Source: Albidovulum sp. (GTDB taxonomy: Bacteria; Pseudomonadota; Alphaproteobacteria; Rhodobacterales; Rhodobacteraceae). From it: 64,000 nucleotides of DNA. A program made the position numbers and the translations under genes. Below, piece by piece: positions 1-64,000 of the stretch. The stretch's first letter is position 1, and each line of letters opens with the position of its first letter. The stretch is from contig WFVA01000085.1 in assembly GCA_015491895.1 (NCBI GenBank), forward strand, positions 1-64,000. The letters are read 5' to 3'. The notes below the pieces were generated by a model. The model made no database searches. It was given only the letters and a program-made list of their open reading frames with translations, and had not been told where the DNA came from.

Positions 1-790
1 CCCCCTGCCCCTCGAGCGCGGCGAGAAGCCCGGCATTGAAGGTATCCCCGGCGCCGATGGTATCGGCGATCTCCACTTCTGGCGGGAATGCACGCCCTTC
101 GCCCGCCTTCGTGAAGGCCAGAGCCTCGGCGCCACCGCGCGTGAGCACCACGAGTGCGGGGCCCGCTTCCAGGAATGCGCGCGCGGCCGCGGGATCATCG
201 CTGCCAGCGAGCCAGGCCAGATCCTCGCCCGAAAGCTTCAGGATGTCGGCCCGGGCGATCAGGCGCGCGAGGCGGGCACGATATGCCTTCTCATCGGAGA
301 TGAAGCCGGGGCGGATGTTGGGATCGAGCACGATCAGGCGCCGGCCGGCTTCGCGCGCGAGAAGCGCCTCGAAAGCCGATCCGCAGGGCTCGGCCACAAG
401 CGAAATACCGCCGAAGAACAGCACCCGCGCCTCTGCCGGAAGTTCCGGCAGATCGGCAGGCGAGAGCATCCGCCCGGCGGTGTTTTCGTCATAGAACGCA
501 TAGCGCGCCTGCCCGTCCTCCATCTGCACGAAGGCCAGCGTCGTAGGGCGCTCGACGATCGGTGCCAGGATGGTGTCCACGCCGGATTCCGCCAGCGCGT
601 CGCGCAGCATCCGGCCCAGGAAATCCGCGGAAAGACCGCCGAAATAGCCCGCCCCGACCCCGAGCCGCCCCAGCGCCCGGGCGGTATTGAAGACAGCCCC
701 GCCGGGCGTTGGCCGCAAGAGCCGCCCGCCATCCCCGGCATTCTCCGCCGGGATCATGTCGATCAGGGCTTCGCCGCAACAGAGGATCAT
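1..790 (-). CDS. PfkB-family sugar kinase (fructokinase-like), 3' end cut by window edge
   Basis: ATP-dependent sugar kinase of the PfkB/ribokinase family, probably making fructose 6-phosphate from fructose in the cytoplasm. The protein starts MILCCGEALIDMIP and carries the early glycine-rich segment PTPGGAVFNTARALGRLG. The C-terminal signature DTIGAGDTFNAG, with the catalytic Asp in GAGD, lies at the window edge, so only a short C-terminus is missing. The start overlaps the stop of the upstream P-loop kinase by 4 nt (ATGA), which suggests translational coupling. The substrate is inferred from the neighbouring kinase and the remnants of a fructose/ribose-type ABC transporter; ribose, tagatose or another ketose is possible. 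Confidence 0.88.
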   Translation of the reverse strand, partial: MILCCGEALIDMIPAENAGDGGRLLRPTPGGAVFNTARALGRLGVGAGYFGGLSADFLGRMLRDALAESGVDTILAPIVERPTTLAFVQMEDGQARYAFYDENTAGRMLSPADLPELPAEARVLFFGGISLVAEPCGSAFEALLAREAGRRLIVLDPNIRPGFISDEKAYRARLARLIARADILKLSGEDLAWLAGSDDPAAARAFLEAGPALVVLTRGGAEALAFTKAGEGRAFPPEVEIADTIGAGDTFNAGLLAALEGQG

Positions 791-1437
791 GCAGCGCCCT
801 CCGCCCTGAAGATCAGATCCGGCACAGCGCTTTCATTCATGACGCAATCTCCGTTGGGCAGGTCATTCTCCTCCACCCTGCGCCGCGCCGCATGCGGATC
901 GAGGCCATATGCAAGCCACCGCGCGATCAGGCGCCGGCGCAGCACATCGCGCTCCACCTCGATCATCACCGCAAGATCGAGGAGAGCGCGAAGGGTATTC
1001 CAGGGCGGCCGCTTCAGGAGAAGATAGTTCCCCTCGACAATGACGACATCCGCTTCAGGCCCGATCAGGGCGGCGCCGGCGCGGGCGATCTCTATCTCCC
1101 GGTCAAACACCGGCACCGCGACAGCCGTATCACTGCGCGCGCGCAAACGGCGCAGCATATGCGCAAGCCCCGCCACATCGAAAGTATCCGGCGCGCCCTT
1201 GAAAGCAAGCCGCCCGCGCGCTTTCAGAATCCTGTCATCGAAATGAAAGCCGTCCATCTCCAGAATCCCGGCCATGCCCGCCTTCCCGGCGTTGAGCCGG
1301 TCGCGCAGAGCGGTTGCAAGGGTCGATTTCCCGGCTCCGGGCGGCCCGGCGATCGCGATCACGAGCCGCTCCCCGCCGATGCGGCCTTCCACCCGCTCCG
1401 CCAGTTCCTGCAGGTAGGTGACAACGGGCCTCCTCAT
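787..1437 (-). CDS. P-loop kinase, uridine kinase/FrcK-like
   Basis: Small kinase (216 aa) of the uridine kinase/pantothenate kinase-like P-loop group. The Walker A motif GPPGAGKST is at residues 31-39, and EMDGFHFDD and a Walker-B-like VVIVEGNYLLL follow. In rhizobial frcBCAK operons a kinase of this type sits next to the fructose ABC transporter, and that context is partly preserved here: the first codons of a transporter ATPase lie just upstream and a PfkB kinase follows with a 4-nt overlap. I chose the ATG at 1437 because GGAG stands about 7 nt upstream and the in-frame codons further upstream look non-coding. The phosphorylated substrate cannot be read from the sequence. Confidence 0.8.
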   Translation of the reverse strand: MRRPVVTYLQELAERVEGRIGGERLVIAIAGPPGAGKSTLATALRDRLNAGKAGMAGILEMDGFHFDDRILKARGRLAFKGAPDTFDVAGLAHMLRRLRARSDTAVAVPVFDREIEIARAGAALIGPEADVVIVEGNYLLLKRPPWNTLRALLDLAVMIEVERDVLRRRLIARWLAYGLDPHAARRRVEENDLPNGDCVMNESAVPDLIFRAEGAA

Positions 1438-1587
1438 GAACCTGCTCCGCATCTGCCGGGCCGGCCCATCGCAATACCGGATGGAAAATGCAGGCTCTCG
1501 CCCCGTGCAATGGCGAGGCCGGGCGCCGCTGCCTCCTGCCGGGTATTGCCGGAAAGGCCCGCGCCGCAACCCCGCTCTGCGGGAGCA

Positions 1588-1677
1588 TCACATGCGCGCC
1601 GCATCGGACATCTCCACCGCCTTCACGCCTCCGAAGGAAACGGAAATGTCGCGCATTTCCACAAGCAGGGTGCTCAT
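1588..1677 (-). pseudogene. 5' remnant of a sugar ABC transporter ATPase (frcA-like)
   Basis: The ATG at 1677 opens a reading frame beginning MSTLLVEMRDISVSFGGVKA, a textbook N-terminus of sugar ABC ATPases (FrcA, RbsA or XylG type). The similarity stops after about 22 codons: the frame continues as MSDAARM and hits a stop at 1588-1590. No Walker A, signature or Walker B motif follows. The start overlaps the stop of an upstream frame ending RRRPGEKK in an ATGA arrangement, as in intact permease-ATPase pairs. This is best read as a deletion that removed nearly all of the ATPase and left the downstream kinases. A real 29-aa peptide is unlikely. Confidence 0.6.
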
Positions 1678-1760
1678 TTCTTCTCTCCCGGTCTGCGCCG
1701 GCAAAGGATATCGATCCATGCCGCCGGCACAAGCACCGAACCGGCGACGATTTGAGGATC
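1674..1760 (-). pseudogene. possible 3' remnant of a sugar ABC permease
   Basis: The minus-strand frame ending at 1674 reads IVAGSVLVPAAWIDILCRRR followed by PGEKK and a stop. A last hydrophobic segment and a short basic tail are what a RbsC/FrcC-type permease ends with, and its stop overlaps the ATPase start in the ATGA manner typical of such operons. Upstream of about 1760 the frame loses hydrophobicity and becomes Arg/Pro/Gly-rich, as out-of-frame GC-rich DNA does, so the rest of the permease is gone. The upstream boundary is approximate and the assignment is inference from a short stretch. Confidence 0.4.
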
Positions 1761-2111
1761 GATGCTGCGGGGGCCGGTCACGAAAGCCTGCCGGTGGCCA
1801 TGACCGCCACGGGAACCGCCGGCGTGCCCCTGGCGGCATCTGCCTGCGCGCCCTCGGGGGCTTTGCGGGAAAAGCCCGCGCGGCAACGGGATGTCCCGGG
1901 GTGTTTCGGGGGGCCGTGATGGTGGCCGGCAACGGGGGCGACAACGCCGCCGCGGCCCGTGGCGCCGGGGGATCGGCGAAGGCCGGCCCGACGGCTTCAC
2001 CGATAGCGCCGATGCAAGCACCAATGCGGGCGCCACCTTCCTGGCCAGCCCATGGCGCGGCGGCAACAATCACTCGAACGTCATCTGACAGCCGCCGCGC
2101 GCCGTGCTATC
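1761..2111. other. gap without an intact gene, probably a deletion scar
   Basis: No intact gene is visible on either strand. A plus-strand frame ends at 2088 with [20 protein letters not shown], which has the composition of real protein and may be the last codons of another lost gene; I do not recognise it. The segment also supplies the upstream region of the DUF255 gene starting at 2112. Confidence 0.35.
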
Positions 2112-4382
2112 ATGAGTGATGATACCCGGAGGCGCCCGCCCTTGCGCATACTGATCCTGCTTCTCTGCCTTGCACTCATGCCCTTGCAAGTGGCTGCCGG
2201 CAACCGGCTCGCCGGCGCCGCATCGCCCTATCTGCGCCAGCACGCCGACAACCCGGTGAACTGGTATCCATGGGGCGAAGAGGCGCTCGCGCTGGCGCGA
2301 AAGGAGGGCAAGCCGATCTATGTTTCGGTGGGATATTCTGCCTGCCACTGGTGCCATGTGATGGAGGAGGAAAGCTTTTCCGATCAGGAAGTCGCCGATC
2401 TCCTCAACGCCCATTTCATCGCCATAAAGATCGATCGCGAGGAGCGGCCCGATCTCGATGAGAAATTCATCATCGTCACTTCGATGCTGAACGGCTCCGC
2501 CGGCTGGCCGAACGGTGTTTTCCTCACGCCCGAAGGCGATCCGTTCTTCGGATCCGGCTACATGCCGAAGGCGGAATTTCTCGATCTTCTGGCAGAGATT
2601 GCCGGGCTCTGGCGCGAGGATCCCGAAGGCCTGCGCGCGCGCGGATACACCATTTCGATGAAACTGCGCGCGTATCTCGCCCCGCCCGCCGATGCGAGGG
2701 AGCTTTCGCGATCCGAGATCCTCGATCTCGCCCGCGCCCTGCTTGAGGATCTCGATCCCTTCAACGGCGGCTTCGGCACGGCGCCGAAATTCCCCCGCGA
2801 GCCGGTGCTGCTGTTTCTCCTCGATCAGGCCGAACGCAGCGGTGATCCCGAGCTTCTCGAGGCGGCCCGGGAAAGCCTTGACGGCATGATCCGTGGCGGC
2901 ATCCACGATCACCTTGGCGGCGGCTTCCACCGCTATGCAACGGACCCCGAATGGCACATCCCCCATTTCGAGAAGATGCTCTACAATCAGGCGCTGATCG
3001 CCCGCGCCCTGCTGCGCTCCCATGCGCTCACCGGCAACGCGGCCCATGCCCGCGCCGCCCGGCGCGCGCTCGATTTCGCGCTGCGCGAGATGCAGGCGCC
3101 CGGGGGCGGCTTCTACGCCGCGCTCGATGCGGATTCATATATCCCCGGCGGCCGGAAGGAGGAAGGCGCCTTCTACACCTGGACACCGGATGAAATCCGC
3201 GCGGCCCTTCCGCCGGATGTGGCGGAAAGTGCAATCGCGCTCTTCGGCGTCGAGGAGAACGGCCCGTTTGAGGGACGCAGCGTCCTCCGCCTTTCGGCCC
3301 TTCCCCAAGAGGCGGCGGGCGAAGCTGGCCTCAGCCTCGATCAGTTCGATTCGATGCTGGAGATGCTGCGCGCCGCGCGCGAAACCCGCCCCCGCCCCTT
3401 TCGCGATGAAAAGATCGTGCTCGCCTGGAACGGCGGGATGATCGCCACCCTCGCCGAAGCCGGCTGGCTGCTCGATCGCCCCGATTACACCGAAGCCGCA
3501 GAAAAGGCCGCGCGCTTCATCCTTGCCCGGATGTGGCCCGAAGGCGGTTTGCGCCGCATCTGGATCGAGGGTGCGGCAAGCACCGAGGCGCAGCTTGCCG
3601 ATTACGCCGCCTTCGGCAATGCGCTGATCGCCCTTCATGCCTTCGCCCCGGCAGATCAGGGAAAAGACAAATGGCTTCCCCATGCCGAAAGGCTGGCAGA
3701 CGAGATGATCCGCCGCTTCGCCGATGATCCCGATCGCCCCCTCTCCCAGCCCCTGCGCATGCGCCACAAGCCCTCCGCCCTCGGCCTGTTTCGCCCGCTC
3801 GACGATACGGAGATCCCCTCGGGCAACGCCCTTGCGCTTTCCTTCCTCGCTGCCCTCGACCGCCTGGGCGGCAAGGCCCCGCCGCGCGCCCGGCCCCTGG
3901 CGCTCGCGCTTGGCGGCGCGGCAAGCCGTGATCCCATGGAGCGCGCCGGACTCCTCAAGGCCATCGCAGCGGTGAACGGGGGCGAAACCGGCCCCGTCCG
4001 CTTCTCGCCCGGCGGAGCGGTGCGGGTGATGGCGGCGCCGGGCAAGCCGCTCGTGCTCGATATCCGCCCCGGCTGGCATATGAATGCCCATCGCCCGCTC
4101 GACAGCGATCTGATCGCGACAACCGTCAGCATTGACGGCAAGCCCCTTGCGGCTGATGTCTATCCCCGGCCGCTGCTGCGCAGGCTCGGCTTCAGCCCCG
4201 AACCGCTCGCGCTCTATGAAGGGCGGCTCTCCATTCCCCTGCCGGACGGGAAGAACATGGAAACCGATCCCGGGCAGGGCCACGAAATCGCCGTTACCAT
4301 TCAGGCCTGCAATGATCGCATCTGCCTGCCGCCCGAGGTTATCACCTTCCGCCGCTGGGGTGCGGCGCTCAGCCCACGGTGA
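2112..4382 (+). CDS. DUF255 thioredoxin-like protein with C-terminal DsbD-alpha-like domain
   Basis: Exported protein (756 aa) of the DUF255/SSP411 (YyaL) family. A signal peptide (residues 1-29, [19 protein letters not shown]) is followed by the family hallmark NPVNWYPWG and the thioredoxin-like CHWC motif at residues 78-81. The middle region resembles the (alpha/alpha)6 six-hairpin glycosidase fold of the family. The last 100 or so residues look like a DsbD N-terminal (alpha) domain, with GWHMNAHRP and the redox pair in [12 protein letters not shown]. Export plus two Cys pairs suggests periplasmic thiol-disulfide chemistry, though the family's function is not settled. The start at 2112 is chosen because it gives the signal peptide. 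The 3' end overlaps the convergent VIT gene by 14 nt. Confidence 0.85.
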
Positions 4383-5100
4383 TCCCGAAAACCTTACCGA
4401 CCCCGGCCGTTGCCAGCATGGCAAAACCGCCCCAGAACACGACCCGGGCCACGGCCGGCAGGATCGGGGCGCCGCCCGTGCGGGCGGATACGGCGCCAAG
4501 GAGGCCGAGGGTAAACAGGGATACCACGGTCGTCAGCTCGCCGATCGCGTTTTCGGGCGCTATGAGAATGGAGAGCACCGGCAGCGCCGCACCGGCGGAG
4601 AATGAAAGGGCCGAGGAGAACGCCGCCTGAAACGGGCGCGCCTCGGAAACCTCGGTGATGCCCAGCTCGTCGCGGGCATGGGCGGCGAGCGCGTCCTTCT
4701 CCGTCAGTTCCTTCGCCACCTGCATGGCGAGATCGGGATCGAGGCCGCGCTCCTCATAGATACGGGCCAGCTCCTCAAGCTCGGCCTCGGGATGCACTTC
4801 AAGCTCGTGCTTTTCGCGCTCGAGATCAGCCTTTTCGGTATCGGCCTGCGAGGAAACCGAGACATACTCCCCCGCCGCCATGGAAAGCGCGCCCGCAGCC
4901 ATCCCGGCCACCCCGGCGAGCAGGATCTCGGCGCGATCGGAGCCAGCGCTCGCCACCCCGGCGATGAGGCTCGCGGTGGATACGATGCCATCGTTGGCGC
5001 CGAGCACGGCCGCGCGCAACCAGCCTATGCGATTGATATAATGATGCTCGGGCTGCAAGGCCAGCGGCAGATCGTCGTTTTCTTCGCCCTGCTTGCTCAT
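4369..5100 (-). CDS. VIT/CCC1-family iron/manganese transporter
   Basis: Integral membrane protein of the VIT1/CCC1 family (243 aa), which exports Fe(II) or Mn(II) from the cytosol. The family signature [19 protein letters not shown] is at residues 28-46, followed by a second small-residue helix ([15 protein letters not shown]). A charged cytoplasmic metal-binding region is rich in Glu (residues about 90-145, with [17 protein letters not shown]). Three hydrophobic segments follow. The length is normal for bacterial members. It stands alone, converging on the DUF255 gene. The metal cannot be decided from sequence. Confidence 0.9.
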
Positions 5101-5156
5101 GTGCTTTTCCTTTTTGATGGCTGAGGGGCTTGTTGTCTGATCGTCAATTTGCCCGG

Positions 5157-5867
5157 CTAGTGAATGCCGAGCCTTGCCGCCGTCTGGCGCACAACGGCGA
5201 TGCGTTTGGCATTGGGCGGATGGGTGCCGAGGAAGCGGTCTCCGGGATCGGGGATGCGGTTGAAATATTCTGCCCCGCGCACCGGACTGAAGCCCGCACG
5301 CGCGGTGATGATGGTGCCGAGCCGATCGGCTTCCAGTTCCAGATCCTTGGAATAGCTGCGCACGGCAATGGTGGCGCCAAGTTCCTCGGCGGTTCGCAAT
5401 CCGCTCTCGTCAACGCCCACGAGCACGCCGATAAGGCCGCCGAGAACCGCGCCCTTGATGGCAGAGCGCTGCTGGCGCGGGATGTGACCGAGGATGTGAT
5501 GCGCGGCCTCATGGCCCATGACGAAGGCCAGTTCGTCGGGGTTGCGCACATCTCCGATCAAAGCGCGGGTGAAGGCGATCACCGGGCGGCCGTTACGGTC
5601 GATCGTCTGGAAGGCATTGGGTGGCAGGCCGGGGCGATCATCCACCACGATCCTGAAATCGCAGGGGATGTTGCGTGTATTCTCGATGCAGATCCGCTCG
5701 GCGACCGGCTCCATCCGCCGCACGACGTATCGAAAATTGCGGATCGCCTCGGCGGGCGGGAGCTTCGCGGCCGGCCTCTCCACGCGCGGCGGCCGGGGCG
5801 TGGGCTGTGGCCCGGGCGGCGCCGCGCAGGCGGAAACGAACAGGGCCAATATCAGAAACAGCTTGCG
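5157..5867 (-). CDS. M48-family metalloprotease, lipoprotein (copy 1)
   Basis: Periplasmic zinc metalloprotease of family M48 (LoiP/BepA-like catalytic domain), membrane-anchored. The zinc motif HEAAH is in FVMGHEAAHHILGH, the third zinc ligand is probably in the downstream LELEADRLG, and THPPNAKR near the C-terminus is typical of the family. The N-terminus LRKLFLILALFVSAC has an ideal lipobox ending in Cys. I prefer a TTG start at 5867: it leaves a compact lipoprotein signal and has GGGAGG 7 nt upstream. An ATG at 5903 would add 12 residues before the signal. It lies directly downstream of a paralogue. The family works in outer-membrane protein quality control; the substrate here is unknown. 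Confidence 0.85.
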   Translation of the reverse strand, partial: RKLFLILALFVSACAAPPGPQPTPRPPRVERPAAKLPPAEAIRNFRYVVRRMEPVAERICIENTRNIPCDFRIVVDDRPGLPPNAFQTIDRNGRPVIAFTRALIGDVRNPDELAFVMGHEAAHHILGHIPRQQRSAIKGAVLGGLIGVLVGVDESGLRTAEELGATIAVRSYSKDLELEADRLGTIITARAGFSPVRGAEYFNRIPDPGDRFLGTHPPNAKRIAVVRQTAARLGIH

Positions 5868-5918
5868 CAAATTCACACCTCCCGAAAGATCTGCCAATGC
5901 CATTTCACGAACATTCCC

Positions 5919-6647
5919 TCAGCCCCCCGCCGCCTTGCGATAGCGCGCCACCACCCGGCGAACGGCCGCACGGCGCGCACTGTTGGGCGGATGGGTGGAG
6001 AGGAAGCGGTTGCGGGGGTTCTTCATGCGCACGAAATATTCCGCCCCCCGCACCGGATCGAAACCGGCCTTGAGCGCGAGAATCGCCCCGAGCTGATCGG
6101 CCTCGATCTCGAATTTCTTCGAAAATCCAAGCACCGCCTTCAGCGCCCCGCGCTGCTCGGCGGCATGGATTTCCTTTTCTCCGCCGCCCCTTGTGGCCGC
6201 TTCCATGCCCCCCAGAAGCGCCCCTTCCCAGACGCTTTCGCGAGTCACCGGCACATGGCCGAGCAGGTGATGCGCCACCTCGTGGCCGAGCACAAGCGCC
6301 AGCTCGTCTTCGTTGCGGGTATCCTTGAGCAGGCTGCCCGTGAAAACGATCACCGGGCGATCGGCGCGATCGAGCGACATGAACGCATTGGGCGGCGCCT
6401 TGGGATTTGCATCCACGACGATGGCAAATCGGCATTTGAGCCCGCCGCGGGCGCGGCACTCGCGCTCGATCACAGGCAGCATGCTGCGCACCACAAGATC
6501 GAAACGTTTGAGGACGCCCGATTTTTCGAGCCCCTCCATCTCGGCGAGCGCCTTCGCCCTTTCCTTTGGCGACAGCTTGGCAACCGGATCCTGCGTTGGC
6601 GAGCAGGCGGCGAGCATGAGCGCTGCTGCAAGTATCAGTCTGAACAA
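5919..6647 (-). CDS. M48-family metalloprotease, lipoprotein (copy 2)
   Basis: Paralogue of the next gene with the same architecture: lipoprotein signal (LFRLILAAALMLAAC), HEVAH zinc motif in LVLGHEVAHHLLGH, EIEADQLGA for the third ligand region, and a C-terminal STHPPNSARR. Large stretches match the neighbour (for example DRADRPVIVFTGSLL against DRNGRPVIAFTRALI), so this is a tandem duplication that has diverged. A TTG at 6647, preceded by AGGAAGG, gives the natural signal peptide; the ATG at 6692 would add 15 Gly/Pro/Glu-rich residues. The two genes are co-oriented with about 50 nt between them and are probably co-transcribed. Confidence 0.84.
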   Translation of the reverse strand: MFRLILAAALMLAACSPTQDPVAKLSPKERAKALAEMEGLEKSGVLKRFDLVVRSMLPVIERECRARGGLKCRFAIVVDANPKAPPNAFMSLDRADRPVIVFTGSLLKDTRNEDELALVLGHEVAHHLLGHVPVTRESVWEGALLGGMEAATRGGGEKEIHAAEQRGALKAVLGFSKKFEIEADQLGAILALKAGFDPVRGAEYFVRMKNPRNRFLSTHPPNSARRAAVRRVVARYRKAAGG

Positions 6648-6808
6648 GAGCCTTCCTTTCTCAGGCGCGCCCTCCGGGGCAAGGGCCATCATTGCGCATC
6701 ATGCAAAATTTAGCGCCGGGGCAAACCCCCGGTAGTTGCATTTTTCCCCGGATTGCAATCCTGCACCACCGGCCCGCGCATGAGGCCGGAGCAAATTCGC
6801 ATCACATC

Positions 6809-6836
6809 ATTACCATTCCCAAATTACCATTCCCAA
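6809..6836. repeat. perfect 14-bp tandem repeat upstream of a small gene
   Basis: ATTACCATTCCCAA occurs twice head to tail with no mismatch (6809-6822 and 6823-6836), about 40 nt before the start of the 85-aa gene and in its probable promoter region. Tandem direct repeats of this size can be activator or repressor sites, but nothing else supports that here. Confidence 0.7.
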
Positions 6837-6874
6837 GCCTTGCATATCCCGCAGCCCGGGGGCACCTTCAGGGC

Positions 6875-7132
6875 ATGTTTACCATAGAGCACGAATTCGA
6901 TTCCACCGTCGTCACCCTCGTGGATGACGGCGAAGCGCCGCTCAATGAGGATGTGGTGATCCATGCCTTCGCCGAGGCGGTGACGCTCACCCAGTTCGAT
7001 CCCCGCACCGGCAACAGCTGCACGATCACCCTTTCCCCGGCGCAACTGCGTGATCTGCGCGCCGCACTCGATCTGCCGGAGGGGGCCTATCGCTTTGTCC
7101 GGCCCGATGAGAAAGGGCCGGGCGCGGGGTGA
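6875..7132 (+). CDS. small conserved hypothetical protein, 85 aa
   Basis: Small acidic soluble protein beginning MFTIEHEFDSTVVTLVDDG. It has no signal peptide, membrane segment, Cys pair or recognisable motif. The start is the internal ATG at 6875: upstream in-frame codons have no protein-like composition, and a 14-bp direct repeat sits in the upstream region. I have the impression that proteins of this kind are conserved in Rhodobacteraceae, but no function is known to me. It stands alone between divergent and convergent neighbours. Confidence 0.65.
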   Translation: MFTIEHEFDSTVVTLVDDGEAPLNEDVVIHAFAEAVTLTQFDPRTGNSCTITLSPAQLRDLRAALDLPEGAYRFVRPDEKGPGAG

Positions 7133-7193
7133 TCCGGGCTTCCCGCAGCAGCCGCTGCCCCCATGCCCGCGCCCCCATACATGCGCCCCCGTC

Positions 7194-7454
7194 CTATTCC
7201 TCCAGCCGGAAGACCTTCTCGCGCGCCGTCGCGCCGCGCACCAGCACAAGGCGCGTCTTCGCCACGCCGAGCGCGCCGGCGAGCAGCTTGCGCACCGCTT
7301 CCGTGGCCTTGCCCCCCTCGGGCGGGGTTGTCACATAAACACGGATCCCCTCTTCAGCGGCAACGATCCGGTTGCGCGCCGCCTTCGGCGTAACCCGCAC
7401 CCGGATTTCCGCCCCCGGACGGGCCAGATGCGCAAGCTTGCCCTTCTCCGCCAT
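7194..7454 (-). CDS. DUF167/YggU-family protein
   Basis: Small basic protein (86 aa) of the DUF167 (YggU, UPF0235) family. The core pattern is clear: RVRVTPKAARNRIVAAEEG, then VYVTTPPEGGKATEAVRKLLA and a final LVLVRGATAREKVFRL. The family has a small alpha/beta fold with no proven biochemical role. The start at 7454 is chosen because homologues begin close to this point; an ATG ten codons upstream (SISGGS region) is possible. Confidence 0.85.
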   Translation of the reverse strand: MAEKGKLAHLARPGAEIRVRVTPKAARNRIVAAEEGIRVYVTTPPEGGKATEAVRKLLAGALGVAKTRLVLVRGATAREKVFRLEE

Positions 7455-7607
7455 GCTCCCCCCGCTGATGCTCCCCGCCGACATTACCGCCAGACATTGC
7501 CGCATTTCCATGATTTTCCGCCGCCCTGAATGCCAGGAGTGCGGATAAGCTTGCAGATATGGCGAAGCACCATTACCCCTGACCGCACCACGGCCAGCCC
7601 GGAAACC

Positions 7608-8213
7608 ATGAAGGATGATGACGATCCCATGCCCGACCTGCCTCGCGACGAAACCGTGCTCGATTTTCTGAAAACCCGCCGTTCGGTGCCCTGGAACATG
7701 CTCACCCCCCCTGCACCGGGAGGCGAGGCGCTCGAAGAACTGCTGGAGATCGCCTCGCGCGTGCCCGATCACGGGATGCTCGTGCCCTGGCGCTTTCTGG
7801 TGATCGCGCCAAGGGCGGGGGAGCGGCTTTCGGCACTTGCCCTGAAGCGTGGATCGGCGCTCGGGATCGAAGAGGAAAAATGCCGCAAGGTCGCGCGGAT
7901 GTTTGCCCATGCGCCCCTGATCGTGGCGGTCGTCTTCACGCCGAAGGAAAGCGAAAAAGCCCCGAAATGGGAACAACGCCTCACCAACGGCGCCGTCTGC
8001 CTCACGCTTCTCAATGCCGCGCTGGCCGCCGGCTGGGGCGCGAACTGGCTCACCGGCTGGGTGGCGCAGGATCGCGGCTTCCTCGAAGAGGGGCTCGGGC
8101 TCGCGCCCGGCGAAGAGCTTTCGGGCTTCATCCATATCGGCGCGCCCGGGGAGCGCCCCGCCGAGCGCGCGCGCCCCGATGTGGCCGGCCTCGTCAGTCG
8201 GCTTGACGCATGA
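7608..8213 (+). CDS. nitroreductase-family oxidoreductase (YdjA-like)
   Basis: FMN-dependent NAD(P)H oxidoreductase of the short nitroreductase type (201 aa). The FMN-phosphate site is KTRRSVPW near the N-terminus, followed by the interface segment SRVPDHGMLVPWRFLVI and a C-terminal GAPGERPAERARP typical of YdjA-like members. AAGWGANWLTGW is the usual conserved central helix. Two in-frame ATGs are possible (7608 and 7629); I took the first because GGA stands just upstream. The stop overlaps the next gene by 4 nt. The physiological substrate is unknown. Confidence 0.87.
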   Translation: MKDDDDPMPDLPRDETVLDFLKTRRSVPWNMLTPPAPGGEALEELLEIASRVPDHGMLVPWRFLVIAPRAGERLSALALKRGSALGIEEEKCRKVARMFAHAPLIVAVVFTPKESEKAPKWEQRLTNGAVCLTLLNAALAAGWGANWLTGWVAQDRGFLEEGLGLAPGEELSGFIHIGAPGERPAERARPDVAGLVSRLDA

Positions 8214-8968
8214 ACGAACGCCCCGCCCAACCGCACCTTCGGATCGTCATCGAAGCCTTCCGCCTTGCGCTCGGGCAGCTGAGCGATCCGCGCATGATCG
8301 CCATCGTGCTGCGCGCGGTGGGGCTCACGATCCTCCTGACCGCGCCCCTCTGGCTGGTGCTGCTCATCATCTCGGCCCTGCTCGAATTTCTCCTGCCCGC
8401 GCATCTCACCCTGCCCTTCATCGGCGAGGTCGGCTTTCTCGGGCTGTTCACCACAGGCCTTTTCTCGAAAGCCTCCTGGGCCTTCTGGACCTACGTCATC
8501 GCCCCCCTGAGCCTGGCGCTGGTGGGCTTCTTCCTCGATCGGATCGTTGATCTCGTGGAGGCGCGCCACTACCCCGGCCTGCCCGCGCCGCGGCGCATGA
8601 GCCTCGGCGAAACCATCGCCTACAGCCTGCGCTTTCTCGGCTTCACCATCGCGATCAGCCTCGCTTCGATCGCCGCCGGGTGGCTTTTCGCCCCGCTGGC
8701 CCCCGTGATCTACGTGCTGGCAAACGGCACCCTGATCGCGCGTGAATACATGGAAACGGTCGCCCTGCGCCGAATGCCGGCGCGCACGGCACAGCGCTTC
8801 ATCTCACGCCACAGAGGGCCCCTGCTGGCGGCCGGGGCGATCCTCGCCCTGCTCTTGAACCTGCCCTTCCTCAATCTCCTGGTGCCGGTGATCGGGGTGG
8901 CTGTATTCACCCATCTGTTTCACCGGATGGAGCATCGAGAGATTGCGGCGGCGGCCCCATCCGATTGA
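8210..8968 (+). CDS. EI24/CysZ-like membrane protein
   Basis: Multi-spanning inner-membrane protein (252 aa) of the EI24 domain family, related to the sulfate permease CysZ. Hydrophobic segments lie at about residues 36-62, 75-110, 140-175 and 212-235, and the family pattern is seen in the central GRE-like segment ANGTLIAREYMETVALRR. The ATG overlaps the nitroreductase stop (ATGA), so the two are coupled. Its last 62 nt overlap the 3' end of the convergent DUF1467 gene. Sulfate transport is only a possibility. Confidence 0.78.
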   Translation: MNERPAQPHLRIVIEAFRLALGQLSDPRMIAIVLRAVGLTILLTAPLWLVLLIISALLEFLLPAHLTLPFIGEVGFLGLFTTGLFSKASWAFWTYVIAPLSLALVGFFLDRIVDLVEARHYPGLPAPRRMSLGETIAYSLRFLGFTIAISLASIAAGWLFAPLAPVIYVLANGTLIAREYMETVALRRMPARTAQRFISRHRGPLLAAGAILALLLNLPFLNLLVPVIGVAVFTHLFHRMEHREIAAAAPSD

Positions 8969-9218
8969 ACCAGTCCAGATCACGGACCGTGATCCGGCCG
9001 CTCAGGATGATGCCGGCGATTATGCTCCAGAGAATCACGGTGATGATCGTCGTATCGCGTGCCGCGCGTCCGGGGCGGAAATCGGCCGGCGCGCCGGCAT
9101 GGGTGCCTTCGACGACATCCCCGTTCTCGGCCTGCGAACGCGAGCGAAGCTGAAGGATCACGAAGAGCACCAGAAACCAGATGACGGAAAACAGCACCAG
9201 GGCGGCGGTAATCGACAT
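8907..9218 (-). CDS. DUF1467 membrane protein
   Basis: Small membrane protein of the DUF1467 family (103 aa) with two transmembrane helices: residues 4-23 (TAALVLFSVIWFLVLFVILQ) and about 56-72 (TIITVILWSIIAGIILS). Between them is a hydrophilic loop with GAPADFRPGRAARDT. It lies 3 nt downstream of methylmalonyl-CoA epimerase, an alphaproteobacterial pairing. Its C-terminal 20 codons overlap the convergent EI24 gene. Function unknown. Confidence 0.82.
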   Translation of the reverse strand: MSITAALVLFSVIWFLVLFVILQLRSRSQAENGDVVEGTHAGAPADFRPGRAARDTTIITVILWSIIAGIILSGRITVRDLDWFNRMGPPPQSLDAPSGETDG

Positions 9219-9221
9219 CGC

Positions 9222-9626
9222 TCAGGCCTCCTCGAGCTCGATCAGGGTGCCGTTGAAATCCCTGGGATGCAGGAAGAGCACCGGCTTGCCATGCGCGCCG
9301 ATCTTCGGCTCGCCCCCGCCGAGCACCCGCGCACCTGTGGCAAGGAGATGCTCGCGTGCGGCGATGATGTCATCCACCTCATAGCAGATGTGATGGATGC
9401 CGCCCGAAGGGTTCTTCTCGAGAAAGCCCCTGATCGGGCTCGCATCGCCGAGAGGTTCGAGAAGCTCGATCTTGGTATTGGGCAGGGTGATGAACACCAC
9501 CCGCACACCGTGATCGGGCTCGTCCTGTGGCGGCCCGACTTCGGCGCCAAGCATCTCGCGATAGCGGCGCGCCGCTTCCGCCAGATCCGGCACGGCAATC
9601 GCGACGTGATTGAGACGGCCTATCAT
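9222..9626 (-). CDS. mce: methylmalonyl-CoA epimerase
   Basis: Glyoxalase-fold enzyme (134 aa, normal length) that interconverts (S)- and (R)-methylmalonyl-CoA in propionyl-CoA catabolism and the ethylmalonyl-CoA pathway. It feeds the cobalamin-dependent mutase. Metal-ligand motifs are RLNHVAIAVPDL at the N-terminus, GGIHHICYEVDD in the middle and a final Glu in NGTLIELEE. It is first in a two-gene unit with DUF1467. Confidence 0.93.
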   Translation of the reverse strand: MIGRLNHVAIAVPDLAEAARRYREMLGAEVGPPQDEPDHGVRVVFITLPNTKIELLEPLGDASPIRGFLEKNPSGGIHHICYEVDDIIAAREHLLATGARVLGGGEPKIGAHGKPVLFLHPRDFNGTLIELEEA

Positions 9627-9799
9627 CCCGGGCTTTCCTCCTCATGCTGACGTGACCCGGGTTATCGCGCGATGGTGGCCGGCAGGCAAGAGGTTGGCCC
9701 TGTGGCGAATTAACCGGGTGTTATCCCTGCGCGCATAACCTGATTCGCGAATTGCCCGCAGGAGGAATGCCCGCAGCAAGGAGATGAAGGAGTGCTGCC

Positions 9800-10522
9800 A
9801 TGGATGATCTGCACGCGCTGATATCACCGCCCGCCCCCACCCCGGGGCGCCCCCTGCTGGGATGCAGCATCCTTGTTGTGGAAGACAGCCGGTTTGCCTG
9901 CGAGGCGATCCGCCTCATGTGTCTGCGCTCCGGTGCGCGGCTGCGCCGGGCCGATTGCCTCGCCTCCGCGCGGCGCCACCTCCTCGCCTACCGCCCCACG
10001 ATCCTGATTGCCGATCTCGGTCTGCCCGATGGCTCGGGCGCCGATCTCATAGCCGATCTCGCTCAGGCGGAGCCACGCATTCCCGTGCTTCTGGCCATGA
10101 GCGGCGATCCGGGGCGGCAGCGCGAGGCAATGGAGGCGGGGGCGGATGATTTCATCGAAAAACCTGTCGAAAGCCTTTTCTCCTTCCAGAAAATCCTGGT
10201 TTCGCATCTTCCGCAAGAAATGCGCCCGCCCAGGCTGCACACCCCCGCTCAAGGTGATCACATCGACCCCGATCCCATCGCCTATCGCGATGATATCGCC
10301 CACGCCTGCGAAATGCTGGGCACCGGTGCGGATGAGCGCACGCTCGATTACATCGTGCAGTTCACCACCGGCGTGGCGCAAAGCGCCCACGACAAGCCCC
10401 TGATCGCTGCCGCAAGGCGTCTGGCACGGCTGCGCGCCGCCGGCCGGCCCATCGGCTCGGGCCTGGCGCAGTTCGCCGGAATTCTGCAGGAGCGGCTTTC
10501 TGCGGGGCGGACGATGATCTGA
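9800..10522 (+). CDS. orphan response-regulator receiver protein
   Basis: Receiver-domain protein (240 aa). The domain spans about residues 22-140: acidic patch VVEDSR, phospho-acceptor Asp in LIADLGLPDGSG, Ser in LLAMSGD and Lys in FIEKPVE, so all key residues are present. The remaining 100 residues have no recognisable DNA-binding, GGDEF or kinase motif. No histidine kinase is adjacent. The N-terminal 20 residues before the domain are Pro-rich. It may signal by protein-protein contact, but that is a guess. Confidence 0.82.
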   Translation: MDDLHALISPPAPTPGRPLLGCSILVVEDSRFACEAIRLMCLRSGARLRRADCLASARRHLLAYRPTILIADLGLPDGSGADLIADLAQAEPRIPVLLAMSGDPGRQREAMEAGADDFIEKPVESLFSFQKILVSHLPQEMRPPRLHTPAQGDHIDPDPIAYRDDIAHACEMLGTGADERTLDYIVQFTTGVAQSAHDKPLIAAARRLARLRAAGRPIGSGLAQFAGILQERLSAGRTMI

Positions 10523-10783
10523 AATACCATGCCACCTGCCGGATGCGCTGCAACCCCTTCCCCGCGGCCTCATCATGCCACACGGCACAACCCGGGCAAA
10601 CGGCGATAACCCGCAAGCCCCGTCAGGCATCACCCTCTTTCCATCCTTCATCCATATTTGCGCCCCATTTCGCGGCCATCTCTCATACTGAAGACGCGGC
10701 ATGAGGCTCTCCGGGTCCGGGAACGCTCGCAAGGCGCGATGCGTAACCTGATCGGGAAAGAGATCAGCACAAGGGATTGGGAA

Positions 10784-10909
10784 ATGGTAAAGAAACTTCT
10801 GGTATTGACGGAAGATCGGGAAGGCAGCCCGATCGCCGACTGGCTGATCTTCGCCTTCGGCGCTCTCTCGCTCGCAACGGCCATCACCGCCGCAGTCGTG
10901 ATCGCCTGA
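10784..10909 (+). CDS. 41-aa single-pass membrane protein
   Basis: Short ORF with a charged N-terminus (MVKKLLVLTEDREGSPIAD) and one C-terminal membrane helix (WLIFAFGALSLATAITAAVV). The start is the ATG at 10784, with AAGGGA upstream; longer in-frame extensions are not protein-like. The size and Ala-rich helix recall the Flp/Fap-type pilins and other small membrane proteins, but the usual pilin processing site is not evident. A strong hairpin terminator follows 50 nt downstream, which supports a real transcript. Confidence 0.55.
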   Translation: MVKKLLVLTEDREGSPIADWLIFAFGALSLATAITAAVVIA

Positions 10910-10961
10910 GTTACTCCCGGCGGTTGTCGATACTTCCCCCACACGAGGCAACCGTTACCCA

Positions 10962-11000
10962 AATTGCCCCGCCTTTCGCACAATGAAGGGCGGGGCAATT
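10962..11000. terminator. bidirectional hairpin terminator
   Basis: Inverted repeat AATTGCCCCGCC / GGCGGGGCAATT (12 bp, perfect) separated by 15 nt, placed between two convergent genes (the 41-aa membrane protein and aspS). AT-rich edges on both sides would let it act in either direction; the T-tracts are short. Confidence 0.75.
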
Positions 11001-11055
11001 CCTTTCTGCCTGTGCCGTGATCGAAATGGCGCCCGATCAGTCCGGGCACCCCGGA

Positions 11056-12831
11056 TCAATCCTCCTCGACCACCCGCAAATGCAGCTCGCGCAGCTGCTC
11101 GTTCGTGGGTTCGGAAGGTGCGCCCATCAGCAGATCCTCGGCACGCTGATTCATCGGGAACATGATCACCTCGCGGATATTGGCCTCGTCCGCGAGCAGC
11201 ATCACGATGCGATCGATCCCGGCCGCACAGCCTCCGTGCGGCGGAGCGCCGTAACGGAAGGCATTCACCAGCCCGCCAAACCGCTTCTCGACCTCCTCGC
11301 GCCCATAGCCCGCGATCTCGAACGCCCTGAACATGATCTCGGGGCGATGATTGCGGATCGCGCCGGAAAGGATCTCGTACCCGTTGCAGGTCAGATCGTA
11401 TTGATAGCCGAGCACCTCGAGCGGATCGCCCTCGAGCGCCTTCATGCCGCCCTGGGGCATGGAGAAGGGATTGTGCTCGAAATCGATCGCGCCGGTTTCC
11501 TCGTCGCGCTCGAAGATCGGGAAATCCACGATCCAGGCAAAAGCGAAGCGATCCTTTTCCGTCAGCCCAAGCTCCTCGCCGATCACGTCGCGCGCCTTGC
11601 CGGCGACGCGCTCGAAGCTTTTCGGCCGGCCGCCAAGGAAGAAGGCCGCGTCACCCTTGCCGAGCCCGAGCTGGAGGCGGATCGCCTCGGTGCGCTCCGG
11701 GCCGATGTTCTTGGCCAGCGGGCCGGCGCCCTCGAGGCCGTTTTCGCCCTCGCGCCAGAAGATGTAGCCCATGCCCGGCAGGCCCTCCTTCTGGGCGAAT
11801 GCGTTCATGCGATCGCAGAACTTGCGCGAGCCGCCCCCCGGCGCGGGAATGGCGCGGATCTCGGTGCCTTCCTGCTCGAGGATCTTCGCGAAGATCGCAA
11901 AGCCCGAATCGCGGAAATGATCGCTCACCACCTGCATCTTTATCGGGTTTCTGAGATCGGGCTTGTCGGTGCCATACCACAGCGCCGCATCGCGATAGGA
12001 GATCTGCGGCCAGACCTGATCCACCTTCCGCCCGCCGCCGAATTCCTCGAAGATCCCCTGGATCACCGGCTGGACCGTATCGAACACATCCTGCTGGGTG
12101 ACGAAGCTCATCTCCATGTCAAGCTGATAGAAATCGGTGGGCGAGCGATCGGCGCGGGGATCCTCGTCGCGAAAGCAGGGCGCGATCTGGAAATACTTGT
12201 CATAGCCCGAAACCATGATCAGCTGCTTGAACTGCTGGGGCGCCTGGGGCAGAGCGTAGAACTTGCCGGGATGCAGGCGCGAGGGCACGAGGAAATCGCG
12301 CGCGCCCTCGGGGCTGGAGGCGGTGATGATCGGCGTCTGATATTCGCGAAAGCCCTTCTCCCACATCCGCCGGCGCATGCTGGCCACCACGTCGGAGCGC
12401 AGCTTCATGTTTTCCTGAAGCTTCTCGCGGCGCAGATCGAGATAGCGGTAGCGCAGACGGGTTTCCTCCGGGTATTCCTGATCGCCGAACACCTGGAGCG
12501 GCAGTTCCTCGGCCGCGCCCAGCACTTCCATGTCGCGGATATAGACCTCGATCTCGCCGGTGGGCAGCTTCGGGTTTACAAGGCTTTCGTCACGCGCCTT
12601 CACCTCGCCATCAATGCGGATGCACCACTCGGCCCGCACCTTCTCGACCTCGTCGAAAACCGGGCTGTCGCTGTCACAGAGCACCTGGGTGATGCCGTAG
12701 TGATCGCGCAGATCGATGAACAGCACGCCGCCATGATCGCGCACCCGGTGCACCCATCCCGCAAGGCGAACGCTTTCGCCCACGTTATCCTTCGTAAGTT
12801 CGGCGCAGGTATGGCTTCGGTAGGGGTGCAT
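11056..12831 (-). CDS. aspS: aspartyl-tRNA synthetase
   Basis: Class II aminoacyl-tRNA synthetase (591 aa, bacterial length). It has an N-terminal OB-fold anticodon-binding domain ([20 protein letters not shown]), motif 2 ([19 protein letters not shown]) and motif 3 ([14 protein letters not shown]), with the bacterial GAD insertion domain between them. Alphaproteobacterial AspRS is often non-discriminating and may charge tRNA-Asn too; whether this applies depends on gatCAB and asnS outside the window. It is monocistronic, with a promoter and a terminator of its own. Confidence 0.97.
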
Positions 12832-12880
12832 GATCGTTCCTTCGGGATCTGTATCGGCGGCAGTTCGCAGCTATCGCGCC

Positions 12881-12909
12881 GATACAGCGCGCGCGCGCGG
12901 CAAAGTCAA
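12881..12909 (-). promoter_or_regulatory. putative sigma70 promoter of aspS
   Basis: Reading on the minus strand, TTGACT (12904-12909) and TGTATC (12881-12886) are 17 nt apart, about 50 nt before the aspS start. The spacer is mostly an alternating CG tract, which is unusual for a promoter spacer. Confidence 0.5.
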
Positions 12910-13103
12910 GAGCGCGGATCGGCCGTTTGCCGCCCGAAAGGGCATCGATACTGGACAAACGCACATTTTTTCACCAAGTTAACAGTGTTTCAATCATTCT
13001 TGAGCGCGCAGAGAGCGCCACCGGAGTAAATACCGGCAACAAGATATCGGAGGAGTTCGGGCAGTGCATTCAGGCGGGCCGGTGGGGCCCGGAGGGAGGC
13101 AAC

Positions 13104-14339
13104 ATGTGGAACCGACTTCTGAAACAGCTCGTGAAAGGCATCGTTGAAAGCGGCACGCTCACGATGCATCTGCCCGACGGCAGCGTGGAAACATACGGCG
13201 ACGGCACGGGAAAGCCCGTGGTGATCCATATCAGCGATCCGGCATTTGCCCGCAGGATGGTGCTCAATCCCGAGCTTGCCGTGGGCGAGGCCTACATGGA
13301 CGGCACGCTCACCATCGAGGATGACGATCTTTACGGCTTCATGGAGCTTGCCCAGAAGAACCTCGGCAAGAGGGGGCCGGTCCTGTGGCAGCGCCCCCTT
13401 TTCGCGCTGCGCAAGGCGGCGCGGCGGATCCAGCAGTTCAATCCCGTGCACCGCGCCCGCGCCAACGTGGCGCATCACTATGATCTCTCGGGCGAGCTTT
13501 ACGATCTCTTCCTCGACGAGGATCGCCAGTATTCCTGCGCCTACTGGCGCCATGAGGATGATACGCTCGAACAGGCGCAGGCGCAGAAGAAGGATCTGAT
13601 TGCCAGAAAGCTCTTGCTGAAGCCCGGCATGAAGGTGCTCGATATCGGCTGCGGCTGGGGCGGGCTGGCGCTTTCGCTGGCCCGGAAGCATGACGTGGAG
13701 GTGCTCGGCATCACCCTTTCCTCCGAGCAGCACAAGATCGCCACGGAACGCGCCGAGGAGGCGGGCCTTCAGGATCGCGTGCGCTTCCGGCTGATGGATT
13801 ACCGCGATCTCGACGGCACGTTCGATCGCATCGTTTCCGTGGGCATGTTCGAGCATGTGGGCGTGCCCCATTACGGCACCTTCTTCCGGCGCATCGAGGA
13901 GCTGCTGGATGAGGATGGCGTGGCGCTGCTGCATACCATCGGACGCATGGAGGAGCCTTCCCACACCAGCCCCTGGCTTGCGAAATACATCTTCCCCGGC
14001 GGCTATACCCCGGCGCTTTCGGAGGTGATGACGGCGGTGGAGAAGCAGGATCTCTTCACCACCGATATAGAGGTCTGGCGGCTTCACTACGCAAAGACCC
14101 TGCACGAGTGGCACCGCCGCTTCATGGCCAATATCGACAAGGCACGCGCGCTCTACGATGATCGCTTCTGCCGCATGTGGCGCTATTATCTCGTCTCGGC
14201 CGAGCAATCCTTCCGCTACTATCGGCAGGTCGTTTTCCAGATCCAGCTGGCAAGGCGCCAGGATGCGGTGCCGCTCACGCGCGATTACCTGTTAGAGGGC
14301 GATGAGCAGGGCGCCGATCTGCATCTTGCCGCGGAATAG
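13104..14339 (+). CDS. cfa: cyclopropane-fatty-acyl-phospholipid synthase family
   Basis: SAM-dependent methyltransferase (411 aa) that adds a methylene bridge to unsaturated acyl chains of membrane phospholipids. The SAM-binding motif is VLDIGCGWGGLALSLA, preceded by VAHHYDLSGELYDLFLD and the typical QYSCAYW. The substrate-side motif GMFEHVG and the C-terminal RMWRYYLVSAEQSFRY also match. The start ATG at 13104 has a strong GGAGG 8 nt upstream; the open frame extends further 5' but without coding character. Cytoplasmic, membrane-associated. Confidence 0.93.
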   Translation: MWNRLLKQLVKGIVESGTLTMHLPDGSVETYGDGTGKPVVIHISDPAFARRMVLNPELAVGEAYMDGTLTIEDDDLYGFMELAQKNLGKRGPVLWQRPLFALRKAARRIQQFNPVHRARANVAHHYDLSGELYDLFLDEDRQYSCAYWRHEDDTLEQAQAQKKDLIARKLLLKPGMKVLDIGCGWGGLALSLARKHDVEVLGITLSSEQHKIATERAEEAGLQDRVRFRLMDYRDLDGTFDRIVSVGMFEHVGVPHYGTFFRRIEELLDEDGVALLHTIGRMEEPSHTSPWLAKYIFPGGYTPALSEVMTAVEKQDLFTTDIEVWRLHYAKTLHEWHRRFMANIDKARALYDDRFCRMWRYYLVSAEQSFRYYRQVVFQIQLARRQDAVPLTRDYLLEGDEQGADLHLAAE

Positions 14340-14343
14340 CGCC

Positions 14344-15051
14344 TCAGAAGGGGCGCACCGCATTGCCGGCATAGAAATAGAGCCCCATGCCGAAGGCAAA
14401 CAGAACCCAGCCGGCAATCGCGTGCAGCAGGAAGGCGAGCACGAAACTGCGGCGGATTTCATAGGCCCATGCGAAGATGATGCCGCCGGCGAATGTCAGG
14501 ATGGCGACGACCCAGCTCCAGTACATGAGATGGGCGAAGGAAAAGAGCGCGGCATTGATCAGGATCGCGGCACGGGGGCCGGGCATGAGGCCTGCGTAGC
14601 GGCGGAAGAAGAGAACGCGGTAGATGATTTCCTGCGGCAGGGCGGAAAGCCAGGGGTAGAGAACGAAGATCATGGCCAACAGCAGGGGGCGGTGGTGAAT
14701 CAGGGAAAACAGCGCTTCCGGGCGGGTGGCGCGCAGGATCATGCATGATGCAGTTGCCGTCACCAGAGCAAAGGCCAGCATGAGCGCCAGATTGGCGGGT
14801 GCAAAGGCCGAACGCCAGCCGCGAAGCAATTCGCGCCAGCGAAAGCCGGGCGTGGCGGCAAGCAGGAGGATGCCGGCAATCGTGATCGCGAACAGCGCCG
14901 GAAACATCCATTTGGCGGGCAGGACGACCGCCATGACAACCGGCGCGGCGACATAGATGAGCAGGAACTCTATAAGGCGCCCCCCGCCATCCGGGGCGCG
15001 ATCTGTTGTCACCTGCATTTTTCGTGCAGATCGGGCGAATATCGTCGGCAT
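14344..15051 (-). CDS. CPBP-family intramembrane protease-like protein
   Basis: Polytopic membrane protein (235 aa) of the CPBP (CAAX protease/bacteriocin-processing, ABI) family. There are about six to seven hydrophobic segments. The family's first motif EExxxR appears as LPQEIIYRVLFF, with Gln in place of the first Glu, followed by NAALFSFAHL (motif 2 His) and a final LLHAIAGW. The Gln substitution may weaken catalysis; such variants occur in this family. The start could also be the ATG at 15018. It converges on cfa with a 4-nt gap. Confidence 0.78.
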   Translation of the reverse strand: MPTIFARSARKMQVTTDRAPDGGGRLIEFLLIYVAAPVVMAVVLPAKWMFPALFAITIAGILLLAATPGFRWRELLRGWRSAFAPANLALMLAFALVTATASCMILRATRPEALFSLIHHRPLLLAMIFVLYPWLSALPQEIIYRVLFFRRYAGLMPGPRAAILINAALFSFAHLMYWSWVVAILTFAGGIIFAWAYEIRRSFVLAFLLHAIAGWVLFAFGMGLYFYAGNAVRPF

Positions 15052-15256
15052 GATGCGACATCATGTAATCCCCCCGCGAGTGATTAACAATCCGTCCACC
15101 GTCCGGCGATCATGTGCAGGCGCCAGCCCCCTGCCTCAGAGCCATCGAAATGATCGTGATGCTCGAAATCGGGTCGATCCCGTGGCATGGGCCGCCCATC
15201 GCTGGAAATCTGCCCGCGATCCCTTGCCACAGCCCCCACCGATTGACGCAAAGGGC

Positions 15257-15284
15257 TTGCACATGCCCCGCTGCCGTCTATAAC
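15257..15284 (+). promoter_or_regulatory. sigma70-type promoter of carB
   Basis: TTGCAC (15257-15262) and TATAAC (15279-15284) with a 16-nt spacer, 32 nt before the carB ATG. The -10 box matches the consensus at five of six positions. This is one of the best sigma70 matches in the window. Confidence 0.65.
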
Positions 15285-15315
15285 CCACGACAATTTGCGC
15301 AGCCTTGGATCCGTC

Positions 15316-18300
15316 ATGCCGAAAAGAACCGATATCTCCTCCATCATGATCATTGGCGCGGGGCCGATCATCATCGGCCAGGCGTGCGAATTCGATTACT
15401 CCGGCGCCCAGGCCTGCAAGGCCCTGCGCGAGGAGGGCTACCGGGTGATCCTCGTCAATTCCAACCCGGCCACGATCATGACCGATCCGGGCCTCGCCGA
15501 CGCCACCTATATCGAGCCCGTCACCCCCGAGATCGTGGCCCGCATCATCGAGCGCGAGCGCCCCGATGCGATCCTGCCCACCATGGGCGGGCAGACCGGG
15601 CTCAATACCGCGCTCGCGCTCGATGACATGGGCGTGCTCGAAAAATACGGCGTGGAGCTGATCGGCGCCAACCGCAAGGCCATCGAGATGGCCGAGGATC
15701 GCAAGCTCTTCCGCGAGGCGATGGAGCGCATCGGCCTTGAAAACCCGCGCGCCACCATCGCCAGCTCCATGGAAGAGGCCATGGCCGCGATCGAGCATGT
15801 GGGCCTGCCCGCGATCATCCGCCCCGCCTTCACGCTTGGCGGCACCGGCGGCGGCGTGGCCTACAACCGCGAGGATTTCATCCACTTCTGCCGCACCGGC
15901 CTCGATGCGAGCCCGGTCAACCAGATCCTGATCGACGAAAGCCTTCTCGGCTGGAAGGAATACGAGATGGAGGTTGTGCGTGACAGGGCCGACAACGCGA
16001 TCATCGTCTGCTCGATCGAAAATCTCGATCCCATGGGCGTTCATACGGGCGATTCGATCACCGTCGCCCCCGCGCTCACGCTGACGGACAAGGAATACCA
16101 GATGATGCGCTCGGCCTCGATCGCGGTTCTGCGCGAGATCGGAGTGGAAACGGGCGGCTCCAACGTGCAATGGGCGGTGGATCCCGAAACCGGGCGCATG
16201 GTGGTGATCGAGATGAACCCGCGGGTTTCGCGCTCCTCCGCCCTGGCTTCGAAGGCCACGGGTTTCCCGATCGCCAAGATCGCCGCCAAGCTCGCCGTGG
16301 GCTACACGCTGGACGAGCTCGACAACGACATCACCAGGGTGACGCCGGCGAGCTTCGAGCCCACCATAGATTACGTCGTCACCAAGATCCCGCGCTTCGC
16401 CTTCGAGAAATTCGCCGGCGCCGAGCCGGTGCTATCGACGGCGATGAAATCGGTGGGCGAGGCGATGGCGATCGGCCGCACCATCCACGAGAGCCTGCAA
16501 AAGGCGCTCGCCAGCATGGAAACCGGCCTCACCGGCTTCGACGAGGTGGAAATCGAGGGCGCGCCCGAGAAATCGGCGGTGATAAAGGCGCTTTCGGTGC
16601 AATCCCCCGATCGCATCCGGGTGATCGCCCAGGCCATGCGCCACGGGCTTTCGGACGCGGAAATCCACGATGTCACCAGATTCGACCCCTGGTTCCTCGC
16701 CCGCATCCGCGAGATCGTGGAGGCCGAGGAGCGGGTGCGGGCCGAAGGCCTGCCCGAAGATGAGGCGGGGCTCAGGGCGCTGAAGATGCTGGGCTTCACC
16801 GATGCCCGCCTCGCCGCCCTTGCCGGCCTGAGCGAGGCCGATGTGCGCAAGGCCCGCCTTGCGAAGGGCGTCACCGCCGCCTTCAAGCGCATCGATACCT
16901 GCGCCGCCGAATTCGAGGCCCAGACGCCCTACATGTATTCCACCTACGAGGCCCCCGCCATGGGCGAGGTGGAGTGCGAATCCCGCCCCACCGAAAAGAA
17001 GAAGGTGGTGATCCTCGGCGGCGGGCCCAATCGCATCGGCCAGGGGATCGAATTCGATTACTGCTGCTGCCACGCCTGTTTCGCCCTCTCCGATCAGGGC
17101 TATGAAACCATCATGATCAACTGCAACCCGGAAACGGTCAGCACCGATTACGATACATCCGACCGCCTCTATTTCGAGCCGCTCACCTTCGAGCATGTGA
17201 TGGAGATCCTGCGCGCCGAGCAGGAAAAGGGCACGCTCCACGGCGTGATCGTGCAGTTCGGCGGGCAGACGCCCCTGAAGCTTGCCGATGCGCTTCAGGA
17301 AGCGGGCATCCCGATCCTCGGCACAAGCCCCGACGCGATCGATCTCGCCGAGGATCGCGAGCGCTTCCAGGCGCTGGTGCACAAGCTTGGCCTGAAACAG
17401 CCGAAGAACGCCATCGCCAGCACCGCCGAAGAGGCGCTGAAGGCGGCGGAGGAGATCGGCTTTCCATTGGTGATCCGCCCCTCCTATGTGCTCGGCGGAC
17501 GCGCGATGGAGATCGTGCGCGACATGCCCCAGCTCGAGCGCTACATCCGCGAGGCGGTGGTCGTCTCGGGCGACAGCCCCGTACTGCTTGACAGCTACCT
17601 CGCCGGCGCCATCGAGATGGATGTGGATGCGCTCAGCGACGGCACGAATGTGCATGTGGCGGGCATAATGCAGCATATCGAGGAGGCCGGCGTGCATTCG
17701 GGCGACAGCGCCTGCTCGCTGCCGCCCTATTCGCTCCCGCCCGAAATCATCGCGGAAGTGAAGCGGCAGACGCGCGCGCTTGCCCTTGCGCTCAATGTGG
17801 TGGGGCTGATGAATGTGCAGTTCGCGGTGAAGGATGGCGAGATCTACCTGATCGAGGTCAATCCCCGCGCCTCGCGCACCGTGCCCTTCGTCGCCAAGGC
17901 GACCGACAGCGCCATCGCCTCCATCGCCGCGCGCCTGATGGCGGGCGAGAAACTTGCCGATTTCCGCAAGCGCCCGCCCTATCCCGAGGGCACCAGCCCC
18001 GAAGATACGCTCCCCTTCGGCGATCCGCTGACGCTCGCCGATCCCGACATGCCGTGGTTTTCGGTGAAGGAAGCGGTGCTGCCGTTCAATCGCTTCCCCG
18101 GCGTCGATACCATCCTCGGGCCCGAGATGCGCTCCACCGGCGAGGTTATGGGCTGGGATCGCTCCTTCCCCCAGGCCTTCCTCAAGGCGCAGATGGGCGC
18201 GGGCGTGGATCTGCCCCGCGAGGGCAAGGTCTTCATCTCCATCCGCGACGATGACAAGACGGCCGAGATGGCCGAAACCGCGCGCATCCTGAAGGATCTC

Positions 18301-18609
18301 GGCTTCGAAATCATCGCCACCCGCGGCACCGGCGCCTGGCTTGGCGACAACGGCATCGAATGCGAGGTGGTGAACAAGGTCTATGAAGGCCGGCCCAATA
18401 TCGTGGACATGCTGAAGGATGGCGAAATCGCCCTGGTGATGAACACCACCGAGGGCGCGCAGGCGATCGAGGACAGCCGCGACATCCGCGCCATCGCCCT
18501 GACGGACGCCATCCCCTATTTCACCACCGCCGCTGCCAGCCACGCCGCCGCGCAGGCCATCGCCGCGCGCGAAGAGGGCGATCTCAGCGTGCGCCCCCTT
18601 CAGGGCTGA
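15316..18609 (+). CDS. carB: carbamoyl-phosphate synthase large subunit
   Basis: Large subunit (1097 aa) of the ammonia/glutamine-dependent synthase that makes carbamoyl phosphate for arginine and pyrimidines. It shows the internal duplication of two ATP-grasp halves: [19 protein letters not shown] near the start and [19 protein letters not shown] near residue 570. A C-terminal MGS-like allosteric domain follows ([19 protein letters not shown] and a final [12 protein letters not shown]). The small subunit carA is not in the window. The start MPKRTD matches family length. Confidence 0.98.
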
Positions 18610-18660
18610 ACCTTCGGCAATGTTCACCCCCGCTCATGAAGATCATGTGCATTACGGGCC

Positions 18661-18689
18661 TTGCCGAACGGGCGGGGTTGATCTAGCTT
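18661..18689 (+). promoter_or_regulatory. putative promoter of the gcv operon
   Basis: TTGCCG (18661-18666) and TAGCTT (18684-18689) with exactly 17 nt between them end about 14 nt before the first riboswitch helix, the right place for the start of the leader RNA. The match to consensus is moderate. Confidence 0.45.
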
Positions 18690-18703
18690 CCCGCCTGTCA
18701 GCA

Positions 18704-18868
18704 ACGGGAGAATCCGGCCGGGCCGCGTGCCAGGCCGGTGCCGAAGGAGCAACCGCCCCGGTAAACTCTCAGGCAAAGGGACCGTACTGGCGGTGAGACT
18801 CTGGAGAGAGGCGCTTTTCGCGCCCGCCGAAGGGATAACGATCTCAGGCGAAAGGACAGAGGGGGCGC
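18704..18868 (+). ncRNA. tandem glycine riboswitch (gcvT element)
   Basis: Two glycine aptamers in series. The first has CGGGAGA at its 5' side, GCCGAAGGAGCAA and AACTCTCAGGCAAA (about 18704-18787). The second has CTGGAGAGA, GCCGAAGGGATAA, ATCTCAGGCGAAAGGACAGA (about 18798-18868). These conserved blocks are diagnostic. The element lies in the leader of gcvT-gcvH-gcvP. Glycine binding is expected to switch the operon on. The expression platform between 18870 and the gcvT ribosome site contains GC-rich inverted sequence (GCCGGCTCCGGCCGGC) that could form the switching hairpin. Confidence 0.93.
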
Positions 18869-18937
18869 CATCTGCCGGCTCCGGCCGGCGCCGAAAGCCG
18901 GCAACTCCGGGCAGGAGGCCGGCAAGAGAGAAGGGGC

Positions 18938-20074
18938 GTGCCCGTGAGCGATCTGAAACGAACCGATCTCTATGATCTCCATCTGGAGCTGGGCGCGAAG
19001 ATGGTGCCCTTCGCCGGCTACGAAATGCCGGTGCAATACCCGATGGGAGTAATGAAGGAGCATCTTCACACCCGCGAGAACGCCGGGCTATTCGATGTGA
19101 GCCACATGGGCCAGGTCATCGTCAGGCCACGCTCGGGCGCTTATGAGGATGCGGCCGCCGCGCTCGAGCGCCTCGTGCCGGCTTCCGTTCTGGGGCTGAA
19201 GGAGGGCCGCCAGCGCTACGGGCTCTTCACCAATGAGGAAGGCGGGATCCTCGATGATCTGATGTTCGCCAATCGCGGCGATCATCTTTTCCTCGTGGTG
19301 AATGCCGCCAACAAGGAAGCCGATCTGGCCCATATGCAGGCGCATATCGGCGCGGATTGCGAAATCGGGATGATCGGGGATCGCGCCCTCCTTGCCCTTC
19401 AGGGGCCGAAGGCGGAAGCGGCGCTGGCCGCGATTGCGCCGCAGGCGGCCGGCATGAAATTCATGGATGTGGCGGTGATCCCGTCCGATTTCGGCGATCT
19501 CTGGATCTCGCGTTCGGGCTACACGGGCGAGGACGGTTTCGAAATCTCCGTTGAAAGCGCCCGCGCCACCGATCTCGCCCGCGCCCTGCTCGCACATCCG
19601 GCCGTTGCCCCGATCGGCCTTGGCGCGCGCGACAGCCTGCGCCTCGAGGCCGGGCTCTGCCTGCATGGCCACGATATCGATGCCACGACAACCCCGGCCG
19701 AAGCCGCGCTTGAATGGGCGATCCAGAAGGTGCGCCGCAGGGGGGGCGCGCGCGAGGGCGGCTTTCCCGGCGCCGCGCGCATTCTCGAAGAGCTGGAAAA
19801 CGGCGCTGTGCGAAGGCGCGTCGGCATCCTGCCCGAGGGGCGCGCGCCGATGCGCGAGGGCGTGCCTCTTTTTGCCGCCGAAGAGGGGGGCGAGCCGGTC
19901 GGCGCCATCACCTCGGGCGGCTTCGGGCCTTCTGTCGGACGGCCGGTATCCATGAGCTATGTGCCCACCGCCATGAGCGGCGAGGGCACGCGGATATGGG
20001 GCGAGCTGCGCGGCAAGCGCCTGCCCGCCACCGTCACGGGGCTGCCGTTCCGCCCTGCCAATTACAAACGCTGA
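18938..20074 (+). CDS. gcvT: glycine cleavage system T protein (aminomethyltransferase)
   Basis: Tetrahydrofolate-dependent aminomethyltransferase (378 aa), which releases ammonia and forms 5,10-methylene-THF from the aminomethyl-lipoyl H protein. Family motifs: [18 protein letters not shown] at the start, FDVSHMGQ, the folate site in the [11 protein letters not shown] region, and [19 protein letters not shown]. It starts with GTG, with GAAGGGG just upstream, and a second GTG two codons later is an alternative. First gene of the riboswitch-controlled gcvTHP operon. Confidence 0.96.
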
Positions 20075-20087
20075 GAAAGGGAAGATC

Positions 20088-20456
20088 ATGGAAGCGACGA
20101 AATACACCGAAGAGCACGAATGGCTCCGCCCCGAGGGCGATCACGTGGTGGTGGGGATCACCTCACATGCCGCCGAGCAGCTGGGCGATGTGGTGTTCGT
20201 GGAGCTGCCCGAGCCAGGCACGACCGTGAGCAAGGATGACGAGGTGGTGGTGATCGAGAGCGTCAAGGCCGCGTCCGACATCCTGGCGCCGGTGGATGGC
20301 GAGATCACCGAAGTGAACGAGGCGATTGTCGAGGATCCCGGCAAGGTCAACGAAGATCCCGAAGGCGCGGCCTGGTTCTTCAAGATGAAGGTGGATGATC
20401 CTTCCCAGCTCGAGGAATTCATGGACGAAGCCGCCTACAAGGAATTCATCGGCTGA
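20088..20456 (+). CDS. gcvH: glycine cleavage system H protein
   Basis: Lipoyl carrier protein (122 aa) that shuttles the aminomethyl group between P, T and L proteins. The lipoylated lysine is in [12 protein letters not shown], and the N-terminal [18 protein letters not shown] and the C-terminal [12 protein letters not shown] are characteristic. It lies 13 nt after gcvT with GAAAGGGAAG before the ATG. Confidence 0.97.
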
Positions 20457-20513
20457 GCCCTGAGCGCCCGCCCCCGCGGCGGACCTCGCCAAAAGCCAGA
20501 CGGGAGCCAGACC

Positions 20514-23363
20514 ATGCCTTTCGAGCCTACCGATTACCAGCCCTACGATTTCGCCAACCGTCGCCATATCGGCCCCAGCCCGGCCGAGATGGAGGAAATG
20601 CTCGCCGCAGTCGGGGTGGAGAGCCTCGATCAGCTGATCGATGAAACCATCCCCGAAAGCATCCGCCAGAAGGAGCCGCTCGATTTCGGCAAGCCCATGT
20701 CGGAGCGTGAATTCCTCTATCACGTGCGCCAGACGGCGAAGAAGAACCGGGTGATGACGACGATGATCGGCCAGGGCTTCTACGGCACCGTCACCCCTCC
20801 CGTGATCCAGCGCAACATCCTCGAAAACCCGGCCTGGTACACCGCCTACACCCCCTATCAGCCCGAGATCAGCCAGGGCCGGCTCGAGGCGCTCCTGAAT
20901 TATCAGACGATGATCGCCGATCTCACCGGGCTCGAGATCGCCAATGCCTCGCTTCTCGACGAGGCCACCGCGGCGGCCGAAGCGATGACGATGGCCCGGC
21001 GCGTGGCGAAATCGAAGGCAGGCGCCTTCTTCATCGATGAAAACTGCCACCCGCAGAACATCGCGGTCATGAAGACCCGTGCCGCGCCGCTGGGGATCGA
21101 GGTGATCGTGGGCGCGCCGGAGGATCTCGATCCCGAAAATGTGTTTGCCGCCGTTTTCCAGTATCCCGGCACCTATGGCCATCTGCGCGATTTCACGCCC
21201 GAGATGGAAGCGCTCCATGCCGCGAAGGCCATCGGCATCGTGATCGCCGATCCTTTGGCGCTCACACTCCTCAAGGAGCCCGGCGCAATGGGCGCCGATA
21301 TCGCCGTGGGCTCCACCCAGCGCTTCGGCGTGCCCATGGGCTATGGCGGCCCGCATGCCGCCTATATGGCCACCCGCGATGCCTACAAGCGCGCCATGCC
21401 CGGCCGCCTGATCGGCGTCTCGATCGACAGCCACGGAAACCCCGCCTACCGCCTCAGCCTCCAGGCCCGCGAACAGCACATCCGGCGTGAAAAGGCCACC
21501 TCCAATGTCTGCACCGCGCAGGCGCTGCTGGCGGTGATGGCCTCCTTCTACGCGGTGTTCCACGGGCCGGAGGGGCTGAAGGCCATCGCCCAGCGCATCC
21601 ATCGCAAGACGGCGCGCATGGTGCGGGTGCTCGAAGAGGCGGGCTACGCGGTGGAGCCGAAGGAATTCTTCGATACTGTCACCGTCGAGGTGGGGCCGCT
21701 TCAGGGCGTGATCATGCGCGCCGCAATTGAGGAGCGGATCAACCTGCGCCGCGTCGGCAAGACGAAGATCGGCATCTCGCTTGACGAAACCACCCGCTCG
21801 GAAACCATCGAACGCCTCTGGCGCGCCTTCGGCATCGAGCGCCCCGATCAGGACCACACCCCGGTCTACCGCCTGCCGGAAAACCTGATCCGCGAAAGCG
21901 AATACCTCACCCATCCCGTTTTCCACATGAACCGGGCCGAAACCGAGATGATGCGCTACATGCGCCGGCTTTCGGATCGCGATCTGGCGCTCGATCGCGC
22001 CATGATCCCCTTGGGCTCCTGCACGATGAAGCTCAATGCCGCGGCCGAGATGATGCCGCTGACCTGGCCCGAGTTTGCCAATATCCACCCCTTCGCGCCG
22101 GCCGATCAGGTGCGCGGCTTCACGGAGATGATCGAGGATCTCTCGAAGAAGCTCTGCGAGATCACCGGCTATGACGCCATGTCGATGCAGCCCAATTCCG
22201 GCGCCCAGGGCGAATATGCGGGCCTTCTCACCATCGCCGCCTGGCACCGCGATCGCGGCGAGGGGCATCGCAATATCTGCCTGATCCCGGTTTCGGCCCA
22301 TGGCACGAACCCGGCGAGCGCGCAGATGGCGGGGATGAAGGTGGTGGTGGTGAAATCCACCGAAACCGGCGATATCGACGTGGAGGATTTTCGCCAGAAG
22401 GCCGAGGCCGCGGGCGAAAACCTCGCCGCCTGCATGATCACCTATCCCTCGACCCACGGGGTGTTCGAGGAAACGGTGCGCGAGATCTGCGACATCACGC
22501 ATGAATACGGCGGGCAGGTCTATATCGACGGCGCCAACCTCAATGCCATGGTCGGCCTCGTGAAACTGGGCGAGATCGGCGGCGACGTGAGCCACCTCAA
22601 CCTCCACAAGACATTCGCCATCCCCCACGGCGGCGGCGGCCCCGGCATGGGGCCGATCGGGGTGAAGGCGCATCTCGCGCCCTACCTCCCCGGCCACCCC
22701 GAAACCGGCGGGCGCGAAGGCCCCGTTTCGGCTGCGCCCTTCGGCTCGGCCTCGATCCTGGTCATCAGCTGGGCCTATGTGCTGATGATGGGCGGCGCGG
22801 GGCTGACGCAGGCCAGCAAGGTCGCGATCCTGAGCGGCAATTACATCGCCAGGCGGCTTGAGGGCGCCTATGACATCCTCTTCAAGGGCAAGAACGGCCG
22901 GGTCGCGCATGAATGCATCCTCGATACCCGCCCCTTCGCCGAAAGCGCGCATATCACCGTGGACGACATCGCCAAGCGACTGATCGACAACGGTTTTCAC
23001 GCCCCCACCATGAGCTGGCCGGTGCCCGGGACGCTGATGGTGGAGCCCACGGAGAGCGAAACCAAGGCCGAGCTTGATCGCTTCATTCGCGCCATGCTCT
23101 CGATCCGCGAGGAAATCCGCGATGTGGAAGAGGGGCGGATCGACGGCGAGAACAACCCGCTGAAGAACGCGCCCCATACGGTCAATGATCTCGTGGCCGA
23201 ATGGGATCGCCCCTATCCGCGCGAACAGGGCTGCTTCCCCCCCGGCGCCTTCCGGGTTGACAAATACTGGCCGCCCGTCGGGCGGGTCGATAACGTCCAT
23301 GGCGATCGCCATCTCGTGTGCACCTGCCCGCCCCTCGAGAGCTACGGGGAAGCGGCGGAGTAG
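20514..23363 (+). CDS. gcvP: glycine dehydrogenase (decarboxylating), P protein
   Basis: PLP-dependent glycine decarboxylase (949 aa, the fused single-chain form rather than gcvPA/gcvPB). The N-terminal half has the characteristic [15 protein letters not shown] start and [17 protein letters not shown]. The C-terminal half carries the PLP lysine near residue 699 in [18 protein letters not shown]. Third gene of the operon. The stop is 4 nt before thpR, so the operon may continue. Confidence 0.98.
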
Positions 23364-23367
23364 GCCC

Positions 23368-23943
23368 ATGATCCGCGCCTTCGTGGCCCTGCCCCTGCCC
23401 GATGAGGTGGAGGACAGGCTGGAAGCGCTCCAGAAAACGCTGCCGGCCGGCCGGCCGGTGGCGCGCGATACCTTCCACCTCACGCTTGCCTTCGTGGGCG
23501 AGCATCCGCCCGAAGCGATCGAGGCGCTGCATGAGGAGCTCTCCCTGATCCACGCCGAGGCGCCCGAAATCGCCCTCGCGGGCCTTGGCACCTTCGGCAA
23601 GGGCAGCCCGAAGCTTCTCTTCGCCACTGTGGCCGAAAACGCACCCCTGATGCACCTTCATCAGGAGGTGAAAGCCGCCATGCGGCGCGCCGGCCTCAGG
23701 CCCTCGGGCGAGAAATACCGCCCCCATGTCACCCTTGCGCGCTTTCGCCGCCGCCTCGATCCGGCAGAGGAGCAGAGGCTCGCCGGATATCTCTCCGCCG
23801 CCTCCGGCTTCGCGCCGCCGCCCTTCCGCCCGGCCTGCTTCACCCTCTGCCAATCCACCCTGCGCCAGGGCCAATCCCCGCACCATGAGGTGCTTGCGGC
23901 CTATCCCCTTGGCGCGAGCCGCGCCAATGCCCTGCCCTCTTGA
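23368..23943 (+). CDS. thpR: RNA 2',3'-cyclic phosphodiesterase
   Basis: 2H phosphoesterase (191 aa) of the ThpR/LigT family, with the two catalytic HxTx motifs: FHLTLAFVG near residue 35 and RPHVTLARF near residue 120. It hydrolyses 2',3'-cyclic phosphate RNA ends; LigT members can also ligate tRNA halves in vitro. The start at 23368 is 4 nt after gcvP. Its TGA stop overlaps the -35 box of the tRNA-Ala promoter. Confidence 0.9.
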
Positions 23944-23968
23944 CAATCGCGCCCCGAAAGCCGATTTA
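23940..23968 (+). promoter_or_regulatory. promoter of tRNA-Ala
   Basis: A perfect TTGACA (23940-23945) and GATTTA (23963-23968) separated by 17 nt, ending 10 nt before the first tRNA base. The -35 hexamer overlaps the stop codon of thpR. Confidence 0.65.
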
Positions 23969-23978
23969 GCGCAGCAAT

Positions 23979-24054
<76 letters not shown>

Positions 24055-24091
24055 GATCACCACGGCGCGGAAGCGGCGCATCCGCCGAAGA

Positions 24092-24979
24092 TCACTCCCC
24101 CTCCAGGAGCATCCACAGCGCAACGATGGTGAGCCCCACGCCCACCAGCACCAGCCCGCGCACGAGCCCGTGGCCGAGTGCGATTTCCCACAGGATCACC
24201 CAGCTCGGCACCAGATAGGTATAGGCCATCACCTTGGCCGAAGGGAGGCGCAGGGTGGCGTATTGCAGCAGCACGAAGGTCATTGCGCTGGCGGCCAGCG
24301 AAACATAGGCGATGGTGATCCAGACGATCGGTTTCAGGCTGGCCCAGTCTGTCGCCAGGATGTCGCGCCAGCCCCAGAGGATCAGCAGGATACTGCCCGC
24401 CACCATCATCCCGAAGCTGAACACCACCGCCGGCTCGCCCCGGTTGAGCTTGCGCACGAGGGGCGTGTAGAGCGCATGGGCAACGGCGCCGATGAAAAAG
24501 ATCCCCTCCCCCCGCCCGATCCTGAAGGCGAGCAGGGCCGAGAGATCGGCGCGAAAGATCACCCAGAGCGCACCGATGGCGCCGATCACGAGCGCCAGCG
24601 CCATGCGCGGGGTGGTGATCTGGCGCAGAAGAAGCCAGCCGAACAGGGCCGACATCACCGGCGTCAGCGTGAACACGGCGGCGGTGGAAACGGGCGGGGC
24701 GGTTTTCAGCCCCTCGAACATCAGCACGAAATAAATCGCGAAAATGCCGCCCAGCAGCAGATAGCGCCATGGGGCGGCAAAGGCCTCCGCACGTATCCTG
24801 CCGCTCTTCCAGGCCACGAGGCCGATCACCGCTCCCGCGATCACGAAGCGCAGCGCATTCAGCGCAGCAGGTGCGATTTCATTTGCCGCCAGGGATCCGA
24901 GGCTGAAGGATCCCGCCACCAGCGCCGAGAAGAGCAGCATCGCCAGATGCCCGCGCGCGGCCTCGCTCATCTGCGCCAC
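24092..24979 (-). CDS. EamA/DMT-family transporter
   Basis: Inner-membrane transporter of the drug/metabolite superfamily (295 aa) with ten hydrophobic segments arranged as two EamA repeats. The ends of the first repeat (PVSTAAVFTLTPVMSALFGW) and of the second (LPSAKVMAYTYLVPSWVILW) align with each other as expected. It lies 7 nt downstream of a LysR regulator on the same strand and is presumably its target. Substrate unknown; amino acid or metabolite export is common in the family. Confidence 0.88.
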   Translation of the reverse strand: MAQMSEAARGHLAMLLFSALVAGSFSLGSLAANEIAPAALNALRFVIAGAVIGLVAWKSGRIRAEAFAAPWRYLLLGGIFAIYFVLMFEGLKTAPPVSTAAVFTLTPVMSALFGWLLLRQITTPRMALALVIGAIGALWVIFRADLSALLAFRIGRGEGIFFIGAVAHALYTPLVRKLNRGEPAVVFSFGMMVAGSILLILWGWRDILATDWASLKPIVWITIAYVSLAASAMTFVLLQYATLRLPSAKVMAYTYLVPSWVILWEIALGHGLVRGLVLVGVGLTIVALWMLLEGE

Positions 24980-24986
24980 CGCCGCC

Positions 24987-25892
24987 TCATCCGGCCCAGC
25001 TTTCGGCCTTGTAGAGCGTATCGATGCGCTTCATCTCCTCCTTGAGATATTTCAGGAAGCTCTGCACCTTCACGGTGCGGTGCAGATCCACATGGGTAAC
25101 AAGCCACAATTGCGCCGACCACTCGGGCCGTGGTGCGAGCACTTCCACAAGATCCCCGTGCCGGCGCGCCTGCTCCATCGTGATGAAGCCAAGCCCGGCG
25201 CCCGCGAGCACCGCATCAAGAAGCGCGCGGTTATCGGACACGCGGAAGGTGATCGCGCTCTCGGGCAGATGCGCGCGCAGCCAGCGATCGAAGGGCGCGC
25301 GGGTATCCTTCATGTCATAGGCCACGAAACGGTGGCGGGTAAGCTCTTCCTCGCTTGCCGGCATCCCCATCTCGCCAAGATAATCCCGGCTGGCATAGAG
25401 CGCGATCTTCTCGGTGGCGAATTTCTGCACCACGTTATCGGGCTGCTCGGGCGGCGCGCCGGCGCGGATCGCCACATGCGCCTCACCATACTCGAGCCGG
25501 AAAAGGCGGCTGCCGGTGAGGTAGCGCACGATGAGATCGGGATGCAGCTTCTGAAACCGGGTCAGGACAGGGGTGAGAAAGGGGGAGAAGCTGGTGAGCG
25601 ATGTCACCACCAGCTCGCCGCTCACCGTCTCGCCCTGCCCCTTGATGCGGTTTGCGAGCTGGGCGAACTGCTCATCCGTGGCCCTGGCCACCTGCAGGAG
25701 ATCAAGCCCCGCCTCCGTGGGCGTGTAGCCCCGGGCATGACGCTGAAAAAGCTTCGTGCCGAGGCGGGCTTCAAGCGCATCGACATGGCGGATCACGGTG
25801 GCATGATGCACCCCCATCTCCGCCGCTGCCCCGCTCACGGTGCCGGCCCTCGCCACATGATAGGCGGTGCGGATTTCATCCCAGTTGTCCAT
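24987..25892 (-). CDS. LysR-family transcriptional regulator
   Basis: LysR-type regulator (301 aa). The N-terminal winged helix-turn-helix reads VSGAAAEMGVHHATVIRHVD, followed by a linker helix and a periplasmic-binding-like effector domain from about residue 90. The long form that starts at 26156 is rejected because codons before the ATG at 25892 are not protein-like and homologues begin at MDNWDEIRTAYHVA. It is first in an operon with the EamA transporter. Confidence 0.9.
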   Translation of the reverse strand: MDNWDEIRTAYHVARAGTVSGAAAEMGVHHATVIRHVDALEARLGTKLFQRHARGYTPTEAGLDLLQVARATDEQFAQLANRIKGQGETVSGELVVTSLTSFSPFLTPVLTRFQKLHPDLIVRYLTGSRLFRLEYGEAHVAIRAGAPPEQPDNVVQKFATEKIALYASRDYLGEMGMPASEEELTRHRFVAYDMKDTRAPFDRWLRAHLPESAITFRVSDNRALLDAVLAGAGLGFITMEQARRHGDLVEVLAPRPEWSAQLWLVTHVDLHRTVKVQSFLKYLKEEMKRIDTLYKAESWAG

Positions 25893-26179
25893 GCCGGATC
25901 TGTGCACCTGCGAACACTCCCTCTCCGTTTCAATCACTTCTGTGATATCTCCGCAAGCCCCGAAGCGCTTGACTCCCGCTCCCATCCCGCCTAAACGGGC
26001 GCGAACCCCGGGAGTTTCGAGGCTTCCGGTCCCCTCCTGCATGCGGGGATCGCCGTCAGTCAGCGCGTTGCGCCCACTGGCGCGTTCTTCGTTTGGATAT
26101 GGCCGCTGAAGCTTCCGATCCGGGCCACGCGCCCCCATGTTCGAGGGCAGAGACATAACGGCGAAAGGTGCAGACGCAC

Positions 26180-27700
26180 ATGTTTGAAAATCTGTCCGAA
26201 CGGCTTTCCGGGGTTTTCGACCGGCTCACCAAACAGGGTGCGCTCTCCGAAGACGATGTGAAAACCGCGCTGCGCGAGGTGCGCGTAGCGCTGCTCGAGG
26301 CCGATGTTTCGCTGCCCGTGGCGCGCGATTTCGTCAAGCGCGTGCAGGAGAAGGCCACCGGCCAGAAGGTCACCAAATCGGTGACGCCGGGCCAGCAGGT
26401 GGTGAAGATCGTGCATGACGAGCTTGTCAGCGTGCTTTCGGGCGATGGCGCCGAAGCCGGACAGCTCAAGGTCGATAACCCGCCCGCGCCGATCCTGATG
26501 GTCGGCCTGCAGGGCGGCGGCAAGACGACGACCACCGCCAAGCTCGCCAAGCGGCTGAAGGAAAAGCAGGGCAAGAAGGTGCTGATGGCCTCGCTCGATG
26601 TCTATCGCCCCGCGGCGCAGGAGCAGCTTGCGATCCTCGGTCGTCAGATCGGCGTCGATACCCTGCCGATCGTCGAGGGCCAGTCGGCGGTGGATATCGC
26701 CAGACGCGCGAAGCAGCAGGCCACCATGGGCGGCTATGATGTCTATCTTCTCGACACCGCCGGGCGGCTTCACATCGATGAAGTGCTGATGGACGAGGTC
26801 CAGGCGGTGCGCGACGTGGCCAATCCGCGCGAAACCCTTCTGGTGGTGGACGGCCTCACCGGTCAGGTGGCCGTGGAGGTGGCTGAGGAGTTTGACAACA
26901 AGGTCGGCATCTCCGGCGTGGTCCTCACCCGGATGGACGGCGATGGCCGCGGCGGCGCCGCCCTTTCCATGCGCGCGGTCACCGGCAAGCCGATCAAGTT
27001 CGTCGGCATCGGCGAAAAGCTCGACGACCTCGATGAATTCGAGCCCGAGCGCATCGCCGGGCGGATCCTCGGCATGGGCGATATCGTGGCTCTGGTGCAG
27101 AAGGCCCAGGAAACGATAGAGGCCGAGCAGGCCGAACGCATGATGAAGCGCTTCCAGAAGGGCCGCTTCAACATGAACGACATGAAGATGCAACTCGAGC
27201 AGATGCTGAAGATGGGCGGCATGGAAGGCATCATGAGCATGATGCCGGGGATGAAGAAGATGTCGAAGCAGGTGCAGGAGGCGGGGTTTGACGATACCGT
27301 GCTCAGGCACCAGATCGCGCTCATCAATTCCATGACGAAGAAGGAGCGCGCCAATCCCCAGATCCTTCAGGCCAGCCGCAAGAAGCGCATCGCGCGCGGC
27401 GCGGGGCTCGAGGTGAGCGAATTGAACAAGCTCCTGAAGATGCACCGCCAGATGGCCGACATGATGAAGAAGATGGGCAAGATGGGCAAACGCGGCATGC
27501 TGAAGGGCGCGCTCGGCCAGATGTTCGGCAAGGGCGGCGGCATGCCTGCGGGAATGGATTCCGCGGGCATGGATCCGAAAGCCCTCGAAACGGCGGCAAA
27601 GAAGATGGGCGTGCCCGGCACCGGCCTGCCCGGCCTCGGAGGCGGCGGAATGCCGCTCCCCCCCGGCCTCTCGGGCCTTGGCAAAGGGAAGAAGAAATGA
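26180..27700 (+). CDS. ffh: signal recognition particle protein Ffh
   Basis: SRP54 GTPase (506 aa) that binds signal sequences of nascent membrane proteins and the 4.5S RNA. N domain (LSERLSGVFDRLTKQGALSE), then the G domain with P-loop GLQGGGKTTTTAKLA, DTAGR and a TRMDGD-type motif. The methionine-rich M domain is at about residues 325-445, with a long Gly/Met/Pro-rich C-terminal tail. It leads the translation-linked block that runs to rpmE. Confidence 0.97.
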   Translation: MFENLSERLSGVFDRLTKQGALSEDDVKTALREVRVALLEADVSLPVARDFVKRVQEKATGQKVTKSVTPGQQVVKIVHDELVSVLSGDGAEAGQLKVDNPPAPILMVGLQGGGKTTTTAKLAKRLKEKQGKKVLMASLDVYRPAAQEQLAILGRQIGVDTLPIVEGQSAVDIARRAKQQATMGGYDVYLLDTAGRLHIDEVLMDEVQAVRDVANPRETLLVVDGLTGQVAVEVAEEFDNKVGISGVVLTRMDGDGRGGAALSMRAVTGKPIKFVGIGEKLDDLDEFEPERIAGRILGMGDIVALVQKAQETIEAEQAERMMKRFQKGRFNMNDMKMQLEQMLKMGGMEGIMSMMPGMKKMSKQVQEAGFDDTVLRHQIALINSMTKKERANPQILQASRKKRIARGAGLEVSELNKLLKMHRQMADMMKKMGKMGKRGMLKGALGQMFGKGGGMPAGMDSAGMDPKALETAAKKMGVPGTGLPGLGGGGMPLPPGLSGLGKGKKK

Positions 27701-27713
27701 AACGCCCACGCCC

Positions 27714-27752
27714 CTCTTCATCTTGGCCGAAATACTCCCGCCGGAGGCATCC
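27714..27752 (-). repeat. REP-like intergenic element, copy 1
   Basis: On the minus strand the segment reads GCCTCCGGCGGGAGTATTTC then GGCCAAGATGAAGAG. A second, similar element lies at 52176-52214 on the plus strand. Both are between genes. I recall similar CCTCCGGCGGGGATATTT sequences in many Rhodobacteraceae genomes, but cannot check that here. Confidence 0.5.
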
Positions 27753-27818
27753 CGCCATATGCCACATTCCCGAGGGCCGGGCCTCTCTCGAGCGGCATGC
27801 AAGAGAGGGTGGGCGGCC

Positions 27819-28118
27819 ATGAGCGATCCCGTCACCCGCGCCGCCGAGCTTCTGAAGGGCCACCGCGAAAGCATCGATCGCCTTGATGCGATCCTCGTCT
27901 ATACGCTCGGCGAGCGCTTCAAGCACACCCAGGAAGTGGGCCGGCTGAAAGCCGAACATGGCCTGCCGCCCGCCGATCCGGTGCGCGAGGCCCAGCAGAT
28001 CGAACGCCTCGAGAGGCTCGCGCGCGAAGCCGATCTCGATCCCGAATTCGCCAGGAAATTCCTGAATTTCATCATCGGCGAAGTTATCCGTCACCATCAG
28101 CAACAACGACAGGAATGA
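27819..28118 (+). CDS. chorismate mutase (AroQ class)
   Basis: Single-domain all-helical chorismate mutase (99 aa), converting chorismate to prephenate for phenylalanine and tyrosine. Conserved residues include the N-terminal Arg in HRESIDRLDAILVYTLGERF, the Lys in QEVGRLKAEHGLPP and Glu/Gln in the last helix NFIIGEVIRHHQQQ. The ATG at 27819 follows a leader region with a REP-like element. Its place between ffh and rpsP is conserved in Rhodobacterales. Confidence 0.9.
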   Translation: MSDPVTRAAELLKGHRESIDRLDAILVYTLGERFKHTQEVGRLKAEHGLPPADPVREAQQIERLERLAREADLDPEFARKFLNFIIGEVIRHHQQQRQE

Positions 28119-28165
28119 AGGGCTGACAGCCCCGAAATCAAAGCCAGACCAAGGAGTTACACAAC

Positions 28166-28588
28166 ATGGCAATGAAAATTCGTCTCGCTCGCGGCGGTTC
28201 CAAGAAGCGCCCCTTTTACCGCATCGTCGCCGCCGACAGCCGCATGCCGCGCGATGGCCGCTTCATCGAGAAGCTCGGCACCTACAATCCGCTGCTGCCC
28301 AAAGACAGCGAGGACCGCGTCAAGATGGATATCGAACGCGTGAAGCACTGGCTCGCCGAGGGGGCCAAGCCCACCGATCGCGTGTCCCGCTTCCTGGAAG
28401 CGGCCGGCATTCTCGAGAAGAAGGAACGCAGGAACCCGAAGAAGGCCGAGCCCGGTGCCAAGGCGAAGGAACGCGCCGAGGAGAAGGCGGCCAAGGCTGC
28501 CGAGGCGGCAGAAGCGGCTGCAGCCCCGGCCGAAGAGCCCGCCAAGGCACCTGCCGAGGAAGCCGCGGCGGAAGAAACCACCGAATAA
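28166..28588 (+). CDS. rpsP: 30S ribosomal protein S16
   Basis: S16 (140 aa), with the usual beginning [20 protein letters not shown] and a conserved core to about residue 85. The remaining 55 residues are an Ala/Glu/Lys-rich tail, longer than in enterobacteria (82 aa) but common in alphaproteobacteria. GGAGTTACACAAC precedes the ATG. Confidence 0.97.
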
Positions 28589-28605
28589 GCGATGGGCGGG
28601 CGGTC

Positions 28606-29235
28606 ATGCCGGAATTTTCGCAAGGATTCAGGCAGGAATTCGACCGCTTGCTGAGGTGGCGGCGCGATGTGCGCCGCTTCCGCACCGATCCGGTGGAAGA
28701 GGCCCTGCTGCAGGAGTGCCTCTCCAGCTTTGCCCTCGCGCCGTCGGTGGGGCTTTCCGAGCCCTGGCGGATCGTCAATGTGAAAAGCGTCGCGGCCCGT
28801 GCTGCGGCGCTTGCCAATTTCGAAGCCGCCAATGCCGAGGCGCTCAAAGGCTACAGCGGCGAGAAGGCTCGGCTCTACGCCGGGCTGAAGCTCTCGGGCA
28901 TGCGCGAAGCCCCGGTGCAGCTTGCCGTGTTCTGCGATGAGGCCACGCCCAAGGGCGCCGGGCTCGGCGCGGCCACGATGCCCGAGATGCGCCGCTATTC
29001 GGTGGTGGCGGCGATCACCCAGTTCTGGCTGAAGGCGCGCAGTGAGGGGCTCGGCGCGGGCTGGGTTTCGATCCTCGATCCCGCCCGCCTCGCAGCCGAT
29101 CTTGATGTGCCGGAAAGCTGGCGGCTGGTGGCCTATCTCTGTATCGGCTGGCCCGAGGAGACGGGCGAAACCCCCGAGCTCGAGCGCCTCGGCTGGGAGC
29201 GGCGGGCGGCAGGTATCGAGATCGAGGAGCGATAG
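28606..29235 (+). CDS. bluB: 5,6-dimethylbenzimidazole synthase
   Basis: Flavin-destructase (209 aa) that cleaves reduced FMN to make 5,6-dimethylbenzimidazole, the lower ligand of cobalamin. It has a nitroreductase fold with RWRRDVRRF for the FMN phosphate, SFALAPSVGLSEPWR for the lid and GLGAGWVSI near the C-terminus, all typical of BluB. It sits between rpsP and rimM in a ribosomal operon, 17 and 6 nt from its neighbours, so it is probably co-transcribed with them. That position is not the usual one for a cobalamin gene. Confidence 0.92.
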   Translation: MPEFSQGFRQEFDRLLRWRRDVRRFRTDPVEEALLQECLSSFALAPSVGLSEPWRIVNVKSVAARAAALANFEAANAEALKGYSGEKARLYAGLKLSGMREAPVQLAVFCDEATPKGAGLGAATMPEMRRYSVVAAITQFWLKARSEGLGAGWVSILDPARLAADLDVPESWRLVAYLCIGWPEETGETPELERLGWERRAAGIEIEER

Positions 29236-29241
29236 GACAGC

Positions 29242-29772
29242 ATGGTGGATCGGAGCGATGAAGAGAGGCTTATCTGCGTCGGCGCCATCGCCGGGGCCTA
29301 TGGGGTGCGCGGAGAAGTGCGCCTCAAGAGCTTCTGCGCAACCCCGGAGGATATCGCGCATTACAGCCCGCTCCTCGATGAAACCGGCCAGCGCGAATTC
29401 CGCCTCAAGATCACCCGCCCTATCAAGAACGGCTTTGCCGCCCGCATCGAGGGTATCCGCACGAAGGAAGAAGCCGACGCCCTTCGCGGCACCAGCCTCC
29501 ATGCTCCGCGCGCCGCCCTCCCGAGCCTGCCGGATGACGAATTCTACCACGCGGATCTGATCGGGCTAGAGGTGTTCGATACTGGCGGCCGGCCGCTCGG
29601 GCGTATCATCGCCGTGCCCAACCACGGCGCAGGCGATCTCCTGGAGATCCGCCCGCCCGCCGGGGGCGATACGATCCTGCTGCCGTTCACCCGCGCGGTT
29701 GTTCCCACCGTGGATCTGGCTGCCGGGCGGGTGATCGCCGATCCGCCGGAAGGGATCGTGAAAGATGGCTGA
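29242..29772 (+). CDS. rimM: ribosome maturation factor RimM
   Basis: 16S rRNA processing factor (176 aa) that binds ribosomal protein S19 during 30S assembly. N-terminal RimM domain ([19 protein letters not shown]) and C-terminal PRC-barrel ([17 protein letters not shown], then [15 protein letters not shown]). The stop overlaps the trmD start by 8 nt. Confidence 0.96.
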
Positions 29773-30604
29773 TGCGAAGAAACCGGCCCGCTCCCATGGC
29801 CGAAAGACGATCAGCGCCAGCCTGAAGCCGCGCGATCTGATGAGCGAGCCCAAGCGCCTCAAGGGGGCGTGGTGTGCGCGCGTGATCACCCTTTTTCCCG
29901 AGGCCTTCCCCGGCGTGCTTGGCCTTTCGCTCACCGGCAAGGCGCTCGAGATGGGGCTGTGGCAGCTCGAAACCATCCCGCTGCGAAAGTTCGGCATCGG
30001 CCGGCACCTCAATGTGGACGACACCCCCGCCGGTGGCGGCGCCGGCATGGTGATGCGCGCCGATGTGCTGGGCGAGGCGATCGACGAGGCCATGCGCGGC
30101 GCCCCCGAAGATCGGGAGAAATGGCCGGTCATCTATCTTTCACCGCGCGGCAAACGCTTCGATCAGAAGATGGCCGAGCGGTTTTCGCGCAGCGAAGGCA
30201 TCACACTTCTGTGCGGCCGCTTCGAGGGCGTGGACGAGCGCGTGCTCGAGGAATACGCGATCGAGGAGGTGAGCCTCGGGGATTTCGTGCTGACGGGCGG
30301 AGAGATTGCCGCTCAGGCCTTGATTGATGCGAGCGTGCGGCTTATACCGCGCGTGATTGGGAATCAGGCATCAACCGAGGAGGAATCCTTCTCGGATTTT
30401 TTGCTTGAACATCCTCAATACACGAAGCCGAGCGTCTGGCGTGGCCGTGCGATCCCCGAAGTGCTTCTCTCGGGCCATCACGCGAACATCTCCCGCTGGC
30501 GCAAGGAAATGGCCGAAAGGCTGACAAAGGAAAGACGGCCTGATCTCTGGCGGGCTTATCGTGAGCATCACGATGGGGACCCGGAAGAAGACCAAGAGCT
30601 CTGA
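29765..30604 (+). CDS. trmD: tRNA (guanine37-N1)-methyltransferase
   Basis: SPOUT-class methyltransferase (279 aa), making m1G37 in tRNAs that read CNN codons and so preventing frameshifts. SAM-site and knot motifs: [44 protein letters not shown] and [14 protein letters not shown]. The first 35 or so residues are an extension before the canonical start ([15 protein letters not shown]); Lys/Arg-rich and probably disordered. The ATG lies inside rimM. Confidence 0.96.
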
Positions 30605-30657
30605 GGGCGCGAGCAACCTTCGCGGATCGAACCGCGAGCATGAAAAGGATGAAGGCG

Positions 30658-31053
30658 ATGGACCTGATCGCAGAACTCGAAGCCGAGCAGATCAAGAAGC
30701 TCGGCAAGGAAATCCCAGATTTCAAGGCGGGTGACACCATCCGCGTTGGCTACAAGGTGACGGAAGGCAACCGCACGCGGGTGCAGAATTACGAAGGCGT
30801 CTGCATCGCGCGCAAGGGGGGCGACGGCATCGATGCCTCCTTCACGGTGCGCAAGATTTCCTTCGGCGAGGGCGTGGAGCGCGTGTTCCCCCTCTATTCC
30901 ACCAATATCGAGAGCATCACCGTGGTGCGCCGCGGCCGTGTGCGCCGCTCGAAGCTCTACTATCTGCGCTCGCGCCGCGGCAAGGCGGCCCGGATCGCGG
31001 AAGACACCCACTATAAGCCCAGGAAGGCCAAAGCGGCCGAGGCCGAGGCGTAA
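30658..31053 (+). CDS. rplS: 50S ribosomal protein L19
   Basis: L19 (131 aa). Core motifs [20 protein letters not shown] and [19 protein letters not shown], ending in a basic tail and an Ala/Glu stretch. I chose [11 protein letters not shown] (30658) because homologues begin here and AGGATGAAGG lies upstream; two earlier in-frame ATGs (30640, 30649) give slightly longer forms. Confidence 0.96.
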
Positions 31054-31065
31054 GGAGCCGGGACC

Positions 31066-31287
31066 ATGAAAAAAGACATCCACCCCGATTACCACCTGAT
31101 CAAGGTCAAGCTGACCAACGGCACCATCATCGAGATGCGCTCGACCTACGGCAAGGAAGGCGACGTGCTGGCGCTTGACATCGACCCCACAGTGCACCCC
31201 GCCTGGACGGGCGGCGGCACCCGCCTCACCGACGCCGGCGGCCGGGTTTCGAAATTCAAGAAGAAATACGAGGGCCTCGGCTTCTGA
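31066..31287 (+). CDS. rpmE: 50S ribosomal protein L31
   Basis: L31 (73 aa) beginning [20 protein letters not shown] and ending [13 protein letters not shown]. It is the zinc-free (C-) form: the CxxC motif of zinc-binding L31 is absent. Last gene of the block, followed by a strong terminator. Confidence 0.96.
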
Positions 31288-31309
31288 GCCGGATCCCTTT
31301 CAGAACAGA

Positions 31310-31343
31310 AACGCCGCCCGCATCCCGGGCGGCGTTTTCATTT
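31310..31343 (+). terminator. Rho-independent terminator after rpmE
   Basis: Perfect 11-bp stem AACGCCGCCCG / CGGGCGGCGTT with a 5-nt loop (CATCC) followed by TTCATTTC. It ends the ffh-to-rpmE transcription block. Confidence 0.85.
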
Positions 31344-31583
31344 CCATCCTTTGGGATGGCTCGGAGGCCCTTCCGGTGTCTGTTCGATTTCCCATGCACC
31401 GGGGCCGCAGGGGCCATCAGGGCGGCAATCGGTGAAAACGCTGATCTTCATTGAAAATCCTCTCTTGCACAAATGCCGCTTTACGGCCTCGCAGGGCCAA
31501 TCCCCGCTTCCAATGGCTCATCCTACCACATATAGTGGCGCAAACCCATTCGGGCTCTTGGATCAGGATAACGGGGTTATCGC

Positions 31584-32393
31584 GTGGCACATATAATCGT
31601 TGTCGGAAACGAGAAGGGCGGATCGGGAAAATCCACCACATCCATGCATGTCGCGACCGCTCTGGCGCGCATGGGCCACAAGGTGGGCGCGCTCGATCTC
31701 GATCTCAGGCAGAGAAGCTTCGGACGCTATGTGGAAAACCGCAGGGCCTATTGCGAGAAGCACGGGATCGACCTTGCCACCCCCGATTACATGGATCTGC
31801 CTCAGATCGACAAATCCCGCCTCAAACCCGGCGAGAACATCTACGATCACCGCCTCTCGGCCGCTGTCGCGAAGCTCGAGCCCGAAAGCGATTTCATCCT
31901 GATCGATTGCCCCGGCTCCCATACCCGCCTCAGCCAGGTGGCCCATTCGCTGGCCGATACGCTGATCACGCCTCTGAATGACAGTTTCGTGGATTTCGAT
32001 CTGCTGGCGCATATAGATCCCGATACGGGCGAGGTGCTCGGCCCCTCCGTCTATTCCGAAATGGTATGGAACGCCCGCCAGCTGCGCGCCCAGGCCGGGC
32101 TGCCGCCCATCGATTGGGTGCTGGTGCGCAACCGCGTGCCGCCCCAGCGGATGCACAACAAGGAAAAGATGGAAGCCGCGCTTTCCAGGCTCTCGCGCCG
32201 GATCGGCTTTCGCGTGGCGCCGGGCTTTTCCGAGCGGGTAATCTTCCGCGAGCTTTTCCCGCGCGGGCTCACGCTGCTCGATCTGCGCGATATCGGCGTG
32301 AAGCGCCTCAACATCTCGAACGTGGCGGCGCGGCAGGAATTGCGCGATCTGATCGGTGCGCTCAATCTGCCCGGCGTCACCATCGATTTCTGA
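31584..32393 (+). CDS. mipZ: division-plane positioning ATPase MipZ
   Basis: ParA/MinD-family ATPase (269 aa) that forms a bipolar gradient and inhibits FtsZ away from midcell in alphaproteobacteria lacking MinCD. Deviant Walker A KGGSGKSTT at residues 11-19, with the two signature lysines of the ParA family. DLDLRQRSFGRYVENR and DFILIDCPGSHTRLS are typical of MipZ rather than ParA. The start is a GTG. The gap before it (31345-31583) shows no gene. Confidence 0.94.
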   Translation: MAHIIVVGNEKGGSGKSTTSMHVATALARMGHKVGALDLDLRQRSFGRYVENRRAYCEKHGIDLATPDYMDLPQIDKSRLKPGENIYDHRLSAAVAKLEPESDFILIDCPGSHTRLSQVAHSLADTLITPLNDSFVDFDLLAHIDPDTGEVLGPSVYSEMVWNARQLRAQAGLPPIDWVLVRNRVPPQRMHNKEKMEAALSRLSRRIGFRVAPGFSERVIFRELFPRGLTLLDLRDIGVKRLNISNVAARQELRDLIGALNLPGVTIDF

Positions 32394-32468
32394 TTTTCGC
32401 CCGCTCCCCCTGTTCCCGCAGGCCTTGCGCACCTATGTTCAGGGCAACCGGAAAACAGAGGTGCAAAG

Positions 32469-32870
32469 ATGGACGAACTTTCGATCGAACCGGATTACGT
32501 GAAGCGGCTGGTGTGGAAGGTGCGCACCTTCATGGCCGATGAAGCCCCCGTGATCGAGGATCCGGGCGACAATCCCACGGATGATCCCCTTCCAACCACC
32601 CTTCAGGAAGGCTGCGATGATCCCTCGCGTGAAGAGGTGATCGAGGAAATCGACGGCCTCGGCCCCGAAAAGCAGGCCGAACTAGTGGCGCTGATGTGGC
32701 TCGGGCGGGATGACGATGCCGGCCCCGAGGATTGGGGCGAGCTTCTGCGCCTCGCCCGCGAGCGCCAGGAAGTATCGACCGCGCGCTACCTGCTCGATCA
32801 CCCGCTTGTCGCGGATTACTGGGCCATGGGGCTGGAAAAGCTCGGCTATGGCACATTGGCGGAGGGGTGA
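32469..32870 (+). CDS. DUF3775 protein
   Basis: Acidic soluble protein (133 aa) of the DUF3775 family, with IEPDYVKRLVWKVRTFMADE at the start and ALMWLGRDDDAGPEDWGELL in the middle. No catalytic motif is evident. It follows mipZ by 75 nt with its own ribosome site (AGAGGTGCAAAG). Function unknown. Confidence 0.8.
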   Translation: MDELSIEPDYVKRLVWKVRTFMADEAPVIEDPGDNPTDDPLPTTLQEGCDDPSREEVIEEIDGLGPEKQAELVALMWLGRDDDAGPEDWGELLRLARERQEVSTARYLLDHPLVADYWAMGLEKLGYGTLAEG

Positions 32871-32908
32871 TCGCCCTGCGCCGGTAGCGTGGCCGCCGGT
32901 GAGCGGGC

Positions 32909-34357
32909 TCAGTTGCCCTCGCCGGCGCCGCCGCCAACACCCTTGAGATTGCCCGGATCGAACACCCCGCCGAAGGGGGAGGTCGGCTTTGCGCCCCCGT
33001 TGTCATCCGCCTTGCCGGGCGGCGCTTCCCCGCTTTCGCCATCCCCGCCGGCCCCCGCCTGATTGGCCAGATTGCCGGGATCGAACACCCCGCCGAAGGG
33101 GGAGGGCTTTGCGGGTGGCGCGGCATTCGATCCTTCATCGGGCTTCTCCCCGGTGCCCGACTGCCCCTCGAGATTGCCCGGATCGAACACCCCGCCAAAG
33201 GGCGCATTGCCGGTGGCCGGCTTGCCCGCGGCCGCGCCGCCCGCAGGTGCGGGCTTGCCGGAGGGCACGAAGATATCAGGCCCCTTCATCTGCTGCTGAA
33301 GGCGCTGCTGCGCGCGCCGGCGCAGGAGCTCCTCGCGCCGCTTTGCCGCCTCGGCCTGCTTGGCCGCGCGCACCTCGGCCTTGCACTGTTCGGGGCTGTA
33401 GGCGCGCGCTGTCCAGAACAGCGTGATCACCACGAAGGAAAACAGCACCAGCGCACCGGCTGCCCAATTGCCACGCAGAAAGCCCGGCAGGATGGATCTG
33501 CCCTGCGCCACGGCCTCGCCCTTGCGCTCGGCCTCGGCCTTGATCCTGCCCCGCCGCCACGCCTCATTGGCAAGCGCGCCGAAAACGGTCAGCGAAACGA
33601 TGATGAAGGCAAGCGCGGAGATGGAAGGGTTGATCCCGTAGCGCACCTTCTGCGCCAGCTCGATGGTGAGGGTCGGGTAGCGCCCGAAGGTGAAGGTGGT
33701 GGTGTTGTAGTTCTCGAAGCTGGCGAGAAAGGCAAGCACGGCGGCCGAGGCGATCGCGGGGCGCATGAAGGGGAGCAGGATCTTCCTGAATGCCTGCACA
33801 TGGGTTGCGCCGAGATCGAGCGCCGCTTCCGTCAGCCCCGGATCGTAGCGCTGAAGCCGCGCCACGAAAACCAGCATCGTATAGGAGGCGATGAAGGTGG
33901 ACTGGCCAAGAATGGTGAGGAAGATGCCATTGTGAAAAAGGGCGTCCGTCGCCGGGCCGAGGATGCGGCTCAGACGATCCCAGAACACCACCGTTGAAAT
34001 GCCGAGCACGACGCCCGGGATCAGGATCGGGGCGATGATGATCGTGTAATAGGTGGAGCGCCAGCGCGGCCAGATCTGCGTGAGGATGAGCGAGGCGGCA
34101 AGCCCCATCGCCACCGAGAGCACCACCGTGCCGAGCCCGATGATCACGCTGTTGAGGATCGCGCGCAGGATGCGCTCGTCATTCGCGAGAACCTGAAACC
34201 ACTCGAAGGAAAAGCAATCCCACGGCGTGATCGTGGGGAAGGGATTGGAATTGAAGGCCGTCATGCTCATGATCACGAGCGGGCCGAGGAGATAGGTGAA
34301 GAAGATCACCAGATAGAGGCCGAGCGCAATCCGCGAGAGCAGGATATTCGATCTCAT
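32909..34357 (-). CDS. polyamine-type ABC permease (PotC-like) with extra TM and repetitive tail
   Basis: Inner-membrane permease (482 aa). Residues 1-265 are a complete PotC-like permease of six helices, with the EAA loop EAALDLGAT near residue 177 that contacts the ATPase. What follows is not part of the family: a charged linker (266-297), a seventh hydrophobic helix (298-316), a Lys/Arg/Glu/Gln-rich predicted coiled coil (about 322-357) and a Gly/Pro tail. The tail holds three copies of PFGGVFDPGNL, at residues 386-396, 420-430 and 461-471. An odd number of helices would put the tail in the periplasm. It overlaps the upstream permease by 4 nt and is last in the four-gene operon. Confidence 0.88.
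   Translation of the reverse strand: MRSNILLSRIALGLYLVIFFTYLLGPLVIMSMTAFNSNPFPTITPWDCFSFEWFQVLANDERILRAILNSVIIGLGTVVLSVAMGLAASLILTQIWPRWRSTYYTIIIAPILIPGVVLGISTVVFWDRLSRILGPATDALFHNGIFLTILGQSTFIASYTMLVFVARLQRYDPGLTEAALDLGATHVQAFRKILLPFMRPAIASAAVLAFLASFENYNTTTFTFGRYPTLTIELAQKVRYGINPSISALAFIIVSLTVFGALANEAWRRGRIKAEAERKGEAVAQGRSILPGFLRGNWAAGALVLFSFVVITLFWTARAYSPEQCKAEVRAAKQAEAAKRREELLRRRAQQRLQQQMKGPDIFVPSGKPAPAGGAAAGKPATGNAPFGGVFDPGNLEGQSGTGEKPDEGSNAAPPAKPSPFGGVFDPGNLANQAGAGGDGESGEAPPGKADDNGGAKPTSPFGGVFDPGNLKGVGGGAGEGN
32945..33202 (-). repeat. three copies of a 33-bp coding repeat
   Basis: The repeats encoding PFGGVFDPGNL lie at 33170-33202, 33068-33100 and 32945-32977, separated by 69 and 90 nt. 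The codons are nearly identical in the three copies, while the linkers between them differ, so the motif rather than the spacers is conserved. Confidence 0.9.
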
Positions 34358-35283
34358 TTGCCGATATCCCCCATGTTGACCTTGAAGATCTTCATGAAGG
34401 TCAGCACGATGGTGATCGAGGCCACGAGAAGCACGATCGCATAGGCCGCGCCCTGCTGCCAGTTAAGCGAATCATTGAACCACTGATAGACGAGCTGGGT
34501 GAACCACAGGCTGCTCGGCCCGCCGAGGATCTGCGGCGCGGCCAGGGCGCCGGCCGAAAGCATGAACACCATCGTCATCCCCGAAGTGATGCCGGGCTTT
34601 GCGTGGGGGATCACGATGCGCCGGTGGATGCGGATCCAGCTGGCGCCCATGTCGCGCGCCGCCTCGATCTGGTTGCGGTCGAGGCTTTCGATCGCGTTAT
34701 ACATGGGAAACAGCATCAGCAGGATATAGGCATAGCCAAGGCCCGCGTAGAGCGCCACGTCGGCACGGATGAAATCGATCGGCTGATCGATGAGCCCAAG
34801 CCCCATCATCGCGGCATTGAGGATGCCGCCATCGGCGAAGACGATCCGAAGCGCGAAGGCGCGCAGGATCTCGTTGATCCAGTAGGGGATGATCAGAAGC
34901 ACCACCAGAAGCCGCACGAAGCCCGAGCCGCGCGATTGGCCGAGATAGTAGGCCAGCGGATAGCACAGGATGAGATCGGCCACCGTAACGGCCATGGCGG
35001 CGATGATCGTGCGCACGAACACCATGAGATCAACGGTATTATAGGTGCCCTCGCCCCCGCCCGCGCCATAGATCAGATGGCGGTAGTTGGCCAGCGTATA
35101 GACATCCTTCGGCCCGCCCTGCTCGGCAGGCGGCAGATTGTAGCGGAAGGAATAATCCAGCATCGAAAGCTGCGGCAGCAGGATGAGCACGATGATCCAG
35201 AACGCCACCAGCCCCAGCATGACGGAGCCCAGCAGCCGGCCGTTGGTACGGAAATATTCGGATAACAGACGGGGCCTGGCCAT
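34354..35283 (-). CDS. polyamine-type ABC permease (PotB-like)
   Basis: First permease of the transporter (309 aa): six transmembrane segments and a large first periplasmic loop (YNLPPAEQGGPKDVYTLANY). EAA-type loop EAARDMGASWIRIHRRIVIP near residue 208. The start overlaps nothing upstream (7-nt gap to the ATPase), and its stop overlaps the second permease start by 4 nt. Partner of the adjacent PotC-like protein. Confidence 0.9.
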   Translation of the reverse strand: MARPRLLSEYFRTNGRLLGSVMLGLVAFWIIVLILLPQLSMLDYSFRYNLPPAEQGGPKDVYTLANYRHLIYGAGGGEGTYNTVDLMVFVRTIIAAMAVTVADLILCYPLAYYLGQSRGSGFVRLLVVLLIIPYWINEILRAFALRIVFADGGILNAAMMGLGLIDQPIDFIRADVALYAGLGYAYILLMLFPMYNAIESLDRNQIEAARDMGASWIRIHRRIVIPHAKPGITSGMTMVFMLSAGALAAPQILGGPSSLWFTQLVYQWFNDSLNWQQGAAYAIVLLVASITIVLTFMKIFKVNMGDIGK

Positions 35284-35290
35284 TTTTTCC

Positions 35291-36406
35291 CTACTCCGCC
35301 GCCAGCTCGCCGGCGGGCATCACCACCGCGTTGCGCAGCTCGTATTTCAGGGTGAGATCCTCGCCCTTCGAGGCGATCCGATCCTGCCCCACATTGGGGA
35401 GCGACATCTTGATCCGCTTGCCGCCGTCCCCTTCGAGGAAGACGCTGTAGGAATTGCCCTCGAATTCCTCGTTCACCACCTTGGCGGCGAGACGCGTCTT
35501 CTCATGCGCGCCGGCGTCAACCACCAGCGAAAGCGCCTCGGGGCGGATGAACATCATCGCCTCATCCCCCGGTTTCAGCACCCCGCGCGCCGCGGGCGTG
35601 ATCTGGGCCAGGAGATCGCCCGAGCGATTGGTGCGGATCAGCGCCTCGGTGCCGTTCACCTCGAGGATCCTGCCGCGAAACACGTTGTTTTCGCCCACGA
35701 AGGAGGCCACGAAAGGCGTGGCCGGCAGATCATAGACATCATGCCCCGAGCCGATCTGCTCGATCACCCCGGCGCGCATCACCGCCACGTTGTCCGACAT
35801 CGTGAGCGCCTCGCCCTGATCGTGGGTGATGTAGATGAAGGTGATGCCCACCCGCTGCTGAATCTCGCGAAGCTCGGTGCGCATGTGCTGGCGCAGCTTC
35901 AGATCGAGCGCCGAGAGGGGCTCGTCAAGGAGAAGCACATCGGGCTCGGCGCAAAGCGCGCGCGCAATCGCCACGCGCTGCTTCTGCCCGCCCGAAAGCT
36001 CGCTCGGCAGCTTGTCGCCCTGGCCTTCCAGCGCGATCATCTCGAGAAGCTCGTCGGCGCGCTTGCGCCGCTCGGCCTTGCCTGCGCCTTTCACTTCCAT
36101 CGAGAAGGTGATGTTTTCCCAGATCTTCATCAGCGGAAACAGCGCCAGATTCTGAAAGATCAGCGCCGTGGGCCGCTTGTTGGGGCCGATTCCGGCCATG
36201 TCTTTCCCGCCGATCAGCACCCGGCCCTCGCTGGGCTGGAGAAAGCCGGATATCGCGCGCAGGATGGTTGTTTTCCCGCAGCCCGAGGGGCCGAGGAAGG
36301 AAAAGAAATCGCCGCCGTTGATATTCACATTCGCATCGCGAACCGCAACGAAATCACCAAACCGGATCCAGAGATTCTCCAGATCCACCCCGATACCACC
36401 AGCCAT
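35291..36406 (-). CDS. polyamine-type ABC transporter ATPase (PotA-like)
   Basis: Cytoplasmic ATPase (371 aa) of the spermidine/putrescine and Fe(III) importer class. Walker A GPSGCGKTT near residue 40, Q-loop QNLALFP, signature LSGGQKQRVAIARAL, Walker B VLLLDEPLSALD and switch His in ITHDQGEA. A C-terminal TOBE/regulatory domain begins near residue 240. The ATG at 36406 has GGGGAGAGG just upstream; the longer frame from 36445 is less likely. Confidence 0.92.
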   Translation of the reverse strand: MAGGIGVDLENLWIRFGDFVAVRDANVNINGGDFFSFLGPSGCGKTTILRAISGFLQPSEGRVLIGGKDMAGIGPNKRPTALIFQNLALFPLMKIWENITFSMEVKGAGKAERRKRADELLEMIALEGQGDKLPSELSGGQKQRVAIARALCAEPDVLLLDEPLSALDLKLRQHMRTELREIQQRVGITFIYITHDQGEALTMSDNVAVMRAGVIEQIGSGHDVYDLPATPFVASFVGENNVFRGRILEVNGTEALIRTNRSGDLLAQITPAARGVLKPGDEAMMFIRPEALSLVVDAGAHEKTRLAAKVVNEEFEGNSYSVFLEGDGGKRIKMSLPNVGQDRIASKGEDLTLKYELRNAVVMPAGELAAE

Positions 36407-36476
36407 CGGCCTCTCCCCGTCATCAGCCCGGCCGGGACATGCCACCGCGCGGGCTGAATATGCCGTTCTTCATGCG

Positions 36477-36508
36477 ATGGCCGGCCACCCAAACGGGCAG
36501 CCGGCCAT
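36477..36508 (-). other. intercistronic hairpin between SBP and ATPase genes
   Basis: ATGGCCGGC / GCCGGCCAT pair (9 bp), and inside the loop CCC/GGG can add 3 bp after a two-base mismatch. It lies just after the binding-protein stop in a 112-nt gap. There is no T-tract, so it may stabilise the upstream mRNA or lower downstream expression rather than end transcription, as often seen in importer operons. Confidence 0.55.
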
Positions 36509-36518
36509 ACTCGAGCAC

Positions 36519-37658
36519 TCAGGCGCTCTTGAACTTGTTCACGTATTCCGTGCGCAGATCCGCATACCAGGGCGGCTCGGCCGGCCAGGGATTGAGATTG
36601 GCCAGCGCATCGCCCGGATAGGCTTCGGCGAAGTTCTTCTTGTAGGTGTCGCTGGCAAATTTGTCAGCCCCGAGGATCGGCGAATTGTAGCCGTGCTTGT
36701 CGATCGCCCTCCCGGCCACTTCCGGGCGGTAGGCATATTCGACCAGCGCATAGGCCTCGTCGATGTTCTCGGCCCCGACCGGCATCGCAAGGCCGTCCAC
36801 CCAGGCCATCGCGCCCTCGCGCGGCGCCTGATAGGTCACCGGCTCGCCGGCGGTTTTCAGCGCCAGCGGCGGGCCATCCCATGTCTGACCGACAACGACG
36901 CCGCCATTGAGGAGGCCCTGCTTCTGGCTGTCGGCATCGTTCCACAGGAGCTTCAGATTTCCTTTGCGCGCGATGCACCAATCGGTGATCTTGCCCCATG
37001 TCTTGCGGAAATTGTCCTCGCTTTCGTAGGCCGCCCAGACAGAGCCCGGCTCGAGCTCTCCGACGGTTTCCATGTAAAGGCCTGCGCAAAGCATGCCGGA
37101 ATGGGGGCGGATCATCGTCTTGCCGGCGTTTTCATCGGCCCAGATCTCGCCGTAGCTCGGCACGCCGTCATCGGCGGCGGGCGCCCAGAGATCGGTGCGC
37201 CAGGCCATGCCCTCGGTGCCCCAGATATGCGGAATCCAGGTGGAACCCTTGCCGAAATCCCAGGCATCGGGGCCGATCTTGGCCATCGCCGGGTTGGCAC
37301 GATCGATCGGCACGCGGGCCATGTCCCACGGCTGCAGGAGGCCGAGCGGCGCCCACTGGAGATTGCGGTTGTTGGTGGGGCCGATGACATCAAAGCCCGA
37401 ACCATTCGAAGCCTTCATCTTGTTGATGATTTCCTCGTTGGAGCCCACACCGACATAATTCACCTTGATGCCGGTTTCCTTGGTGAAGCCGGCGAGCATG
37501 TCCTCGGGCCAGTAATCCGACCAATCGAGAAGATTGACCTCCCCTGAAGAGGCAAGCGCCTTTGATACGAGCGCCGGGGAAGCCAGCGCGGCAGCGCCGA
37601 CGGCCGATCCTCCCTTGAGCACCGATCGCCGGCTTACTCTCTTTTCGGAATCCTTCAT
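36519..37658 (-). CDS. Tat-exported polyamine-type ABC binding protein (PotD/F-like)
   Basis: Periplasmic binding protein (379 aa) of the PotD/PotF group. The signal peptide has a twin-arginine motif (SRRSVLKGG, residues 9-17) and a hydrophobic stretch to about residue 37. The mature chain starts SGEVNLLDWSDYWPEDML and carries the family's extended C-terminal half (AYALVEYAYRPEVAGRAID). First gene of the operon with ATPase and two permeases. Ligand could be a polyamine, amino acid derivative or similar cation; I cannot tell. Confidence 0.9.
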   Translation of the reverse strand: MKDSEKRVSRRSVLKGGSAVGAAALASPALVSKALASSGEVNLLDWSDYWPEDMLAGFTKETGIKVNYVGVGSNEEIINKMKASNGSGFDVIGPTNNRNLQWAPLGLLQPWDMARVPIDRANPAMAKIGPDAWDFGKGSTWIPHIWGTEGMAWRTDLWAPAADDGVPSYGEIWADENAGKTMIRPHSGMLCAGLYMETVGELEPGSVWAAYESEDNFRKTWGKITDWCIARKGNLKLLWNDADSQKQGLLNGGVVVGQTWDGPPLALKTAGEPVTYQAPREGAMAWVDGLAMPVGAENIDEAYALVEYAYRPEVAGRAIDKHGYNSPILGADKFASDTYKKNFAEAYPGDALANLNPWPAEPPWYADLRTEYVNKFKSA

Positions 37659-38006
37659 GCTTTCTCCCTCCTGAGATTTCAGGCACCCTGGTGCCCGCTT
37701 GCAATTTTTTCGGCGCGACGTTCCGCCGCATCTTCCGAACGCGTTTCATACTTCTACGTTTCGGACCAAAACGCAAAGCAAGATTTCCTTTACCCTGCGG
37801 AAAACCTGACCAAAAGGACAAAATGGCAGGCATGTCCGGCCACTGGAAGCCAACCTGCCACAAACAATCCGATCAGGCCCGGGCCCGGGGCAGCCCGGCC
37901 CCCGGGATACCTCGCAGCGATTCGCGAAGCGCGGGCGAAAGGCATGAAATACCGCTTGCCTGCAGCGCACCTGCGGGATTACCCTGAACGCAGGGGAGGA
38001 AAGCAG
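37659..38006. promoter_or_regulatory. divergent intergenic region between the polyamine-type and tungstate operons
   Basis: 348 nt without a credible gene. It must hold promoters for both divergent operons. I see two copies of a short GACCAAAA motif (near 37765 and 37810) and AT-richer sequence around 37690-37830, possible operator or promoter DNA on the binding-protein side. The tupB ribosome site is GGGGAGGAAAGCAG just before 38007. No clear -35/-10 pair stands out. Confidence 0.4.
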
Positions 38007-38669
38007 ATGCTGCCCGGCAGCCAACTCATGGAAATCGTTGCCTTATCCCTCAAGGTTTCGGTCACGGCCGTTCTGCTTGCCGCGCTGATCGGGATCCCGC
38101 TTGGCGCGCTCCTCGCAATCCGCCGCTTCCCGGGGCGCACCACGCTCACCGTGCTTGTCAATGCGCTCATGGGATTGCCGCCCGTGGTCGTCGGGCTCGG
38201 GCTTTACCTGCTGCTTTCACGCTCCGGGCCGCTCGGCGTCCTGCAGCTTCTCTACACGCCCACGGCAATGATCATCGCCCAGACGATCCTCGTCACCCCG
38301 GTCATCGCCTCCTTTTCCCAGCAGATCTTCTCCGACCTCCACCACGAGTACGATGAAATGCTGCGCGCCATGCGCGCCAGCCGCTGGCAGACGGTCCTGA
38401 CCCTCATCCACGAGGCGCGCCACGCCCTCATCACCGCCATCCTCGCCGGGCTTGGGCGCGCGCTTTCCGAAATCGGCGCGGTGATGATCGTCGGCGGCAA
38501 CATCAATCACGCCACCCGCGTGATGACGACGGCCATCGCGCTCGAAACCTCCAAGGGCAATCTCCGGCTCGCGGTATCGCTCGGCCTGATCCTTCTCGCC
38601 CTCTCCTTTGCCATCAATCTCGCGCTCCATTTCCTGCGCAGCCGGCTGGAAAGGGCCGCACATGCCTGA
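38007..38669 (+). CDS. tupB: tungstate ABC transporter permease TupB
   Basis: Inner-membrane permease (220 aa). About five hydrophobic segments; the EAA-type loop in the YDEMLRAMRASRWQTVLTL region contacts TupC. ALMGLPPVVVGLGLYLLLSR and GRALSEIGAVMIVGGNI are typical of TupB/WtpB-type permeases. The start at 38007 has a strong Shine-Dalgarno; the open frame begins 21 codons earlier. The stop lies 8 nt inside tupC. Confidence 0.9.
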   Translation: MLPGSQLMEIVALSLKVSVTAVLLAALIGIPLGALLAIRRFPGRTTLTVLVNALMGLPPVVVGLGLYLLLSRSGPLGVLQLLYTPTAMIIAQTILVTPVIASFSQQIFSDLHHEYDEMLRAMRASRWQTVLTLIHEARHALITAILAGLGRALSEIGAVMIVGGNINHATRVMTTAIALETSKGNLRLAVSLGLILLALSFAINLALHFLRSRLERAAHA

Positions 38670-39417
38670 GAGCAACATCCTCCCCCTGAAGCCGAAAGGC
38701 CGGCAGGAAGCTGGCGCCGGCTTCCTGATCTCTGTCGATGCGCTCGGCTACAGGCGCGGAGGGCGCAGCCTTCTCGATGCGGTCAGTTTCGAACTCAGCC
38801 GTGATCCGGGCATCACCGTTCTTCTCGGGCCGAACGGCGCCGGCAAGAGCCTGCTTTTGCGCCTCATCGGCGGGCTGATACGGCCCGACAGCGGCACGAT
38901 CCGCTTTTCACCCGATTTCCGGGGGCCGATCGGGATGGTGTTCCAGAAGCCCGTGCTGCTGCGCCGGAGCGTGCGCGCCAATCTTCTGCACGCGCTCGCC
39001 ATCGCCCGCATCCCTCGCCGCGAGCGCACTGGCATGTTGGCCCGCCTTCTCGTGGCAGCCGATCTCACCCATTGCGCCGAAAGCCCCGCCCGAGCGCTTT
39101 CGGGCGGCGAGCAGCAGCGCCTCGCCATGGCCCGCGCGCTGGTGGGGGATCCGGGGCTCCTGCTGCTTGACGAACCGACGGCAAGCCTCGACCCGGCCGC
39201 CACCGCCGCCTTCGAGGCGCTGGTGTGCAAGGTGGCCGGAGAGGGCGCGCGGATACTGCTTGTTACCCACGATCTGCATCAGGCCCGGCGCATCGCCGAT
39301 GATGTTCTCTTTCTCCACAAGGGGCGGATCTTCGAGCATACCCCCGCCACCACCTTTTTCCGCGCCCCCGCCTCCGGCGAAGCCGATGCCTATTGCAAGG
39401 GCACCCTCCTGACCTGA
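38662..39417 (+). CDS. tupC: tungstate ABC transporter ATPase TupC
   Basis: Cytoplasmic ATPase (251 aa) with Walker A LGPNGAGKSLLLRL, signature LSGGEQQRLAMARALV, Walker B LLLLDEPTASLD and switch His in VTHDLHQA. There is no C-terminal Mo-binding (MOP/TOBE) domain, which fits TupC rather than ModC. The start overlaps the tupB end by 8 nt; tupA follows 25 nt later. Confidence 0.88.
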   Translation: MPESNILPLKPKGRQEAGAGFLISVDALGYRRGGRSLLDAVSFELSRDPGITVLLGPNGAGKSLLLRLIGGLIRPDSGTIRFSPDFRGPIGMVFQKPVLLRRSVRANLLHALAIARIPRRERTGMLARLLVAADLTHCAESPARALSGGEQQRLAMARALVGDPGLLLLDEPTASLDPAATAAFEALVCKVAGEGARILLVTHDLHQARRIADDVLFLHKGRIFEHTPATTFFRAPASGEADAYCKGTLLT

Positions 39418-39442
39418 CCGAATGGAAGGATACCACCCCGCC

Positions 39443-40279
39443 ATGCGCCTCCCTGCCCTGCCTGCCGTTCTGTTCGTTCTCCTGCTGCCTTTGGCGGCGC
39501 TTGCCGGAAAAAACGAGATCATCCTCCAATCCACCACCTCCACCCAGAATTCCGGCCTCTATGAATATCTGCTGCCCCTCCTTGAAAGGGATACAGGGCT
39601 CAGGGTGAAGGTCGTGGCGGTGGGGACCGGGCAGGCGCTGAAGAATGCCCGCAACTGCGATGGCGATGTGGTGCTGGTGCATGCGCGCGACGCGGAAGAG
39701 AAATTCGTGGCCGATGAATACGGGCTGAAGCGGAATGACGTGATGTATAACGATTTCATCCTGATCGGCCCGGAAGATGATCCTGCGGGCGTGCGTGAGG
39801 CCCGCGACATCACCGAGGCCCTGCAAAGGATCGCCGCCGCGAGGGCACCCTTTGCCTCGCGCGGGGATGACAGCGGCACGCACAGGAAGGAACTGCGGCT
39901 GTGGAAGGCCGCCGGGCTTGATCCGGGCGCGGCGCGCGAAGGCTGGTATCGCGAAACCGGCTCCGGCATGGGCGCCACGCTCAACATCGCCGCCGGCATG
40001 GGCGCCTATGCCCTCACCGACCGCGCCACATGGATTTCCTTTGCCAACAGGGAAGGCCTCGCCATCCTCCATGAAGGCGATCCGGCCCTCTTCAATCAGT
40101 ATGGGGTGATTGCCGTCAATCCCGCGCATTGCCCGGGGATGAACATCAAGGGCGCGGAAACCTTCATTACCTGGCTTCTGTCGGATAAAGGCCAGAAGGC
40201 CATCGCAAGCTACCGCCTGAAGGGGCAGCAGCTGTTCTTTCCCAATGCACATCCCGTCCTGCCCGGCAATGGCGGATGA
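39443..40279 (+). CDS. tupA: tungstate-binding periplasmic protein TupA
   Basis: Periplasmic tungstate-binding protein (278 aa) with an N-terminal signal peptide (RLPALPAVLFVLLLPLAALA) and the TupA oxyanion-binding motif STTSTQNSGL right after it. Other family marks are SRGDDSGTH and GMGATLNIAAGMGAYALTDR. The ATG at 39443 is preferred over 39422 because GGAAGGA lies upstream and the signal peptide starts there. Only 7 nt separate its 3' end from the convergent rhodanese gene. It delivers WO4(2-) to TupBC, and the next cluster encodes a formate dehydrogenase that can use it. Confidence 0.92.
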   Translation: MRLPALPAVLFVLLLPLAALAGKNEIILQSTTSTQNSGLYEYLLPLLERDTGLRVKVVAVGTGQALKNARNCDGDVVLVHARDAEEKFVADEYGLKRNDVMYNDFILIGPEDDPAGVREARDITEALQRIAAARAPFASRGDDSGTHRKELRLWKAAGLDPGAAREGWYRETGSGMGATLNIAAGMGAYALTDRATWISFANREGLAILHEGDPALFNQYGVIAVNPAHCPGMNIKGAETFITWLLSDKGQKAIASYRLKGQQLFFPNAHPVLPGNGG

Positions 40280-40286
40280 AGCTCGG

Positions 40287-40664
40287 TCAGCCGTTCCTGA
40301 GCACCAGGCTCCCGGTATGGGGATCAATGGCCTTGTAGGGGAGCTTCGCGGCCTTCCAGGCGCCAAACCCCCCATCCATATGCGCAATCCGCCTGATCCC
40401 CGATTTCGCGCAAAGCTCCGCCATGGCATGCGAGCGCTTGCCCGAGCCGCAGTGCAGCACGATCGGCTTGCCTTCCTGACTTGGCAGATTGGCGGGATCG
40501 AAGATCGACATCGGGAAAAGCAGCGCCTGAGGAAGATGCTCGAAGGCATATTCCGCGGCCGTGCGCACATCGATCACCACGATTTCGTGGCTGCCGATCT
40601 TCTCAAGCACTTCCTCGGGCGTGTAGATGGTAAATTCCGCTCCGGCGAGGGGCTCGGTTTTCAT
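40287..40664 (-). CDS. rhodanese-domain protein
   Basis: Single-domain rhodanese (125 aa), cytoplasmic, no signal. The active-site loop is HCGSGKRSH with the persulfide Cys, preceded by VVIDVRTAAEYAFEHLPQA. Last gene of the formate dehydrogenase operon. A sulfurtransferase here could supply sulfur for the bis-MGD cofactor ligand (the role of FdhD in E. coli) or serve the Hdr-like module; both are inference. A good ribosome site (GAAGGAGGAATG) precedes the ATG. Confidence 0.85.
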   Translation of the reverse strand: MKTEPLAGAEFTIYTPEEVLEKIGSHEIVVIDVRTAAEYAFEHLPQALLFPMSIFDPANLPSQEGKPIVLHCGSGKRSHAMAELCAKSGIRRIAHMDGGFGAWKAAKLPYKAIDPHTGSLVLRNG

Positions 40665-40765
40665 GGCACATTCCTCCTTCAAGATGATGGCCTGCCACCC
40701 TGCTCGCCATATGCGCTCCCTCTTTCCGATATGGGGGCGGCCAGCTTCCTGAAGAAGAGGTGCCG

Positions 40766-42208
40766 CTATTTTTTCGCGGCCGGTTTCCGGCGCGCGGCCG
40801 ATCTGCCCTTCCCGGCCTTCTTCGCCCCCGCCGCGCGCTTTCCCACACCCTTCGGTTTCGCGCCACTGCCGGGTGCCTTCAAGGGCGGCTGATCGGTAAT
40901 CATGTTCGCCCCGATCAGATCGATCAGGCTTTCGATCTGCTTCCCGAAGCCCGTGGCCTCGATATCGCGCCCCAGGGTCATTTCGCATATATTGCAGCTG
41001 GTGACGAAATGATCGGCGCCGGTTTCCTCCACCGCGCGCTTCTTCAATTCGAACGCCTTGAGACGCAGCGGCCCGGCGCGTTCATTGGCCAGCACCCCGC
41101 CGCCGCCCCCGCAGCAGAAGGCATCAAGCCCGTGCGGATCCATCTCGCGCAGTTCCATGCCAAGGGCACGCATCAGGATGCGCGGCTTCTCCTCGAGCCC
41201 GCCGCGGCGGATCTGCTGGCAGGGATCATGGAAGGTGGCGCTTTCGCCCACCGGCCTGCATTCGAGCTTTCCGTCCTCCACGGCATCCGCCAGCACCTCG
41301 ACGATATGGCGGATCTTGATGTCATCCACCGGGGCGCCATACCATTTCGCCGCCTCCCAGCGCGTCGCCCCCCAGGCATGGCCGCATTCGGGCACGATCA
41401 GCATGGACGCGCCGATCTCGCGCGCCTTGTCGATCAGGCGCACGGTGAGCGCCCCCTGAAGCTCCATGTTGCCGGAAAGATAGCCGAAGTTCGTGGCTTC
41501 GAAGGCATCCGAGCAGAATGTCCAGTCATACCCCAGATGGTGCAGCACCCGCGCCATGCTGGCCACGCCGAAATGGCGGTTTTCCAGCGCTTCGGGGGTG
41601 ATCGTCATCAGCACATCGGCCTTCGGCTTGTCGAGCGGCAGGGGAATGCCGTATTCCTTCTCGATCTCCTTGATCGTCTTCCTGAAATCCTCGGGGCTTC
41701 CGAAGGGGCTGTGCTGCTTCTCGGCATTGCGCACGATCCGCGCCAGACGGTCAGGGAGCAGCCCGGCGGCATACATGCCCCGGCGCGCGTCCTTGACGAG
41801 CGAGGCGATATCGATCCCCATGGGGCAGGCCAGCGTGCAGCGGCCGCACATGTTGCAGCTGTCGTAGATCAGCTCTTCCCATTCTTCGAGTTCCTCGATC
41901 GTCAGCTTCGGCTTGCGCCCGAGGAGGCCGTGAAGCCAGGAAAAGGGGCCGTGGGTGAGCGCATAGGCATCCTCGAAGGGCTTGATCTTGTGGATCGGCG
42001 TGTATTTCTCCTCCCCCGTCGCGAGATAGAAATGGCAGGCTTCGGCGCAAAGCCCGCAGCGCACGCAGGCATTCATCCAGCTCTGCGCCCTGGGGCCGAA
42101 TTCGGCAATGAAGCCGGCCATGGCATTTTCCACCCGGACCTCATCGGGAAGATCGCGCTGCTTGTCGAAATTTCGGTGCTTTTCGGTGGTATCGCTCGTC
42201 ATGGCCAT
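40766..42208 (-). CDS. HdrD/DsrK-like iron-sulfur protein with basic tail
   Basis: Iron-sulfur protein (480 aa) related to the catalytic subunits HdrD, DsrK and GlpC. Two [4Fe-4S] ferredoxin motifs: C48-C51-C54-C58 (CVRCGLCAEAC) and C118-C121-C124-C128 (CNMCGRCTLAC). The C-terminal CCG domain has the pattern Cys-X34-CysCys-X38-Cys-X2-Cys, the non-cubane cluster site of heterodisulfide reductases. A preceding CCG-like domain is degenerate (VPECGHAW). The last 35 residues are Lys/Ala/Gly-rich. It lies 6 nt from the NarI-like gene, so together they make a DsrMK-type membrane module. No archaeal Hdr substrate is expected; the disulfide or other partner is unknown. Confidence 0.88.
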   Translation of the reverse strand: MAMTSDTTEKHRNFDKQRDLPDEVRVENAMAGFIAEFGPRAQSWMNACVRCGLCAEACHFYLATGEEKYTPIHKIKPFEDAYALTHGPFSWLHGLLGRKPKLTIEELEEWEELIYDSCNMCGRCTLACPMGIDIASLVKDARRGMYAAGLLPDRLARIVRNAEKQHSPFGSPEDFRKTIKEIEKEYGIPLPLDKPKADVLMTITPEALENRHFGVASMARVLHHLGYDWTFCSDAFEATNFGYLSGNMELQGALTVRLIDKAREIGASMLIVPECGHAWGATRWEAAKWYGAPVDDIKIRHIVEVLADAVEDGKLECRPVGESATFHDPCQQIRRGGLEEKPRILMRALGMELREMDPHGLDAFCCGGGGGVLANERAGPLRLKAFELKKRAVEETGADHFVTSCNICEMTLGRDIEATGFGKQIESLIDLIGANMITDQPPLKAPGSGAKPKGVGKRAAGAKKAGKGRSAARRKPAAKK

Positions 42209-42214
42209 GCCCTC

Positions 42215-42865
42215 CTATGCCCTGGTGCCCCGCCGCCCGGCCATGGCGCCGGTGAAGCCGCGCGAGAAGGGCCAGGTGAATGTGTGCATCAGGCTCGAGA
42301 AGGGGAAATAGATCAGCCACAGTTCGACCAGCCCCAGATGCAGCCCGCGCAGGAATGCGCTCTGCTCGCCGAGCGCCATGCAGCCCGTCAGCATGACGAT
42401 GAAGGTCAGCCCGGCGGCGACATGATCGTCCGGGCGCGAGATCAGCCGCACCACGGGATCGACGAAGCGGCGCAGCCAGAGCGTGATCAGACCGGCGAAG
42501 GCGAACTGGGCCGAGAGAATGAAGCCCCAGCGCGGAATCGGATCCCAGGGCAGGTTCACGATCTTCTCGCGTATGAATTCCACATGCGGCGCCGCGAACA
42601 GCAGGAGGACGAACAGCCCGATATGGAAGCTGTATCCCGCGATGGTCACGAACCAGGCCTTGCCGTTGCCCAGCAGCCGCCGCCAGGGCAGGAAATGGCC
42701 GAGGATCGTGCGCAGCGCCCCCAGGAAGGGTGATCCGGCCGGGCGGGCCTCGGCTTCGCGCCGCCCCGTGAACAGGATGACGATCAGGCGGAAGGCGGCA
42801 AAGGCGACGAAGATGCTCGCCGAAGCGATCCAGAGCGGCCCTTCGAGAAGCTCGAGCAGTGTCAT
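42215..42865 (-). CDS. NarI/DsrM-like membrane cytochrome b
   Basis: Integral membrane protein (216 aa) of the NarI (respiratory nitrate reductase gamma) superfamily, probably diheme b and quinone-reactive. Hydrophobic segments at about 10-32, 70-92, 113-130, 148-166 and 180-203. Candidate heme His residues are in GYSFHIGL and SLMHTFTW, with others in DDHVAAG and LRGLHLGL. Its ATG overlaps the stop of formate dehydrogenase gamma by 4 nt, and the Hdr-like gene follows 6 nt later. Confidence 0.85.
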   Translation of the reverse strand: MTLLELLEGPLWIASASIFVAFAAFRLIVILFTGRREAEARPAGSPFLGALRTILGHFLPWRRLLGNGKAWFVTIAGYSFHIGLFVLLLFAAPHVEFIREKIVNLPWDPIPRWGFILSAQFAFAGLITLWLRRFVDPVVRLISRPDDHVAAGLTFIVMLTGCMALGEQSAFLRGLHLGLVELWLIYFPFSSLMHTFTWPFSRGFTGAMAGRRGTRA

Positions 42866-43926
42866 GCGCCTTCCTCCGCCGTTTCCCGGGCCTGATCGCC
42901 GCTTTCAGCCTTTTCAAGCTCCTCCTCGAGCCAGCGATCATGATGCGCCCGCGCCCAGTTCTCGTCCACGTAACCATCCACCATGCCCTTGAGCGTGCCC
43001 CTGGTGCCGATCGTGCCGAGATAGATATGCCCGAGCGAAAACCCGATCATCACCAGTGCGGCGATGGCATGGATCAGCTCGGAAAGGTGAATCGTGTTGC
43101 GGGTGGCGAGATCATCGGGGAAGAGCATGATGAAGCCGGTCACGCTCAGCGCGCCACCGGCGATGACGGCTGTCCAGAACCATGCCTTTTCCCCGAGGTT
43201 GTAGCGCCCCGCCGGGGCATGGCCGCCGAAGAAGCCGCCCCCCTTCAGCAGCCATTTGATATCCACGAGCGAGGGGAAATTGCCGCGCAGGAAATGCACG
43301 AAAAGGCCGAGCAGGAAAAGCGCGAATATGGGGCCGAAGAGATTGTGCGCCTGCATCGCCGCCGTCAGCAGGATGCTGTGCGCCTCCTTGCCGATCAGGG
43401 GCAGGATGAAGGGGCGGCCGAACAGGATCGAAAGCCCCGTGAGCCCCATCAGGATGAACACGAAGGCGACCGACCAGTGCACGATCCGCTGGCTCAGGCG
43501 AAAGCGCAGGATCCTGCGGCCGCTGTCCTCGCCGTGTCCCACAGGGCCACGGATGAGGTAGAACAGCACCAGAAGCCCCAGAATGGCGAGAAGCCCCCAC
43601 GCCCCGTAATGCACGATGGGGCTCTTTTCGGGATTGCGCAGCTTCGCCCACTCCCAGCCTTCGGAATTGATGACCGATCCCGCTTCCGGGCTCCCCGTCG
43701 GCGGGTTTGCAATCCCGCCCGCGCCGAGGCGCAGATCATGCCAGATCTCGGCATCGCTGCGCTTGCCGAGCGTGTTCGGCGGGCCCGGATCGGCTTGTGC
43801 GGCACCGCTTTCCTGTGCCCGAAGGCCGCCAACCCCCGTCAGAGCCGGCATGGCCATGAGGAAAAATGCCGGAATGAGCAGGCTCCACAGGAGCCGGACA
43901 GCGCTGTGCCCCTTGTTGGTGGCCAT
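42862..43926 (-). CDS. formate dehydrogenase gamma (cytochrome b) subunit
   Basis: Membrane subunit (354 aa) of the FdnI/FdoI group: heme b protein that passes electrons from the catalytic heterodimer to quinone. The N-terminal 30 residues form a signal-like segment (LLWSLLIPAFFLMAMPALTG). Cytochrome b core has four helices, with heme-ligand candidates in LSQRIVHWSVAF, MQAHNLFGP, FVHFLRGN and ELIHAIAAL. ATG at 43926 chosen because upstream frame has no coding character. Stop overlaps the NarI-like gene. Confidence 0.92.
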   Translation of the reverse strand: MATNKGHSAVRLLWSLLIPAFFLMAMPALTGVGGLRAQESGAAQADPGPPNTLGKRSDAEIWHDLRLGAGGIANPPTGSPEAGSVINSEGWEWAKLRNPEKSPIVHYGAWGLLAILGLLVLFYLIRGPVGHGEDSGRRILRFRLSQRIVHWSVAFVFILMGLTGLSILFGRPFILPLIGKEAHSILLTAAMQAHNLFGPIFALFLLGLFVHFLRGNFPSLVDIKWLLKGGGFFGGHAPAGRYNLGEKAWFWTAVIAGGALSVTGFIMLFPDDLATRNTIHLSELIHAIAALVMIGFSLGHIYLGTIGTRGTLKGMVDGYVDENWARAHHDRWLEEELEKAESGDQARETAEEGA

Positions 43927-44081
43927 TTCCTGAAACCCTCGTTCTTTCGCTGGCGGATGTTCGCGGGCGGCCCCGCACCGGACGGCGCGGGCGGGGAAAG
44001 CCGATTCGCCCCGGCATGACCGGCCCGCTGATGACTGGCCAGGGCCGGACCCCGGCCAGCCACCAGCAGAAAGGGAAGCGC

Positions 44082-44690
44082 TCAGCCGCCCTTCTGTTCG
44101 TAGGCCGTTCCCCAGCCCCAGGCACCGGAGCCGAAACCGCGCGCCACCACACGCTCGCGGTAGACGGCCGAAACATCCTCGCCATCCCCGGCCAGAAGCG
44201 CCTTGGTGGAGCACATCTCGGCACAGATCGGCAGCTTGCCCTCGGCGATCCGGTTGGCCCCGTATTTCTGATACTCGGCCGCCGAATTGTCAGGCTCCGG
44301 GCCACCGGCGCAGAATGTGCATTTGTCCATCTTGCCGCGCGAGCCGAAGCTGCTGGCCTGCGGAAACTGCGGTGCCCCGAAGGGGCAGGCATAGAAGCAG
44401 TAGCCGCAGCCGATGCACAGATCCTTGTCGTGCAGCACGATGCCTTCTTCCGTCTGGTAGAAGCAGTCCACCGGACAGACGGCCATGCAGGGCGCGTCCG
44501 AGCAATGCATGCAAGCGACAGAAATCGTGCGCTCGCCGGGCGCGCCATCGCCGATCGTCACCACGCGGCGGCGGTTGATGCCCCAGGGCACGTTGTTTTC
44601 GTTCTTGCAGGCCGTGACGCAGGCGTTGCACTCAATGCAGCGTTCGGCGTCACACAAGAACTTTGCGCGGGCTTTACCTCCAAGTCCCAT
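44082..44690 (-). CDS. formate dehydrogenase beta (iron-sulfur) subunit
   Basis: Electron-transfer subunit (202 aa) with four [4Fe-4S] cluster sites: CIECNACVTACKNE, CMHCSDAPCMAVCPVD, CIGCGYCFYACPFG, and CTFC paired with CAEMC. No signal peptide; it is carried out by Tat with the alpha subunit. No C-terminal membrane anchor helix as in FdnH, so it is a shorter form that probably docks on the gamma subunit directly. It lies 12 nt after fdhA. Confidence 0.93.
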   Translation of the reverse strand: MGLGGKARAKFLCDAERCIECNACVTACKNENNVPWGINRRRVVTIGDGAPGERTISVACMHCSDAPCMAVCPVDCFYQTEEGIVLHDKDLCIGCGYCFYACPFGAPQFPQASSFGSRGKMDKCTFCAGGPEPDNSAAEYQKYGANRIAEGKLPICAEMCSTKALLAGDGEDVSAVYRERVVARGFGSGAWGWGTAYEQKGG

Positions 44691-44702
44691 CTTTCATCCT
44701 CC

Positions 44703-47609
44703 TCATGCTGCCGTGATCTTGCAGAGAGTCGCTTTCGTCTCCTGCATCTGGGTTACCGAATCGTAGCCATATGTCTGGGCGGTGTTCGAAGCCTCGCCGA
44801 GCACATAGGGATCGGCGCCTTCGGGATACTTGTCGCGCAGATCCTCGCCCTGGAACCAGCCGCCGAAGTGGAACGGCATGAACACCACACCGGGGCCGAC
44901 CCGCTCCGTCAGCATGGCCTTCACCTTGACCTTGCCGCCTTCGGGCCCCTCGACCCAGACCATCGATCCATCCCGCACGCCGAGATCGTTCGCCGTGCGC
45001 GGATTGATCTCCACGAACATCTCCTGCTGCAGCTCGGCAAGCCAGGGGTTGGAGCGGCTCTCGTCGCCGCCGCCCTCGTATTCCACGAGGCGCCCGGAGG
45101 TGAGGATGATCGGGTAGTCCTTCGAGAAATCCTTCTTCTGGATCGATGCGTAAAGCGTCGGCAGACGATAGAAGTGGCGATCCTCGTAGGTCGGATAATC
45201 CTTCACCAGATCGCGCCGCGGCGTATAGAGCGGCTCGCGGTGCAGCGGGATCGGATCCGGGAAGGTCCAGACGACGGCGCGGGCCTTGGCATTGCCGAAG
45301 GGCGCGCATTCGTGCTTGATCGCCACCCGCTGGATACCGCCGGAAAGATCCGTCTTCCAGTTGGTCTTGTCGCCGGCGATGGCCTCGATCGTGGCCCGCT
45401 CCTCGTCCGTGAGATCGCCATCCCAGCCAAGCTCCTTGAGCATGGCCATGGTGAATTCGGGGTAGCCGTCCTGGATTTCGGAACCGACCGAATAGACGCC
45501 CTCGGCCAGAAGATTGCCGCCGCCCCATTTCTCCGGTGCTTCCACCCCGAAGCGGGCGCGGAAGGTGAGGCCGCCCTTGGAAACGGGCTTGGACATGTCG
45601 TAAAGGTTCGGCGTGCCCGGGTGGCCCATCTCCGGCGTGCCCCAGCAGGGCCACGGCAGACCGTAATATTCGCCGTCGCACGGCCCGCCCACGGCCTGAA
45701 GCGTGGTGCGATCGAAGGTGTGCTGATTGGCCATGTGCAGCCGCAGCCTTTCCGGGCTCTGGCCGGTATAGCCGATCGTCCACATCCCCTTGTTGAATTC
45801 GCGGGTGATGTCCTCGATCTTGGGCTCGTCCGTTTCCGCATCCACCGCGATGTTGCGGAAGAGACGATCGGCAAAGCCGAACTTCCTGGCGAACTTGGCC
45901 ATGATCACGTGATCGGGCAGGCTTTCGAATACCGGATCGATCACCTTTTCACGCCACTGCAGCGAGCGGTTCGAGGCGGTGACGGAGCCGTAGGTTTCGA
46001 ACTGGGTCGAAGCCGGCAGCAGATAGACACCATCCTTGCGATCCTGCAGCACGGCAGTCATCGTCGGATAGGGATCGATCACCACGAGGATATCGAGCTT
46101 GCTCATCGCCTCGCGCATTTCCGGCAGGCGGGTCTGCGAGTTGGGCGCGTGGCCCCAGAAGACCATGCCCTTCACGTTCTCCGGCTGATCGATGTTGTTC
46201 TTGTCCTCGAGAACGCCATCGATCCAGCGGCTGACGGGAATGCCCTTCAGATTCTGCAGGCTCTTTTCCTTACCGTCCTTGCCGGTGATCTTTGCGAACC
46301 GGCCAGCGAGCCATTCGGGATCCTCCTCCCAGACGCGCGCCCAGTGGCCCCAGGCCCCCTTGGAAAGGCCGTAGTAGCCGGGCAGCGTGTGCGAAAGCAC
46401 GCCGAAATCGGTTGCCCCCTGCACGTTGTCATGGCCGCGGAAGATGTTGGCGCCGCCGCCCGAGATGCCGATATTGCCAAGCGCCAGCTGCAGGACGCAA
46501 TAGGCGCGGGTGTTGTTGTTGCCGTTGGTGTGCTGGGTGCCGCCCATGCACCAGATCAGCGTGCCGGGGCGGTTGTTGGCCAGGGTGCGCGCCACGCGCT
46601 CCATCTGGCTGCCGGGCACGCCGGTAACCCGCTCGACCTCATCCGGGTTCCACTTCTTCACCTCTTCGCGGATCTTGTCCATCCCCCAGACACGGGTGCG
46701 GATGTATTCCTTGTCCTCCCAGCCGTTCTCGAAGATGTGCCACAGCAGGCCCCAGACCACCGCGACATCCGTGCCCGGGCGGATGCGCACATATTCATCG
46801 GCATGGGCCGCGGTGCGGGTGAAGCGGGGATCAACGACGATCAGCGGCGCGTTGTTCTGCTCCTTCGCGCGCAGGATATGCAGCAGCGAAACCGGATGCG
46901 CCTCGGCCGGATTGGAGCCGAAGAGGATCATCGAGCGGCTGTTGTGGATGTCGTTGTAGCTGTTTGTCATGGCGCCGTAGCCCCATGTGTTGGCCACGCC
47001 GGCAACCGTGGTGGAGTGGCAGATCCGCGCCTGATGATCCACGTTGTTGGTGCCCCAGTAGGCCGCGAACTTGCGGAACAGATAGGCCTGCTCGTTGTTG
47101 TGCTTGGCGCTGCCGAGCCAGTAGACGCTGTCGGGCCCGGCCGTTTCGCGGATCTCGAGGAGCTTGTCACCCACCTCGTTGATCGCCTCGTCCCAGCTGA
47201 TGCGCTTCCACTCGCCATCAACGAGCTTCATCGGGTATTTCAGCCGCCGCTCGCCATGCGCATGCTCGCGCACCGCCGCGCCCTTGGCGCAGTGGCCGCC
47301 GAGGTTGAAGGGGTTGTCCCAGCCCGGCTCCTGACCGACCCAGACACCATCCTTCACTTCCGCGACCACCGTGCAGCCCACCGAGCAGTGGGTGCAGACG
47401 CTCTTGATGATCTCGATCTTGTCGGCCTCGGTCTGCGCTTCGGCGCGCTTCACCGTGCCGCCCGTGGCGCCAAGCGCCGCCAGCCCGCCGATGGCGAGCC
47501 CGGATCCGCGCAGGAAGCCGCGCCGATCCACCTTCTTCGATCCGATCTGATGGAGAACGGACGGACCGCGGGAGCCATTCGCCACCCCGCCTGTCTTCTT
47601 TCTCAGCAT
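44703..47609 (-). CDS. formate dehydrogenase alpha (catalytic Mo/W-bisMGD) subunit
   Basis: Periplasmic catalytic subunit (968 aa) of a respiratory formate dehydrogenase. Tat signal (DRRGFLRGSG) near residue 30. N-terminal [4Fe-4S] Cys at 72, 75, 79 and 107. The metal ligand is Cys197 in RICHSTTVAG, where E. coli FdnG has selenocysteine; His198 follows as usual. Downstream GAMTNSYNDI and the bisMGD-binding regions are intact. The start ATG at 47609 has GGAGGGC upstream. A tungstate importer is encoded a few genes away, so W rather than Mo is plausible; the sequence alone cannot decide. Confidence 0.95.
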   Translation of the reverse strand: MLRKKTGGVANGSRGPSVLHQIGSKKVDRRGFLRGSGLAIGGLAALGATGGTVKRAEAQTEADKIEIIKSVCTHCSVGCTVVAEVKDGVWVGQEPGWDNPFNLGGHCAKGAAVREHAHGERRLKYPMKLVDGEWKRISWDEAINEVGDKLLEIRETAGPDSVYWLGSAKHNNEQAYLFRKFAAYWGTNNVDHQARICHSTTVAGVANTWGYGAMTNSYNDIHNSRSMILFGSNPAEAHPVSLLHILRAKEQNNAPLIVVDPRFTRTAAHADEYVRIRPGTDVAVVWGLLWHIFENGWEDKEYIRTRVWGMDKIREEVKKWNPDEVERVTGVPGSQMERVARTLANNRPGTLIWCMGGTQHTNGNNNTRAYCVLQLALGNIGISGGGANIFRGHDNVQGATDFGVLSHTLPGYYGLSKGAWGHWARVWEEDPEWLAGRFAKITGKDGKEKSLQNLKGIPVSRWIDGVLEDKNNIDQPENVKGMVFWGHAPNSQTRLPEMREAMSKLDILVVIDPYPTMTAVLQDRKDGVYLLPASTQFETYGSVTASNRSLQWREKVIDPVFESLPDHVIMAKFARKFGFADRLFRNIAVDAETDEPKIEDITREFNKGMWTIGYTGQSPERLRLHMANQHTFDRTTLQAVGGPCDGEYYGLPWPCWGTPEMGHPGTPNLYDMSKPVSKGGLTFRARFGVEAPEKWGGGNLLAEGVYSVGSEIQDGYPEFTMAMLKELGWDGDLTDEERATIEAIAGDKTNWKTDLSGGIQRVAIKHECAPFGNAKARAVVWTFPDPIPLHREPLYTPRRDLVKDYPTYEDRHFYRLPTLYASIQKKDFSKDYPIILTSGRLVEYEGGGDESRSNPWLAELQQEMFVEINPRTANDLGVRDGSMVWVEGPEGGKVKVKAMLTERVGPGVVFMPFHFGGWFQGEDLRDKYPEGADPYVLGEASNTAQTYGYDSVTQMQETKATLCKITAA

Positions 47610-47713
47610 TTCATGCCCTCCCTGTGGGAGCCAACGCTCCCGGTTCATCCTTCCGGCCGGAATTCGGACTCGGGGCCATACGCTACCCTCGCCCTTCCGG
47701 CCGCAAATTCCGC

Positions 47714-47902
47714 TCAGAAACGCGCGGTTTCGAGATACGCTTTCACATGTGCCGTCTTGCGCAGGCCAAGCGCCGTGGGCGCCTCCTCGGCCTCGGCAGC
47801 CTCGCTGCCCGCCGCAAGGGCGACGGCAACGGCGGGCGCGCCCGTCGTTGCCAGCTTCAGGAAATCGCGGCGGCTGGTGGCCGCACTATCCTTTTCCTTC
47901 AT
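47714..47902 (-). CDS. small twin-arginine protein of formate dehydrogenase loci
   Basis: 62-residue protein with a twin-arginine motif (SRRDFLKLATTG) and hydrophobic region AVAVALAAG, then a short tail ending YLETARF. Matches the short formate-dehydrogenase-region Tat proteins found next to fdhA in many proteobacteria; function unknown. A strong AGGAAGGAG precedes the ATG. It lies between the TorD-like chaperone gene and fdhA on the same strand. Confidence 0.82.
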   Translation of the reverse strand: MKEKDSAATSRRDFLKLATTGAPAVAVALAAGSEAAEAEEAPTALGLRKTAHVKAYLETARF

Positions 47903-47969
47903 CTCCTTCCTCCCTTTCATCTGCATCGCTTCCGTTCGTCGTTCTTTCCCGAAGCGCGGCAATCCGGCT

Positions 47970-48608
47970 TCAGATCATGCGCATGGTTTCCGCTTCGATC
48001 TCCATGAATTCGCGCCCCACGCGCCCCACCCCGGCATAGAGCACGGCCGCTTCGGCATTCTCCATGTCGCTGAAGCAATGCGCGGCCCAGGGGGCGATAT
48101 GGGTGTTGAAGAATTCCTTCTGCCGCCCGAGCGCCACCACCTCGCCGAAGCGCCCGCGGATCATGCCCGCCATCATCTCGCACAGCGAGGCCAGGCCATC
48201 CTCGGGCTCCTTCACATCCTCCGCCCGGGTGATGCGCAGGCGAGCCATGTCGGCCCGCAGGCGCGCGAGGGGCTGCTCGTTCAGAAAGCCCGTCATGTAG
48301 TAGCTGCCATAGGGCAGCACCTCGCCGCGCCCGAGGCCGATGAACATGGCGTTGAATTCCCGCTCCGCGGCCTTTTCGCTCGTGCCTCCGGCCAGCCGCG
48401 CCAGCATGTTGACGGCCTCGCCGAGCGGCGTTTCATCGCCCTCGAGCCGGGCCACGCCGGCCAGAAGCCCGGCGGAGGGCGGGCGAGCGAGAAAAGCGGC
48501 CAGCAGATCGTAGAGATCCGCGCGCATCGCCTCCTCATCAGGCAACGCAGGCGCGGTTGCCACGGCAGGGGCGGCGGCTCCGTCTGCTTCGGGATTTGTG
48601 TTCCTCAT
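47970..48608 (-). CDS. TorD/DmsD-family chaperone
   Basis: Redox-enzyme maturation chaperone (212 aa), all-helical, cytoplasmic. Such proteins bind the Tat signal of molybdo/tungsto-enzymes until cofactor is loaded; FdhA downstream is the obvious client. Family pattern: EREFNAMFIGLGRGEVLPYG for the helix region and FFNTHIAPWAAHCFSDME near the C-terminus. The ATG at 48608 was chosen over the longer frame. An inverted GTCGC/GCGAC pair lies just upstream (48631-48658), possibly a regulatory site. Confidence 0.88.
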   Translation of the reverse strand: MRNTNPEADGAAAPAVATAPALPDEEAMRADLYDLLAAFLARPPSAGLLAGVARLEGDETPLGEAVNMLARLAGGTSEKAAEREFNAMFIGLGRGEVLPYGSYYMTGFLNEQPLARLRADMARLRITRAEDVKEPEDGLASLCEMMAGMIRGRFGEVVALGRQKEFFNTHIAPWAAHCFSDMENAEAAVLYAGVGRVGREFMEIEAETMRMI

Positions 48609-48702
48609 GGGAATGAGGCTAATGGGAGTCGTCGCGCAAGCCAAGTAAAATCTGCGACAAAATGTAACAATATCCGGGGGGCGCCCCGGCCGCATCAGAC
48701 CG

Positions 48703-49407
48703 TCAGGCTTCCTCATCAAAACGGAAGCTCATGCGCCGGGGCGCAACCGCAAGATCCTGATTCCGGTCGGAAATATCATGGCGGAGGTTCTCCCCGCCCG
48801 GGGATTTCCGCGCATCGGATGGATCAGGCGCTTCTGCCGAAAGCGCGTCCCCGGCGGGGGGAGCGGGAAGATCGCCACCCTCCTCGGGAGCTTGCGCGGG
48901 CACGGCGCTCGCAGCCTCATCCGCGTTTTCCGACTGCGCTTCCCCTTCATCCTCTTCATCCGAAAGCACCGCCCTGGCATAGCCCTTGCCCGCCTCCCAG
49001 GCCGTCGTCATTCCCTCGACCACGGTCGCGCCATCGCTGAAATCCTCGCCGTAATCGATCAGGCCATCGAGATTGGCGAGATCGGGATTGATGGCCCAGA
49101 GCCGGCGCAGGGCCCGGCGGCGGATCGCCTGCGGTATCGCGGCCTTCATGAAGGCGGCGAAATCATCGCCCGGCCGGAGCGTTTCGGGGGCCGGCAGGCC
49201 GAGGCGGGCGAGAAGCTCTTCCTCGCTTTCCGCCTCCGGCCCGGGCCCGGCGGCAGGCGATTCGCCGCCTGACGGACCGGCCTTCGCAGGCATTTCCCGC
49301 TCCCGTTCCCGCGTTTGCGGCCTTTCGCTTTCCTGTTCGGCCTTTCGCGCCTCGGCCTTTCGCGCGGCCCAGCGCCCGAGAAAGCCGCCGCCCTCCGGCT
49401 CACGCAT
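48703..49407 (-). CDS. DUF3306 protein, formate dehydrogenase accessory
   Basis: DUF3306-family protein (234 aa). Conserved part: FLGRWAARKAEARK near the start and the core IPQAIRRRALRRLWAINPD followed by LDGLIDYGEDF. The last 90 residues are acidic, Pro/Ala/Glu-rich and probably disordered. Cytoplasmic. DUF3305 and DUF3306 genes usually accompany bacterial fdh operons; biochemical role unknown. Its ATG overlaps the DUF3305 stop by 8 nt. Confidence 0.85.
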   Translation of the reverse strand: MREPEGGGFLGRWAARKAEARKAEQESERPQTREREREMPAKAGPSGGESPAAGPGPEAESEEELLARLGLPAPETLRPGDDFAAFMKAAIPQAIRRRALRRLWAINPDLANLDGLIDYGEDFSDGATVVEGMTTAWEAGKGYARAVLSDEEDEGEAQSENADEAASAVPAQAPEEGGDLPAPPAGDALSAEAPDPSDARKSPGGENLRHDISDRNQDLAVAPRRMSFRFDEEA

Positions 49408-50020
49408 CCTTCTTCCCCGGCTTGAATGCGCCCGGCGCACGATAGACATCCGCCGCCTGGCGCACTCTTGCATCGCCAATACCATCCTGCTTGCGATCGA
49501 TCCTGAGCTTGTCGCGCCGGCGCTTGCGGAAGCGCTCCTCCTTCATGTGGGCATCGACAAAGCCCTGCACGAAGGCGATCAGCCCCGCAGGCATGGGCAC
49601 CGGAGCCACCTCCTGATCGTCGGCATCGGCATAATCCTGGGCATCGAAGGCAGAGGCCGTGATCTCATGCACGCCGGGGCGCCCGTCCTCGCCCGGCTCA
49701 TTGAGGATGACGAAAACCGAAGGCGGATCCATCGCGAGCGATACCCTGTAGCCCTCGATCTCGGCACGGTGAAGGTGCAGGGGAAGCGTGGCGGCGTGAT
49801 ACTCCACCACATCGCCTTCCCTGCGCATCTCCTTCCATTCGGCAGGGCCCGCCCCCGGCAGCACGGCAACCGCCTCCCAGATCCATTCCTGCCAGCGCGT
49901 GAGCCCGGGGCGGCGCTGGAGCACGATGCCGAGCGGCATCTCCAGCTCGCGCCCGGCAAACAGCTCGAGCACCTCGCCGCCCTTGATTTCGGTATCTGTC
50001 ATCTTGCCTGATCCGGCCAT
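49400..50020 (-). CDS. DUF3305 protein, formate dehydrogenase accessory
   Basis: DUF3305-family protein (206 aa), first gene of the operon. Core MPLGIVLQRRPGLTRWQEWI followed by WEAVAVLPGAGPAEWK, then PPSVFVILNEPGE. No Cys cluster or membrane segment; ends in a basic tail. The start at 50020 has GGGGGAGAGAAG upstream; the ATG at 50002 is an alternative. Function unknown beyond its link to formate dehydrogenase. Confidence 0.85.
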   Translation of the reverse strand: MAGSGKMTDTEIKGGEVLELFAGRELEMPLGIVLQRRPGLTRWQEWIWEAVAVLPGAGPAEWKEMRREGDVVEYHAATLPLHLHRAEIEGYRVSLAMDPPSVFVILNEPGEDGRPGVHEITASAFDAQDYADADDQEVAPVPMPAGLIAFVQGFVDAHMKEERFRKRRRDKLRIDRKQDGIGDARVRQAADVYRAPGAFKPGKKDA

Positions 50021-50150
50021 GCTTCTCTCCCCCGCGGTCAGCTTAGGCCCGGGGAGGCGTGCTGTCAAAATCCTGACCAGAAATTCAAAGTTGAGTTGAC
50101 AACCCGCACCAGCGGCGCGTTTGATACGGGGCCGGAGAAACGGGGAACAC
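50021..50150. promoter_or_regulatory. divergent promoter region of the formate dehydrogenase cluster
   Basis: Between DUF3305 (minus) and the polyferredoxin (plus). Plus strand: TTGACA (50096-50101) and TTTGAT 18 nt later. Minus strand: TTGACA as TGTCAA at 50063-50068, with a weak -10 about 17 nt further. The two -35 hexamers are 27 nt apart, back to back, so one regulator bound between them could control both arms. Around 50090-50103 lies GTTG/CAAC inverted symmetry. Confidence 0.5.
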
Positions 50151-52145
50151 ATGCCGAAAATATCGACACTGATCGTCTGCGATTGCGCGGGCACGATGGA
50201 GCCTGATGCCGGTCTTCTTGGGAAGGCCTGCGACGCCAGCCGGGTGAAACGCTGCACAATGGCCTGCACGCGCGATCTCGATGTGGCCGCCAGGGCGCTC
50301 GCGGGCGAGGGCACGGTGCTCATCGCCTGCGGGCAGGAAGCGGAGCGCTTCGAAAGCCTCGCCGGCGAGATTGCCGAGGAAAAGGGCCGCGCCGCGGATC
50401 TCGTCACAGCCGATATCCGCGATCGCGCCGGCTGGTGCGAAGAGGGCGGCGCGGGGGCGAAACAGGCCGCGCTTCTGGCGGAGGCTGCGCTTGATTCGCC
50501 GCTTTCGCAGATGTTCGACATCACATCCCCCGGCACCTGCCTCGTGATCGGCAGGGGCGAAGCGGCGATCGAGGCCGCTCGGAGCCTTTCGCAGGAAATG
50601 GCCGTGACATGCGTCATCGCCAGTGCAGACGAGGCCCCCCTCGAGCCGCCCGCGGGCTATGATCTCGCCCTCGGCCGGCTGCGCAAGGCCACCGGCAGCC
50701 TCGGCAATTTCACCGTCCGCCTCGATGGCTATGCGCCGTTCGATCCCGCGGGCCGCGGCGCGCCCCGCTTTCAGCCCCCGCGCGACGGCGCCGTTTCCGA
50801 ATGCGACATCATCCTCGATCTGACGGGCGATCGCCCCCTCTTCCCCGCCCCCCACAAGCGCGATGGCTATCTGCGCGCCGATCCCCACGATCCGGTTGCC
50901 GTGGCCCGCGCCACTCAGAAGGCGGCGGAGATGAAGGGCAGTTTCGAAAAGCCCCTCTACATCAGCTTCGATGCCCTGACCTGCGCCCATTCACGCGCCG
51001 GGCAGGCCGGGTGCAGCCGCTGCCTCGACATCTGCCCCACCGGCGCGATTTCGCCCGATGGCGATGCCGTCAGCATAGATCCCGGGATTTGCGCGGGCTG
51101 CGGAGGGTGCGCGGCCGTCTGCCCGTCCGGGGCGGCATCTTATGCCGATCCGCCGGTGGATTTCCTCTTCCGCAGGCTGACGGCACTGGCGCGCACCTAC
51201 CGCGATGCGGGCGGCGGCGCCCCGCGCCTGCTGGTGCATGACGGCGAAACAGGCGCGGAAATGATCCGCCTCTCGGCCCGCTACGGGCGCGGCCTGCCGC
51301 CGGATGTGATCCCGCTCCTGGTGAACGAGGTGGAGGGATTCGGGCACGCCGAGATGCTGGCCGCGCTTGGCTGCGGGTTTTCGCATGTGTTCCTGCTGAC
51401 AACCCCGCACACCGATATGTCAGCCCTCGCCCCCCAGCACGAACTTGCGCTGGCGATTGCGGGGAGCGAGGCGGTGACGCTGATCTCGCCCGCCGAGCCC
51501 GATCAGCTCGAGGAGATCCTGCGCGCGCCGCAGGAAGCGAAGGCGGTTGCAAATCCGATCCTGCCCATGGGCGGGCGGCGCGAGGTGGTGCGCAGCGCCG
51601 CCACCGCGCTCCGCGGTGTAACGGACAGCCCCCTCCCCCTGCCTGCGGGCGCCCCCTACGGCGCAGTGGAGATCGATACCGGGGCCTGCACGCTCTGCCT
51701 CGCCTGCGTTTCGCTCTGCCCTGCGGCGGCTCTTGGCGACAACCCCGGCAAGCCGCAGGTCAATTTCACCGAGGCCGCCTGCCTGCAATGCGGGATCTGC
51801 GCCAATACCTGCCCGGAAAACGCGATCACCCTCACGCCGCGCCTTGATCTTTCACCGGCCGCGCTTTCGCCCCGCGTGCTGCATGAGGAGGAGCCCTTCG
51901 CCTGCATCGAATGCGGCAGGGAATTCGGTGTCCGCTCCACGATCGAGCGCATCGCCGAGGCGCTCGGGGGCAAGCACTGGATGTTTCGCGAGGAAAGCCG
52001 GCTGCGCCTCGTTCAGATGTGCGACGATTGCCGGGTCCGGGCCCAGCATCACGCCGAGAATTCCCCCTTCCGCGTGGGCGAGCGCCCCCGCACGCGCACA
52101 ACGGATGACGATCTGGCGGAACGCGAAGAGCGGGAGGAGGGATAG
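50151..52145 (+). CDS. large polyferredoxin-type iron-sulfur protein
   Basis: Cytoplasmic protein (664 aa) with several cluster sites. Residues 1-250 have scattered Cys (CDCAG, CTMACTRD) and no known domain. Then a two-cluster ferredoxin: CSRCLDICP and CAGCGGCAAVCPSGA. A middle region (RLLVHDGETGAEMIRLSARY) resembles MvhD/HdrA-associated domains weakly. A second two-cluster ferredoxin: CTLCLACVSLCPAA and CLQCGICANTCPEN. A C-terminal four-Cys site: CIEC and CDDC. Homologues accompany fdh operons. It may shuttle electrons for cofactor maturation or link FDH with another acceptor; inference only. Confidence 0.82.
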   Translation: MPKISTLIVCDCAGTMEPDAGLLGKACDASRVKRCTMACTRDLDVAARALAGEGTVLIACGQEAERFESLAGEIAEEKGRAADLVTADIRDRAGWCEEGGAGAKQAALLAEAALDSPLSQMFDITSPGTCLVIGRGEAAIEAARSLSQEMAVTCVIASADEAPLEPPAGYDLALGRLRKATGSLGNFTVRLDGYAPFDPAGRGAPRFQPPRDGAVSECDIILDLTGDRPLFPAPHKRDGYLRADPHDPVAVARATQKAAEMKGSFEKPLYISFDALTCAHSRAGQAGCSRCLDICPTGAISPDGDAVSIDPGICAGCGGCAAVCPSGAASYADPPVDFLFRRLTALARTYRDAGGGAPRLLVHDGETGAEMIRLSARYGRGLPPDVIPLLVNEVEGFGHAEMLAALGCGFSHVFLLTTPHTDMSALAPQHELALAIAGSEAVTLISPAEPDQLEEILRAPQEAKAVANPILPMGGRREVVRSAATALRGVTDSPLPLPAGAPYGAVEIDTGACTLCLACVSLCPAAALGDNPGKPQVNFTEAACLQCGICANTCPENAITLTPRLDLSPAALSPRVLHEEEPFACIECGREFGVRSTIERIAEALGGKHWMFREESRLRLVQMCDDCRVRAQHHAENSPFRVGERPRTRTTDDDLAEREEREEG

Positions 52146-52175
52146 GCCCCGGCATCTTCCGTGCCGGAAATTCCT

Positions 52176-52214
52176 TGCCTCCAGCGCGGATATTTGCTGA
52201 CCAGCGATGAAACC
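52176..52214 (+). repeat. REP-like intergenic element, copy 2
   Basis: Reads TGCCTCCAGCGCGGATATTT then GCTGACCAGCGATGAAAC. Compared with the reverse of the element at 27714-27752, the blocks TGCCTCC.GCG, TATTT, CCA and GATGAA are in register. It lies between the polyferredoxin and the convergent cytochrome gene. Confidence 0.5.
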
Positions 52215-52255
52215 GGGGAGCGCTGCTTGCCGTCATTTGGAAAGCTGCGCGGCAC

Positions 52256-53047
52256 TCATCGGAATTCTATCGGCTTTCCGAGATCCTTCGGCTTGATCGT
52301 GGCCACATAGGCCATGAGATCATCGAGATCCTTCTGCGTGAGCAGGACCGGCGCGACATGCAGCGGGTGGTCTGGATCCTTTTCTTCGCTCATGTCTTCC
52401 ACCGTCACCACCGCCCGGTGCGGGTTGGCGGCCCAGAAGGCGGCAAAGGTATCCTGCCAGTCGGGAAAGCTGCGCATGGCGGCGAAAGAGGGGGTCGAAC
52501 CTATGCCGGCATATGGGTTTTCATCATCGACCACATGGCAGCGCATGCAGTGGCGGCGCGCGATTTCGTGGCCGCGCAGGGGATCGCCGGTGAAGACCGG
52601 CGCCTTCTCGATTGCCGCCACCGCTTCCGCCGGCGCAAACAGCGGATCACCCCCCGGGGGAAAGGAGGCGATGGCGGCGCGGCCGGGCTTGCTTTGCAGC
52701 CAGGCGAGGAAGGCCTCCGCCCTGTCGCGGCCGGGCGATCCCTCGGGCGGGAGGCGCAGATACCAGATGCGGCCTGTCGCGCGTTCGGTGAAAACCGGCG
52801 TGCCCGGTGGCTCCGGGGCAATTTCCATGTCTGCCTTCTCCCCCGGCTTCGCAAGGGCAAGGCGGATCCGGCTCTTGAAGCGGAAGCGGGGGAAAAGGTG
52901 CTTCGGGAGGCCTGTTTCGGCAAGTTCGGGCGGAGCGGCCAGGATGAGATCGGGCGCTTCGGCCCAGGCGGGGCGGGTGAACGGCAGGAACAGGGCGATC
53001 ATGGCGAATGCGGCCATGGAGATGAGCGGTGATCGCTTGACATGCAT
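52256..53047 (-). CDS. c-type cytochrome with truncated TupA-like N-terminal domain
   Basis: Periplasmic protein (263 aa). Signal peptide 1-29 (cleavage after PAWA). Residues 30-140 resemble a shortened TupA-type binding protein: EAFLAWLQSKPGRAAIASF here against ETFITWLLSDKGQKAIASY in the TupA of this window, followed by G..LF.P in both. PDLILAAPPELAETGLPKHL aligns with the first strand and helix of TupA. The large central part of a binding protein is missing. Residues 150-263 are a class I cytochrome c with CMRCH (167-171). It faces against the flanking genes. It may be the electron acceptor or a metal-state sensor for formate dehydrogenase; unproven. Confidence 0.75.
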   Translation of the reverse strand: MHVKRSPLISMAAFAMIALFLPFTRPAWAEAPDLILAAPPELAETGLPKHLFPRFRFKSRIRLALAKPGEKADMEIAPEPPGTPVFTERATGRIWYLRLPPEGSPGRDRAEAFLAWLQSKPGRAAIASFPPGGDPLFAPAEAVAAIEKAPVFTGDPLRGHEIARRHCMRCHVVDDENPYAGIGSTPSFAAMRSFPDWQDTFAAFWAANPHRAVVTVEDMSEEKDPDHPLHVAPVLLTQKDLDDLMAYVATIKPKDLGKPIEFR

Positions 53048-53149
53048 GTGGCCATCCTCCCATCTGTCAGGGTAGCGCGCGGAGGGAGATTGTCCAGCAT
53101 CCTGCCGCACGCGACTACGGAAAAGCAGGATCATCACGGGGGGGAAGAG

Positions 53150-53362
53150 ATGGACGACGAAACCTTCAATCTTTCGATGCGCAAGTTTCTCAAGAAGGTC
53201 GGTGTGACATCGCAGCAAAAGATCGAGGAGGCGGTGCGCGCGGCGCATGCCGAAGGGCGGCTTGCCAAGGGGGCCCTGCCGGTGAAGGTCACGCTCGAGA
53301 TCGCGCCTCTGGGCCTTTCCCATGAGGTGGAAGGCGAGATCCGCACCGAGGGGGAGGCATGA
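53150..53362 (+). CDS. DUF6494 small protein
   Basis: 70-aa protein beginning MDDETFNLSMRKFLKKVGVT and ending in a beta-rich VKVTLEIAPLGLSHEVEGEI. No signal or Cys. Matches the short DUF6494 family. The stop overlaps the Mrp gene start by 4 nt, so the two are coupled. Unknown function; the place in a formate dehydrogenase cluster suggests an accessory role. Confidence 0.75.
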   Translation: MDDETFNLSMRKFLKKVGVTSQQKIEEAVRAAHAEGRLAKGALPVKVTLEIAPLGLSHEVEGEIRTEGEA

Positions 53363-54465
53363 GCCTCGAAGCGGATGTGCGCGCGGCGCTTTCGGAGGTG
53401 GTCGATCCCGGACGGGGGCAGGATCTGATCAGCGCCGGCATGGTAAAGGGGCTGCAGATCAGCGGCGACACGGTGCGGTTCGTGATCGAGGTGGACGCGG
53501 CGCGCGCGGGCGCGATGGAGCCCCTGCGCAAGGCGGCCGAGGAGGCGGTGCTGGCCGTGCCGGGCGTGGCGCGCGCGGCTGCGATCCTGACGGCGCATGC
53601 AGCCGAGGGCGAAGCCCGCGCCAACGCCGCGAAAGGGCCGAAGGGGCCGGCGCCCGATCTCGGCCTCGGCATGAAGAAGCCGGCCGCCCCGGCCAAGGCG
53701 CGCCCCGAGGGCGTGCGCCATGTGATCGCGGTGGCCTCGGGCAAGGGGGGCGTGGGCAAGAGCACGGTCACGGCCAATCTCGCCGTGGCGCTGGCGGCGC
53801 GCGGCAAACGGGTGGGCGTGCTCGACGCCGATGTTTACGGCCCGAGCCAGCCGCGGATGCTGGGCGTTTCGGGCCGCCCCTCGAGCCCCGACGGCACCAC
53901 CATCCTGCCGCTTCGAAATCATGGCGTCACGCTGATGTCGCTCGGGCTGATGACGGGCGAGAACGAAGCGGTGATCTGGCGCGGTCCGATGCTGATGGGG
54001 GCACTCCAGCAGATGCTCGGGCAGGTGCAGTGGGGGCAGCTTGACGTGCTCCTAGTGGATCTGCCGCCGGGCACGGGGGATGTGCAGATGACGCTCGCGC
54101 AGAAGGTGCCGCTCACCGGCGCGATCATCGTTTCCACCCCCCAGGACATCGCCCTCATCGATGCGCGCAAGGGGATCGACATGTTCAACAGGATGGAGGT
54201 GCCCATCCTGGGGCTGATCGAGAACATGGCCGCCTTCGTCTGCGATGGATGCGGCAAGGTGCACCATCCCTTCGGCCATGGCGGCGCGCGCGCGGAGGCC
54301 GAAAGGCTCGGCGTGCCCTTCCTCGGGGAAATCCCGCTTGATCTCGCGGTGCGCGTGGCGAGCGACAGCGGCGCGCCGGTGGTGCTCCAGAACCCGGAAG
54401 GCCCCGAGGCGCAGGCCTTCTGGAAGATCGCGGACGGGCTGATCGGCGAAGGGGTGATCGGATGA
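53359..54465 (+). CDS. Mrp/ApbC-family iron-sulfur carrier ATPase
   Basis: P-loop ATPase (368 aa) of the Mrp/NBP35 group that carries [4Fe-4S] clusters to client proteins. N-terminal MIP18/DUF59 domain (residues 1-80), an Ala/Pro linker, deviant Walker A GKGGVGKST near residue 131, and the Cys pair CDGCGKVHHPF near residue 297 that binds the shared cluster. Formate dehydrogenase needs many clusters, so a dedicated copy here makes sense. Overlaps the next gene by 4 nt. Confidence 0.9.
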   Translation: MSLEADVRAALSEVVDPGRGQDLISAGMVKGLQISGDTVRFVIEVDAARAGAMEPLRKAAEEAVLAVPGVARAAAILTAHAAEGEARANAAKGPKGPAPDLGLGMKKPAAPAKARPEGVRHVIAVASGKGGVGKSTVTANLAVALAARGKRVGVLDADVYGPSQPRMLGVSGRPSSPDGTTILPLRNHGVTLMSLGLMTGENEAVIWRGPMLMGALQQMLGQVQWGQLDVLLVDLPPGTGDVQMTLAQKVPLTGAIIVSTPQDIALIDARKGIDMFNRMEVPILGLIENMAAFVCDGCGKVHHPFGHGGARAEAERLGVPFLGEIPLDLAVRVASDSGAPVVLQNPEGPEAQAFWKIADGLIGEGVIG

Positions 54466-55190
54466 GGGAGCTTGACGAGGATACGGCCCCGCCGAGCTTC
54501 CCGCCGCTTCTGCGCGGCGAGAGCGTGCCGGCGGCGACGGATCCGCTCGCCAAGGCCATGGCCGCGGGCATGAAGGGCGCGGATCCCGGGCTCGTGCTGT
54601 GGTCGCGCGATGAAACCAATGCGCGGGTGGCGGTGCTGTTTGCGCCCGAGCTCCCGCTGCGAAAGGCCATTGGCGGCGCATTTGCGGTGAAGCTCGGCAT
54701 GGCGGACGCGCTCGGAGCATTGGCCCCGCCCGAGGTGGCGGTGCATTTCAACTGGCCCGGGCGTTTCCGTATCAACGGGGTGCTTTGCGGCGTGCTGCGC
54801 GCCGCCGCCTCCGGCAGCGATCCCGAAGCCGTGCCCGATTGGCTGGCGATCGCCGTCACCATCCCGATCCTGCCCACCGGCACACACGAGCCGGGGCATA
54901 CGCCCGATGTCACGACCCTACATGACGAAGGCTGCGGCGAGATCACTGCTCCGCGCCTGATCGAAAGCTTCGCCCGCCACATGCTTGTCTGGATCAATCG
55001 CTTCGAAAACGAGGGCCTTGCGCCCCTGCACAAGGCCTGGTGCCAGAAATGCGAGGAAATCGGCACGGAGGTGAACCAGCCGGAAGAGGGGCTTTTCCTC
55101 GGGCTCGATGAAGAGGGCGGCATGATCCTGCGCCGGGGCGATGAAACCCGGATCATCCCGCTCACCACCCTGCTGGAGGGAACCTCATGA
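54462..55190 (+). CDS. biotin/lipoate-ligase-like protein (DUF4444 type) without the catalytic lysine
   Basis: Protein (242 aa) with the biotin/lipoate A/B ligase fold over about residues 20-165 and a C-terminal domain of about 70 residues as in DUF4444-containing members. In BirA the core reads W-P-N-D then K-L-A-G-I-L; here NWPGRFRINGVLCGVL (97-112) keeps the frame but has Val107 where the catalytic Lys stands. The GRGRRGR acyl-AMP loop is also absent. So it should not be a normal ligase; it may bind a cofactor or ligand. Located in the plus-strand arm of the formate dehydrogenase cluster with 4-nt overlaps on both sides. Confidence 0.75.
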   Translation: MRELDEDTAPPSFPPLLRGESVPAATDPLAKAMAAGMKGADPGLVLWSRDETNARVAVLFAPELPLRKAIGGAFAVKLGMADALGALAPPEVAVHFNWPGRFRINGVLCGVLRAAASGSDPEAVPDWLAIAVTIPILPTGTHEPGHTPDVTTLHDEGCGEITAPRLIESFARHMLVWINRFENEGLAPLHKAWCQKCEEIGTEVNQPEEGLFLGLDEEGGMILRRGDETRIIPLTTLLEGTS

Positions 55191-55678
55191 AACTCGCCCG
55201 CACCCTGCGCCTCGACATTTCCGACACCCAGGTTTTCGAGCACCCGGCCGAACCGGGGGAATGGGCCGTATCCGGCGGGTTTGCCTTTTCGAACTGGGAG
55301 GAGAGCGATCTCGTGGGCAAGGCGCGCCAGGCCTTCGCCAACGGCTGGCTCGGGCTGGAAAGCTTCGGGCGCGCCACATTCGTTGCCGTAACCCCGATCA
55401 CCGAAGCGGAATACGAAGCGGCGACAGATGCGCTTGCGCGCCATTTCGTGGAGGGCTGGGGCGCGCCTTCGCTCGAAGCCGCGCGCCCGGTGGCCGAGGA
55501 AGAACTCGCCCATATGCGCGCCATGTGCGAGGATCACCCCGATAACACGCTCCTCACCGTCGCGCGCGAACTGACGGAAGCGGGCGTGCGCGAAACCTTC
55601 CGCGTGATCCCGCCTAGGGATGCGCCGCTTGAAAGCATTGCCGTCCACGCCACGCCGGGAAGCGAAGGCGAGCCCTGA
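55187..55678 (+). CDS. DUF6505 protein
   Basis: Soluble acidic protein (163 aa), beginning MKLARTLRLDISDTQVFEHP and with EGWGAPSLEAARPVAEEELA in the middle; it matches the DUF6505 family. No signal, membrane segment or Cys cluster. Last of four overlapping genes of this arm, so expressed with the Mrp ATPase and the ligase-like protein. It abuts the convergent ChaN-like gene with no spacer. Confidence 0.75.
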   Translation: MKLARTLRLDISDTQVFEHPAEPGEWAVSGGFAFSNWEESDLVGKARQAFANGWLGLESFGRATFVAVTPITEAEYEAATDALARHFVEGWGAPSLEAARPVAEEELAHMRAMCEDHPDNTLLTVARELTEAGVRETFRVIPPRDAPLESIAVHATPGSEGEP

Positions 55679-56527
55679 TTACCCGCCTCCGCGCAGGCGC
55701 GCGCAAGGATCGGGGCGCTCGGCCGCCGGTGTGACCACCCAGAAATCGAAGGGCGGGTTCTCTCCACCCTCCGAGGCCGCCCCCTCGCCCGCCTCGAGGA
55801 ACCCGACAGAGATCACCGAAATCTCCGGCGCCGCCTTTTTCAGAAGCGCCGGCGCGCCCCAGTCGCGCCGCGCATGGCCATTGCCGGTGATCACCACCAC
55901 CGGCCCGCCGGTTTCGCGCCAGGCCCGCAGGGCCGCTTCGGCAAGCGCGCCATCGCGCAGGCGCTGGGCCTCCACCATGCCGCCCATCATCTCGCGCGGC
56001 ATGGCCCGGCAATGGGCTTCGTATTGCTCGTCGATACGGGCCTCGAGCTCATCTTCCGGCAACGCCCGATCAAGCCCGAAACGCGTCGCGCCTTCGCCGA
56101 ATACCGCTGCCGCGCCTTCCTCGAAGGCCCGGCGCGCCTCGGGGCGGGGGCGGGCGGCGCCGTAGATCCGGGCCGTACCAAGCGCGCGGAAGATCGGATA
56201 GTAGATCGCGAAATCCGGCCAGCCCGCTTCCTCCCAGCCGAGCGCCCTGCCAAGCGCTGCGCCATCGGCGAGGAGATCGGGCGTGATGCGGGAGGCCTGC
56301 CCGGGCGTCAGCATCTCGAACACCACCGCCCGCGGCCCGATTGCCGCGATCGCACGCGCCTGGCCCGCGTGATGGCGCGGGTTGTCGTGCACTTCGCCCA
56401 GAAATACCACATCCGCCGGCGGCAGTTCGGAAAGCGCCTCCATTGGGATTTCACCTGCCCGCGCCCCGGCCACGGGCAGCAGGGGCGCGGCCAGCGCCAT
56501 GCACAGGGCCGTGATTATCCGCATCAT
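55679..56527 (-). CDS. ChaN-family periplasmic protein
   Basis: Exported protein (282 aa) of the ChaN family, which binds heme and is iron-regulated in some pathogens. Family motif VVFLGEVHDNPRHH near residue 45 and VVVITGNGHARRDWG near residue 215 with the conserved His residues. Signal peptide RIITALCMALAAPLLPVAGA has no lipobox Cys, unlike ChaN lipoproteins. ATG at 56527 has GGAGG 8 nt upstream; the GTG at 56536 is too close to it. Confidence 0.85.
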   Translation of the reverse strand: MMRIITALCMALAAPLLPVAGARAGEIPMEALSELPPADVVFLGEVHDNPRHHAGQARAIAAIGPRAVVFEMLTPGQASRITPDLLADGAALGRALGWEEAGWPDFAIYYPIFRALGTARIYGAARPRPEARRAFEEGAAAVFGEGATRFGLDRALPEDELEARIDEQYEAHCRAMPREMMGGMVEAQRLRDGALAEAALRAWRETGGPVVVITGNGHARRDWGAPALLKKAAPEISVISVGFLEAGEGAASEGGENPPFDFWVVTPAAERPDPCARLRGGG

Positions 56528-56606
56528 GCGCTTCACCTCCGCATTTTCATCGCCTCCGGGGGCGTTCCCCCTTACCTGCGCATTCTCATCCTGCTAGGCA
56601 AGGGCC

Positions 56607-57143
56607 ATGACGTTCCCTTCTCTCACCCTCATCCTCGGCGGTGCCGCCTCCGGCAAATCCGCCTTCGCCGAAAGGCTGGTGGAATCGCAGGCGGAAAACC
56701 GCCTCTACATCGCCACCGCCGAAGCGCATGACGGCGAAATGGCGGAAAAGATCGCCGCCCACAGGGCGCGGCGCGGCGCGGGCTGGCGCACGGCGGAAGC
56801 CCCGCTCGATCCTGCCCCCGCGCTGACCTCGGCAACGGCGGGCGAGGTGGTGCTGCTCGATTGCGCCACGCTCTGGCTTGCCAACCATATCATGGCCGGC
56901 AACGATCCTCACGCTGCCACCGAGGCCCTTGAGGCTGCGCTCGCCGCCTGCCCCGCCCCGGTGGTGATCGTTTCCAACGAAACCGGCATGGGCATCGTGC
57001 CCGAAAGCCCGCTCGCCCGCCGCTTCCGCGCCGCTCAGGGCGCGCTCAACCAGCGGCTTGCGGCGCGCGCGGGGCTTGTCGTGATGGTGATTGCGGGATT
57101 GCCCCTGGTGCTGAAGGGCGCGCTGCCGGAGGCCGCCTCATGA
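56607..57143 (+). CDS. cobU: adenosylcobinamide kinase/guanylyltransferase
   Basis: Bifunctional CobU/CobP (178 aa) that phosphorylates adenosylcobinamide and adds GMP in the nucleotide-loop assembly of cobalamin. P-loop LILGGAASGKSAFAERL, guanylylated-His region IAAHRARRG, then VLLDCATLWLANHI and VIVSNETGMGIVPE, all diagnostic. Overlaps the next gene by 4 nt. Confidence 0.95.
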   Translation: MTFPSLTLILGGAASGKSAFAERLVESQAENRLYIATAEAHDGEMAEKIAAHRARRGAGWRTAEAPLDPAPALTSATAGEVVLLDCATLWLANHIMAGNDPHAATEALEAALAACPAPVVIVSNETGMGIVPESPLARRFRAAQGALNQRLAARAGLVVMVIAGLPLVLKGALPEAAS

Positions 57144-57718
57144 TCCGCTGGTGGTGGGTGCGCCACGGGCCGACCCGTCAGAAGGCCCTCGCCGGCTGGC
57201 GCGATGTGCCCGCCGATCTCTCCGATACCCCCCGCCTCGAACGCCTCGCCGCGGCGCTCCCCGAAGGCGCGCCGGTGATCTCTTCCGATCTCGCCCGCGC
57301 CGTTGCCACCGCCGATGCCATCGCCGGGCCACGCCCCCGCCTGCCCCATGCGCCCGCGCTGCGGGAGATCCACTTCGGCAAATGGGAAGGCCTCACCCAT
57401 GACGAGATCGCCGCCCGCGATCCCGCCCTCAGCCGCCGCTACTGGGAAGAGCCGGGCGAGATCGCCCCCCCCGGCGGCGAGAGCTGGAACGCTGCGGCCG
57501 AGCGCGTGGCCCGCTTCGTGGCAGGGATGAACGCCCGCCACCGCGATGCCGACATCATCGCCGTGGCCCATTTCGGCGTGATCCTCACCCAGGTTCAACA
57601 GGCCCTCGCCATCACCCCGCAACAGGCCCTCGCCCACCGGATCGACCCCCTCTCGCTCACCCGCCTCGATTGGGACGGCCGCCGCTGGGAAGCACGCATG
57701 ATCAATCATCATCCCTGA
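57140..57718 (+). CDS. histidine phosphatase, probable alpha-ribazole phosphatase
   Basis: Histidine (acid) phosphatase (192 aa) with RHGPT phospho-His motif at residues 8-12 and the second His in IAVAHFGVIL. Translational coupling to cobU makes it the likely CobC that removes the 5'-phosphate of alpha-ribazole; enzymes of this family are hard to assign by sequence alone. Confidence 0.85.
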   Translation: MIRWWWVRHGPTRQKALAGWRDVPADLSDTPRLERLAAALPEGAPVISSDLARAVATADAIAGPRPRLPHAPALREIHFGKWEGLTHDEIAARDPALSRRYWEEPGEIAPPGGESWNAAAERVARFVAGMNARHRDADIIAVAHFGVILTQVQQALAITPQQALAHRIDPLSLTRLDWDGRRWEARMINHHP

Positions 57719-57776
57719 TGGCATTGCTCACAAACCATTGCTTTGCCGGCACGCCCCTCCATGGCAGACTGGCCGC

Positions 57777-58463
57777 ATGACCTATGATCTCCATATCGGC
57801 GACCAGTCCTTTTCGAGCTGGTCGCTGCGCGGCTGGCTGATGTTCGAGAAATTCGGCATCCCCTGCCGGGTTCACATGGCCGGCCTCTATTCCGGCACGC
57901 TGCGGGAAGATCTCGCGGATCTGGCGCCGGCGCGCTACGTGCCGGTGATGCGCACCCCCGAGGGCATTGCCGTCGGGGATACGCTGGCCATGGCCGAAAC
58001 CCTCGCCGAGCGCCACCCGGATGCGGGCCTGTGGCCCTCCGATCCCGCCGCCCGGGCGCTGGCGCGCTGGCTGGTGGCGGAGATGCACTCGGGCTTCACC
58101 GCCCTGCGCAATGAATGCCCGATGCAGCTTCTGCTTCAATATGAGGATTTCCCGGTATCCGATGCGGTGAAGGCCGATCTCGATCGCCTCCAGGAGCTCT
58201 GGGCACTCGCCCGCAGCCGCTATGGCTCAGAGAGCCCCTGGCTGTTTGGCGCGTATTCGCTGGCAGACGTCTTCTACGCCCCCGTCGCGGCGCGCATCGC
58301 GGGCTATGGCCTGCCGGTCGGCGACGGGGCGCAGGAATATGTCATGGCCCATCTCGAAGATCCGGCATTCCGGCAGTGGCGCGCAATGGGGCTGACAAAA
58401 ACCTACGATCCCGTGCCCTATGCGCTCGATCTTCCCAAAAGGAAATGGCCCGGCCCGGAATGA
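57777..58463 (+). CDS. glutathione S-transferase
   Basis: Cytosolic GST (228 aa): thioredoxin-like N-terminal domain with SFSSWSLRGWLMFE, whose Ser is the likely thiol activator as in zeta-like GSTs, then the all-helical C-terminal domain (SLADVFYAPVAARI). ATG at 57777 is the natural start. Substrate unknown. Glutathione synthesis (gshB) is encoded 3 kb away. Confidence 0.87.
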   Translation: MTYDLHIGDQSFSSWSLRGWLMFEKFGIPCRVHMAGLYSGTLREDLADLAPARYVPVMRTPEGIAVGDTLAMAETLAERHPDAGLWPSDPAARALARWLVAEMHSGFTALRNECPMQLLLQYEDFPVSDAVKADLDRLQELWALARSRYGSESPWLFGAYSLADVFYAPVAARIAGYGLPVGDGAQEYVMAHLEDPAFRQWRAMGLTKTYDPVPYALDLPKRKWPGPE

Positions 58464-58601
58464 CACCCCCGCCACGAGCGGCCCGGCAGAAAACATTTCC
58501 TGCCGCCCCGGGCGCATGGGCGCGTTTCTTGGATCTTTACAATTCGTAAACCACTCCCGCGTTAACCATGATTGAAACTGTCGGCGAAGGGAGCGGAGCG
58601 C

Positions 58602-60122
58602 ATGGTGGCGCGGGCCTATACGGTGGCCTTCGAGGGCATGGAGGCACGCGTGATCGAGGTGCAATGCGCGCTGAGCGCCGGCCTGCCCAGCTTCTCGATC
58701 GTCGGCCTCCCCGACAAGGCCGTATCGGAAGCGCGCGAAAGGGTGCGCGCGGCGCTTTCGGCGCTGAAGATCGCCCTGCCCTCCAGGAGGATCACCATCA
58801 ATCTTTCCCCCGCCGACCTCCTGAAGGCGGGCGCGCATTTCGATCTGCCGATCGCCCTTTCCCTCCTGGCCGCGCTGGAAATCGTCCCGCCCGACAAGGT
58901 GGAAAACACGATCGCGCTCGGCGAGCTTTCGCTTGACGGCACGCTGGTGCCCATCACCGGCGCGCTGCCCGCGGCGCTTGCGGCCGCCGCGGAAAAGCGC
59001 AGCCTGCTCTGCCCCGAAGGCTGTGGCCGAGAAGCCGCCTGGGTGGGGGATACGGATGTGTTCGCGGCCCCGGATCTGGCCCGGGCAACGGCGCATCTGA
59101 CAGGCGCCTCTCCCCTCCAGCCGGCAGCGCCGGGTGAGGTTCTGGCCGAGGAGAATTGCCGGGATCTTCGCGATGTAAAGGGCCAGGAGCGCGCCAAGCG
59201 GGCGCTCGAGATCGCCGCCGCCGGGCGCCATCACATGCTGATGACGGGGCCGCCGGGCGCGGGCAAATCCATGCTGGCGGCGAGGCTCCCCGGGCTCCTG
59301 CCGCCCCTGAGCCCGGAGCAGGCGCTCGAAACCTCTGTCATCCATTCCCTCGCCGGCCAGATCCGCGACGGTGGCATTTCCCGCCGCCCCCCCTTTCGCC
59401 AGCCCCATCACACGGCTTCCATGGCGGCCATCGTCGGCGGCGGGCGCGGCGCCATGCCCGGAGAGATCTCGCTCGCCCATAACGGCGTGCTGTTCATGGA
59501 CGAATTCCCCGAGTTCAGCCGCGCTGTGCTCGAGACCCTGCGCCAGCCCGTCGAAACCGGAGAGGTGACGATATCGCGCGCAAATGCCCATGTGCGCTAT
59601 CCCTGCCGCTTCCTCTTGGTGGCCGCGGCCAATCCCTGCCGGTGCGGCCACCTCAGCGATCCTTCACGCGCCTGCAACCGCGCGCCCCTGTGCTCGGAGG
59701 ATTACATGGGCCGGATCTCGGGGCCTCTGATGGATCGCTTCGATCTGCGCATCGAGCTGCCGCCCGTCAGCATCCGGGATCTCGATCTCCGGCAGGAGGG
59801 GGAAGGAGAAAGCTCCGCCGAGGTCGCGGCGCGGGTTCTGCAGGCGCATGAAATGCAGCGCCGGCGCTTTGCGGGTAAGCCCGGCCTCTTCACCAATGCC
59901 GATGCCGAGGGCAGTATCCTTGGCGAAATCGCCCGGCCCGACGAGGAAGGGCGCGCCATGCTGAGCCGGGCGGCGGAGAGCTTCGGGCTCAGCGCCAGAG
60001 GCTATCACCGCATCCTGCGCGTGGCGCGCACCATCGCCGATCTCGAGGGCAGCGAGCAGGTCCGCCACCCCCATCTCGCCGAAGCGCTCAGCTATCGCCT
60101 CGTTTCCCGGAGCGCTGCCTGA
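58602..60122 (+). CDS. comM: YifB/ComM-family Mg-chelatase-like AAA+ ATPase
   Basis: ComM-type helicase (506 aa) that promotes branch migration in natural transformation where studied. N-terminal Lon-like domain (FSIVGLPDKAVSEARERVRA), AAA+ core with Walker A GPPGAGKSM, Walker B LFMDEFPEF, and the C4-type RCGHLSDPSRAC region. The ATG at 58602 follows GAAGGGAGCGGAG. The last 35 nt overlap the convergent esterase gene. Confidence 0.92.
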   Translation: MVARAYTVAFEGMEARVIEVQCALSAGLPSFSIVGLPDKAVSEARERVRAALSALKIALPSRRITINLSPADLLKAGAHFDLPIALSLLAALEIVPPDKVENTIALGELSLDGTLVPITGALPAALAAAAEKRSLLCPEGCGREAAWVGDTDVFAAPDLARATAHLTGASPLQPAAPGEVLAEENCRDLRDVKGQERAKRALEIAAAGRHHMLMTGPPGAGKSMLAARLPGLLPPLSPEQALETSVIHSLAGQIRDGGISRRPPFRQPHHTASMAAIVGGGRGAMPGEISLAHNGVLFMDEFPEFSRAVLETLRQPVETGEVTISRANAHVRYPCRFLLVAAANPCRCGHLSDPSRACNRAPLCSEDYMGRISGPLMDRFDLRIELPPVSIRDLDLRQEGEGESSAEVAARVLQAHEMQRRRFAGKPGLFTNADAEGSILGEIARPDEEGRAMLSRAAESFGLSARGYHRILRVARTIADLEGSEQVRHPHLAEALSYRLVSRSAA

Positions 60123-61020
60123 TCCATTGCGCAAGTTCGCCAAGCGTGGCCTCGGCCTCCGGCAGGAAATCGTGGAACATGGGCCAGACATGGGGATGAT
60201 CGCGCTCGATGGTCAGCGCGGTATCAACGCCCCCGGCGCGGAGCTTTTGCGCCATCCGGCGGCTGTCATCCAGCAATATCTCCGTATCGCCGGCGGCAAG
60301 CCAGGCCGGACATGCGCCCGCAAGATCGGCAAAAAGCGGTGAGGCGCGGGGATCCTCGGGCGGGGCATCGCGCAGATAGAGCTTGGCCAGCTCGCTGGCC
60401 CGGGATGCAGGCAGAACGACATCCCGCGCGGCGTTTTCCCGAAACGACGCCCCCGAAAAGGTGAAATCCAGCATGGGCGAGAAGGCGAAAACCGCAGCCG
60501 GCATGGGCAGGCCATTGGCCCTGATCGCGGCAAGCAGGGAAAAGGCCAGCCCGCCGCCGGCGCTGTCGCCCCCGAGGAAGATGCGGTTTGCCGGAACGCC
60601 GCGATCGAGAATGCTGCGGTAAGCGCCAACCGCATCTGCAAAGGCGCCGGGGAAGGGGTGCTCCGGCGCAAGCCGGTATCGGGGCAGGCAGGCGGGAAGG
60701 CCCACAAGCCCGGAGAGCCGGGCGAGCATCGCGCGGTGGGTTCGCGGTGATCCGAACACGAACCCGCCGCCGTGAAAATAGAGGATCATGCCCTTTGCGG
60801 GATCGCCATCCACATCCCGGCTCAGGGCCCAGAGCGCCGGAATTTCCCGGCCCGCATCGGCCAGCAGATCATCGCGAAACCGGCTGCCCCCGGGCGGGCG
60901 AAAGAACAGGCGGGCCTTGCGCTCGAAACTGCGGCGCAGCCTGAATGGTTCGGCGCGCGCGAGATGAGGCTTTTCAAAGAGCTTCAGCGCCCGGTTGAGA
61001 AGCCGCAGGCGGAAGCTCAC
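60088..61020 (-). CDS. alpha/beta-hydrolase, HSL-type esterase
   Basis: Hydrolase (310 aa) of the hormone-sensitive lipase (GDxG) group: oxyanion motif [11 protein letters not shown] and nucleophile Ser in [11 protein letters not shown]. Asp is probably in [12 protein letters not shown] and His in [11 protein letters not shown]. No signal peptide. Stop side overlaps comM; start overlaps the gshB stop by 4 nt, so it is probably co-transcribed with gshB. Confidence 0.9.
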
Positions 61021-61958
61021 GGCAAACGCGCCTCGATCGCCTGCCAGATCCTTTCGGCCACATTCACCCCGTCAAAACGCTCAAGCTCCTGAATACCCGT
61101 CGGAGAGGTGACGTTGATTTCGGTCAGATAATCGCCGATCACGTCGATCCCCACGAATATCTGCCCCCTCTCGCGCAGCAGAGGGCCGATCCGGGCGCAG
61201 ATCTCGAGATCCCGATCCGTGAGCCCGATCTTCTCGGGGCGCCCGCCCACATGCATGTTGGAGCGCGTCTCACCTGCTGCCGGAACCCGGTTGATCGCGC
61301 CTGCGGGCTCGCCATCCACAAGGATGATCCGCTTGTCGCCATTGGCGACATCGGGAAGGAATTTCTGCACGATCAGGGGTTCGTTGCTGAGGCTGGTGAA
61401 AAGCTCGTGAAGCGAGGCGAGATTGCGATCGCTGGGATCAAGCCGGAAGACACCAGCGCCGCCATTGCCGTAGAGCGGCTTCAGAATGATATCCCCGTGC
61501 TCCGCCTTGAAGGCACGGATCAGATCGAGATCACGCGCGATCATCGTCGGCGGGGTGAGATCGGGAAAGGAGAGGACGAGAAGCTTCTCGGGGAAATTGC
61601 GCACCCAGAAGGAATCATTCACGATCAGGGTGCGCTCGCGGATCATGTCGAGAAGATGGGTCGTGGTGATGTATCCCATGTCGAACGGCGGATCCTGGCG
61701 CAGCCAGACCACATCCCACTCTCCGAGATCGATATCCTGTTCAGGGCCAAGCTCGTAATGCGCTCCGGCCACCCTCCGCACGCACATGGGCCAGCCCCGC
61801 GCCATGACGCGACCCTCGCTGTAATAAAGCCTGTCAGGCGTATAATGAAACAGCTCATGCCCGCGCGCCTGCGCTTCCTCGGCAAGGCGAAAACTGCTGT
61901 CGGCCTCAATGTCGACAGACTGGATCGGATCCATCTGGAAGGCGACCTTGAGGGGCAT
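61017..61958 (-). CDS. gshB: glutathione synthetase
   Basis: ATP-grasp ligase (313 aa) joining gamma-glutamylcysteine and glycine. N-terminal [23 protein letters not shown]-binding [16 protein letters not shown] and C-terminal [18 protein letters not shown] are characteristic. ATG at 61958 gives normal length. Confidence 0.96.
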
Positions 61959-62088
61959 GCACACTCTCCTGCTGTCCACCACAGCCTGACAAGGCGAATG
62001 ACGGGTTTTCCTGCTTGATGCGGAAATATCCGAAGGAAACAGGGGAAAGGCAAGCACATCGAAAAACGGCCTGCCGCAAGGGAGATGT

Positions 62089-62469
62089 TCACATCATCAT
62101 GAACGCATTTTCCAGTATCTCGATCTCTCCCGCCTCATTGACAAGCGCGACGTCGAAACGTGCCTCCGTATCCATACCACGGGGTTCGGAAGCGAGATAT
62201 TCGGATGCCGTATCGTAGATCCGGGCGATCTGGCGCCGACTCACCCGATCCGCCGCCCTCTCAAAACTGCGGCTCTTCTTGACCTCGATGAAGACAATCG
62301 CTTCGCCATCCCGCGCCACCAGATCGATCTCGCCCGCGCTCCCGCGCCAGCGCTGCTGCCCGATCTCCATGCCCCGGCGCGCATATTCGCGCGCAACAAT
62401 GGCCTCCGCCACAAGGCCGGCATGATGATTCGTTTTTCCGCGTTGCGCCCATACCGCTGTCCTAGCCAT
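62089..62469 (-). CDS. yraN: YraN-family (UPF0102) nuclease-fold protein
   Basis: UPF0102 protein (126 aa) with a restriction-endonuclease-like fold. Catalytic-type residues are in [20 protein letters not shown] followed by VKKSRSF (E, D, E-x-K arrangement). Its first 8 nt overlap the rsmI 3' end, the usual pairing. Function unknown. Confidence 0.9.
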
Positions 62470-63376
62470 TTTCCGCCTCGTCCTTTCCGCCAGAATCCGC
62501 TCCATCAGATCCGGCACCATCCTTCCCGAGCGCAAGCGCTGCCTGATAGACTTCCCGCCGCGCCAGCCCCAATCGCTCCGCCACCAGCGCAACGGCATCC
62601 TTGAGCGTGTGCTCATCCAATGCCTCTTCAAGCGCCCGATCAAGCTTGGCTCCGCTCACCTGCGCCCTGACCGGGCGGCCGACGACCAGCACGATTTCAC
62701 CCTTCAGCCTGCGCTCCGCCAACTGATTGCGCAGATCTCCGATCGGGCCACGCATCACCTCCTCGAAACGCTTCGTGAGCTCCCGGCCAATTGCCGATTC
62801 GCGCTCGCTTCCGAATACTTCCACAAGGTCATCTAACAATCCGTGAATCCGCTTCGGACTCTCATAAAGAACCACCGTTGCCGGAATATCGGCCAGTTCA
62901 CGCAGGAAACGGCGCCGCGCGGCCCGGCCGGCGGGGGGAAAGCCCGCAAACAGGAAACGATCCGTAGGCAGACCGGAAACCGTGAGGGCCGCCAGCAATG
63001 CCGATGGCCCCGGAACGGCAAACACCCTGTGCCCCGCCTCGATGGCTGCGCGCCCGAGCGCATATCCCGGATCGGCAACGAGGGGCGTCCCGGCCTCGCT
63101 CACATAGGCGACGGATTTCCCCGCCTCCAGATGCGCAAGGATCTGCGGGCGGCGGCGGGGACCGTTGTGATCGTGATAGGCGATCAGCGGCCGCCCATCG
63201 AGCGGGATGGCGTGGATATCCATGAGGCGGCGCGTGGTGCGGGTATCCTCGCTGGCCAGAACATCCGCGCTGGCCAGAACATCCAGCGCATTCAGCGTGA
63301 TGTCACGCGCCGAGCCGATCGGTGTCGCCACGAAATGGAGACCGGCGGGGAGTTGCCGTTTTTCCGCATATCTCAT
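62462..63376 (-). CDS. rsmI: 16S rRNA (cytidine1402-2'-O)-methyltransferase
   Basis: SAM-dependent tetrapyrrole-methylase-fold enzyme (304 aa). Motifs HFVATPIGSARDITLNAL, VLASEDTRTTRRL, VAYVSEAGTPLVADPGY and AVPGPSALLAALTVSGLP are diagnostic. The ATG at 63376 follows GGAAGGGCAGCAG. Followed by yraN and divergent from the PBP activator gene. Confidence 0.96.
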   Translation of the reverse strand: MRYAEKRQLPAGLHFVATPIGSARDITLNALDVLASADVLASEDTRTTRRLMDIHAIPLDGRPLIAYHDHNGPRRRPQILAHLEAGKSVAYVSEAGTPLVADPGYALGRAAIEAGHRVFAVPGPSALLAALTVSGLPTDRFLFAGFPPAGRAARRRFLRELADIPATVVLYESPKRIHGLLDDLVEVFGSERESAIGRELTKRFEEVMRGPIGDLRNQLAERRLKGEIVLVVGRPVRAQVSGAKLDRALEEALDEHTLKDAVALVAERLGLARREVYQAALALGKDGAGSDGADSGGKDEAENG

Positions 63377-63489
63377 CTGCTGCCCTTCCTGACGTTTACT
63401 ATCGGCCTGCAAGGGCTTAACCTAGCGCAGGAAAGCAGCAATAACCATCACGCCCGAGAAAGCGCCACAACCACGAAAGAGAAGACCCC

Positions 63490-64000
63490 ATGTTTGCCGT
63501 ATTGAGTTTTGCCCGACGCCTGGCCGGCCTGATCGCAACCCTTTTCGCCCTGCTGTGGCTCGCCGCCTGCCAGCCGGTCGTGACGGGCGGCGGCGGCCCG
63601 CGGATCAACGCCTCCGCCCCCGTGCCGGTGGCCCTGCTCGTGCCCCGCGGCTCGCAATCACCCGGCGATGCGATCCTGGCACGCCATCTCGAGAATGCCG
63701 CCCGCCTCGCAATTGCGGATCTGGACGGCGTGCGGATCGATCTCAGGGTTTACGATACCGCCGGCCAGCCCGCGCAATCGGCGCAGGCAGCGAAGCAGGC
63801 CGTGAATGACGGCGCCAGGATCATCCTCGGCCCTGTCTTTGCCGCCAATGCGAATGCGGCCGGGCTCGCGGCGCTCAATCGCAACGTCAACGTGCTCTCC
63901 TTCTCGAGCACCCCGGCGATCGCGGGCGGCAATGTGTTCATTCTCGGCAACACCTACGACAACACCGCCAATCGCCTCGTCGGCTTTGCCCGCAACCAGG
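63490..64000 (+). CDS. penicillin-binding protein activator (LpoA-like), 3' end beyond window
   Basis: N-terminal 170 residues of an outer-membrane lipoprotein. The lipobox is LLWLAACQP near residue 27. From VPVALLVPRGSQ the chain enters a periplasmic-binding-like (Leu/Ile/Val type) domain as in LpoA, which activates PBP1 from the periplasmic side. Beginning MFAVLSFARRL. Divergent from rsmI, as in many Rhodobacteraceae. The window ends inside the gene. Confidence 0.85.
   Translation, partial: MFAVLSFARRLAGLIATLFALLWLAACQPVVTGGGGPRINASAPVPVALLVPRGSQSPGDAILARHLENAARLAIADLDGVRIDLRVYDTAGQPAQSAQAAKQAVNDGARIILGPVFAANANAAGLAALNRNVNVLSFSSTPAIAGGNVFILGNTYDNTANRLVGFARNQ

Follow-up and report, generated by a model that had tools for sequence, protein, structure and literature searches.

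The gene examined here lies at positions 52256-53047, on the minus strand, of the window, by which we mean the whole stretch of 64,000 nucleotides that was analysed. An earlier note, made from the sequence alone, had placed a cytochrome here, and reading of the open reading frame agrees with it, giving a protein of 263 amino acids, followed by a stop, that includes a CMRCH heme motif. The start is shared with a 91%-identical protein (locus L031), both of them beginning with MHVKRS. Three parts can be distinguished, all on the minus strand: a signal peptide recognised by eye (residues 1-29; 52961-53047), an N-domain that profile comparisons relate to lobe A of the binding protein TupA (residues 31-145; 52613-52957), and a cytochrome c domain (residues 152-263; 52259-52594). 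The CXXCH motif, read as CMRCH at residues 167-171 (52535-52549), is thereby present in a protein predicted to be secreted. Pfam finds Cytochrom_C at residues 158-251 (E 2.8e-4), together with one cytochrome model below threshold, and nothing in the N-terminal half of the protein.

On one side the neighbouring gene is convergent and encodes a 4Fe-4S polyferredoxin-like protein (50121-52145, plus strand; from gene maps). On the other side, and also on the plus strand, are a divergent DUF6494 gene (53150-53362) and genes for an Mrp/NBP35-type ATPase (53359-54465) and a biotin/lipoate ligase family protein (54462-55190). The minus strand carries a DUF3306 gene of the formate dehydrogenase (FDH) cluster (48703-49485), a TorD-family chaperone gene of uncertain start (47970-48719), and the genes for the alpha (44703-47648), beta (4Fe-4S; 44082-44690) and gamma (cytochrome b; 42862-44214) subunits of FDH, the last of these an open reading frame of uncertain start taken from the gene maps. 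The DUF6494, ligase and DUF3306 genes were recognised by family search, and the names of the Mrp, TorD, alpha and beta genes come from an annotated Sagittula cluster. DUF3305, DUF3306 and TorD-type genes are described as going with fdh operons in PMC4464133, the main text of which does not contain the term 'cytochrome c'.

Two further genes follow that of the gamma subunit (40766-42865, minus strand). The product of one resembles NarI, though with a score under the Pfam cut-off, and that of the other is HdrB-like (CCG/Fer4); in Sagittula the same spot is taken by a WD40-cytochrome c. The pair was rejected as the usual partner of this FDH, the HdrB-like protein being found in 4/80 genomes at E <= 1e-60, and because it is so rare the FDH of the window may have an unusual partner module. 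An open reading frame at 40287-40988 (minus strand), in which a rhodanese-like stretch was seen by eye, lies between the HdrB-like gene and tupA.

The genes tupB, tupC and tupA occupy 37944-40279 (plus strand), tupA itself (39422-40279) being a full-length member of the parent family. Against the NCBIfam TupA model its product scores 250 bits where the cut-off is 400, a level reached in none of 380 genomes of the order, and in spite of this score it is named TupA by similarity because it keeps an STTST stretch holding the TTTS-type motif and because tupB and tupC adjoin it. TupBCA has been linked with a tungsten-specific cofactor pathway in Methylorubrum (PMC13197769), in a paper whose main text does not use the word cytochrome.

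Relationship of the N-domain to TupA

Three alignments were made. That of the family (A1) holds 30 proteins, from 27 of the 29 loci L002-L030 with the window, L031 and L032, and leaves out L009 and L021, for which an internal stop is listed; that of TupA (A3; 268 columns) holds 26 proteins, one from the window and the others from the 29 loci L034-L062 less L043, L046, L052 and L058. A further alignment (A5) contains 20 of the 95 unique fused sequences, which were drawn from 104 open reading frames in the fetched loci and which form the set for the residue counts given below.

The earlier note had suggested that the region before the heme site resembles both ends of TupA while the middle of the binding protein is gone, and had named profile alignment to TupA as a check. 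That alignment, of the N-domain alone against the 26 TupA sequences, gave 95.9% with E 6e-9 in hhalign, and the profile of the whole family gave 94.9% (E 4.4e-8), with the N-terminal end aligned. Each end, taken by itself, was also matched: residues 31-69 (52841-52957, minus strand) to TupA columns 23-51 (95.0%, E 3.8e-8), and residues 104-142 (52622-52738, minus strand) to columns 226-258 (97.2%, E 4e-11). Neither the middle, residues 65-110, nor the heme domain matched TupA (0.2% each). Under default settings the best local alignment covers one end only, the N-terminal or the C-terminal one depending on the run, and a co-linear alignment spanning both ends needs mact loosened to 0.1 and has a middle that is filler and carries no meaning. 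Chance similarity was considered and rejected, as 200 column shuffles of each part gave best scores of 20.0-22.3, far below the real scores of 58.0, 44.6 and 57.5; reversed profiles likewise fall far below the real comparisons of the N-domain with TupA. The resemblance to both ends, and the lack of the middle, are therefore upheld by the separate alignments and their shuffled controls.

The same relationship is seen in searches that began elsewhere. Of the 95 unique sequences of the family, 92 are matched by a TupA HMM at E < 1e-3, with E calculated for 95 sequences, and 93 match each of the TupA ends under a permissive per-match limit; among shuffled sequences one of 95 passes E < 1. When the TupA profile was run against the PDB it found five chains, 5my5, 3muq, 3lr1, 3kn3 and 3cvg, of which 3muq and 3kn3 count as TupA proteins according to PMC5517513. 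All five lead the matches of the N-domain profile among 177,635 PDB sequences (E 2.9e-6 to 0.013), the next being an unrelated RNase P protein at E 0.029, and four TupA-type chains head those of the A1 profile (E 3e-4 to 5e-3), just above cytochromes c. Searched against the genome of the window, the N-domain profile returns the domain itself and, at E 2.6e-5, the C-terminal end of TupA; there is no third match at E <= 10. Taken as comparisons of sequence profiles, these results indicate that residues 31-145 derive from TupA, and that both ends of the domain are of TupA origin. The earlier note had pictured a remnant of this kind fused with a heme domain near a tungstate-type importer and FDH, and these are indeed found in the one window.

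Structure prediction was of low confidence. AlphaFold2, supplied with an alignment of three sequences only (window, L031 and L032), gave a mean pLDDT of 35.6 for the full-length protein and, with the same alignment, 46.5 for residues 31-147. Foldseek returned no match at E <= 0.001 for the latter, low-confidence model; ten matches at E 5.7-9.8, a ModA and a receptor ligand-binding domain among them, were given no weight.

It is possible to say which part of TupA this would be. According to PMC5517513, lobe A consists of residues 2-76 and 201-251 and lobe B of residues 91-200; the TTTS motif (residues 9-12) is in lobe A, where His59 also falls by its number, while Arg118, Thr124 and Asp170, opposite TTTS, fall in lobe B. 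With the lobe borders as given in that source, the alignments indicate that part of lobe A survives in the N-domain and that lobe B is missing, together with R118, T124 and D170. At about 110-115 amino acids, against the 268 columns of the TupA alignment, the domain does not have the two lobes with a cleft of a binding protein. The positions of TTTS hold serine or threonine in 1, 2, 5 and 8 of the 95 sequences, and all four do so in none.

What remains is well conserved. The fused family keeps residues that it shares with TupA (G46 in 93/95, P53 in 94/95, W116 and G122 in 95/95), although many TupA invariants outside this shared core are lost, and it has new near-invariant residues of its own (R54 in 94/95, F55 and K58 in 93/95). 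P53, R54, F55 and K58 together make up a family-specific motif, P-R-F-x-x-K (52874-52891, minus strand). The length of the N-domain is 104-132 residues in 94 of the 95 sequences and 51 in the remaining one. For a single pair, the window gene and L031, dN/dS (Nei-Gojobori) is 0.148 in the N-domain and 0.112 in the heme domain, which points to purifying selection on the N-domain between these two genes.

Distribution and gene neighbourhood

Among 390 genomes of the order, inferred to be Rhodobacterales from the named relative L031, 133 match the fused protein at E <= 1e-6; in two of these (G110 and G227) the match covers the heme domain only, and in a third (G204) it is cut by the end of a contig. 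The matches listed for 385 genomes of the class include the fused protein from five genomes of its own family and from G751 and G674, which belong to a different one and have the same neighbour genes to the extent that their stretches reach. A search of 398 genomes of the phylum at E <= 1e-12 gave ten matches, seven of them from its own family and three from the same class with the heme domain only. A complete TupA joined to a cytochrome, which would be a possible ancestor, is absent from the matches listed for these 385 and 398 genomes, and this is weak evidence. Relatives were not found in viral contigs, but are present in five plasmid records, from Sagittula, Sulfitobacter and Tateyamaria. 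The Sagittula record gives the whole gene order with names and the Sulfitobacter record part of it, and the label of the fused product is 'hypothetical protein' or 'c-type cytochrome'.

The gene occupies a constant position within the FDH cluster. Sixty carrier loci were fetched and mapped, with DUF3305, DUF6494 and rhodanese left unscored. In 57 of them the neighbour that converges on the gene is the 4Fe-4S gene, and in 59 the first scored gene in the other direction is Mrp. Of the three loci that lack the 4Fe-4S neighbour, two are cut short by a contig border; the third, L134, is not, and there the gene adjoins Mrp and the stretch contains no FDH. Looking for orthologues beside FDH had been proposed in the earlier note, and among 196 genomes FDH alpha (E <= 1e-250) is present in all 61 carriers, within 15 kb of the gene in 57 and elsewhere in the genome in the other four. 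Of 20 FDH-bearing loci from non-carriers, 16 keep the same cluster and four have another gene order, and in the 16 the gap between the 4Fe-4S and Mrp open reading frames is 4-272 bases, against 765-1184 bases in the four carriers measured.

Proteins with the same heme domain, recognisable from GIGSTPSF and PHP, and with no TupA part are found in other Alphaproteobacteria. Six of ten such heme-only loci (L095-L098, L100 and L106) have FDH genes in the stretch; L101 has TupA and a 4Fe-4S gene, and the remaining three have no recognised neighbours (FDH, tup). We found no family name for these cytochromes, which differ from the window protein in lacking the TupA part. A tree of 47 of the 95 fused sequences and ten heme-only rows, from which two weaker matches (L084 and L086) are left out, was made from 112 columns, and 7 of its 54 inner branches are well supported. 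Two state changes are needed, which fits a history in which the TupA part was gained once and lost once. The loss is in L095, which has a heme domain like that of the fused family at the usual place in the cluster (9442-9909 of that locus), is nested among fused proteins in this weakly supported tree, and has no N-domain. L095 has thus apparently lost the N-domain, which must be dispensable there as the heme domain is present without it. Since heme-only relatives exist elsewhere and the tree fits one gain, it seems that the cytochrome is older in the cluster and that the TupA lobe was added later, a direction that depends on midpoint rooting and is insecure.

Locus L098 contains in addition, beside tupA and the heme-only cytochrome, a gene for a protein with HTH_17 and PBP_like domains (8433-9425), which is possibly an oxyanion-responsive regulator; similar genes are also near tupA in several other FDH loci.

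A second c-type cytochrome is linked to the first. The WD40-cytochrome c has 426 residues, matches Pfam WD40 and Cytochrom_C, and adjoins the FDH gamma gene in Sagittula; a gene beside FDH gamma in L094 (30172-31452) similarly encodes WD40 repeats and a C-terminal heme c domain. Of 61 carriers of the mini-TupA cytochrome 54 have it at E <= 1e-100, as do 6 of the 46 non-carriers with FDH (p 1.3e-15); relaxing the limit to E <= 1e-40 leaves the first count at 54 and raises the second to 12 (p 2.7e-11). In 46 of the 54 carriers it is within 10 kb of FDH alpha. These statistics, like those for FDH above and TupA below, are uncorrected for shared ancestry. In genera with both carriers and non-carriers, as judged from the first 80 genomes, the WD40 gene is confined to carriers in four and absent from both in two; one of the latter (g3), when the remaining genomes are included, has it in 2/4 carriers and 0/7 non-carriers. 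The possibility that the mini-TupA cytochrome replaces the WD40-cytochrome c was rejected, as both mostly occur together. The genome of the window is one of the seven carriers without the WD40-cytochrome c, on which our literature search found nothing.

Possible functions of the mini-TupA cytochrome

The histidine of CXXCH is present in all 95 family sequences. There is no fully conserved methionine, the best column having methionine in 69/95 and tyrosine in the window protein, whereas His210 (52418-52420, minus strand), in a PH motif, is found in 94/95 with one gap, and PH is also there in all ten heme-only relatives compared. Because His210 is near-universal and no methionine is fully conserved, it is likely to be the sixth ligand, and the heme is probably His/His ligated.

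We consider it somewhat better than an even chance that this c-type cytochrome with its single heme is a periplasmic electron carrier belonging to the FDH cluster, and that the remnant of TupA lobe A acts in it as a docking module. Formate electrons would leave FDH via the cytochrome b subunit, and most carriers would also pass them via the WD40-cytochrome c; the mini-TupA cytochrome would then carry or buffer electrons to other periplasmic redox proteins. A role in electron transfer is the simplest reading because the protein is linked with FDH and with another c-type cytochrome. The lobe-A remnant would not bind an oxyanion and would serve instead for protein docking and positioning, and a docking surface fits because TupA-shared residues are kept while the ligand site is lost and conserved basic residues are gained. 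Docking on the FDH enzyme, which the earlier note had raised, is possible. Against the reading stand the low confidence of the structure models, the 46 FDH-bearing genomes that lack the gene, the carriers without and the non-carriers with a WD40-cytochrome c, the heme domain of L095 that has no N-domain, L134 and the four carriers with FDH elsewhere, and the three heme-only loci in which neither FDH nor tup genes were recognised. What was once an import receptor seems to have been taken over as a structural component of a protein that probably transfers electrons.

The position of the gene, between a 4Fe-4S protein and an Mrp/NBP35-type ATPase in a cluster with TorD, DUF3305 and DUF3306, might instead suggest a maturation or assembly factor that aids insertion of the iron-sulfur or tungsten cofactor of FDH, or its redox control. 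Mrp and TorD act in the cytoplasm. The mini-TupA cytochrome, given its signal peptide (seen by eye) and heme c site, should be periplasmic, and it tracks another cytochrome c. Furthermore, of 107 genomes with FDH 46 lack the gene and FDH therefore does not need it, so that we regard a part in maturation as unlikely. That a single lobe was exapted as a recognition domain for FDH or the TupB permease, where it would substitute for TupA and couple tungsten supply or FDH assembly to the redox state of the protein's own heme, appears to us quite unlikely.

TupB is also central to the proposal that the protein is a redox-linked regulator of tungstate import, the lobe-A mimic docking on the TupB permease in competition with TupA and linking tungsten uptake to the redox state of the heme. 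A search of 380 genomes for TupA at E <= 1e-20, which gave matches in 2/14 control genomes, found it in 130/130 carriers of the cytochrome, and none of the 126 genomes without TupA carries the cytochrome; in 51 of 85 carriers with listed positions the two are within 30 kb. In these co-occurrence tables the 380 and 196 genomes are taken as G000-G379 and G000-G195, and both G110 and G227 count as carriers for TupA, while for FDH only G110 does. Yet such co-occurrence would be expected anyway if the FDH uses tungsten. TupA is on another contig or more than 100 kb away in the other 34 of the 85, it is present in 124 genomes that lack the cytochrome, and the loss of many TupA invariants outside the shared core also speaks against a mimic. 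We think it very unlikely that the protein acts on import.

It could be argued that the TupA piece has no function and is a fossil, a linker tolerated after a chance fusion, for heme-only relatives lack it and L095 seems to have lost it. The near-invariant residues across 95 sequences, the narrow range of length in all but one of them and the low dN/dS of the one pair compared leave little probability for this. Finally, an oxyanion sensor, in which the domain would still bind tungstate, molybdate or a related anion and signal through the heme, as the earlier note had suggested, would accord with the clear TupA ancestry but is highly improbable because TTTS is intact in no family member and lobe B, with R118, T124 and D170, is missing.

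If the preferred reading as an electron carrier with a docking module is correct, a two-lobed transport receptor has been cut to part of one lobe, has lost its ligand site and has nevertheless been kept under selection. Two uncharacterised c-type cytochromes, mini-TupA and WD40, emerge in addition as tied to the FDH cluster, and the fate of formate electrons in these bacteria becomes directly testable. Our literature search, which had most subscription journals outside its coverage, gave no description of a mini-TupA cytochrome or of a TupA-cytochrome fusion.

With TupA (NCBIfam NF041772; PDB 5my5 and 3lr1) the N-domain has in common S/T-G-L, L-P, F-x-x-W-L-x-S-x-x-G and a late phenylalanine, but unlike TupA it has neither lobe B nor TTTS, has P-R-F-x-x-K, and is fused to a heme c domain. 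With the class I cytochromes c (Pfam PF00034, Cytochrom_C) the heme domain shares CXXCH near its start and the match over residues 158-251; it differs from them in having no fully conserved methionine, in the histidine of the PH motif and the GIGSTPSF signature, and in the binding-protein lobe that stands in front of it. We know of no binding-protein domain in TorC of Escherichia coli. TorC is likewise a c-type cytochrome dedicated to a bis-MGD enzyme, the TMAO reductase TorA (PMC11727998), but it is pentaheme and anchors TorA to the membrane.
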